Position numbers and translations under genes: made by a program. Source: a virus. From it: a stretch of 30,053 bases of DNA. Shown here piece by piece: positions 1 to 30,053 of this stretch (positions are counted from its first letter, which is position 1; every line of letters begins with the position of its first letter). Below the pieces are notes generated by a model, which did no database searches, was not told the DNA's origin, and saw only the letters and a program-made list of their open reading frames with translations. The stretch is from IMG/VR virus record IMGVR_UViG_3300027985_001426, positions 1 through 30,053 of that record; one strand, 5' to 3'.

Positions 1-693
1 CCGAACGTTGAGCTTGCCATTGATAAAGGTAAGTATTATGCCCTGGTAATCAACGATGTGGAAAAAAAGCAGGCCGACATTAACTATGTGTCTGCCTGGG
101 CAGAGGATGCAAGCGAGCAATTAAAGATCAGCATTGACACCGGTATTCTTGCAGCTATCCCCAGCCAGGCCGGTGCCGGAAACTACGGCACAACCGCCGG
201 AGCCATTTCCGGCAACATCGACCTGGGCACCACTGCTGCAGACGGTTCAAACGCAGAAGGCTTGAGCAAAACCACCATCGTTGACAAGATCGTTGAGTGT
301 GGCCAGGCGTTGACTGAACAGGACGTACCGCAGACCAACAGGTGGTTTGTGCTTCCTGCCTGGGCAGCCACCAGGATCAAGACTTCTGAGCTGTCAGAAG
401 CTTCTTACTCCGGTGACGGCGTCTCCATGAAGCGTAATGGTCGGATCGGGGTCATTGATAACTTTGAGCTGTACGTCTCAAATAATGTCCTGATTACAGT
501 TGAAGGCTCCGTGTCCTGCTACAGCCTCTTGTTCGGTCACAAGTCAGCGCTGACTTTTGCCAGCCAGTTGACTGAAAACGAGATCATACCCAACCCCAAC
601 GACTTCGGTAAGCTCATGAGAGGGCTCCAGGTTTACGGGTACAAGGTTATCAAGGGCGAGTCCATGGGTCACCTGTACGCAAAGCCCGCCTGA
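1..693 (+). CDS. Major capsid protein, C-terminal part (5' end outside window)
   Basis: The reading frame is open from the first base of the window and ends at TGA 691-693, so about 230 C-terminal residues are present and the start lies to the left. The stretch KKQADINYVSAWAEDASEQL followed by a mixed alpha/beta C-terminal half, with a late conserved run around NPNDFGKLMRG, resembles HK97-fold phage coat proteins that form the icosahedral shell. Position supports this: small capsid-associated and adaptor genes follow directly. The Met/GTG near base 58 is only an internal codon and not the start. A terminator-like hairpin follows 19 bases after the stop, as is common after highly expressed coat genes. 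The family is judged by eye; the exact capsid subfamily is uncertain. Confidence 0.75.
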   Translation, partial: PNVELAIDKGKYYALVINDVEKKQADINYVSAWAEDASEQLKISIDTGILAAIPSQAGAGNYGTTAGAISGNIDLGTTAADGSNAEGLSKTTIVDKIVECGQALTEQDVPQTNRWFVLPAWAATRIKTSELSEASYSGDGVSMKRNGRIGVIDNFELYVSNNVLITVEGSVSCYSLLFGHKSALTFASQLTENEIIPNPNDFGKLMRGLQVYGYKVIKGESMGHLYAKPA

Positions 694-711
694 TAAAACA
701 CTTTAATTTAG

Positions 712-734
712 GGGCCGGTGCATAACCGGCCTTT
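712..734 (+). terminator. Terminator-like hairpin after the capsid gene
   Basis: A perfect 7-bp stem GGCCGGT (713-719) and ACCGGCC (725-731) encloses the loop GCATA and is followed by only three T residues. It sits between the capsid stop and the next start. The short T run suggests a weak terminator, or an mRNA 3'-end stabiliser that keeps capsid message abundant. Confidence 0.5.
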
Positions 735-754
735 AAAGCATGGAGATAAAAATA

Positions 755-1174
755 ATGACCTCTGAAAAACTTAGATTGGTTAAATCATACTCAGAAGACA
801 TCGATCTTGCCGACTTTACCGACGGAGGAGACGCCACAGGTTATAAAGACCTCGACGCAAATCTTCCGGCGGGTGCCCTGGTTCTTGGCTGGAAGGCTGA
901 AATTACAACCGCGTTTGCCGGTACCACTTCCGCAACAATGATGGTTGGCGTATCAGGCGACACAGACCGCTTTTCCGCCGATACTTCCGGATCAATAATT
1001 GCAGCTGCGAACAAGGCCTCCCTTGCTCTGGCTGCCGACGCTGGAAAGAGTATCGGTGCAGCTATCACACCCCGGGTAACCATCTCCGATACAAAGGGCA
1101 CGTCACCAGACTTCGGAGACTTTACAGCAGGTGCTTTGACATTAACGATTTATTTCATCGATACCAACGAATAA
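755..1174 (+). CDS. Putative capsid-associated or decoration protein
   Basis: Encodes 139 residues from the ATG at 755, which has GGAG (742-745) nine bases upstream. The in-frame ATG at 740 lies just before that site and has no ribosome site of its own, so 755 is preferred. The product is Ala/Gly/Thr-rich with alternating hydrophobic segments, no Cys and no membrane segment, which suggests an all-beta virion protein. It includes a run of small residues near VGVSGDTDRFSADTSG. Genes of this size between the coat gene and the head-tail adaptors are often decoration proteins. That role is inferred from position, as I do not recognise a named family. It is bracketed by a hairpin upstream and a strong terminator downstream, so it can be expressed as a high-level unit with the capsid gene. 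Confidence 0.6.
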   Translation: MTSEKLRLVKSYSEDIDLADFTDGGDATGYKDLDANLPAGALVLGWKAEITTAFAGTTSATMMVGVSGDTDRFSADTSGSIIAAANKASLALAADAGKSIGAAITPRVTISDTKGTSPDFGDFTAGALTLTIYFIDTNE

Positions 1175-1207
1175 CGCCGGTTCGCTACCATAGCCGTTAT
1201 GACATAG

Positions 1208-1246
1208 AGGCAGGGTATAGGGACGTTCCCTGCCCTGCCTTTTTTT
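1208..1246 (+). terminator. Strong rho-independent terminator
   Basis: The outer stem AGGCAGGG (1208-1215) pairs with CCCTGCCT (1233-1240). Inside it AGGGA (1219-1223) pairs with TCCCT (1227-1231) around the loop CGT. Seven T residues (1240-1246) follow directly. This closes the capsid/decoration transcription unit; the next gene starts 40 bases later with its own ribosome site. Confidence 0.88.
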
Positions 1247-1285
1247 ATTATGCCCACATTCCGGGCCAAACAAAGGAGTTTTAAA

Positions 1286-1684
1286 ATGAACAAGATCACT
1301 TTCTTGAGAAACAAAAAAACAGGACAGATCATCAGATATAACAAATACGCAGCAGCAGAGATAAATATGGAGCCCTGCGACCCGCCCTGGGGAAAAGAAA
1401 AGCAGGCTGTTCCCGATGCAATGCCCGGGATGCCTGAGCCCCCCGCCGCGATTCCTCTTTTTACAGAAGATGGACAACCGGTGACCTTATTGTCTCAGGT
1501 CGAAGCCGAGGCGCTGGTAAAGGAGCTTTTCGGCAAAGATGTAAGGCAGGTAACGGTGGTTGAAATGATGGAATATGTAGCCGCCAATGGCATCACCATC
1601 CCCATTGATCGTCCCACCAAACTGCAGATCGTTTCATTCATCCACGCCCTTAAACCCTCAGCAGCACCTACACAGCAGGAGTAA
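1286..1684 (+). CDS. Hypothetical phage structural-module protein
   Basis: Encodes 132 residues from ATG 1286, with AAGGAG (1273-1278) seven bases upstream. An in-frame ATG at 1250 overlaps the T run of the preceding terminator and has no ribosome site, so it is rejected. The N-terminal part is basic (MNKITFLRNKKTGQIIRYNK), the middle is Pro-rich (residues about 45-65), and the C-terminal 70 residues look helical, with LVKELFGKDVRQVTVVEMMEY. I do not recognise a family. The gene sits between the capsid unit and the adaptor gene and ends three bases before it, so it is probably co-transcribed with the tail genes and may be a connector or scaffold accessory factor. That role is inference only. 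Confidence 0.55.
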   Translation: MNKITFLRNKKTGQIIRYNKYAAAEINMEPCDPPWGKEKQAVPDAMPGMPEPPAAIPLFTEDGQPVTLLSQVEAEALVKELFGKDVRQVTVVEMMEYVAANGITIPIDRPTKLQIVSFIHALKPSAAPTQQE

Positions 1685-1687
1685 GCC

Positions 1688-2323
1688 ATGTCAGTTTCCG
1701 GGGCTGAATTTCTAAGAAATATTGGCGTCCTTCTATTGGACCCACATGAAGTCGTTTGGAGCGAAGACCTGAAAGAGGTCTTTGTTAACGAAGGGCTATC
1801 AATCATTGCATTGTTACGGCCTGACGCTACAGCAGTCACGGCAACGCTTGCTCTTACACCAAACACGCCAAAACAGAGCATACCTTCAACAGGTGTGAGG
1901 CTTCTTGACGTTATCAGAAACACAGGCGGCGGACGCCCTGTAAGGAAAATCTCCAGAGAAATTCTTAACGAGACTGTTCCCGCCTGGACCTCTGAGGAAA
2001 CAGAAACATCTATTCAAAATTTCATGTTCGATGAAGAAAACCCCAAAGCCTTTTGGGTGTATCCAACTCCAACCATTATCTTGAACGTCGAAATTGTTTA
2101 TTCAGACTCACCGAGCGAATTTAGCTTTGAATCACAATCAATAGGCATTGATGACATATTCTTATCACCTCTCAAGGAATATGTTTTATACAGATGCCTA
2201 AACATGCCATCTAAGGGGCAGGACCTTCAAAAAGCAGCTGGGTATCTTCAGAACTTTTATAATGCACTTGGCGTAAAAATGCAGTCTGACGCTATTCTGT
2301 CTCAAGTTCAGCAAGGAGGTTAA
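1688..2323 (+). CDS. Head-tail adaptor protein (DUF6682-like)
   Basis: A 211-residue protein whose layout matches the phage adaptor family DUF6682 as I know it. It has an N-terminal helix-rich part with VVWSEDLKEVFVNEGL, the phrase ALLRPDAT followed by LLDVIRNTGGG, then FMFDEENPKAFWVYPTP, and a C-terminal helical part around EYVLYRCLNMPSKGQDLQKA with LQNFYNALGVK. In podoviruses such proteins form the ring between portal and tail tube. The ATG has AGGAG (1677-1681) six bases upstream. It is followed after 3 bases by a second adaptor-like gene, a pairing seen in related phages. Length is typical for the family. The assignment rests on recalled sequence pattern and was not checked by a search. 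Confidence 0.75.
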   Translation: MSVSGAEFLRNIGVLLLDPHEVVWSEDLKEVFVNEGLSIIALLRPDATAVTATLALTPNTPKQSIPSTGVRLLDVIRNTGGGRPVRKISREILNETVPAWTSEETETSIQNFMFDEENPKAFWVYPTPTIILNVEIVYSDSPSEFSFESQSIGIDDIFLSPLKEYVLYRCLNMPSKGQDLQKAAGYLQNFYNALGVKMQSDAILSQVQQGG

Positions 2324-2326
2324 TTT

Positions 2327-2872
2327 ATGGATCGCTTTATTGACAATGTAATGCCACAAGTTAAGGGGTGCCCTCAAGCTCTTATAAAAGTGGAGTTATT
2401 ACGGGCCGCTATACAGTTCTGCAAAGACTCATGGATATGGCAGCAGGACGAGGAAAAGGAGGTTTTGGAGGATGGTGACACCATAACAATTACCTTGGAG
2501 ACAGGGTCAGAAATTGCCGGGATGCAAATCTTGTTGGATGGTGTTGAGTTTATTGAATACACCAGGGCAGACAATGTTGTTACACTTGACGATGCTGTGA
2601 CATCAGACACCACCTTTAACGTCACGAGCATGTTGAGGCCCACCAGGGCGGCAACAAGTCTTCCGGACCTTCTTTATAATGAATGGTTTGAGGCTATTGA
2701 ATCCAAAGCCAAGGCAGAGCTTATGCTTATGCCCGGGAAACCATGGAGTGATTCCCAGCTTGCCGGCATAAATCAAAAGAAGTATCTGCATGAGCTTGGA
2801 GAGGCTAAAATAAAAGCCCGTAAGGTCAACGACCAAACCGACTTAAGAGTTTTTATGAGGCCATTCATATGA
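2327..2872 (+). CDS. Second head-tail adaptor / tail tubular-like protein
   Basis: A 181-residue protein preceded by a near-perfect AAGGAGGT (2313-2320). The opening VMPQVKGCPQALIKVELLRA, the segment AIQFCKDSWIWQQ, and the C-terminal run RPTRAATSLPDLLYNEWFEA followed by LMLMPGKPWSD resemble a family commonly encoded directly after the DUF6682 adaptor in podovirus-like genomes, probably part of the tail tube or its collar. Its last four bases (ATGA) overlap the start of the following large tail gene, indicating translational coupling and a fixed product ratio. No membrane segment or enzyme motif is visible. The precise structural position is inferred from gene order. Confidence 0.65.
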   Translation: MDRFIDNVMPQVKGCPQALIKVELLRAAIQFCKDSWIWQQDEEKEVLEDGDTITITLETGSEIAGMQILLDGVEFIEYTRADNVVTLDDAVTSDTTFNVTSMLRPTRAATSLPDLLYNEWFEAIESKAKAELMLMPGKPWSDSQLAGINQKKYLHELGEAKIKARKVNDQTDLRVFMRPFI

Positions 2873-4614
2873 TTGATATATTAGGGTTTCATGGAGAATC
2901 ACCAAAAATAGGTGACAAGTTACTCCCTGAAAACTATGCGGTCTTGGCAAAGAATTGCAGCACCCAAGAGGGAAATATAAAACCCTTAAAGGGTGAAGAT
3001 GTTATTCAGGCCCTTGATGATGACACAGAAACGATTTACAGGTTAAGCGGGGGTTGGCTTCAATGGAACAATAAAATATCTGTTGCCGAATCATTTGTCT
3101 ACGAGCGAGACTCCGGAGGTCGCATTCTTATCGGTGGGGATGTTTATCCAAAAGAGACAAATTTTCAACTGGCAATAAGTGGAGCGGGTCCGTATCCGTA
3201 CTCAACAAGGAGACTTGGCATTGCTGCCCCTACCGCAGCTCTTACCACGTCAATAACGACCACCGGGTCCGGAACTCCACGGGACATTGCATATTGCTAT
3301 ACAAGGGTTGGGATTTGGGAAGATGGCACCGTTGTAGAGTCTGCCCCATCCCCATCCACAGAAGTTTTTGCGGTCAATGACGATGGAGTTGTTGAGCTTT
3401 CAGATTTTGTAGACTCTGCAGAAACAGGTGTTTATACCACTCATTTCCGGATATACCGCATAAACAACGGTGATACCGGAGCTGAGTTTCAATATGTGGC
3501 TCAAATTGCCAAAACTACAAGCACATACGATGACGACCATGCCACAAATACGGACGATAGTTTGGGTGAGGTTTTACCAACTGAAGGTTGGACCAACCCC
3601 GATGACGACCTTAGTGGATTCATTGTTGCTTCAAGTGGCCTTATTTTTGGGTTCAGCGAAAACAAGGTTTATGTTTGTGAATCGTATATACACTATGCTT
3701 TTCCTATTGGGTTTTCACTATCCATTGACTCTGAGGTTGTTGGTTTTGGCTTCAATGGTTCTGCGGTTGTTGTTTTGACCAAAACTACCCCATACCTTAT
3801 TTACGGTACCGACCCGTCAGCACTGACTATGGATAAAATACCGGCAGAATTGCCGTGTAAGTCTGCACGATCCATAGTGAGCATTCCAAATGGTGTCATT
3901 TTCGCATCAGACACCGGCTTAGTTCTGATTGATTCAAGTGGGGTTGCTCAGATCATAACGTCACAAATTTTCACAAAACAGCAATGGGTTGACCTTGTTC
4001 CAGCCAATATCTTTGCGTTTTATTATGACGCCTCATATATCGCGTTTTTTTCTGGAACAAAAATAGGGATATTGTTTGGGTTTACATCCAGTGAAATACA
4101 TAGACTTGAGGCAGATGGGAAGGTGTTCGGTGGTCAATATGTTTCCACAGTATCAAATAATCAGTATGACTTTTTAGATGCTGGTGGCAATAATTTTATT
4201 ACGGCCGGCGGATACCAACTTGTTGTCTATAGCGATGATTATTCAATAGCGTTTGACGCCCTATACCTAATCGAGGAAACAGAGACAGAGGGTCGTCAAC
4301 TTGTTTCTTGGGAATCGTCCGACACGTTGAAGAGCTTTACATGGAAGTCAAAAGAATTTTTCTCTATAAAAGGGGAGTTCTTAATGGCAGGTGTTATAGT
4401 CGGTGATTTTTCGGAAGGAAGCGCATCTCTTGCCCTCTATGTAGATGATGTTCTCGTAACAACAGAAACCGTGACAAATAGCGAGGTCTTTCTCCTCGGG
4501 TCAGTTGTTCGTGGCAACAAATTCCAAATCATTCTTACAGGAAAGGCCACCATTGAAAGGGTAATACTTGGCGCTTCACCAACCGCTGTTTTAGAGAGGG
4601 CTTATGGCGAATAA
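2869..4614 (+). CDS. Large tail protein, beta-propeller/nozzle-like
   Basis: A 581-residue, strongly beta-rich protein with repeated short strands and turns and no membrane segment. The N-terminal pattern FHGESPKIGDKLLPENYAVL, then NCSTQEGNIKPLKG, is typical of phage tail proteins in which each protomer forms a propeller in the distal tail (nozzle or stabiliser, analogous in place to T7 gp12 or P22 gp10). An RDIAYCYTRVGIWEDGTVVE segment resembles a fibronectin/Ig-like insertion seen in such proteins. It starts by ATGA overlap with the adaptor gene and overlaps the next small gene by 11 bases. Gene order adaptor-adaptor-nozzle supports the role. The exact family is not certain. Confidence 0.6.
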   Translation: MIDILGFHGESPKIGDKLLPENYAVLAKNCSTQEGNIKPLKGEDVIQALDDDTETIYRLSGGWLQWNNKISVAESFVYERDSGGRILIGGDVYPKETNFQLAISGAGPYPYSTRRLGIAAPTAALTTSITTTGSGTPRDIAYCYTRVGIWEDGTVVESAPSPSTEVFAVNDDGVVELSDFVDSAETGVYTTHFRIYRINNGDTGAEFQYVAQIAKTTSTYDDDHATNTDDSLGEVLPTEGWTNPDDDLSGFIVASSGLIFGFSENKVYVCESYIHYAFPIGFSLSIDSEVVGFGFNGSAVVVLTKTTPYLIYGTDPSALTMDKIPAELPCKSARSIVSIPNGVIFASDTGLVLIDSSGVAQIITSQIFTKQQWVDLVPANIFAFYYDASYIAFFSGTKIGILFGFTSSEIHRLEADGKVFGGQYVSTVSNNQYDFLDAGGNNFITAGGYQLVVYSDDYSIAFDALYLIEETETEGRQLVSWESSDTLKSFTWKSKEFFSIKGEFLMAGVIVGDFSEGSASLALYVDDVLVTTETVTNSEVFLLGSVVRGNKFQIILTGKATIERVILGASPTAVLERAYGE

Positions 4615-4807
4615 CATCCCAAAGATAAATAAAAACCAAGACCCGCAGAGATTTTATGACGTTGTTCGAGACGTTCTTACAACCTTAACAGGCCAAAACA
4701 AGAACGCAAAATATGACAGGGCCTTGACGGTAAGAGACCTTGAAAGGTTAGGTATAGACCTTGATAAGTTTTTAAACTGCGACAAGCAGAACCCATACCC
4801 ATTATAG
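4604..4807 (+). CDS. Small hypothetical tail-module protein
   Basis: A 67-residue protein starting inside the last codons of the preceding tail gene, with GAGAGGG (4594-4600) just upstream. It is hydrophilic, with a helix around DPQRFYDVVRDVLTTLTG and a C-terminal ALTVRDLERLGIDLDKF segment of a type often seen in very short phage structural proteins placed before tail fibre genes. No function can be assigned. Its tight overlap with the nozzle gene suggests stoichiometric coupling. Confidence 0.6.
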   Translation: MANNIPKINKNQDPQRFYDVVRDVLTTLTGQNKNAKYDRALTVRDLERLGIDLDKFLNCDKQNPYPL

Positions 4808-4817
4808 GTGATAAGGC

Positions 4818-5384
4818 ATGACAGATTATAATTCAGCACACTATGGATCGGCAATAGATGCAGCTATAACCAAAGCCGCAAAGTTACCCACAATATCATC
4901 CGGCGACGCAAATAAAAAATTGGTGGTGAAAACAGACGAAACCGGTTTTGAATGCGTGGATGATAATGAAGAGACAATAGGAGATGACCTTGACACTTTA
5001 GAGGCAGCATTCGCAGCCCACCTCGTTGCCGACAATCCGCACGAAATTGAAGAGGGTGGCCAAATAACGGCAGTGCAAATATCGTCCAGGACATCCAGCG
5101 GGACATGGACAATAACGGGGGCTACAGTTGGTCGTCCAATTGTCATTGGTCTTGACCCTTCAACAGGTGGGTCGGGTGAGGTTTCAACCCAGCTTTATGT
5201 TTCGTCTGGTTCATATATAGGCTCTACAGCGAGCTCTTTGCATGACTTTATTTTGCGTTGTTCAAGTTCAATTGACTTGGCAACAAATCCATCATTTACC
5301 ATTGTTCCAACTGCAACGACAATTACCCTTGAGGTGAGTTACCACGAAGCAACATTAAGAGCATACGAATTGGGGGTGGCATGA
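4818..5384 (+). CDS. Putative tail fibre or tail spike base protein
   Basis: A 188-residue protein with AGGTG (4806-4810) upstream. Its beginning YNSAHYGSAIDAAITKA and the middle phrase AAFAAHLVADNPHEIEE resemble N-terminal regions of phage tail fibres, where a segment ending in NPH precedes trimer-forming repeats. The C-terminal half is a Ser/Thr-rich beta region. It is much shorter than a full receptor-binding fibre; the long glycine-rich fibre is encoded far downstream at 23772. It ends by ATGA overlap with the tail assembly chaperone gene, which is the usual partner of fibre genes. It may therefore be a connector between tail and fibre, or a short fibre. The assignment is moderately supported. 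Confidence 0.5.
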   Translation: MTDYNSAHYGSAIDAAITKAAKLPTISSGDANKKLVVKTDETGFECVDDNEETIGDDLDTLEAAFAAHLVADNPHEIEEGGQITAVQISSRTSSGTWTITGATVGRPIVIGLDPSTGGSGEVSTQLYVSSGSYIGSTASSLHDFILRCSSSIDLATNPSFTIVPTATTITLEVSYHEATLRAYELGVA

Positions 5385-5815
5385 TAGAATTAAGACTTTT
5401 CACTTATGAATCAACGGTTATAAATTTTGACAATGATGAAGATGCCGAAAGGTTCAAAAAGAACAATCCGGATTCGAGAGAATTGAGTAAGTTAGAGATT
5501 GACGAGATTTTTGGGTCAAACGCCAAATATGCAGGACACAGGACATCTAAGGTTGATCGTAATGGTAAGATCACATTCACCTTGCCGGAAGAACTTACAG
5601 ATATAGATAAGTGGCTGTCAAGGTTCGTGAGGCCAAGGCGAAACATGAAATTGAAAGAAACAGACAAATATATGGTTTCTGATTTTCCAATGAGCGCACA
5701 ATCAAAAGAAGACCTTCTTGCATATCGTGAGGCCCTTAGAAATATGCCTGACAATTTGACTGAAATCATTGATACCGAGGCTATTGTATGGCCTGAAATG
5801 CCGGTGATAAAATGA
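5381..5815 (+). CDS. Tail fibre assembly chaperone (Phage_tail_APC-like)
   Basis: A 144-residue protein whose C-terminal half matches the Phage_tail_APC pattern (PF16778 as I recall). It has paired arginines in RPRRNMKLKETDKYMVSDFP, then MSAQSKEDLLAYREALRNMP, and ends in IVWPEMPVIK. Family members help tail fibres fold or attach and are not usually part of the virion. The N-terminal half (residues 1-70) is charged and specific to this phage. It lies between a fibre-like gene and an acetyltransferase gene with ATGA overlaps on both sides, so the three are translationally coupled. Confidence is good for the C-terminal domain. Confidence 0.75.
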   Translation: MIELRLFTYESTVINFDNDEDAERFKKNNPDSRELSKLEIDEIFGSNAKYAGHRTSKVDRNGKITFTLPEELTDIDKWLSRFVRPRRNMKLKETDKYMVSDFPMSAQSKEDLLAYREALRNMPDNLTEIIDTEAIVWPEMPVIK

Positions 5816-6351
5816 GGTTACATATCATGCCATACACCGCCGTTGACGGCATTATGACAGCCACAGACTCGTCAATGGTTGAATTGTTCGACAGAACAGT
5901 AGAAGAGGGCCTTTTAAATAAAGTGTTTTATGACGGTGAAATCTTAGATGCTCAATCGTTCTTGCGCTTTGTGAAAGCCCCTGGAAACCTCTTTTACGTT
6001 GTCTTCGATGGGCTTGAGGCTGTTGCTTACACATGGCTAAGCCACCTTGAAAGCAGGGCCGCAAGGATACACTTCTGCGTATTCAAACGACACCATGGCC
6101 TCAATGCAATAGATATAGGAAAATTTGTATTAAGAAAGTTGGTGGAATTAAAATCAAGTGGAGGAGAGTACATCTTCGATGTTTTAATAGGGCTCACCCC
6201 GAATAACAACAAACTTGCATTACGATTTGCACAAAGCTGCGGGTTTAAAATTTGTGGCGTTGTTCCGAACGCTGTGTTTAATTCCATATCGGGAAAAAGC
6301 GAAGACGCTACTGTTTCCTGGTACACAAGGAGTACAGACAATGATGATTGA
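5812..6351 (+). CDS. GNAT-like N-acetyltransferase, phage type
   Basis: A 179-residue protein with a GNAT-like layout. A central beta hairpin (FYVVFDGLEAVAYTWLSHL, residues 61-79) is followed by a strand, and then by a loop-helix RHHGLNAIDIGKFVLRKL (from residue 93) in the place of the acetyl-CoA binding motif Q/RxxGxG/A. A late strand-loop-helix follows (VLIGLTPNNNKLALRFAQSC, then GFKICGVVPN). The binding loop reads R-H-H-G-L-N, so it is degenerate and activity is not certain. Such proteins are found in podovirus structural regions, where they might modify a virion or host protein; the substrate is unknown. It overlaps the chaperone gene by ATGA, and the ejection gene start lies within its last codons. 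There is no signal peptide, so it is expected to act in the cytoplasm. Confidence 0.6.
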   Translation: MRLHIMPYTAVDGIMTATDSSMVELFDRTVEEGLLNKVFYDGEILDAQSFLRFVKAPGNLFYVVFDGLEAVAYTWLSHLESRAARIHFCVFKRHHGLNAIDIGKFVLRKLVELKSSGGEYIFDVLIGLTPNNNKLALRFAQSCGFKICGVVPNAVFNSISGKSEDATVSWYTRSTDNDD

Positions 6352-7069
6352 TTTTTGGGGTGGCGATGGTTTCAGCTGCATTTCAATTGATCCGGATATA
6401 CCAGGCGTTGAAAAAATTGAATGCCTTAAGCCAAGGTTAAGGCCAAGGCTTTTGTGGTTCGGAGGTAGCAGTGGTGACACTGTTGATAAAAAGTACAATG
6501 CACGAATGGCCACAATTGCAGAAGAACAGCAGGCCATGGCCAATGAATATTATCAATACTGGCAAGATGTTTACCAGCCGTATGAAACAGCACAGGTCCA
6601 GGCTAATTCGTCACTTATAGCCGGAGAAACGAGACTTGCCAAGGCAACAAACCTCGTGAACCTTCTCCTTTTGAGGGGCCAGGCACAGTCCCAACAGGCA
6701 GAATATGACGCTCAAATGGCTATATTACCAGAGCAGACTGATTATCTTGTGCAGGCTATGGGTGACTCAGAAAGGGTTCGCTCCGCATATTATGACGAGG
6801 CTCTTAATGGTGTTGACATAGATGCCAGAGTTAACCGGGCTGCAGCCGATGCAACTCAGGCCTTCATGAACTCCTCTGAACAATTGAGCAGAAATGCAGC
6901 AAGGATGGGTATAAGTCCAAGTTCAGGAGCCTTTGCCGGGTATGCCAACCAAAACAGCTTAGACCAGGCAAAGCTTGTCGCCAACGCAAAAACACAGGCC
7001 AGAACTCAAGCAGAACAAGAAAACTTTGACAGAATGACAACCGCAATGGGCACAACAGTGGCCGTATAG
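6341..7069 (+). CDS. Internal virion (DNA ejection) protein, gp14-like
   Basis: Encodes 242 residues from ATG 6341, which has AAGGAG (6327-6332) eight bases upstream. The frame is open further 5', to 6215, but that part only overlaps the acetyltransferase gene and lacks a ribosome site. After a short N-terminal segment the protein is a long Gln/Ala-rich helical chain. Its C-terminal phrase NAARMGISPSSGAFAGYANQ followed by AKTQARTQAEQENFDRM is typical of podovirus internal virion proteins that are ejected with the DNA and help form the channel across the cell envelope. It is the first of three consecutive ejection-type genes before the giant gene. The function is inferred from this family pattern and from position. 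Confidence 0.65.
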   Translation: MMIDFWGGDGFSCISIDPDIPGVEKIECLKPRLRPRLLWFGGSSGDTVDKKYNARMATIAEEQQAMANEYYQYWQDVYQPYETAQVQANSSLIAGETRLAKATNLVNLLLLRGQAQSQQAEYDAQMAILPEQTDYLVQAMGDSERVRSAYYDEALNGVDIDARVNRAAADATQAFMNSSEQLSRNAARMGISPSSGAFAGYANQNSLDQAKLVANAKTQARTQAEQENFDRMTTAMGTTVAV

Positions 7070-7082
7070 GGAAAGGTGTGGT

Positions 7083-8099
7083 ATGCCTCTTTATCAAGTA
7101 GAAAGTCCTATAAATAAAGCTATGCAAGGGTTAAGCGATGCGTCTAACACCTATGCTTCAATGGACAAAGAAGAATATGTGCAAACAGACCCACTCGCAC
7201 CGGTAAAGCTGGCTGTTGCTGGTGCTGAGATTGGATACCAGGGAGGAAAGACCTATGATTATGTCAAAAGTGTCCTTGGAACCGGTGGGGACAAGATAGG
7301 TACACAAGGTACCGTCACAACAAACCAGACAATAGGCCAGTCAATACAGAGCCCCGCAGTAAACCAGGCACCGATTCAACAGGCGGGCTCTACAACAGGA
7401 ACCCAGGCCGTGACTGGTTCATCTGAGCAGGCTATGCAAACAGTAATACCGGAAGGTTTGTCTGGTAGCACACCCGGGGGGATTGCAACCGAATCCATTG
7501 GGGCTGGTGGTGGTGGTGCCCAAGCAAGTGAAACCATAGGGGCTCAACTCGCAGGACAAGATGGCGGTGCGGTGGCCGGTCAACAAACCGGGCAGGCAGG
7601 AGGGCAAGTTGTTGGGCATGGCTCTGAGCAGATCGTGGGCCAGGCAATGGGGGAACAGGCGTCGGGATCAGTGACCGGCGAAATGGTAGGGCAAACAGCA
7701 GGGCAGGCTGGCGGGCAAGTTGCCGGACAAACAGGTGGTGCCGTTGCTGGGGATGCCATGGGCAGTGCCATGGGTTATGGTGCTGGCGGGTCCGTTGCTG
7801 CTGGTGCCGGGGCTGGTGGGGCTGCCATGGGAGCTGGTGCCGGGGCTGGTGGGGCTGCCATGGGAGCTGGTGCCGGGGCTGGTGGGGCTGCAGCCGGTAT
7901 GGGTACCGCAGTTGGGTATGGTGCCGGTGGAACCATTGTCACTGCCGGCGGCGCCACAGTAGGCACAACTGCAGGCACCGCCGCCGGAGGAGCTGCATCA
8001 GGGGTGGCCACTGGCGCCTCTACCGGTTCGGCTGCCGGGCCAATAGGGGCAGTCGTCGGGGCCGCCGTTGGATTAATAGCCGGATACCTTCTTTCATAA
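7083..8099 (+). CDS. Gly/Ala-rich glycine-zipper protein, probable ejection protein
   Basis: A 338-residue low-complexity protein with AAAGGTG just upstream of its ATG. Residues 1-75 are ordinary. Residues about 80-240 are Gly/Gln/Ala/Thr-rich, with recurring GQ steps such as GQTAGQAGGQVAGQTGG. Residues about 240-270 are a perfect 11-residue tandem repeat rich in Gly and Ala. The C-terminus PIGAVVGAAVGLIAGYLL is a classical glycine zipper that can pack in a membrane. It lies between two ejection-type genes, so it is a good candidate for a membrane-inserting part of the ejection channel. I know no exact homologue. The repeat block could change in length by slipped recombination. Confidence 0.55.
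   Translation: MPLYQVESPINKAMQGLSDASNTYASMDKEEYVQTDPLAPVKLAVAGAEIGYQGGKTYDYVKSVLGTGGDKIGTQGTVTTNQTIGQSIQSPAVNQAPIQQAGSTTGTQAVTGSSEQAMQTVIPEGLSGSTPGGIATESIGAGGGGAQASETIGAQLAGQDGGAVAGQQTGQAGGQVVGHGSEQIVGQAMGEQASGSVTGEMVGQTAGQAGGQVAGQTGGAVAGDAMGSAMGYGAGGSVAAGAGAGGAAMGAGAGAGGAAMGAGAGAGGAAAGMGTAVGYGAGGTIVTAGGATVGTTAGTAAGGAASGVATGASTGSAAGPIGAVVGAAVGLIAGYLLS
7800..7891 (+). repeat. 33-bp perfect tandem repeat (about 2.8 copies)
   Basis: Copies start at 7800, 7833 and 7866. The first two are identical over 33 bases, and the third matches for 26 bases before diverging. Each unit encodes eleven residues of the type AGAGGAAMG inside the glycine-zipper protein. Perfect identity at the DNA level, including third codon positions, implies recent duplication. 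Confidence 0.9.
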
Positions 8100-8111
8100 A
8101 GGGATTTTAAA

Positions 8112-9710
8112 ATGACATACAGACAAAACCAGGCAATGGTATGGGCAGATAGCGTTTCAGATATAACCAAGGGTCTTGGCAACCTCTCCAGTGAAATGAG
8201 AGAGGATGATAAATACCGCCGTGAAAGGCAGTCAAAGGACAATATAAACGCCAATGTCACAGCTATGCAACAGGCCGGTGATAATTACGGTAATGCTCAA
8301 CTTAAAGGGACTGCCACAGATCAAGCAGAAGCAAGGCGTATTTATGGCATGGACCTCCAAAACATACATGCCATTGACATGACCAGGAGAGATAACAGGG
8401 TTAATGCAATGGTAAGCGGTATGTTGTATGGGCTTTCGACACAGGGAGTAGCGTTTGAGCCGAACCTAAAAGGATTGGACACCAGCGAGGCATACGAGGC
8501 CATGAATAAGGCTTATAATATGTTCAGCCAGTCCCAACAAGGGAAAGAGTTAATCTTCAAGAACAGGCTTGCCAGTATCGAGCGCGGATATGCTCAATTG
8601 GAACAATACAACCGATCATTTGACGAGGCAGAAAGCCAGGGTAATACCGTTGCTATGGCGAACATTCTTGAACGTGCGTATATGGACTATTCGTCCCCAC
8701 ATTCAATTAAATGGAACAACCAGACAGGCTCTTTCGATCACCTATATAAGCCAAGGGAAACAGGTGAATGGACACCGGTTGGAAGCGTGTCAATGCAAGA
8801 AGCAAGAGAAAAACTGAAAAGCATGACCTATGAGAAGTATGGTAATGAAAAAATGCTTGCCATGGAGCTTACCAAACGAGAAAACAGCGCCGCGCTCCTT
8901 CCTGTTGGGGCAAAAGACGAAAACGGCCTTAGCGGTATGACTCAAATATTCAAAAAAGACGGGCAAGCTTATAGCATTACACCACAAAGAAACATAGAAA
9001 AGCCAGTGGTTGTTGACTACATCGTAAGAAGCCATAGCGACAACTCTACTCAAGTTTTCCACTCAAGACAGGAATTGGCGGAAGCTGGGTTTATGTACGA
9101 AGACTTGAAACGAGAAAAGGCCCAAAAAGACTTGGTACTTGCAGACCAGAAGATAATATCCGAGCATGCCAGACAAGGCCAGATTGCAGCGAGTACCAGG
9201 GCTTCAAACTCAAGGGCGAACTATTACGACAAGGGAGGTGCAGGGCAAAAGAAAGGCCAAAACATTCTCAATACAAAGCGAGCCAGAGACATGCAAAAAC
9301 AGCTCATAGAGGAGGCGTCAAAGTTTTTTGGAAGCGGTAACGGTGAGCTTTCGATTGATGCAAATGGCAATTTAACGCAGGCCGGTGAAAACACCAGGGA
9401 TGCAGCTATGAAGTTCTTCTATGAAAAACAAGCTGATGCTGCAGCCGGAAATCTTTCCCCACAGGAACGGCAAAAATTCTTTATTGCTCAGTCTCTTGTC
9501 GGAGGGGTGAAACAGTTCTTCGGCGTCCCCGATCTACCAGCAGACCAGCAACCACCAGTCCCGGGCGCAAAAAGGGCAGCCGACGGGAAATGGTATGTTC
9601 AAAGAAATGGGCAGTGGGGTGTATTAGAAAAAGATGATACAATGAAATCATCGCACCTCCCGAATACAAACCTCGGGAGCGGTCCACAGTCAGCAATGCG
9701 CGGATATTAA
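8112..9710 (+). CDS. Putative internal virion protein
   Basis: A 532-residue, mostly helical, charged and Gln-rich protein with AAAGGGA upstream of its ATG. No signal peptide or membrane segment is visible. The N-terminal 120 residues are rich in Asn, Gln and Arg (KDNINANVTAMQQAGDNYG). The middle carries YEKYGNEKMLAMELTKREN, and the C-terminal tail ends in a Pro-rich and Trp-containing segment (GKWYVQRNGQWGVLEKDD) that may be a small separate domain. Size and position, between the glycine-zipper protein and the giant polyvalent gene, match the second large ejection protein of podoviruses. No family is recognised from sequence, so the role is positional inference. Confidence 0.5.
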   Translation: MTYRQNQAMVWADSVSDITKGLGNLSSEMREDDKYRRERQSKDNINANVTAMQQAGDNYGNAQLKGTATDQAEARRIYGMDLQNIHAIDMTRRDNRVNAMVSGMLYGLSTQGVAFEPNLKGLDTSEAYEAMNKAYNMFSQSQQGKELIFKNRLASIERGYAQLEQYNRSFDEAESQGNTVAMANILERAYMDYSSPHSIKWNNQTGSFDHLYKPRETGEWTPVGSVSMQEAREKLKSMTYEKYGNEKMLAMELTKRENSAALLPVGAKDENGLSGMTQIFKKDGQAYSITPQRNIEKPVVVDYIVRSHSDNSTQVFHSRQELAEAGFMYEDLKREKAQKDLVLADQKIISEHARQGQIAASTRASNSRANYYDKGGAGQKKGQNILNTKRARDMQKQLIEEASKFFGSGNGELSIDANGNLTQAGENTRDAAMKFFYEKQADAAAGNLSPQERQKFFIAQSLVGGVKQFFGVPDLPADQQPPVPGAKRAADGKWYVQRNGQWGVLEKDDTMKSSHLPNTNLGSGPQSAMRGY

Positions 9711-9733
9711 ACCAATTTATAGGAATAACTTTA

Positions 9734-12700
9734 ATGACATATACATTTAAGCCGGTTGATTACGATCCCTTTGCAGAAAATATTGTCCAAGATCAACAAA
9801 CTGAACCGGAGCAGGTTGAAAATCCTGGTTATGTTTTTAAGCCTGTTGATTATGACCCATTCGCCCAGCAAGAACAAACCGAACATGAGCAACCAAAGGG
9901 TTATGTCGGTGCCCTTGTTGGTGGAGTTGGTGACGCTTTCCAGAACGTAAGAAGCGCCTTTAATACTTATGTCACTGCAGACGATGAAGCGATCCGTAGG
10001 ACCGCAGAGCATATGCAGACCAACCCCAATGCCACCCCCGAAATGGTAGGCTTTCAACAGGACTTGGCGAGCTACGGCAAACCAGACGGAACATGGGAAG
10101 CTATCAAGAACATTGGCCGGGCAGCCTGGAATAATAAAACCGGTGCTGCCCACACTGTAATATCACAAATCCCAAATTCCGGCGTTGTTATGGGTTCAGC
10201 AGGGGTAGGAGCTGCCGTTGGTGGAGCCTTAACCCTTGGCAGCCCGATAGGTATTTTTGTCGGAGGTTTGGCCGGCATGATGTTTGGAAATACAACCGTT
10301 GAGACTGGTGCCTTCGCAAATCAAAAAGCCATGGAGGATGGGGAATACAGCAGAGGCGATGTTATCAAGGGTGGGGTGGTAAAAGGTGGTGTCATAACCG
10401 CTGTTGACTCATTAACCCTTGGAGCAACTAAGTGGCTTACCGGGTCGGCTGGCCGGGCAGCCATGAAAGCAACCGAGCAGGTATTGGTTAAAAACGGCAT
10501 AAACGTAGCAGACAAAACAGCGGTTCAAATGGCTTTTACTGACGCAAGGATTGTCAGAGAGGCTACAAAGGCCGCTGAAATGGCAGCATCGGCAGCAGAG
10601 AAAAGCACCGGAATGATGGCCGGGAAAGCAGCCTCTTTCGCTCTCGACATGGCAGGGGAAGGTGTTGGAGAGTACGCCGGTTCGTACTTTGCGCCAGGCA
10701 TGAACCCTGACATTCAGGATGCAATCATGGAGTCTTTAATGTCCATGCCTCAGAGCGCCGGCGATGTTGCTATAGGCAAAGCCTTAAACCTCCTTGATAA
10801 AAAGCCAGTCCCGGGCTCTGACCAGGTAACACACGACACAGGTGAAACAGTTTCGCCAGAAGTTCAAAAGCCTTTCTCTTTTGAATCCCATGAGGGTGAC
10901 GATACTTACAAGCGGTGGGAGGAACAGATAAACCGGCAGAAAGAAGTTCAGGCCATGAGAATGGAGCCGGAAGACCCTACCGATACAGCTATCAGGGGGC
11001 TTTATAAAGCCAATGATTACCGTATGGCCGGCATGGAGTCTGTTCCGGATTATTCCATGAAAGGCAACGCCAACCTACTTGCAAAGAACATCAGTGATTA
11101 CAGGAGGTTACAGAGTCAACAGGCAAGCGAGGAGGCTTTAAACGCCAGGCAAGAAAACATGGTAAACAATCCCGATCAGTTGTTTAGGCCAGGGGTTGAA
11201 CCTAACCCATTTGAAAGCCTCAAGCCTGCACAGCCAACCGCTTTAACAGGACAGGCTCTTGAGGACCAGGTGTCAACGGGCCAGGTTAACAGAAACTATG
11301 ACGCCAGGTTGAACGACCGTTTTAACCGCATTGATAACGCCACCTCTCCAAGCGAAGTTGACCAGGTGCTTGCAGAGAACAGCCAAGACCCGGGGAATAA
11401 CCACTTCGGTGACACCATGTTGAGGAACGCAGCACAGCAGCGCATGGATGCACTCTCCCTTAACAGGGTCCAGCAACAAGGATTGACTGGCCAAGAGGCT
11501 TATTATGAGACCAGGCTTGAAGACCGATTTAACCGGGTAGACGCGGCGAACACTCAAGAAGACCTGCAGGCCATCATAGACGAGAATCAGGCAGACCAGG
11601 ACAGGAACGATTACGGATCGGGCATGCTGAACAATGCTGCACAGCAGAGGCTTGACAAAATGTCACTGGATAGCGGAGTCACTGCCGATAAAGCGCCAAT
11701 GCTTAAATTTACCTTTGACGCAATGCCAGAGTCACAGCAAGCCGGGCCTATTCCTTCTGAGCCCGGGCCTGTTGAACCGGTGGATATTGCGGGTCCTGCA
11801 GAACCGGAAAAAGCCCCCCACGAGATCACCCCGGGCAACATAAACCACAACCCCACGGAAGGACAAAAAGAAGCTGGAAACTATTTAAAAGACCGCATTA
11901 AAATTGACGGCAACCGCATTGCACTTGAGAACCATGACGGCTCTGTTCGGTCTGGAACGGACCAGGACGGCAATAAATGGCAGTCAGAAATGCACGGGCA
12001 CTATGGTTACTTTGAACGCACAGAGGGCAGGGATGGTGACCAGGTTGATGTGGTGGTGAAGCCAGGAACCGAAACGAGCCCGAAGGTTTTTGTCGTTGAC
12101 CAGGTGGACCCCAAAACCGGAAAGTTTGACGAGCACAAGGTAATGCTCGGGGCTGAATCTGCCGATGAAGCTAAGGACATGTATCTTGCTAACTACGAGC
12201 CTGGATGGGATGGTTTGGGGGCCATTACAGAAATGAGCCAGGACGAGTTTAAAACCTGGATCGGTGACGGCAAGAGAAAGAAAAAGGCTCTCTCATACGT
12301 TGAGCAGCAGGCACCCAAAAGACTAACCTATGAAGAGTTTAAGGGTCAGTATCGGAAGCAGTTTTACGAAATGAACAAATTCACTCCGGATCAAGTTGGG
12401 ACCCGCATTCATGCCGAAGAGCTTGGTAAGCTTGAGGATGAATACCCGGAGTTCAGCAAGCAGCTTGAAGCGGAACTTGAAAGAGAATATGCCGACGAGC
12501 AGGCGAAAAAGAAAGAGGCCAAACCGGAACCAACTCCGGAAGAGTCGGGGCTTGCAGAGGGTGGCCGGGTAAAATGGAAAAATAAAAAGGGTGAATACGT
12601 TTATGGAACACTGGCCGGAAAGAACCCCAAGGGCTGGTGGCACATAAACAAAGAAGGTGGAGGCTCCTCTATTATGCCTGGATCAAAGCTTGAGCTTGCC

Positions 12701-15700
12701 GGCATAGAAGGTGAAAAGGCACAGGAAACCATCATACCCAAAGAGCCAGCGTCTCCAATTCCGGAGGACACCAGGAGAAAGGCACATGCTGCAGCCATTA
12801 AATCAGGTGGAAGCGTTTTGGTATGGCAGCACCCACAACATGGGCATTGGGTTGTTTCTAACCTAGGGCCCGGGCCTGGTTTGAACACCAAGACCGATAC
12901 TTTTGCTGTCCAAAAAGACGGCAGTGTCTCCTTGTGGCGTGGAAAAGACGAAAAAATAGATGAAGGCAACCAGAAAACTAAGACTTTTGAGGATGCAAAA
13001 AAGTACGACATATACACCACAAAAGTAAACGTCAATGGCAATATTGAGGATCGCTACGCTTTGCGTGGAGATCATCCTCGTGGTTCTGGCGACGAACTTT
13101 TTAGCACCTATGCAGATGCAGATGAATACAGAGCCGAAAAAATAAAACGCGACGAGGCAAACGAAAAAAGCCAGAAAGAGTTTGAGGAAAGAGAGGAGGC
13201 TCGATTAAAAAAAGAAGAAGAAAAAAGAGCTGAATACGAGGATGTTGACGGTTACGCCAACGGCATGAATAACCTGCAAAAAGGACGGGCTTTGAAAACC
13301 CTGAATAAGCAGATCATGTCAAATGGTAAATCCACTACCATTAAAGAATTGATCCGGAAGCTTGTATCTGAGGGCAGAACAATAGGTGAGGTGCAGGGCG
13401 TTCGATCCCTTGAAGACGCCAATGGAATATTTTTGGATGAAAAAGACCTGACAAAAACAGGTATGGATTATGCTGAATTTTTGATTTCAAAGCGAGATCA
13501 AGATAGCCAGAAATTAGCAGAAGACGAAGACGAAGACGAGTTCTCCCCGGACAATTTAATGAAGGAGTGGGGCAAACAGGCCACAGAGAGGAAGGAGCAA
13601 AAGGCGCAAAAGCAAAAAAGCGTCAAGCCATCAGAGCCCAAGCCCGTACCCCAAAAACAACCTGCTGCACCAAAAGAACAAGCCAAGGCAAAAGCCACTG
13701 AGGTTAAAGACCACATAGCCAGCGCAATGGACAAGTTCAAACAGATCAATAAAATACTTGGTGATCGAGGAAGTTTTTCCACGGAAGAAACAGACGAAAA
13801 CATTTATAAGGAGATCAAGGTTCTTCTGCAGGGGGCGCTGGAAGACATTATAGCTGCAGGTAAGGCAGCAAAGGACTTTGTGTCTCTGGCTATGGATGCA
13901 CTTTCAGAAGATGCCACCCCATATTTTGAAAGATTTGTCCGCGATGACATGGTTGACCCGAGACAAAGAAATGATGATATTATAGACACAACTCAGGAGG
14001 GCAAAGGAAATGAAAAAGGACGATCTGAAATTCAAGGCGTGGGTAAGGAAGACGAAGGCGTTCTTCCTGGAGGACGAGTCGGACTCTTGGCCGAGGATGA
14101 ACACACCGAAACAGCAGGAAATGCTGTCGTTCTGGAAACACCAGTGCCCGAAGATGTACGCGGACCTGAAAAGTCAGGGGATACTGGAGGACACGGCATA
14201 CGTTCTGGAATGCAAGATGCACCAGGAATGGTACAAGCAGGTAGCGGCAGGGGTGAACATGTCGGACGCCAGGGCGGAAGCGGAGCAGAATTGGCTGATG
14301 ATGGAGCCGGAAGAACCGGAGATAATGTCAGCTTAGAAAACTATCATATTGCGGACCCTGAATCTATCATAGGCGGAACGCCAAAGGTTCGCTTTCAGAA
14401 AAATCAAAACGCCCTGGAAACATTCTCCAGGGTTTCCAGTGAAGGAAGGAACCCAACCGATGCAGAGCGCGACGCTTTGGCTGCGTATATCGGTTGGGGC
14501 TCCTTTGGCCAGGAGCTCTTTCAGGGGTCATGGGAACGCCCTGTCTATCAAGATGGGTGGAAGAAAGAAAACGACTGGTTGAGGGACCACCTCGGGGAGT
14601 CTGCCTGGAAGTCAGCACAAAGCTCAATCATTAACGCCCACTATACAGACCCTCCAACAGTAATGGCCATGTGGGACATAGCAAAGCGCCTTGGCTTCAA
14701 GGGCGGTAGAGTCCTTGAGCCGTCTATGGGCGTTGGCAATTTCTTTGGCCTCATGCCTAAAACACTCAAAGCTAAAAGCGATCTTACCGGAATAGAACTG
14801 GACGAAACAACCGCAGGAATAGCGAAGATGCTTTACCCTGCAGCAAACATTCAGCAGATGGGATACCAGGAAAGCAAGACCGGTGACGGCTTTTATGATC
14901 TTGTCATTGGGAACTGGCCATTTGCTGCAGATGGGCCGGCAGACAGAAGGTACAATAAATATCGCCTGTCTCTGCATGATTATTTCTTTGTAAAAGGGCT
15001 TGACCAGGTTAGGTATGGTGGCCTTGTTATCGGCATCACATCCTCCGGAACCATGGATAAAATGAGCAAAATGGCTCGCCGGCAGATGGAGCGCCGGGCT
15101 GACCTCGTTGCAGCCTACCGCATGCCTATGGGTGCATTTAAGAAATATGCAGGCACCGCAGTTGTGGCAGATATTATAATCCTCAAAAAAAGAGCAGAGG
15201 GAACAGCGCCACATCATAGCGCTGCTTGGCAGGACACCGCTGTTTTAGGAAAGGCCAGCGACGGCAAAGAGGTTTATGTAAACGAATACTGGACCCACAA
15301 GCCCGAAAACGTTCTTGGGCACATGACCATAGGCCATGGTACCACAAGGGGCCGTGACGGAATGATCGTGGAGCGCAGGCCAGGCTATGAGAAGGTTTTA
15401 AGCGATCTTTATAACCGCCTCCCCAAAGATATAATGACAAAGCGCGGCAACGTTGACCATATCCACTACATTTCAAACAATACCACTGAGCGCCAGAACA
15501 GCGTAACTATAGGCGAAGATGGTGGCCTATACCTTGTAAAAGGTGAGCGCCTTGCCCGCCTTGATGATGTGTTGGCATATAAGGTCAAAAGCGAAAAAAC
15601 CAGCCAGGACAGGGAACAGCAGATCGCGTCCCTGGTTAAGATACGGAACCAATATGGAAAACTCCTGGACATGGAAAGAGACGGAGCGAAGGAAACCGAG

Positions 15701-18700
15701 GGGAACCGGAAACTTTTAAACCAGCTCTACCAGAGCTTTGTAAAGAAACACGGCCCCATTAACGGCTCCTATGCTCTGCAATACTTCTGGAAAATAAAGG
15801 AGCCAATGCACCCGGCTCTTGCTGCCCTTGAATACAATGCCGGAACAAAAGACAAACCTGTCTACAAACCTGCAAAGATATTCACCGAATCAACACTTAG
15901 AAGCAAGCCCAAGATAAAAAATCCGAGCATTGCAGATGCCTTTATCCTCTCTCGGAATGAGGTAGCAAGGACTGTTGATATTGATTTTATCGCTGAAAAG
16001 GCAGGGGTTACACCGGAGGAGGTTAAAAAAGAGCTTATAAGTAAAGACGCCATTTTCGAGACACCGGATGGTAACTTCGAGGTTAAGGACATTTACCTAT
16101 CAGGAAATGTGCGCCAAAAGCTCATAGCCGCAAAAGAGGCTAAAGCCCTTGGCATGAACATGGACCGGAATATAAAAGCCCTTGAAGCCGTAATTCCGGA
16201 GGATATTCCATACTTCAACATCGAAGCCAACCTTGGTGCAACGTGGATACCTGCAGAAACATACAGGCAGTTCATATCCGAAATGGTCAACCTTCCTGAG
16301 AACATGGCCAATGGGATACGCCTCACAGCCTCAACTAATGGATGGATAGTCAAATTTGACAACGCGAGCGACATAGACGGAAGGGTGGAAGCCCGGACTA
16401 TGTGGAGCACTGACCGCGCATCTTTCACGAGGATTATCAAAGCCGCGTTCTCTGGACAAAATATAGTTATCAAATCCATGGACATGGAAGGTAACGAGTT
16501 CACAGATACCGAGGCGTCAACCGCAGCAAATGAAAAGGTAGATGCTTTCCGCGAGGCTCTTAGGGACTGGATATGGAAAGATGTTGAGCGCCGCGTAATG
16601 CTCGAACGCCATTATAATGACATCATGAATGCCTGGGCTAACCCATCTTATGACGGCTCTTTCATGACTTTTGACGGAATGATGCTGCATATAGGCGACA
16701 ATGAATTTAACCTGAGATCACACCAGGTAAACGCTATTTGGAGAGGCGTCGCCAATGGTCGTGGGCTTTACGCCCATGAGGTTGGAACCGGTAAAACTTT
16801 CACTATGGGGGGCGTAGCCGTTGAATCAAGAAGATATGGTATAGCCAGAAAGCCTTTAATCCTTGCTCACAATGCAAACAGCGCGAGCGTAGCAGATGAT
16901 ATTCAGGCGATGTACCCTGGGTCCAAAGTCCTTTACATCGACAATATGAGTCCGGACACCATAGAGCAGAAGCTATACCAAATCGCAAACGATGATTGGG
17001 ACGCTATAGTCCTGCCTCACTCCTTGATGGACAGGTTAACGCTTTCAGAAGAAACGTTGAACCGAATAGCTCAAGACGAGATCATGGCCTTGGAGGAAGA
17101 CGCCATAGCTTCGGCAGCCGAGGAGGGATTCGACATTGAAGGCATGCTTGACGATCCGGAGGAGCTCAGAAAAGTAAGGGGCGCAACGACGGCGAAGGAG
17201 CTGGTTAAGCAGCGCAACAGGATCATTGCAAACATCCAAAAGCAAGTTCAGGCCTCTACCCGGGAAAATGCCATACCGTTTGAAAGGCTTGGCATTGACA
17301 TGTTGATTGTTGACGAGGCCCACGAGTTTAAGAAACCACCACTGTCAACAAAGATGAGGGTGAAAGGTTTGAACACGAACCCGTCAGGGAAAGCCATAGC
17401 TCTTCACTTCTTGGCGTCATATATCAAAGAGGTGAACAGTGGTAGAGGGGTCCACATTTTTACCGGCACACCAATTACAAACACCCTGAACGAAATCTAT
17501 AACCACATGAGGTACATCATGTCCGACGAAATGGAGCGGGCGGATGTATCGGCATGGGATACCTGGTTTAACACCTTCGCGTCAGTTGAGTCTGATCTTG
17601 AGAGAACAGCCACGGGCGAATATGAAATGGTTTCCAGGCTTTCAGAGTTTCACAACGTTTCTGAGCTGAGGCGGTTTGCTGGTCAGTTCATGGATATTGT
17701 CTTTGCGGATGATATGCCAGAATTTGTGCCGAGAAAAACAGAAAGCGGAAAAGACCTTTACTCCGAAAATTTGACCGATGCAGATCGGGAAGAGTTGTTG
17801 AATGGCCGGGTTGATAAGGGCGCCCCCATGGGCAGGCCATATAAAAAGCTTGTCAACGAGGTTGCCCCCATGTCTGACGAGCAAAGGGTTATTCTGCAAA
17901 CGCTGATAGAGCGTGCCGAGTTTTTTAGAAACTCGACCCCCAAAGATCGCAGGGCAATGATGCTTTCCGGCGATCCAAGCAACCCCGTAATCGTTGAAAC
18001 TCATGCGGCCCAAGCAGGGTTTGACCCGCGCCTTTACGACAAGGAGCTGTCAGACCATCCAACCAATAAAATAAACAGGTGCGTTAAAAACGTGCTGAGG
18101 CACTTCAACGAGCACGACAAGGCCTGCCAGGTTATATTTATGGACAATGGATACAATGACACGTCTGTAAGGTCTGCCGGCAGGGACATGGACGGGAACA
18201 AGATCAAGGTCAAGGTTGACGTTTTCAATGCAGCCAAGGACATAACCCAAAAGCTTATTGACGGCGGCATCCCTGAAAACAAAATAGCTGTTGTCAACGG
18301 TCCTGTTTCAAAGAAAAAGCGCAAAGAGATTTCCGACATGGTCAGCTCTGGTGAAATACGGGTGGTTATTGGGCTCACTGACACCCTGGGTACCGGTACC
18401 AACATGCAGGAAAACTTGAGGGCAATGCACCACCTTGACGCACCATGGATGCCCGGGGAACTTGAGCAGAGAAACGGGCGTGGCCATCGCCAGGGGAACC
18501 GGTGGAACACGGTCTTTGAATACCGGTATATCACCGAAGGAATAGACGCGAGGCGCTGGCAGGTCTTGGCTAAAAAGCAAAAGATCATTGTGGATTTTTT
18601 GAAAGCCAAGGACGGTGTCCGCTCTGTTGGCGGCGACGTTGTTGATATGAACACGAGCGATCTTGACGAGATCAATTCTTCTTTTTCTGATGCGGCCGGG

Positions 18701-21700
18701 GATGCCAGGATATTGATCCGTGAAAAGCTGAGAAAGGATATTGATAAGCTTGAGCGTAAAAAGCGGACCCATGGCCAGGGCATAGTCGAGGCAAAAGAGA
18801 AGGCTCGGGAGCTGGAAGAAAAAGAAATACCTGCACTGAAAAGAAAAATTGACAACATGCAGGCCGACTTAGATGCCTACCAGGATGTTGTCGGAGACAA
18901 GTGGGAGATAACCTTAGACGGAAAAGTTTACACAGACCGCAAAGAAGCAAGTGCGGCGCTGGAGAAAATAACCATACGGCAAGAGGGTATGGCCAGGGGC
19001 TCCAAGGAAACAATAGGGCATTATCGTGGTTTTGACATTACGGTCCAGTACGGCATAAACAAGGCATACAGCCTTGAGGCCGAACACCGGTATTTCATCC
19101 AGCCGGCAATAGGAAGCATAGATTATCTGACTAGAAACTTTGCAAAGAACTTGGCTGATGAAAGGGTTAAGCTGCAGGAAAAGGAAAGTTCAGTTGAAAA
19201 GTTTAAGCAGGTAGCCAAGGAGCCTTTTGCCCAAGAGGATGCTTTGCAGGGCAAAAAGGACATGCTCGACCAAGTTGAGCAGGACATGGCCGCAAACCCC
19301 GACGCTCCACCTACCTGGTTATCTCAGGGCGCACCCATAGGGACCATGGTTCGCTATGAAGGCAAAGAGTGGGAGGTGGAGGGCCACAGGAGTGGGGAAC
19401 ACGGGCATTACCTTCTTATCAAGGGCGATGACCGCAAAGAGGTTATTAGCTACCTCGATGCCAGGGACGAGAACAACCTTCCCATATACGAACCACGCCA
19501 AGACAATGCAGAAGGAGGAGAGCCCCAATTCTCAACGACCAAATACACAGGAACAATCCCGGGCGAGATAGTAACCCTTAAGGATATGCAAAAAAGGTTT
19601 GTCGGTCAAAATGTAACCATAGGGGAAGATGGAGCAGTTCAGGTCTTAATGGACAATGGCAAAACCCTACGGATAACATCGGTTGAGCAGGTAGATGATG
19701 AAAACATAAGGGTTGCCATTGAAACCGGAAGGATGGGCAAAAATGGAAAAGTCCTTGGCATGTATAAAAAGAGTGAGATCATCCTCAATAAAAACTTTGC
19801 CACAACCTTTACCCGGGACCATGAGCTTTACCACTTCTTTGTTGATATGGGCATGCTCACACCTCAAGACCGGTTGGCAATTATGGGTGAGTTTAAAAGG
19901 CTCCAAGCTTTTGGTCTTGCCAAATTCAAGGCCAATAAATCAAGGGAGGAGAACGAGGCCAATACATTCGCTCAAATGCTTCATGACCGTGAGAAATACC
20001 GGGAAACAAAGCTTGGGCGTATCATGCAAAAGGTTACAGACTTCATTGACGCCATAATGCACATTGGCCGCACCTCTGCGAGAAAGATTGCTATAGAGGT
20101 TGAGACAGGGAAGTTTTATCGCCGAAAGATAGGTGTAAACAAATTTGCACCGAATTCAAAGTTCAGCGCTTTGGAAGGCACAACCATAAATAACACGCAA
20201 GAAATAAAAAATGTGTTCAAAGAAGCTGCGTCTGAAGGTGACAAGGTTTATCTTCGTTTTACATCAAACCCTGATCTGGATATGGAAAGACAAACATCTA
20301 TACATATGACAGACGCAACGTCTTTGGAAGAGGCAATGGAAATGACTGGCCTTGATGAAGATGAGCTTGTAGAAATGGAAGACGAAACGTGGGGACAAAT
20401 AATAGATGGCCTTGCCGCTTTTGAGGTTGAAGGGATTGAAGATGTTGAAAATATTTTATCAGATTCATCTAATGCAAACGCTGAAATAATTCCTGAAAAC
20501 AAAAGATTTGCATACTTATTTACAGGTGAAGACGCAGATGGTGACGTTCCGGACGGAACGTCTTTTTATCCTAAAAAATATATTCGTGTAAAAACAGATA
20601 AAGACATTAACACATCAATATCTAAAATAGATACAAAATTTCAAACCTCTGACGACATTGTGAAGGAGCTTTTCCATACCCGGGGAACGTTTGTGGATGG
20701 CATAAAGAAGGCCATAGACGACAATAAAACAGGGCTCGCGGATAAGGTCATAGCCGAGACGGTTGACAACCTTCACTTTATCAAGAAACGCCTGGGGGAT
20801 GAAGCATATAAGATGCACCGGGCTCTTACCGGTATAAAGTCGGCAACATTCTCAATGTTCCTTGAGTTCGGAAAAATGCAGTGGTCAGGCAATGGAATAG
20901 AGGTTATCAATCCGGATGAAAGGGCCGGGTTCCTTAAATTCCTGCGTGACATTGGCGACGACTGGCAGGACTTGTTTTACTGGATAGCTGCCAAGCGATC
21001 CGAGGAGCTTGAAAAGGATATTCAACCAAATGGCCAGGGCCGTGAGAACTGGATAACTCCAGAGCGCAGGGAACGCTTGTTGGAGAAGACGGGGGAATAC
21101 TCAGCCAAGGGAGAGTCGTGGGCCAGCCTTAATGAAAAATTTCAGGAGTATAATAAAAACGTTTTGGATGTAATGCAGGAAGCCGGGCTTATCAACAGGG
21201 AGTCCAGGGCCTTGTGGGAGTCTAATGTGTACCTTCCTTTTTACCGCGTACTGGAAGACAGCGTAACCCGGGAGGAGTTTGTATCCGGACCAGTACAGGC
21301 CAACCAGCATATCACGTCACAAATACGGAGACTGAAAGGCCGGGCCGAAATGATAGGCGATCCCCTGGAGAACGTCCTTAAAAACTGGATGTATGGGCTC
21401 GATGCTGCAGCGCGGAACAGGGCAAGAGATAAGGCTTTCGACGTTGGAACATCACTTGGCCTGATAAAAGAGGTTCCCAAAAAAGACCTTGTTAATATTA
21501 TAGGGTCACAAACTGTTAAGACATACGCCATTATAAAAGCTGGGGCAAGTAAAGCCAGAGCCATTTTTGATACCATGGACGAAGCCAGGGCAGCTATTGA
21601 TACGCTCACCCAACAAGGAAAGGGTCCATACCGGGTAGAACCCCGCAAAGAGATCAAAGTAAGATTTGGCTCGATGAAGGATTATGGCATCCTGTCTTTC

Positions 21701-23293
21701 CAGAGAGATGGAAAGTCAATTTACTTTAAGACTGATGATGTTGACCTGTACCATGCCCTTTGTGAAGTTGATACCGCGGCATTCAATAACCTGTTTATGA
21801 AGCTCATGGGCGGTGCAAAGCGCATGCTTTCATACAGCGCCACATTCGGGCCGGCTTTCCGGTTGAGGAACTTCATAAGGGATTCTGTTCACACAGCCGT
21901 AACCAACCCCAATTACCGGTTATTCATAGACTCTGCCATTGGGTTTGTTTCATCCATGAAAGAGGATGCCGACTATGTCCAATTCATGGCGTCCGGCTTC
22001 GGTTTTGGTTCTTCTTATGTAAATTCAGATAACCCGGATGTTGGATCAAAATACATTAAGCACATACTTAAAACAGAAGGTAAGAGCGCCCTTGATAGAA
22101 TACTGACAACCCCTCTCAAGGTCCTCCATGTTTGGGAAAAAATAGGAACTGCGTCAGAGAACGCGGCCCGGGTAGGATTATACAAAAGGCTCAAGGCCAA
22201 AGGGGAAACATCTTTTGATGCTGCATTTGAAGGGCGTGACCTGATGGACTTTTCCATGATAGGACATTCTCAAAGTGTTCAGACCCTTGCCAGGATTATA
22301 CCTTTCCTTAATGCCAGGTCACAGGGTTTGTATAAGCTTGGCCGGGCTGCCTTTGACAACCCAAAATCGTTCTTGCTCAGATCGGCGCTTATGACAACAG
22401 CATCAATTTTGTTGTGGTCTCTGTATAAGGATGATGACAGGTATAAGGAACTTGAGGATTGGGATAAGTGGTCATATTACCATTTTTGGCTTGGTGACGA
22501 TCATTACAGGCTGCCTAAGCCCTTCGAGATAGGCGCTCTATTTTCTTCACTGCCCGAGTCTGTGGCCAATGTTGCCAACGGAACAGAGGAAGGTAAATAT
22601 GTTTGGGATTGGTTTAAGTTTACCGCCAATTCTGTGTTCAATGTTGATATTCCCCAACTATTCAAACCCATTTTGGAGGAGCGGTTTAATTATGACACAT
22701 TCCGGGAGCGCCCAATAGTTCCGGAGAGCATGCAGTCTCTTAGGCCGTCTGAGCAGTTCAACCCATGGACAAGCGATACCATGAGGGCTTTAGGCCAGGC
22801 CACCAACATTTCCCCGTTAAAGCTTGAGCATTACGTCAATGGGTACCTATCTACCATAGGGAGCATGGGTCTGTTTATAACAGACATTATGACCCGTAAC
22901 GCAATGGGATACCCATCCAGAATGCAGGGGAGCCCCAATCCTTTCCTTCTGCATATCCGTGACCAACACGAGCCAAGGTCGTCAAAAAACGTGACAAGGT
23001 TTTATGATCTGTATGAGCAGATAGACTCTGCAACAAGGACATTGAAAAACTATATCAAGCTGGGTGAAACGGAAAAGGCAAAGGATTTTTTTGCCGAGAA
23101 CAAAGACATCATGCAGTTAAAGCCATACGCCAATAAAATACGGTCACAGCTTGCAGAACTTAACAGGCTTCAGCAGCAGGTTATGATGGATAAAAACCTG
23201 AGCCCAGCGGAAAAGAGGGCAAGGGTTGATACCATAAGCGAAAGGAAAAGGGCTATCACAAGGCAGCTTTTTTCTCAGCTTAAGAGCCATTAA
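9734..23293 (+). CDS. Giant polyvalent protein: InPase-like, N12 methylase-helicase, HExxH peptidase, LPD38
   Basis: A single uninterrupted frame of 4519 residues; AGGA lies nine bases upstream of the ATG. Order of parts: a duplicated FKPVDYDPFA motif (residues 3-44); a hydrophobic glycine-zipper region (150-185); a duplicated 57-residue module (521-646); an inorganic-pyrophosphatase-like domain (about 705-845); a Lys/Glu-rich coil (about 1133-1166); a Gly-rich linker (1426-1534) overprinted by another gene; an N12-class adenine methylase (about 1545-1790) and helicase (about 2330-2960); a coiled coil (about 2990-3060); an HELYH peptidase-like domain (about 3280-3460); an AT-rich insert (about 3478-3636); and an LPD38/PLxRFG-type C-terminal region (about 3770-4350). 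DarB of phage P1, which combines methylase and helicase, is carried in the capsid and protects phage DNA from type I restriction. Position after three ejection genes suggests this protein is also packaged and injected. Whether it is cleaved afterwards is unknown. Confidence 0.85.
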   Translation: MTYTFKPVDYDPFAENIVQDQQTEPEQVENPGYVFKPVDYDPFAQQEQTEHEQPKGYVGALVGGVGDAFQNVRSAFNTYVTADDEAIRRTAEHMQTNPNATPEMVGFQQDLASYGKPDGTWEAIKNIGRAAWNNKTGAAHTVISQIPNSGVVMGSAGVGAAVGGALTLGSPIGIFVGGLAGMMFGNTTVETGAFANQKAMEDGEYSRGDVIKGGVVKGGVITAVDSLTLGATKWLTGSAGRAAMKATEQVLVKNGINVADKTAVQMAFTDARIVREATKAAEMAASAAEKSTGMMAGKAASFALDMAGEGVGEYAGSYFAPGMNPDIQDAIMESLMSMPQSAGDVAIGKALNLLDKKPVPGSDQVTHDTGETVSPEVQKPFSFESHEGDDTYKRWEEQINRQKEVQAMRMEPEDPTDTAIRGLYKANDYRMAGMESVPDYSMKGNANLLAKNISDYRRLQSQQASEEALNARQENMVNNPDQLFRPGVEPNPFESLKPAQPTALTGQALEDQVSTGQVNRNYDARLNDRFNRIDNATSPSEVDQVLAENSQDPGNNHFGDTMLRNAAQQRMDALSLNRVQQQGLTGQEAYYETRLEDRFNRVDAANTQEDLQAIIDENQADQDRNDYGSGMLNNAAQQRLDKMSLDSGVTADKAPMLKFTFDAMPESQQAGPIPSEPGPVEPVDIAGPAEPEKAPHEITPGNINHNPTEGQKEAGNYLKDRIKIDGNRIALENHDGSVRSGTDQDGNKWQSEMHGHYGYFERTEGRDGDQVDVVVKPGTETSPKVFVVDQVDPKTGKFDEHKVMLGAESADEAKDMYLANYEPGWDGLGAITEMSQDEFKTWIGDGKRKKKALSYVEQQAPKRLTYEEFKGQYRKQFYEMNKFTPDQVGTRIHAEELGKLEDEYPEFSKQLEAELEREYADEQAKKKEAKPEPTPEESGLAEGGRVKWKNKKGEYVYGTLAGKNPKGWWHINKEGGGSSIMPGSKLELAGIEGEKAQETIIPKEPASPIPEDTRRKAHAAAIKSGGSVLVWQHPQHGHWVVSNLGPGPGLNTKTDTFAVQKDGSVSLWRGKDEKIDEGNQKTKTFEDAKKYDIYTTKVNVNGNIEDRYALRGDHPRGSGDELFSTYADADEYRAEKIKRDEANEKSQKEFEEREEARLKKEEEKRAEYEDVDGYANGMNNLQKGRALKTLNKQIMSNGKSTTIKELIRKLVSEGRTIGEVQGVRSLEDANGIFLDEKDLTKTGMDYAEFLISKRDQDSQKLAEDEDEDEFSPDNLMKEWGKQATERKEQKAQKQKSVKPSEPKPVPQKQPAAPKEQAKAKATEVKDHIASAMDKFKQINKILGDRGSFSTEETDENIYKEIKVLLQGALEDIIAAGKAAKDFVSLAMDALSEDATPYFERFVRDDMVDPRQRNDDIIDTTQEGKGNEKGRSEIQGVGKEDEGVLPGGRVGLLAEDEHTETAGNAVVLETPVPEDVRGPEKSGDTGGHGIRSGMQDAPGMVQAGSGRGEHVGRQGGSGAELADDGAGRTGDNVSLENYHIADPESIIGGTPKVRFQKNQNALETFSRVSSEGRNPTDAERDALAAYIGWGSFGQELFQGSWERPVYQDGWKKENDWLRDHLGESAWKSAQSSIINAHYTDPPTVMAMWDIAKRLGFKGGRVLEPSMGVGNFFGLMPKTLKAKSDLTGIELDETTAGIAKMLYPAANIQQMGYQESKTGDGFYDLVIGNWPFAADGPADRRYNKYRLSLHDYFFVKGLDQVRYGGLVIGITSSGTMDKMSKMARRQMERRADLVAAYRMPMGAFKKYAGTAVVADIIILKKRAEGTAPHHSAAWQDTAVLGKASDGKEVYVNEYWTHKPENVLGHMTIGHGTTRGRDGMIVERRPGYEKVLSDLYNRLPKDIMTKRGNVDHIHYISNNTTERQNSVTIGEDGGLYLVKGERLARLDDVLAYKVKSEKTSQDREQQIASLVKIRNQYGKLLDMERDGAKETEGNRKLLNQLYQSFVKKHGPINGSYALQYFWKIKEPMHPALAALEYNAGTKDKPVYKPAKIFTESTLRSKPKIKNPSIADAFILSRNEVARTVDIDFIAEKAGVTPEEVKKELISKDAIFETPDGNFEVKDIYLSGNVRQKLIAAKEAKALGMNMDRNIKALEAVIPEDIPYFNIEANLGATWIPAETYRQFISEMVNLPENMANGIRLTASTNGWIVKFDNASDIDGRVEARTMWSTDRASFTRIIKAAFSGQNIVIKSMDMEGNEFTDTEASTAANEKVDAFREALRDWIWKDVERRVMLERHYNDIMNAWANPSYDGSFMTFDGMMLHIGDNEFNLRSHQVNAIWRGVANGRGLYAHEVGTGKTFTMGGVAVESRRYGIARKPLILAHNANSASVADDIQAMYPGSKVLYIDNMSPDTIEQKLYQIANDDWDAIVLPHSLMDRLTLSEETLNRIAQDEIMALEEDAIASAAEEGFDIEGMLDDPEELRKVRGATTAKELVKQRNRIIANIQKQVQASTRENAIPFERLGIDMLIVDEAHEFKKPPLSTKMRVKGLNTNPSGKAIALHFLASYIKEVNSGRGVHIFTGTPITNTLNEIYNHMRYIMSDEMERADVSAWDTWFNTFASVESDLERTATGEYEMVSRLSEFHNVSELRRFAGQFMDIVFADDMPEFVPRKTESGKDLYSENLTDADREELLNGRVDKGAPMGRPYKKLVNEVAPMSDEQRVILQTLIERAEFFRNSTPKDRRAMMLSGDPSNPVIVETHAAQAGFDPRLYDKELSDHPTNKINRCVKNVLRHFNEHDKACQVIFMDNGYNDTSVRSAGRDMDGNKIKVKVDVFNAAKDITQKLIDGGIPENKIAVVNGPVSKKKRKEISDMVSSGEIRVVIGLTDTLGTGTNMQENLRAMHHLDAPWMPGELEQRNGRGHRQGNRWNTVFEYRYITEGIDARRWQVLAKKQKIIVDFLKAKDGVRSVGGDVVDMNTSDLDEINSSFSDAAGDARILIREKLRKDIDKLERKKRTHGQGIVEAKEKARELEEKEIPALKRKIDNMQADLDAYQDVVGDKWEITLDGKVYTDRKEASAALEKITIRQEGMARGSKETIGHYRGFDITVQYGINKAYSLEAEHRYFIQPAIGSIDYLTRNFAKNLADERVKLQEKESSVEKFKQVAKEPFAQEDALQGKKDMLDQVEQDMAANPDAPPTWLSQGAPIGTMVRYEGKEWEVEGHRSGEHGHYLLIKGDDRKEVISYLDARDENNLPIYEPRQDNAEGGEPQFSTTKYTGTIPGEIVTLKDMQKRFVGQNVTIGEDGAVQVLMDNGKTLRITSVEQVDDENIRVAIETGRMGKNGKVLGMYKKSEIILNKNFATTFTRDHELYHFFVDMGMLTPQDRLAIMGEFKRLQAFGLAKFKANKSREENEANTFAQMLHDREKYRETKLGRIMQKVTDFIDAIMHIGRTSARKIAIEVETGKFYRRKIGVNKFAPNSKFSALEGTTINNTQEIKNVFKEAASEGDKVYLRFTSNPDLDMERQTSIHMTDATSLEEAMEMTGLDEDELVEMEDETWGQIIDGLAAFEVEGIEDVENILSDSSNANAEIIPENKRFAYLFTGEDADGDVPDGTSFYPKKYIRVKTDKDINTSISKIDTKFQTSDDIVKELFHTRGTFVDGIKKAIDDNKTGLADKVIAETVDNLHFIKKRLGDEAYKMHRALTGIKSATFSMFLEFGKMQWSGNGIEVINPDERAGFLKFLRDIGDDWQDLFYWIAAKRSEELEKDIQPNGQGRENWITPERRERLLEKTGEYSAKGESWASLNEKFQEYNKNVLDVMQEAGLINRESRALWESNVYLPFYRVLEDSVTREEFVSGPVQANQHITSQIRRLKGRAEMIGDPLENVLKNWMYGLDAAARNRARDKAFDVGTSLGLIKEVPKKDLVNIIGSQTVKTYAIIKAGASKARAIFDTMDEARAAIDTLTQQGKGPYRVEPRKEIKVRFGSMKDYGILSFQRDGKSIYFKTDDVDLYHALCEVDTAAFNNLFMKLMGGAKRMLSYSATFGPAFRLRNFIRDSVHTAVTNPNYRLFIDSAIGFVSSMKEDADYVQFMASGFGFGSSYVNSDNPDVGSKYIKHILKTEGKSALDRILTTPLKVLHVWEKIGTASENAARVGLYKRLKAKGETSFDAAFEGRDLMDFSMIGHSQSVQTLARIIPFLNARSQGLYKLGRAAFDNPKSFLLRSALMTTASILLWSLYKDDDRYKELEDWDKWSYYHFWLGDDHYRLPKPFEIGALFSSLPESVANVANGTEEGKYVWDWFKFTANSVFNVDIPQLFKPILEERFNYDTFRERPIVPESMQSLRPSEQFNPWTSDTMRALGQATNISPLKLEHYVNGYLSTIGSMGLFITDIMTRNAMGYPSRMQGSPNPFLLHIRDQHEPRSSKNVTRFYDLYEQIDSATRTLKNYIKLGETEKAKDFFAENKDIMQLKPYANKIRSQLAELNRLQQQVMMDKNLSPAEKRARVDTISERKRAITRQLFSQLKSH
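9740..9865 (+). repeat. Duplicated 12-residue N-terminal motif of the giant protein
   Basis: The pattern Y-x-F-K-P-V-D-Y-D-P-F-A occurs at residues 3-14 (9740-9775) and again at residues 33-44 (9830-9865), exactly 30 residues apart. The DNA of the two copies differs at several third positions, so the amino-acid motif has been kept while the codons drifted. Such conservation suggests a functional short motif, for example a packaging or docking signal. That role is inference. Confidence 0.8.
11294..11670 (+). repeat. Tandem duplicated module inside the giant protein
   Basis: Residues 521-577 and 590-646 are two copies of one module, 69 residues apart. Both begin with an aromatic/acidic step and RLxDRFNRxD (RLNDRFNRIDNA, RLEDRFNRVDAA) and end with N-A-A-Q-Q-R-x-D. 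The DNA has diverged, so the duplication is old. Function is unknown; a helical docking repeat is possible. Confidence 0.75.
11850..12270 (+). other. Inorganic-pyrophosphatase-like domain of the giant protein
   Basis: Residues about 705-845. The run HYGYFERTEGRDGDQVDVVV resembles the acidic metal-binding core of type I pyrophosphatases (D-G-D-x-x-D-V). It continues through FVVDQVDPKTGKFDEHKVML to YEPGWDGLGAITEMSQDEF. This matches the InPase domain known from phage and mobile-element polyvalent proteins (PF18823 as I recall). The acidic residues are present, so metal binding is plausible. Its job in these proteins is not established to my knowledge. Confidence 0.7.
13995..14000 (+). promoter_or_regulatory. 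Internal Shine-Dalgarno site AGGAGG
   Basis: A perfect AGGAGG lies nine bases before the ATG at 14010, inside the giant gene but serving a different frame. It is as good as the best ribosome sites in the window and decides the call of the overlapping gene. Confidence 0.7.
14010..14336 (+). CDS. Overlapping gene inside the giant gene, 108-residue hypothetical protein
   Basis: An ATG with a perfect AGGAGG nine bases upstream opens a 108-codon frame, shifted +1 relative to the giant frame and ending at TAG 14334-14336. The product is a well-mixed helical sequence with six Trp, for example LKFKAWVRKTKAFFLEDESD, MLSFWKHQCPKMYADLKSQG and ARAEAEQNWLMMEPEEPE. It looks like a normal globular protein. 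In the same bases the giant frame yields a Gly-rich, featureless linker (its residues 1426-1534) between domains, which is what overprinting would leave. Most codons of the small frame end in G or C, unlike its neighbours. I recall similar short phage proteins ending in a WLMLEPE-type motif, but cannot verify this here. Function is unknown. It could be an independent gene trapped when two flanking genes fused. Confidence 0.7.
   Translation: MKKDDLKFKAWVRKTKAFFLEDESDSWPRMNTPKQQEMLSFWKHQCPKMYADLKSQGILEDTAYVLECKMHQEWYKQVAAGVNMSDARAEAEQNWLMMEPEEPEIMSA
14400..18650 (+). other. N12-class adenine methylase plus helicase domains (DarB-like)
   Basis: Residues about 1555-2970. Motif I of the methylase is EPSMGVG (E1662-G1668). 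The catalytic motif IV reads N-W-P-F (1727-1730), a variant of N-P-P-F/Y that keeps Asn, Pro and Phe. A YLSGNVRQKL phrase between the halves is a hallmark of N12-class methylase-helicase fusions. The helicase has Walker A GTGKT (2351-2355), DEAH (2527-2530), TGTP (2577-2580) and motif VI Q-R-N-G-R-G-H-R-Q-G (2912-2921). All key residues of an SF2/SNF2-type ATPase are present. The likely substrate is double-stranded DNA. Confidence 0.85.
19575..20110 (+). other. HExxH zinc metallopeptidase-like domain of the giant protein
   Basis: Residues about 3281-3460. H-E-L-Y-H at 3363-3367 fits HExxH, and a Glu at 3408 within ENEANTFAQML could be the third zinc ligand, about 40 residues later. The spacing and the E-A-x-x-F-A phrase resemble ImmA/IrrE-type peptidases, which cleave repressors or regulators. 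Zinc binding is likely from the motif; the target is unknown. Possible roles are self-processing of the giant protein or cleavage of a host factor. Confidence 0.6.
20543..20567 (+). terminator. Terminator-like hairpin inside the giant gene
   Basis: GACGTTCC (20543-20550) pairs perfectly with GGAACGTC (20555-20562) around the loop GGAC, and five T residues follow at once (20563-20567). By structure this is a rho-independent terminator, but it lies deep inside a coding frame, in an AT-rich insert. It may lower transcription of the last quarter of the giant gene and everything downstream, or be a relic of the insert's origin. Confidence 0.45.
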
Positions 23294-23299
23294 TAAAAA

Positions 23300-23352
23300 T
23301 ATTATGCACCCGGAACCGTTGTAGTGGATACCATACTTACGGGTGCATTATA
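23300..23352. repeat. Inverted repeat in the gap after the giant gene
   Basis: ATGCACCCG (23304-23312) and CGGGTGCAT (23340-23348) form a perfect 9-bp stem that extends by three more pairs past one mismatch. The 27-base loop holds a smaller TGG/CCA hairpin. No T run follows, so it is not a standard terminator. It occupies most of the 97-base gap before the next gene. It could be an RNA processing or stability element, or a protein-binding site. No convincing promoter is visible in the gap. Confidence 0.65.
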
Positions 23353-23390
23353 AGAAACAGAAACTACTTTAATGGAAAGGATTTTTTGAC

Positions 23391-23768
23391 ATGGTAATGA
23401 TTTGTGACAATGCCCTGGATGCAGGGCTTGACTATATTATCAACCACGCAACGAAGATTTTTTTATGTTCTTCGCAACCCACCACTTATACCCAAGCCTC
23501 AAGCACCTATGCCTGTGCCAATGCCACCATAACAAGTGGAGATTTTGCCAAAGCAAATGGTGACACGTCAGGCAGAAAGGTTACATTCACAGGAAAAACA
23601 GGCGGAGCCGGAACAGCAGACGCAACCGGTACCTTCCTTGCTCTCACTGACGGGTCAAGCGAGCTCCTTGCCGTGACCGCGTGTACCTCTCAGGCCGTCA
23701 CGAACGGCGCTATTGTTGATTTCTACTCCTATGACATTACCGAACTTAGAGACGCACAGTCCGAATAA
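23391..23768 (+). CDS. Small virion-associated protein, hypothetical
   Basis: A 125-residue protein with AAAGGA upstream of its ATG. The start MVMICDNALDAGLDYIINHA, then IFLCSSQPTTYTQAS, and a Gly/Thr/Ala-rich beta half containing GRKVTFTGKTGGAGTADATG, followed by LLAVTACTSQAVTNGAIVDF, resembles a widespread type of short phage protein encoded near tail fibres. Its function is not established. It contains a beta-strand-rich C-terminal half with no membrane segment. It lies immediately before the glycine-rich tail fibre (3-base gap), so a role in fibre attachment or capsid surface is plausible but inferred. Confidence 0.6.
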   Translation: MVMICDNALDAGLDYIINHATKIFLCSSQPTTYTQASSTYACANATITSGDFAKANGDTSGRKVTFTGKTGGAGTADATGTFLALTDGSSELLAVTACTSQAVTNGAIVDFYSYDITELRDAQSE

Positions 23769-23771
23769 ACT

Positions 23772-25499
23772 ATGACGACGCTCTCTTGTGACATACTCGT
23801 CGTTGCCGGAGGTGGCTCAGGCGGTGGCGTAGACTATGGAGGAGGCGGCGGAGGCGGTGGCGTTATTCTTCAAGAAAGCTACAGCCTTGACATGTCTAAT
23901 CTGCCACTGTCTATTAACATTGGTGCTGGTGGCGTAGACACGACAAATAACGGCAACGGAGAAAACTCCACAGTAGGGAGTTTGTTCACTGCCGTTGGTG
24001 GAGGTGGTGGCGGAGACGGCTCGCACCGTGCTGGGTATAGTGGTGGTTCTGGTGGTGGTGGTTCTGACACAAGCAGCGGCGGATCAGGAACTTCCGGTCA
24101 GGGGTATGCCGGCGGCACGGGATCACATACTACTTTGGCTTATGGTAGAGGAGGTGGCGGTGGTGGTGGAGCCAGCGAGAACGGAAGCAATGCAATCACC
24201 TCCACCGGGGCCGGTGACGGTGGCGACGGTAGGTCAATATCAATATCCGGTTCAGCTGTAACATACGGCGGTGGTGGTGGTGGCGGAACAAATGATAACT
24301 CGTCAAGTTCTCGTGGTCTTGGCGGGGCTGGTGGCGGCGGTGACGGTGGCTGGGATGGTGGAGACGGAACCGACGGAACCGACGGTCTTGGCGGCGGCGG
24401 CGGCGGTAATGGTAGGTATTCAGATGATACCTATGGGGTAGGTGGTAGCGGCGTTGTCATCATTCGGTATCTAACCTCTGCAGGTACATTCACCGGCGGC
24501 ACAATCACCTACGATGGTTCTTATACTGTTCACACGTTTCTTGCAGATGGAACCTTTGACATTGATGTTTCTACCGTCGGGGTTCAAGGCATTGGAACAA
24601 CAGTTCAGCCGGTTATGGGTGTCGGTTCTGTTGCCCCTAAATATACGATATACGGAATAGGAACCGTTGTTCAGCCAGTCACCGGAATTGGAGAGGTGCA
24701 CCCAAAATATTCCGTAAATGGTATTGGCACAGTGATCCAGCCCATCACAGGTATTGGCTCTATTGTTCCAAAATATTCCATATCCGGAATTGGCACCTTC
24801 ATAAACGCCTATACCGGAATAGGGTCCATAGTTCCTAAATATTCGATCTCTGGTATAGGAACTTTCGTCCAGGTCTTCACAGGGGTTGGTGAAGTTCACA
24901 GAGCAGCAGACGCTTACATTAACGGTATTGGAACATTTATTGATACCGTAATGGGCGTTGGTTCGGTATCCGTTAGAATCCCCATACAGGGCATACCCAC
25001 CTTTGTTTCAAATTACACCGGCGTCGGGTCTGTAGTTCCCAAATACTCAATCATAGGCAAGGGTACTTTTGTAGATAACCTCACAGGGGTAGGTGTGGCA
25101 AAGCCGCATTACTCCATTGAAGGCATAGGGACCTTTGTAGATGTTGCCAATGGTATTGGCTCCATCGTCATGAAAGTATCCGTCCAAGGAATACCAACTT
25201 ATATCCAGGTTATTAACGGTGTCGGGTCAATAGTTCCAAAGTACACCATTCAGGGCATCGGGACATTTATAGAGGTCCTGACAGGGTCTGGCCTTGTTGT
25301 ACCTCTCTTTGTTGAGCATATCCGGTTTAACAGCAAAATAACCAATGTGATAAGGGCGAATAGTAAGTTTACGGGTGTAATTTCGGATGACAGCCAAATA
25401 ACACTTACCATTAAGGCCGGCAGCCAAATGACGAGAGCGATAACATCAGACAGCAAAATAACCCGGGTAATATCCCGAAAAAGCCATGTAGGGAAATAA
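23772..25499 (+). CDS. Glycine-rich tail fibre with two tandem-repeat regions
   Basis: A 575-residue protein in three parts. Residues about 1-255 are a glycine-rich fibre domain (long Gly runs broken by Ser, Asp and Asn) with the closing signature GGSGVVIIRY and YTVHTFLADGTFDI, typical of phage adhesins in which glycine helices bundle. Residues 271-514 are eleven 22-residue repeats built on GIGTF(V/I)...TG(I/V)GS(I/V)VPKYS, predicted to be a regular beta structure. Residues 520-569 are five 10-residue repeats of the type NSKITNVIRA. It starts three bases after the previous stop with no clear ribosome site, so it is probably translated by coupling. It is likely the distal receptor-binding part of the tail. 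The repeats make copy-number change likely. Receptor type cannot be read from the sequence. Confidence 0.7.
   Translation: MTTLSCDILVVAGGGSGGGVDYGGGGGGGGVILQESYSLDMSNLPLSINIGAGGVDTTNNGNGENSTVGSLFTAVGGGGGGDGSHRAGYSGGSGGGGSDTSSGGSGTSGQGYAGGTGSHTTLAYGRGGGGGGGASENGSNAITSTGAGDGGDGRSISISGSAVTYGGGGGGGTNDNSSSSRGLGGAGGGGDGGWDGGDGTDGTDGLGGGGGGNGRYSDDTYGVGGSGVVIIRYLTSAGTFTGGTITYDGSYTVHTFLADGTFDIDVSTVGVQGIGTTVQPVMGVGSVAPKYTIYGIGTVVQPVTGIGEVHPKYSVNGIGTVIQPITGIGSIVPKYSISGIGTFINAYTGIGSIVPKYSISGIGTFVQVFTGVGEVHRAADAYINGIGTFIDTVMGVGSVSVRIPIQGIPTFVSNYTGVGSVVPKYSIIGKGTFVDNLTGVGVAKPHYSIEGIGTFVDVANGIGSIVMKVSVQGIPTYIQVINGVGSIVPKYTIQGIGTFIEVLTGSGLVVPLFVEHIRFNSKITNVIRANSKFTGVISDDSQITLTIKAGSQMTRAITSDSKITRVISRKSHVGK
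24582..25313 (+). repeat. Eleven 66-bp (22-residue) repeats in the tail fibre
   Basis: Units start every 66 bases from 24582, with six extra bases in the fifth. Each unit encodes xxGIGTFxxxxTGxGSxxPKYS. Copies 3 and 4 are most alike at protein level (both end GIGSIVPKYS), and others have diverged, for example GIPT in units 7 and 10. The variation shows an old, evolving array rather than a recent duplication. Confidence 0.9.
25329..25478 (+). repeat. Five 30-bp (10-residue) repeats at the fibre C-terminus
   Basis: Units begin at 25329, 25359, 25389, 25419 and 25449, with a truncated sixth at 25479. The pattern is (N/D/G)-S-(K/Q)-(I/F/M)-T-x-x-I-x-x, as in NSKITNVIRA and DSKITRVISR. A strict 10-residue period suggests a beta-helical or stacked-strand tip. 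It is a second repeat system, unrelated in length to the 22-residue one. Confidence 0.85.
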
Positions 25500-25502
25500 G
25501 AT

Positions 25503-25796
25503 ATGGGTAAAGTTTATGTTGGGCAAACATCGGTAAAGATTGAGGCGACGGTGGGTGAAGACCTAACCAGCGCAACGGTAAAGAGAATTTATTACAGTAA
25601 GCCATCCGGAAGCACAGGATTTTTTACTGCAACAGTAACAGATGAAGCCAATGGCGTCATGGAATATAACGTTGCATCAGAAGATGATCTTGATGAACCT
25701 GGAACATGGAAATTTCAGGCCTTTGCAACGTTTTCAGACAGCCGCAGTGCGTATGGTGAGACATTTGAGCGCAGGATTTATGCCTTATTCACTTAA
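25503..25796 (+). CDS. Small Ig-like phage protein
   Basis: A 97-residue protein with TAGGGA (25489-25494) eight bases before its ATG. The pattern MGKVYVGQTSVKIEATVGED, then SATVKRIYYSKPSGSTGFFT, and DLDEPGTWKFQAFATF resembles short phage proteins with an immunoglobulin-like beta sandwich encoded beside fibres, often compared with upper baseplate components. No membrane segment is seen. It follows the fibre gene by three bases and precedes the lysis genes. A virion-surface or fibre-accessory role is likely but inferred. Confidence 0.6.
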   Translation: MGKVYVGQTSVKIEATVGEDLTSATVKRIYYSKPSGSTGFFTATVTDEANGVMEYNVASEDDLDEPGTWKFQAFATFSDSRSAYGETFERRIYALFT

Positions 25797-25811
25797 AAGG
25801 ATCGTTTGTAA

Positions 25812-26132
25812 ATGACAGACCATGATGTTCTATATGTAAAAATAGATCAACAAAACGAGGTTTTGAAAGAATTGACCGAGCAACTAAGCAAGCTCGAAGA
25901 GGCTCTTTTAAAAATTCCAATACAGGCTAAAGATATAGAGTACATGACTATACAGATTAATGCTTTATGGAAAAAACATGATGAAAACTTTGGTCCACAT
26001 GGGGTTATAACCAAAATGAGAGATACACAAGCTGCTTGTCCGGCTGAAAGTCTTAAGCTGCAGATAAAGGTTTTATGGGGAGCCATGGGCTCAATAATTA
26101 TGTTAATGATCGGTTTAAAAATTTGGGGGTAA
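25812..26132 (+). CDS. Coiled-coil protein with C-terminal membrane anchor (XhlA-like layout)
   Basis: A 106-residue protein, AAAGGA ten bases before its ATG. Residues 1-80 are a heptad-like charged helix (VLKELTEQLSKLEEALLKIP), and residues about 88-106 are one hydrophobic segment (VLWGAMGSIIMLMIGLKI) at the extreme C-terminus. This is the layout of XhlA-type lysis accessory proteins and other small tail-anchored phage proteins. It is the first of five small genes around the lytic transglycosylase, so a role in lysis timing or membrane localisation is likely. It is not recognised as a specific family member. Confidence 0.55.
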   Translation: MTDHDVLYVKIDQQNEVLKELTEQLSKLEEALLKIPIQAKDIEYMTIQINALWKKHDENFGPHGVITKMRDTQAACPAESLKLQIKVLWGAMGSIIMLMIGLKIWG

Positions 26133-26136
26133 CATT

Positions 26137-26358
26137 ATGCCTATTACAATCAGTACATCGTTTTTCATTACATTGGTTCATACTTTTCTGGCTGTCGTTT
26201 TTCTTTATTTTGGCCTTAGATGGCTGGATAAAAAAAACGGCAACCCTTTCCAGGAAGCAATCAAAAAAATAAGAGAGGTGCCCATTGCGTGTGCTGTCTA
26301 TTACGGTCTTCGCTGGTTTGGTCTTTGCGTTCTTGTTGGCATGGTACTGTCCCGCTGA
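26137..26358 (+). CDS. Two-TM membrane protein, holin candidate
   Basis: A 73-residue protein with GGGGGT just upstream of its ATG. It has two hydrophobic segments (residues about 8-27, FFITLVHTFLAVVFLYFGL, and about 50-71, CAVYYGLRWFGLCVLVGMVL) joined by a basic loop KKNGNPFQEAIKKIREV. Size, two segments and a gene position directly before and overlapping the transglycosylase fit a class II-type holin, which would let the lysis enzyme act. No holin family signature is recognised, so this is a candidate only. The transglycosylase start lies 74 bases before this gene's end. Confidence 0.5.
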   Translation: MPITISTSFFITLVHTFLAVVFLYFGLRWLDKKNGNPFQEAIKKIREVPIACAVYYGLRWFGLCVLVGMVLSR

Positions 26359-26878
26359 GGCCAGGGTATTTTCAAACCGGTACGACAGAGATATAAAATC
26401 TGCCGTATCAATGTATTGGCCTGGTGTTGATTGGCGCTGGTGGAAGGCCCAATTATACCAGGAGTCAAAACTCGACCCAAATGCACAATCGCCTGCCGGT
26501 GCAAAAGGTTTGGCTCAGTTCATGGGGCCTACCTGGGCGGATATGCTCAAGCAATTGAAAATGGGCTTTGTTTCCCCGTTTTCTGCCAGGCATGCAATAG
26601 CTGCCGGTGCGTTTTATATGGCGAAACAAAAACTTATCTGGAACAAACGAGCCGGAAGGCCTGAGCGAGATAAGTGGCAATTGGCGCAGGCCAGCTATAA
26701 CGCCGGGGCAAAAAACTTGATAGATGCCCAAGCATGGATGGGCGGACCTCTCCTTTTTAAAGACATTATAAAAGGCCTGGTCCATATCACAGGTAAAAGA
26801 AACAGCCATGAAACCATAACGTATGTGGAACGCATAGAGCAGTGGTATAAAGAAATGGTTTTAACCAGCGAGTTTTGA
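26285..26878 (+). CDS. Secreted SLT-type lytic transglycosylase (lysis enzyme)
   Basis: A 197-residue protein read from TTG 26285, with GAGG six bases upstream. No ATG precedes the signal peptide in this frame. Residues 1-26 form a signal peptide (basic start, hydrophobic core, A-E-A cleavage site at 24-26). The catalytic domain shows QLYQESKLDPNAQSPAGAKG with the catalytic Glu at residue 60, then GLAQFMGPTW, ASYNAGAKNL and ETITYVERIEQWY. These are the conserved motifs of family 1 lytic transglycosylases, which cleave the glycan of peptidoglycan with a 1,6-anhydro product. It acts in the periplasm. It overlaps the holin candidate by 74 bases, which couples the two. A virion-borne role is less likely because of the signal peptide. 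Confidence 0.85.
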   Translation: MRVLSITVFAGLVFAFLLAWYCPAEARVFSNRYDRDIKSAVSMYWPGVDWRWWKAQLYQESKLDPNAQSPAGAKGLAQFMGPTWADMLKQLKMGFVSPFSARHAIAAGAFYMAKQKLIWNKRAGRPERDKWQLAQASYNAGAKNLIDAQAWMGGPLLFKDIIKGLVHITGKRNSHETITYVERIEQWYKEMVLTSEF

Positions 26879-26886
26879 GAGGTGAA

Positions 26887-27186
26887 ATGAAAATAGTTAA
26901 TTCTTTTTTTATGTTTATCATAGCGGCTTTGGTGGTGTATAACACCTTTGTTGTTTACCGGGTCCAGCAAAAAACAGACCTGGTGTTGAGCCAAGCGCTG
27001 TCCATTGTATCGTTGGGCCGTGGCCAAATAACTTCTTTTTCGACAGCATCTAAGAGTTTTGGTGCAACAATAATTGAAGTGCAGGCCATTATCAAAAAGG
27101 CAAATGACATCATGGACCGCGTAAATAAATTAACCGAAGCAAAGGATAACATGACTTTGCAAAAGATTTTGGAGTTTAGACGATGA
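26887..27186 (+). CDS. Membrane-anchored coiled-coil protein of the lysis cassette
   Basis: Encodes 99 residues from ATG 26887, preceded by GAGAGGTG (26877-26884). A TTG at 26875 is in frame but lies inside the stop region of the transglycosylase and before the ribosome site. One N-terminal membrane segment (residues about 5-24, SFFMFIIAALVVYNTFVVY) is followed by a helical periplasmic part. The layout is that of an inner-membrane spanin, but no partner lipoprotein gene is visible and no family is recognised. Its last codons overlap the next start (ATGA). Confidence 0.5.
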   Translation: MKIVNSFFMFIIAALVVYNTFVVYRVQQKTDLVLSQALSIVSLGRGQITSFSTASKSFGATIIEVQAIIKKANDIMDRVNKLTEAKDNMTLQKILEFRR

Positions 27187-27434
27187 AGTATTTCCTGTTA
27201 TTTCTGAAAATTCTGCCCTTGCTTAAGCAGTGCTGCCTGCAGATTGAGGAATGGTGCAAAGAGGAGGGTGAAACAAAGAACGGTGCTGAAAAGAAGGCTG
27301 CGGTTATGGAGGCCGCAGCCGAGGCGGTGTTCTCCACGCTTGATGAAAAGACAACCGGCGGCGCAAATGAGACATGGGAAAAGCTCAAGCCGCTTGCATC
27401 CAAAACCATTGACGTTCTTTGCACGTTTTTCTGA
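27183..27434 (+). CDS. Small lysis-cassette protein, hypothetical
   Basis: An 83-residue protein starting by ATGA overlap with the previous gene. A short N-terminal hydrophobic stretch (MKYFLLFLKILPLLKQC) is followed by an acidic/basic helix EEGETKNGAEKKAAVMEAAA and a C-terminal hydrophobic end IDVLCTFF. It resembles short phage proteins of about 80-110 residues with a GAEKK phrase that are encoded at the end of virion operons. Their role is not known to me. It is the last + strand gene. The 116 bases to the terminator hold only short AT-rich inverted repeats, such as GAAAGG/CCTTTC, and no supported gene. Confidence 0.5.
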   Translation: MKYFLLFLKILPLLKQCCLQIEEWCKEEGETKNGAEKKAAVMEAAAEAVFSTLDEKTTGGANETWEKLKPLASKTIDVLCTFF

Positions 27435-27550
27435 GCGGGATAAAATATCCTTGAATTAATAAAACCCTGGTGATATACAAAGAAAGGTTTTGATTTCCTT
27501 TCAATGATCCAAGCAGTACCGCCAGTTAGATTTTTTGCATTTGCCATTAC

Positions 27551-27590
27551 AAAAACCCCCGGGTTGCCTGAGCCCGGGGGTTTTTGTTTT
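27551..27590. terminator. Bidirectional terminator between converging operons
   Basis: AAAAACCCCCGGG (27551-27563) and CCCGGGGGTTTTT (27573-27585) form a perfect 13-bp stem with a nine-base loop. T runs leave the stem on both strands. It stops the virion/lysis operon from the left and, six bases after the stop of the last - strand gene, the operon from the right. Confidence 0.92.
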
Positions 27591-27596
27591 TGAGTC

Positions 27597-27836
27597 CTAC
27601 CACCCACCTTTGATTTTATGGTAAAGAGCCGGGTGGCAAATTATGGTATGGTTCAAATTGTTTATAATGGCACCAGTGCTGGGAACAAGTTTAGAGTGTT
27701 TCTTTTGATACTTCTTAACCCACCTTCTATTTTTAAGCTTCCTTGTTTGCCTCCTGGTAAAAATTCTATCCTTAAGGTCTGTGTCTAATATTACACGATA
27801 ATGGCCAAGGCGCATTGTTTCATCGGATGTAATCAT
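27597..27836 (-). CDS. Small basic hypothetical protein
   Basis: A 79-residue protein, last gene of the - strand operon, with AGGT four bases before its ATG. It is strongly basic in the middle (RRQTRKLKNRRWVKKYQKKH), which suggests nucleic-acid contact. The start MITSDETMRLGHYRVILDTD resembles short phage proteins of unknown role. It begins two bases after the DUF5131 gene stop, so the two are probably co-translated. No membrane segment or Cys cluster is seen. Confidence 0.55.
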   Translation of the reverse strand: MITSDETMRLGHYRVILDTDLKDRIFTRRQTRKLKNRRWVKKYQKKHSKLVPSTGAIINNLNHTIICHPALYHKIKGGW

Positions 27837-27838
27837 GT

Positions 27839-28519
27839 TTACCTGCCTTTATGATTAAACTCTTTTATCCTAACGCGGTATCCGTAATTGTCTTTCACAA
27901 ACACCGGTACATTGTTTGCGCGAGCAGCTTCTATCAACGAGTTTGCCCACTCCATAGGTGGTTTATCCGCCCCCTGATTTGAATCGGCGCCAATTATTAT
28001 CCAGTCAAGCTCCTTTATCAACTGCAGGATGTTTTCCGGATCGCCCAACAAAGGCTCAAATGAAACGAACCTAAAGCTATCATGAGGCACAGAAGAAAGC
28101 AGCGATGTTATATTTCCTGCTGTTCTCAGTGTCCCGTCCAACGTTGTTCCAAACCAGCAGTTTTTAAACTCTGATAGGTCGAAGCAGCTGTATTTTGTTG
28201 GGTGTTTGGTGAGGAACTGAAAAACAATGTCGGTCCTTTTTTGAGTTGACCATAAAACCTCCTCTATCCATGAGTCTGGAACCCATGCACCCCACATGTC
28301 ACCAGACGAGCCGACGAATATTTTATCCCCGGGCAAAACCTTTTTTACCCGTGCAAGCTTGCTTATTCTATCCGGGTGGAATTTCGGCTCCATAATTCCA
28401 GGGAACCTTTTTTCCATTCTCAGCATGTAGCAATATTCACACCCATGTTTACATCCTGATATGGGGTTCCATGACCAGTCTGTCCAGTCTATCTTTCCTT
28501 GACCTTGTTTATTTATCAT
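27839..28519 (-). CDS. DUF5131 (phage Gp37/Gp68) protein, Fe-S/radical-SAM-like
   Basis: Encodes 226 residues from the ATG at 28519, with AAAGG upstream. A longer frame to 28570 would run into the next gene and is not needed. The signature IDWTDWSWNPISGCKHGCEY with Cys23, Cys27 and Cys30 (C-x3-C-x2-C), then GSSGDMWGAWVPDSWIEEVL, FLTKHPTKY, and FVSFEPLLGD, matches the DUF5131/Gp37-Gp68 family. The Cys spacing is like the iron-sulphur site of radical SAM enzymes. The family's substrate has not, to my knowledge, been shown. It sits directly after an ASCH-type gene with a one-base gap, a common pairing in phages. The protein is full length for the family. Confidence 0.82.
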   Translation of the reverse strand: MINKQGQGKIDWTDWSWNPISGCKHGCEYCYMLRMEKRFPGIMEPKFHPDRISKLARVKKVLPGDKIFVGSSGDMWGAWVPDSWIEEVLWSTQKRTDIVFQFLTKHPTKYSCFDLSEFKNCWFGTTLDGTLRTAGNITSLLSSVPHDSFRFVSFEPLLGDPENILQLIKELDWIIIGADSNQGADKPPMEWANSLIEAARANNVPVFVKDNYGYRVRIKEFNHKGR

Positions 28520-28520
28520 T

Positions 28521-29228
28521 TTAAACCTTTCCGTTTTTCTGTTGTGGTTGTTCAGTAACCTCGAACTCAATAACCCAAACCCATGGGTTTTGGTCCCACC
28601 CGAAACCGCGTTTTTTATTTATGGAGTCCCATAAGTCCGGGAACCCATTCATATTTTGAGTTCTTCTACGATGTTGCTGAGTAAATCTCTTACATTGCAC
28701 TCCTTCTGCTATCGCGTCTGAATTTGTAATATCCTGTAACCGCTCCACCCTTACACCTTTAACTTTTAGCCAAATGCGGGCTGACCATTTGGGCATATAT
28801 CTTGGTGACTTCCATTTATGATCTGGTGCTCCAGACAACAAATCTTCCCACCACATACAATAATCACCAGGATATGAATCATAATCCATGGAAGGTCCGG
28901 CTCCATAATCTGTGCCAAATTTTTTTGAAAATTCATGCCATGATCTATAATATCCAGACGCCTTATAAAGAATTGCTGGTCCTTCTGTTGTATTCACATC
29001 TGCCCATGTTTCGCGCACCCAAAGCAAATCACCAAGCTTACCCATTGGGCATTTTATAATACCTTTCGGGTTAGCATCCTCTGTTTTAAATGGGATATAC
29101 GGATCGGCAACAAATACAGGTTGTGGCTTTATAACCCTCCTGGTCATGGTTTTATTGCCTGACAATATGGCCTGGACCATTGGCGCGGAAAATATTATTG
29201 GTCGCTCAATTATTTTTCGTGTTTCCAT
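28521..29228 (-). CDS. ASCH/PUA-like phage protein
   Basis: A 235-residue protein preceded by GGAGATAA directly before its ATG. The opening RPIIFSAPMVQAILSGNKTM then TRRVIKPQP (residues 9-37), with the K-T-x-T-R-R step, is characteristic of ASCH-type domains in phage genomes. Later DLLWVRETWADV, PKWSARIWLKVKGVRVERLQ, DITNSDAIAEGV and NPWVWVIEFEV complete the fold. ASCH folds bind RNA or nucleotides. The biological role of these phage versions is not established. It is coupled to the DUF5131 gene, so the two may act on the same nucleic-acid or nucleotide substrate. Confidence 0.78.
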   Translation of the reverse strand: METRKIIERPIIFSAPMVQAILSGNKTMTRRVIKPQPVFVADPYIPFKTEDANPKGIIKCPMGKLGDLLWVRETWADVNTTEGPAILYKASGYYRSWHEFSKKFGTDYGAGPSMDYDSYPGDYCMWWEDLLSGAPDHKWKSPRYMPKWSARIWLKVKGVRVERLQDITNSDAIAEGVQCKRFTQQHRRRTQNMNGFPDLWDSINKKRGFGWDQNPWVWVIEFEVTEQPQQKNGKV

Positions 29229-29558
29229 TTATCTCCTCTGCCCGCGCAAGAAACCAGCTCTCGCTTTAGGTTGTTTGTATATACAAAGTTTTTTCCTTGG
29301 GTGTATTGATATAGCCATGACTTTTCTTGGCGCAGGGCTGTAATATACCGGAGCAGTCCAGGGAGGATCGAACTTAAACATCCAAGGAGCAACGTCAGCA
29401 AGGTATGGCAATAGGCCTCTACCATCACATTCTCCAAAGATGGCAGGGTCAAATGCACCGATATTCAGATCCAAAAGTTCTTCTATAGCTGACGTTACAA
29501 TATCTCTCCAGGTCCTAACAGCGGGGCCATGACCTACCATTATTAGGTGCCCATCCAT
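29229..29558 (-). CDS. Hypothetical protein
   Basis: Encodes 109 residues from ATG 29558, chosen because AGGAG lies seven bases upstream and the preceding gene ends at 29560. A longer frame to 29633 overlaps that gene. The protein starts MDGHLIMVGHGPAVRTWRDI, has FGECDGRGLLPYLADVAPWM in the middle, and ends in a basic tail. No membrane segment is visible and I recognise no family. It lies between a zinc-binding protein and the ASCH gene in the same operon. Confidence 0.55.
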   Translation of the reverse strand: MDGHLIMVGHGPAVRTWRDIVTSAIEELLDLNIGAFDPAIFGECDGRGLLPYLADVAPWMFKFDPPWTAPVYYSPAPRKVMAISIHPRKKLCIYKQPKARAGFLRGQRR

Positions 29559-29559
29559 A

Positions 29560-30027
29560 TCAATACTCCTTTGGTTTATATTTATTACAATCTTTGCAAG
29601 CCAAGCCTTTCGACCTTTGCTTATGTGCCTCATGATTTAAACAATCATACCGGTATTCACAGTTTGAACGCGCAACCAAAATATCACAATCTGCTGGTAA
29701 GACATCCATGGGTTTTTTGGCTGGCTCCTTTCCAACCTCAGATGGATGTAAGTCTTCATCTAAAAATTCTTTGTCCGGGAGTCTTTTCCCCATAGACTGA
29801 TACTTTTTACCGCACGGGGTGCATACCCTTTTTTTGAGCTGTTTATTGCTCAACTCCATGTATGCACCACAAAGCTCACAATAAGCCTCCACATACTTTA
29901 TGGCTGCCTCTGGATGCACCGGGCAGCGTAAGCTTTTCTTCTTTTTGTTTTTTATTAAGTCGCACCTGGACCGCTGACAACCGCAAGCCATGTGATAAAT
30001 GCGAGGTTTTATTTCGCACTCGTTCAT
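29560..30027 (-). CDS. Cys-rich zinc-ribbon-like protein (start uncertain)
   Basis: Encodes 155 residues from ATG 30027. The frame stays open to the right edge of the window, with TTG at 30042, so the true start may be further upstream or outside. It is Cys-rich in pairs: CGCxxxxC, CPVH, CELCG, CTPCG, CEYRYDC and CKDC. These suggest two or more zinc ribbons with a basic linker (KNKKKKSLRC). Proteins of this kind in phages often bind nucleic acid or act as regulators, but no family is recognised. It is the first visible gene of the - strand operon. Confidence 0.55.
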   Translation of the reverse strand: MNECEIKPRIYHMACGCQRSRCDLIKNKKKKSLRCPVHPEAAIKYVEAYCELCGAYMELSNKQLKKRVCTPCGKKYQSMGKRLPDKEFLDEDLHPSEVGKEPAKKPMDVLPADCDILVARSNCEYRYDCLNHEAHKQRSKGLACKDCNKYKPKEY

Positions 30028-30053
30028 GATTTGATGGCCCAAATTAGTGCAGC

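What the first reader, a model, noticed from the sequence alone, without database searches (positions are those of the whole stretch)
9734..23293. 4519-residue injected multi-effector candidate
One frame carries a pyrophosphatase-like domain, N12 methylase, helicase, HExxH peptidase-like domain and LPD38-like region, following three ejection-type genes. Known relatives such as DarB are packaged and act on incoming DNA. Fusing them into one chain this long is unusual and raises the question of how it is packed, threaded through the portal and cut.
Basis: partly seen in the sequence, partly recalled or inferred. Interest (0 to 1): 0.75.

Follow-up and report, generated by a model that had tools for sequence, protein, structure and literature searches.

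The report
Giant phage protein with docking tags
This is a giant multi-enzyme protein that a phage very probably carries inside its particle; such giants are already known, but its start bears two copies of a short peptide tag that goes hand in hand with a matching small module on the protein encoded just before it, which looks like an undescribed docking system for loading proteins into phage particles.

Summary
The 4519-residue frame is real and unbroken. Pfam/PHROGs confirm InPase, methylase, helicase and LPD38; the HExxH motif is conserved, its fold unproven. The chain is not unusual: it is a DarB-like polyvalent protein in a Bcep22-like podovirus module. 63 of 110 complete members are at least as long, and JC1 gp69 (4515 aa) was found in virions (PMC9144972). 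So the giant is a new member of a known kind.

The new part is how it may be recruited. Its N-terminus carries FKPVDYDPF twice; the gene directly upstream (8112-9710) ends with a small module. In IMG/VR the PVDYDPF tag recurs on unrelated proteins, in the first 60 residues (36 of 46 loci) or last 30 (7 of 46). The module occurs in 45 of 48 such records, on the gene next to the tagged one, sometimes a P22-type portal. NPFDQFD and FDDLIP tags pair with different modules, without cross-hits. A blind module search in a bacterial bin found a tandem tag next door. Docking and virion loading are inferred, not shown. No paper with these strings was found.

The parts
9734..23293 (+). 4519-aa DarB-like polyvalent protein
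   Evidence: one open frame; phrog_10089 1652 bits
9746..9772 (+). tag copy 1, FKPVDYDPF (residues 5-13)
   Evidence: p 0.005 for the pair against shuffles
9836..9862 (+). tag copy 2, FKPVDYDPF (residues 35-43); nine identical residues encoded with synonymous differences
9537..9629 (+). putative receptor module (residues 476-506 of the upstream protein), contains PGAKRAADGKWYV
   Evidence: profile trained without the window hits it at E 6.8e-10; short beta meander predicted, pLDDT 85-89 in its core
8112..9710 (+). 532-aa carrier of the module, in the place of JC1 gp68 (virion-associated)
   Evidence: no informative Pfam match, weak phrog_12358
7083..8099 (+). 338-aa Gly/Ala-rich ejection-type gene, in the place of JC1 gp67
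   Evidence: position only
6215..7069 (+). ejection-type gene (true start probably inside this frame), in the place of JC1 gp64
   Evidence: weak tblastn to POI1126 and LASTA at the same place, E 0.002
2869..4614 (+). internal virion / head closure protein (phrog_511)
   Evidence: E 1.6e-101; 159 phage records
10178..10288 (+). Gly-rich hydrophobic stretch (residues 149-185), the only hydrophobic peak above the cut-off used
11861..12262 (+). InPase domain PF18823 (residues 710-843)
   Evidence: several acidic residues invariant in 4 of 4
14705..15088 (+). adenine DNA methylase core (motif I 1658, NWPF 1727)
16706..18499 (+). SNF2/ResIII-type helicase (residues 2325-2922)
19820..19963 (+). HELYH plus downstream EENEAN, zincin-like motif
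   Evidence: conserved in 12 of 12; fold not confirmed
22433..22891 (+). LPD38 PF18857

Best explanation
The gene encodes a DarB-like polyvalent protein of a Bcep22-like podovirus that is carried in the virion and acts in the new host during DNA entry (methylase-helicase on incoming DNA, pyrophosphatase, possible self-cleavage). Its recruitment is proposed to work thus: two copies of a short tag (FKPVDYDPF) at its N-terminus bind a small module near the C-terminus of the ejection-type protein encoded directly upstream, tethering the giant to the portal/ejection assembly during head assembly and ordering its exit. Shown: the frame, the domains, virion presence of the JC1 homologue in print, the tag, the module, and their class-specific co-occurrence across many phages on unrelated protein bodies. 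Inferred: direct binding, its role in packaging or exit, stoichiometry, and any self-cutting.
For: Family; JC1 gp69, 4515 aa, in virions. Tag: N-terminal self-repeats in 17 of 74 N-terminal clusters of DarB relatives against 10 of 444 internal tiles and 8 of 491 N-termini of other ORFs; in an independent InPase set 17 of 30 against 0 of 180 and 6 of 136. The window's motif recurs in 46 viral stretches: 36 N-terminal (28 with at least two copies), 7 C-terminal, 3 internal. Module: profile trained on 17 loci hits 24 of 31 held-out loci including the window and Pam5, 0 of 80 NPF loci, 0 of 67 FDD loci, and 3 of 243 DarB/InPase loci, exactly the three with a PVDYDPF-type tag (Fisher p 4e-7). The whole-record search recovers 4 of the 7 missed records. 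NPF profile trained on 5: 67 of 80 NPF loci, 0 of 48, 0 of 67; FDD profile trained on 3: 32 of 67, 0 of 48, 0 of 80. Module ends within 25 aa of the C-terminus in 42 of 44, 70 of 73 and 37 of 37. Carriers fall in 28, 28 and 18 families that do not align with each other, cargo in 20, 17 and 17. Carriers include P22-type portals; cargo includes ART-PolyVal, LPD23, His-phosphatase and lysozyme-type proteins. Blind: the module alone found a locus whose next gene starts with two tags.
Against: No binding or packaging experiment. P1 DarB, whose N-terminal 30 residues suffice for capsid targeting (PMC9024508), has no such tag in its first 60 residues, so the tag is not a property of all DarB proteins. 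Most DarB relatives lack a significant repeat (57 of 74); close relatives by core (L007, L065, L095; 67, 73 and 64% best-segment identity) bear other N-termini. For N4 vRNAP packaging needs the C-terminal region (PMC5512222). One tagged locus with a complete upstream gene (L269, terminase-like) has no module anywhere in its 47-kb record. In the FDD class the profile finds the module in only 31 of 56 upstream genes.
Confidence: 0.62

Rival explanations
1. The giant is an ordinary DarB-like virion protein; tag and module are remnants of a gene boundary (fission of a longer ancestor, or a recombination junction) inherited together because they lie next to each other, with no binding.
For: In most loci the carrier's stop and the tagged gene's start lie within about 20 bases of each other, so both can be inherited as one short piece.
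Against: Both recur on bodies that do not align: 28 carrier and 20 cargo families for PVD, 28 and 17 for NPF. The tag also sits at the C-terminus of separate genes (L253, L276) or at both ends (L268, L285), hundreds of bases from the module. Tandem copies differ at 75 of 154 third codon positions, so they are old yet retained.
Confidence: 0.15
2. Tag and module bind, but for ordering the ejected proteins into a trans-envelope channel during infection rather than for loading them into the head (compare T7 gp15/gp16).
For: Carrier genes are often ejection-type proteins and cargo sometimes lysozyme-like; in T7 gp16 stabilises gp15 C-termini after ejection (PMC8954989, passages).
Against: Some carriers are portals (L258, L264, L285), which stay in the capsid, so the contact should exist before ejection in those phages.
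Confidence: 0.16
3. The tag is a cleavage site for a virion protease that trims the cargo.
For: Repeated short conserved peptide near termini; HExxH motif in the same protein.
Against: Does not explain the class-matched C-terminal module on the neighbour.
Confidence: 0.04
4. The giant is made and used only inside the infected cell and is not a virion protein.
For: No proteomics exists for this contig.
Against: Gene order as in JC1, where gp64, gp67, gp68 and gp69 were all found in virions.
Confidence: 0.03

Closest known systems
JC1 gp69 and other Lessievirus (Bcep22-like) DarB-like proteins
   Same: 4515 aa, same gene order after the head closure gene, methylase-helicase core (27.8% identity over 1452-3185), LPD38 near the C-terminus
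   Different: JC1 has a lytic transglycosylase at the N-terminus and LPD3, no InPase; its first 120 residues show no PVDYDPF tag
Pseudomonas phage vB_PaeM_USP_18 gp31 (4947 aa)
   Same: closest annotated methylase-helicase core, 46.6% over 1476-3256; also a tandem N-terminal tag
   Different: tag is SDQKPWESF x2 with its own upstream module GYRFKGG..NWEKI; ART-PolyVal and LPD23 instead of InPase and LPD38
Polyvalent proteins (Iyer et al. 2017, PMC5512222)
   Same: InPase, methylase-SNF2 pair, MPTase and LPD38 described as phage polyvalent domains; cleavage by MPTase proposed there
   Different: in the passages read no terminal tag or neighbour module is described
P1 DarB N-terminal capsid-targeting sequence (PMC9024508)
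   Same: short N-terminal stretch sends a DarB to the capsid
   Different: the P1 sequence shows no tandem tag of this kind
Docking domains of modular synthases (recalled, no call)
   Same: C-terminus of one subunit meets the N-terminus of the next one, in matched classes
   Different: different proteins and setting; analogy only

Membership tests
DarB-like antirestriction protein | adenine methylase fused to SNF2-type helicase with intact motifs | tested here: met
DarB-like antirestriction protein | protects incoming DNA against type I restriction | not testable with these tools
   needs a plating assay
Polyvalent protein | several unrelated enzymatic domains and LPDs in one chain beside virion genes | tested here: met
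Polyvalent protein | carried in the virion | not testable with these tools
   supported only through JC1 gp69
Bcep22-like podovirus module | gene order capsid - ... - head closure - acetyltransferase position - ejection genes - giant | tested here: met
   sequence similarity to JC1 detectable for 3 of 18 small genes tested
Genus Lessievirus | close sequence relationship to Bcep22/JC1 | tested here: not met
   23-31% protein identity only; not filed in that genus
Zincin-like MPTase | HExxH and downstream glutamate conserved | tested here: met
   12 of 12
Zincin-like MPTase | zincin fold | tested here: inconclusive
   mean pLDDT 55, no match at E <= 0.001 in PDB or BFVD
PVDYDPF tag / DG-W-Y module pair (defined here) | terminal tag and C-terminal module on the upstream gene | tested here: met
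   module E 6.8e-10 in the window with a profile trained without it; two tags
PVDYDPF tag / DG-W-Y module pair (defined here) | direct binding | not testable with these tools
   no complex prediction available here

The most novel reading that the evidence does not exclude
Tailed phages use a modular docking code: short, lineage-specific peptides at the termini of proteins destined for ejection, often doubled, are read by matching small modules at the C-terminus of the portal or ejection protein encoded next to them. Exchange of tag or module re-addresses cargo, which is how unrelated effectors become packaged. At least three classes (PVDYDPF, NPFDQFD, FDDLIP), probably four (KPWE), are visible in the data.
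Probability: 0.6. Interest if true: 0.88.

Novelty: new variant of a known kind. Interest (0 to 1): 0.72.

Why it matters
How a phage head selects which proteins to carry and eject is largely open; known targeting sequences (P1 DarB; T4 internal proteins, cited there) are single cases. A tag that can be read from sequence, with its partner module next door, would list candidate ejected proteins in phage genomes, including small unannotated ones, and gives direct tests in isolated phages such as Pam5 and Pam1.

Tried and rejected
Giant length as novelty: rejected. C-terminal and peptidase stretches as single-sequence queries in viral contigs found nothing; the window core as single query in genome contigs likewise, the alignment A1 gave 80 loci.

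P1 DarB as a bearer of the same tag: not seen in its first 60 residues. Same tag elsewhere in the window: only the two copies. LKPWEEY scan as replicate: 8 stretches, one is the L046 contig again, the other seven give no support (six listed ORFs look unrelated; L450 gave no ORF in the listing), so KPWE rests on three phages (L003, L014, L046).

Circularity: the repeat idea came from looking. Only the genome-contig half (5 of 32 against 7 of 192 tiles, p 0.017), the InPase set and the later pattern scans were unseen. Several InPase-set repeats are longer (about 20-27 aa) and may be small folded repeats rather than tags. The codon counts pick copies by amino-acid pattern, so only the third-position divergence (age) is unbiased. 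L282 entered the first module alignment by a false pattern match and was left out of the later training set. ORF lengths use the first start codon and are upper estimates; the 110 include the window. IMG/VR and genome returns were capped: 80 of 279 relatives, 80 of 154, 80 of 561, 80 loci of at least 120 stretches. Duplicate phages are present in the tag sets and were not collapsed there; family counts are.

Peptidase fold: no match, left open. Gill et al. 2011 on Bcep22/BcepIL02 is recalled only; the library does not hold it.

Full report
Observation. The window is a 30,053-base virus record. The frame 9734-23293 is open from ATG to stop, 4519 aa. Pfam finds InPase, ResIII, Helicase_C and LPD38; PHROGs finds a DarB-like profile of 4647 positions, 1652 bits, and a methyltransferase profile. 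The methylase-helicase motifs align with four annotated phages. The HExxH motif and a downstream glutamate are conserved in 12 of 12 sequences; the AlphaFold model is moderate at best (mean pLDDT 55) and gives no solved match at E <= 0.001, so a zincin fold is suggested by the motif but unproven.

The giant is of a known kind. Annotated relatives in phages are 4515 aa (JC1), 4947 aa (USP_18), 4841 aa (POI1126) and 4433 aa (LASTA). Among members from IMG/VR, genome contigs, these phages and the window, 110 are complete at both ends; median 4630 aa, range 1828-7099, and 63 of 110 are at least 4519 aa. The upstream order (capsid..., head closure/internal virion protein, acetyltransferase position, ejection-type genes, giant) is that of Bcep22-like phages, with weak sequence similarity. 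In JC1 the homologue gp69 was detected in purified virions with 51 unique peptides and 15.6% coverage, with gp64, gp67 and gp68 also present (PMC9144972, passages and tables seen). Polyvalent proteins, InPase and LPD38 in phage-type chains and possible MPTase self-processing are in PMC5512222 (passages). The outer modules are exchanged while the core stays: among ten relatives tested, the core at about 48-75% identity is found in all, whereas InPase (L007, L011) and the peptidase stretch (L065, L095) appear in some; several of these loci are cut short.

The tag. The first residues of the protein hold FKPVDYDPF twice, at 5-13 and 35-43, identical in protein and different at synonymous positions. 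Looking at relatives suggested that such doubled short motifs are common but differ between lineages. Tested against 199 shuffles, the first 80 residues hold a repeat at p <= 0.01 in 17 of 74 N-terminal clusters, against 10 of 444 internal tiles of the same proteins and 8 of 491 N-termini of other ORFs in the same loci. In an unseen set fetched with InPase it was 17 of 30, against 0 of 180 and 6 of 136. There the window's own motif reappeared on other proteins (L166, L175, and a different gene in L229).

A scan of viral contigs for PVDYDPFA gave 46 stretches (I estimate about two by chance, my own arithmetic, no call). In 36 the motif lies in the first 60 residues, 28 of these with at least two copies; in 7 it lies within the last 30 residues; 3 are internal. 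Bearers include ART-PolyVal, LPD23, a histidine phosphatase and lysozyme-like proteins.

The module. In most of these loci the gene directly upstream ends in a small module (A..A-DG-x-W/H/Y-Y-V...G-K-Y/W..V). The window's upstream gene 8112-9710 has it at residues 476-506. A profile trained on 17 loci without the window hits 24 of 31 held-out loci, the window at E 6.8e-10. A whole-record search then found it in 4 of the 7 loci missed by the profile; of the remaining three, two records begin inside the tagged gene (L252, L265) and one (L269, terminase-like) truly lacks it. Among 243 DarB/InPase loci the module occurs in 3, the same 3 that have a terminal PVDYDPF-type tag (Fisher p 4e-7). Carriers include P22-type portals (Pfam E 1e-139 for L258, 9e-93 for L285); in L258 the portal match ends at residue 628 of 728, before the C-terminal module.

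Class specificity. Five DarB-set loci with NPY/NPF tags share another upstream C-terminal module (A..L+.NP..A..FD..YG.GAA...LG), three with FDDLIP/DFASIVP another, KPWE another. Unseen scans followed. NPFDQFD: 79 of 80 loci N-terminal, 41 with at least two copies; the profile trained on the five earlier sequences hits 67 of 80 of these loci and 0 of 48 PVD loci. MFDDLIP: 61 ORFs, 36 N-terminal tandem, 16 N-terminal single, 6 C-terminal, 2 internal, 1 open; the profile trained on three sequences finds the module in 31 of 56 upstream genes (23 of 35 tandem, 8 of 15 single, 0 of 6 C-terminal cases) and in 0 of 48 and 0 of 80 loci of the other classes. Conversely the PVD and NPF profiles hit 0 of 67 FDD loci. 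Non-training hits in the DarB/InPase set: for FDD, L042, whose protein starts with a DFTDLIP, and a minus-strand ORF in L076 without explanation; for NPF, L030, without a tag. The next or next-but-one gene is tagged at a terminus in 43 of 44 (PVD) and 68 of 73 (NPF) carriers, while 3 and 12 of 12,998 ORFs in the DarB/InPase set are so tagged. KPWE: the module pattern hits only the three KPWE-tagged phages plus a second copy of one.

Not mere neighbourhood. Without the module and tag, carriers fall into 28, 28 and 18 families and cargo into 20, 17 and 17 that do not align with each other at E 1e-4; one NPF carrier family pairs with six cargo families. Some tags lie at the C-terminus of a gene, far from the module. 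Tandem copies differ at 75 of 154, 72 of 228 and 96 of 210 third codon positions, so the doubling is old and kept.

Blind reverse test. Searching seven genomes or records of core relatives with the module alone gave one hit, in the genome bin of L095; the next gene begins with two PVDYDPF-type tags. Isolated cyanophages carry the pairs: Pam5 gp12 (module) and gp13 (two tags), Pam1 gp14 (NPF module, annotated as injectosome translocase) and gp16, which starts with FFDQFD. PMC9382816 (passages) describes both phages; the passages shown do not mention such motifs.

Structure. The window module with 32 relatives is predicted as three short beta strands, pLDDT 85-89 in its core.

Mechanism and limits. 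I propose that the module on a portal or ejection protein holds the tag of the cargo, two tags giving avidity, and so loads and orders it. Binding, loading and ordering are inference. Searches of the open-paper library for PVDYDPF and for NPFDQF, FDDLIP, PNPFDQ and three module strings found nothing; sequences in figures and subscription papers are not covered, so novelty is provisional. P1 shows that an N-terminal stretch of a DarB can direct capsid entry (PMC9024508, passages), by a different sequence.

Noticed in passing
window 11297-11455 and 11504-11662: Two tandem repeats of about 53 aa (YDARLNDRFNR... / YETRLEDRFNR...) in the linker before InPase.
   Followed up: no
window 14912-14923: Methylase motif IV reads NWPF instead of NPPF, in the window and in USP_18 only among five aligned.
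   Followed up: no
window 23772-25499: Gly-rich domain followed by many repeats of the type GIGTxxxxxxGIGSxxPKYSI.
   Followed up: no
window 5812-6351: Sits where JC1, LASTA and Pam1 have an acetyltransferase gene; no Pfam match of note.
   Followed up: no
window 26285-26878: Lytic transglycosylase (SLT, E 1.1e-13) with a hydrophobic N-terminus in the lysis region.
   Followed up: no
L282 record (G038, 34.5-38.8 kb): Three module carriers in series in one phage; at least two of the following genes start with the tag or a variant.
   Followed up: partly
L268, L285, L253, L276: Tags at both ends of one protein, or at the C-terminus of lysozyme-like proteins encoded right after the module carrier.
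   Followed up: partly
L126, L134, L066, L074, L018, L007: Further doubled N-terminal motifs with their own upstream C-termini, possibly more classes.
   Followed up: no
L181, L182, L191, L199, L210, L214, L217: Longer N-terminal repeats (about 20-27 aa) in InPase giants.
   Followed up: no
MN270259.1 (Streptococcus phage): DarB-like match is spread over two SNF2 genes with a retron-type reverse transcriptase among the features, perhaps an intron insertion.
   Followed up: no

Follow-up and report, generated by a model that had tools for sequence, protein, structure and literature searches.

A small gene very probably nested in the +1 frame of giant DarB-like phage genes, with distant kinship to TnpV

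Can one stretch of a giant phage gene encode two proteins at once, and, if so, which of the two frames is older and what might the smaller product do? The first-pass annotation raised this question for positions 14010-14336 of a viral sequence, where it described a 108-codon gene overprinted in the +1 frame of a much larger one and explained it as a once separate gene, captured when two neighbours fused. The window, as we use the term, is the whole stretch of DNA that was analysed: 30,053 nucleotides, positions 1 to 30,053 of IMG/VR virus record IMGVR_UViG_3300027985_001426. Its relevant features are these:

9734..23293, + strand: host gene for a 4,519-codon polyvalent DarB-like protein (InPase, methylase, helicase, LPD38)
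11861..12262, + strand: InPase domain (PF18823) of the giant protein
13995..14000, + strand: Shine-Dalgarno AGGAGG of the nested gene, with a 9-nt spacer before the ATG
14009..14335, + strand: giant-frame segment over the nested gene, a Gly/Asp/Glu/Arg-rich spacer, predicted to be unfolded, stop-free
14010..14336, + strand: putative nested gene (P0001), 108 codons in the +1 frame of the giant, for a TnpV-like protein of five predicted helices
14342..15298, + strand: methylase-like domain of the giant (by homology), directly 3' of the nested gene
16706..18496, + strand: helicase region of the giant, from ResIII PF04851 to Helicase_C PF00271 (Pfam)
22433..22891, + strand: LPD38 domain (PF18857) of the giant

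The host gene resembles the DarB-like, polyvalent methylase-helicase proteins (Iyer et al. 2017, PMC5512222) in its InPase, methylase-like, helicase and LPD38 domains. As in DarB-like proteins, methylase and helicase lie in one polypeptide, the helicase recognized through Pfam and the methylase-like domain through annotated homologues. Many phages and viral contigs have methylase segments that share 32-79% identity with the part of the giant after the nested ORF, and these relatives are often annotated as DarB-like antirestriction protein or DNA methylase. In the relative JC1, proteomics has shown such a protein to be carried in the virion (PMC9144972). Elsewhere in the window, the product of 2869-4614 matches the internal virion protein family phrog_511, which fits a position of the giant within a virion gene module. 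At one related locus (L004:8001-8982), the giant frame is interrupted inside the methylase segment, probably by an assembly or sequencing error.

The nested ORF has a strong start signal of its own. It opens with an ATG at 14010 and closes with a stop codon at 14334-14336, and an in-frame TAG lies 9 codons 5' of the ATG; the position, strand, frame and length first given for it were all exact, as were the AGGAGG, its spacing and the ATG. This Shine-Dalgarno and ATG combination is stronger than those of all the other +1-frame ATGs of the giant ORF (158/158). Across the family, the median hybridization to the anti-Shine-Dalgarno is -6.9 kcal/mol for nested starts (n=51) versus -2.5 kcal/mol for the other +1-frame ATGs of the same ORFs (n=4,800; p 1.6e-28, with loci partly non-independent). 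A few members have a weak Shine-Dalgarno (e.g., L077 at -5.0 kcal/mol). The ORF therefore brings its own ribosome-binding site and start codon, as a genuine nested gene should, and it is annotated as a separate gene in none of the phage records examined.

Ribosomes might instead enter the small frame from the giant's through a programmed +1 frameshift, producing a fusion of the giant's N-terminal part and the small protein. Such a fusion is encoded in Sinorhizobium phage PBC5 (L009, L027), where the giant is broken just 5' of the nested gene and its N-terminal 2,095 codons run straight into the small frame (orf33). In several members, the +1 frame also runs on without a stop for 30-120 codons upstream. 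However, the PBC5 break may be either a sequencing error or a real frame change, and the Shine-Dalgarno and start codon are conserved. Furthermore, a +1-frame stop stands 2 codons 5' of the nested ATG in six phages (L006, L008, L010, L017, L018, and L059), so that the whole small frame is unreachable by an upstream frameshift in those phages. We regard frameshifting as very improbable. Sequence conservation suggests, rather, that ribosomes start at the nested Shine-Dalgarno and ATG on the giant's mRNA, and internal initiation of this kind would couple the supply of the two proteins.

The openness of the +1 frame is, by itself, non-significant in the window. When synonymous codons of the giant protein were resampled, the +1 frame stayed open in 15% of trials (P=0.15), and chance openness given the giant's amino acids is higher still in GC-rich relatives. 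An open frame could thus be a by-product of the composition of the giant's linker, or mark a conserved nucleic-acid element rather than a gene. The reverse resampling, given the small protein, left the giant frame open in 0/1000 trials, with about 8 stops expected in the window. What is unusual, therefore, is the lack of stops in the giant frame where it crosses the small gene.

Substitutions in the overlap follow the codons of the small frame. In coding DNA, substitutions concentrate at third codon positions, and position 1 of the giant's codons is position 3 of the small frame's. Among 14 disjoint phage pairs, substitutions at giant positions 1/2/3 numbered 558/408/371 in the overlap and 440/286/1518 downstream (p~1e-117 for the contrast), and giant position 1 exceeded giant position 3 in the overlap in every pair (14/14). 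A further 22 pairs, partly related, point in the same direction (377/186/164 in the overlap versus 467/246/2226 downstream). When the giant gene of the window was compared with four relatives, a distance at which the signal is near saturation, the nested interval was the sole bin where position 3 did not lead. The substitution pattern thus speaks for purifying selection on the nested frame. Within the overlap, amino-acid variability is about the same in the giant frame as in the third frame, which is unused; the giant frame therefore seems to be kept open and to be nearly free in other respects. Since substitutions track the small frame's codons, and since its amino-acid sequence is conserved, also where it stands free, and is predicted with confidence to fold, we consider a mere by-product of composition or a nucleic-acid element scarcely credible. 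The giant contains a second long +1-frame ORF (window:19713-20057, 114 codons, TTG start); the substitution pattern does not shift there, and we take it as a chance ORF.

Related phages have the nested gene in the corresponding position. A tblastn search with the 108-amino-acid product against phage records matched two phages of Pseudomonas (36.8% identity over 76 amino acids, E 9e-8); the match falls in the +1 frame of each phage's giant gene, and no gene is annotated there. A homologous or similar +1 ORF lies upstream of the methylase segment in every one of a dozen relatives that we read (Erwinia, Klebsiella, Pseudomonas, Vibrio, Sinorhizobium, Agrobacterium, and Burkholderia phages, and viral contigs). 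Seven nested proteins from these relatives retrieved 46 viral and 15 genome loci. The giant's methylase segment (14342..15298), a query that is blind to the nested gene, retrieved 80 viral loci by itself. With an iterated profile, the small protein was found in 156/166 loci and was nested in 152 of these 156, always in +1; the other four entries come from two free-standing genes that were each retrieved twice. The family comprises 127 distinct sequences, or 85 clusters at 70% identity.

The loci found through the methylase alone show how regular this arrangement is. After removal of near-duplicates, 70 non-redundant loci remained, and in 65 of them a homologous ORF occupies the corresponding position, always in the +1 frame; across the methylase-found loci, the nested copy lies a median of 39 nt ahead of the methylase segment. 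Of the five others, L141 has a TnpV nested at the same place (E 1.4e-11), L147 and L152 have other or divergent +1 ORFs there, and L125 is cut by a contig end. Only L153, the sole such locus among the 70 giants, has no nested ORF at that position. The frame is thus conserved across relatives. We also looked for relatives that retain the giant and its linker and have stops in a recognizable small frame, a pattern that would have spoken against a second gene, and found none among the relatives examined. Several cases stand apart: Bcep22-like loci (L013, L080, L081, and L082), Y7 (L078), and 8P (L077) have an unannotated +1 ORF at the same place, but these ORFs are different or very divergent, and their homology is uncertain. 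Those of the Bcep22-like loci have a strong AAGGAG-type Shine-Dalgarno.

The two frames differ in their predicted structure. AlphaFold2 models the small protein as five helices (pLDDT 89.8, pTM 0.80, 51 aligned sequences). Applied to the giant frame of this DNA segment, it gives no secondary structure (pLDDT 57.5, pTM 0.14), on a shallower alignment of 24 versus 51 sequences. The Gly-rich character first ascribed to the giant frame over 14010-14336 is confirmed: the segment is Gly/Asp/Glu-rich, with no predicted fold. The terminal WLMMEPEE, which the first-pass annotation had noted as seemingly familiar from small phage proteins, proves to be the family's conserved C-terminal motif, [WH]L(L/M)xEPE / YLFPPEE.

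Database searches with the small protein were largely silent. The window protein alone has no significant match in Pfam or PHROGs, the family profile finds nothing significant in the PDB, and Foldseek with the predicted fold finds no PDB match at E<=0.001. The best VIA-align candidate, 2apl (function unknown), scores Z 5.9, under the chance level for helical bundles, and we do not accept it as a structural relative. In a viral structure library, the only good match is Q8W6J4_2 (prob 1.00, E 0.0096), a piece of a long protein that may be PBC5 orf33. Relatives also match the "endolysin" family phrog_938, which we discount; the match probably reflects the ending of PBC5 orf33 in the small-protein domain. 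As single-protein queries against viral contigs, neither P0001 nor one TnpV gave any match.

Homologues of the small protein also occur as separate proteins, as a protein search had been expected to show if the gene were real. In Corticibacter populi (L061), the small protein is the product of its own gene with a clear Shine-Dalgarno. In Pseudidiomarina sediminum (L071), it forms the N-terminal part of a 262-amino-acid protein that adjoins McrBC genes. The C-terminal part of that protein (L071:7974-8762, with the McrBC restriction genes alongside) is hydrophobic and probably membrane-spanning. Neither genome contains a clear giant, with weak generic methylase matches at most, and a plasmid search with the L061 protein gave no match.

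The small protein appears to be distantly related to TnpV, the PF14198 protein of Tn4451-type elements. The window protein itself does not match the TnpV model (gathering cut-off 27 bits). However, the nested ORFs at the same position in L141 (44.8 bits) and L162 (33.4 bits) pass this cut-off, those in L057, L058, and L163 fall just under it, and several family members have sub-threshold matches to TnpV in Pfam. Direct profile-profile comparison of the window family with TnpV is weak (E about 1e-3, probability 9-19%), and the proposed kinship is therefore transitive, through these intermediates. For the TnpV-type N-terminal half, YG..R..FLKEH...Y..LL.G.L, the evidence consists of these weak profile-profile and sub-threshold matches; at the other end, TnpV closes in ELIY, while the window protein closes in W/HL(L/M)xEPE.

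TnpV is also found nested. In six gut contigs (L076, L168, L170, L171, L172, and L174) and three Firmicutes plasmids (L175-L177), the TnpV gene lies wholly inside an open SNF2/methylase frame, in +1, and in the plasmids the giant frame is of low complexity there. Nesting was judged here by the open frame; in L175, the annotated SNF2 start is upstream of TnpV. The overlap is partial in L169 and absent in L173. In the Monoglobus plasmid (L177:4160-10351), RefSeq places TnpV at 5022-5354 and the start of the SNF2-related gene at 7271, although the SNF2 frame has no stop from 4160 onward; the giant's start seems to have been lost from the annotation because TnpV was called.

Taken as sequence evidence, its presence at the same place in nearly all related phages, together with TnpV in some Firmicutes plasmids, argues that the nested ORF is no chance frame. 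We conclude that 14010-14336 is very probably a real, translated protein-coding gene in the giant's +1 frame, and that it is almost certainly ancient. The central claim of the first-pass annotation, that this DNA codes in two frames at once, is thus supported by conservation, by the substitution pattern, and by separate homologues.

The small gene is most simply taken as the older of the two frames, since it is conserved, is predicted to fold, and occurs alone, while the overlying giant frame is a spacer that lacks conservation. On this view, the information resides in the small gene, and the giant frame serves as a flexible linker, free of stops, between the giant's N-terminal part and its methylase-helicase part. 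This linker may have been laid over the small gene when the flanking coding sequences were joined. The proposed fusion of two neighbours fits an older small gene under a passive giant spacer, but no certain pre-fusion locus was found among the loci examined, so this part of the original proposal is borne out less directly.

What the small protein does can be suggested only tentatively. We favor a partner that is produced together with the methylase-helicase module, possibly a chaperone or a brake before packaging or transfer, because nesting is found both in phages of proteobacteria and in Firmicutes plasmids, and this module is the main part that their giants have in common. Equally tentatively, TnpV and its phage relatives may be a single family of obligate partners, encoded in cis, that chaperone or inhibit the anti-restriction protein which is injected or transferred, and they would have stayed nested in +1 across Gram-negative phages and Firmicutes elements. 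Free-standing genes for TnpV or the small protein with no giant nearby count against obligate partnership. Such copies make an independent role as likely as the partner role: the protein may have a job of its own (e.g., mobile-element maintenance), with nesting the result of historical fusion and genome economy and the partnership illusory. This would account for L061 and L071, in genomes with no clear giant, and for TnpV genes beside recombinases or resistance genes with no SNF2 nearby. It is hard to reconcile, unless the pairing is useful, with nesting before the methylase having held across very divergent phages and Firmicutes plasmids.

An excisionase-like (recombination directionality) function is less probable than either, and we think it unlikely. 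It was postulated for the TnpV of Tn4451 from homology with lambda Xis (PMC3158075). TnpV can adjoin serine recombinases, whereas the nested gene lies inside a virion or transfer gene with no adjoining integrase. Xis is a winged helix with strands, while the fold predicted here is all-helical.

Nested overlapping genes are a known kind, and this family is apparently unreported. In the open-access papers searched, we found no report of the nested gene and no description of TnpV as a nested gene. The polyvalent-protein review (PMC5512222) mentions neither, and the passages searched in the JC1 paper (PMC9144972) do not mention the nested gene. PhiX174 E in D and Rz1 in Rz are comparable: there too, one gene wholly encloses a second, which is read in a shifted frame from a start of its own. 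They differ in that the gene nested here is apparently older, with free-standing relatives, and the outer frame late and passive. We know of no sequence relation between the nested gene and PhiX174 E or Rz1.

The polarity of this overlap is unusual, with a hidden frame that appears old and structured and a visible frame that appears to be a late, passive linker. Nested genes in large tailed phages are seldom sought, because gene callers discard them, and nesting may explain some misannotation, such as that of the Monoglobus plasmid. With the gene described here, the translation of nested genes can readily be put to the test, and DarB-like anti-restriction proteins gain a possible partner that is so far unstudied. 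If the obligate-partner reading is true, it would reveal a general, overlooked two-in-one design in phages and in conjugative and mobilizable elements.
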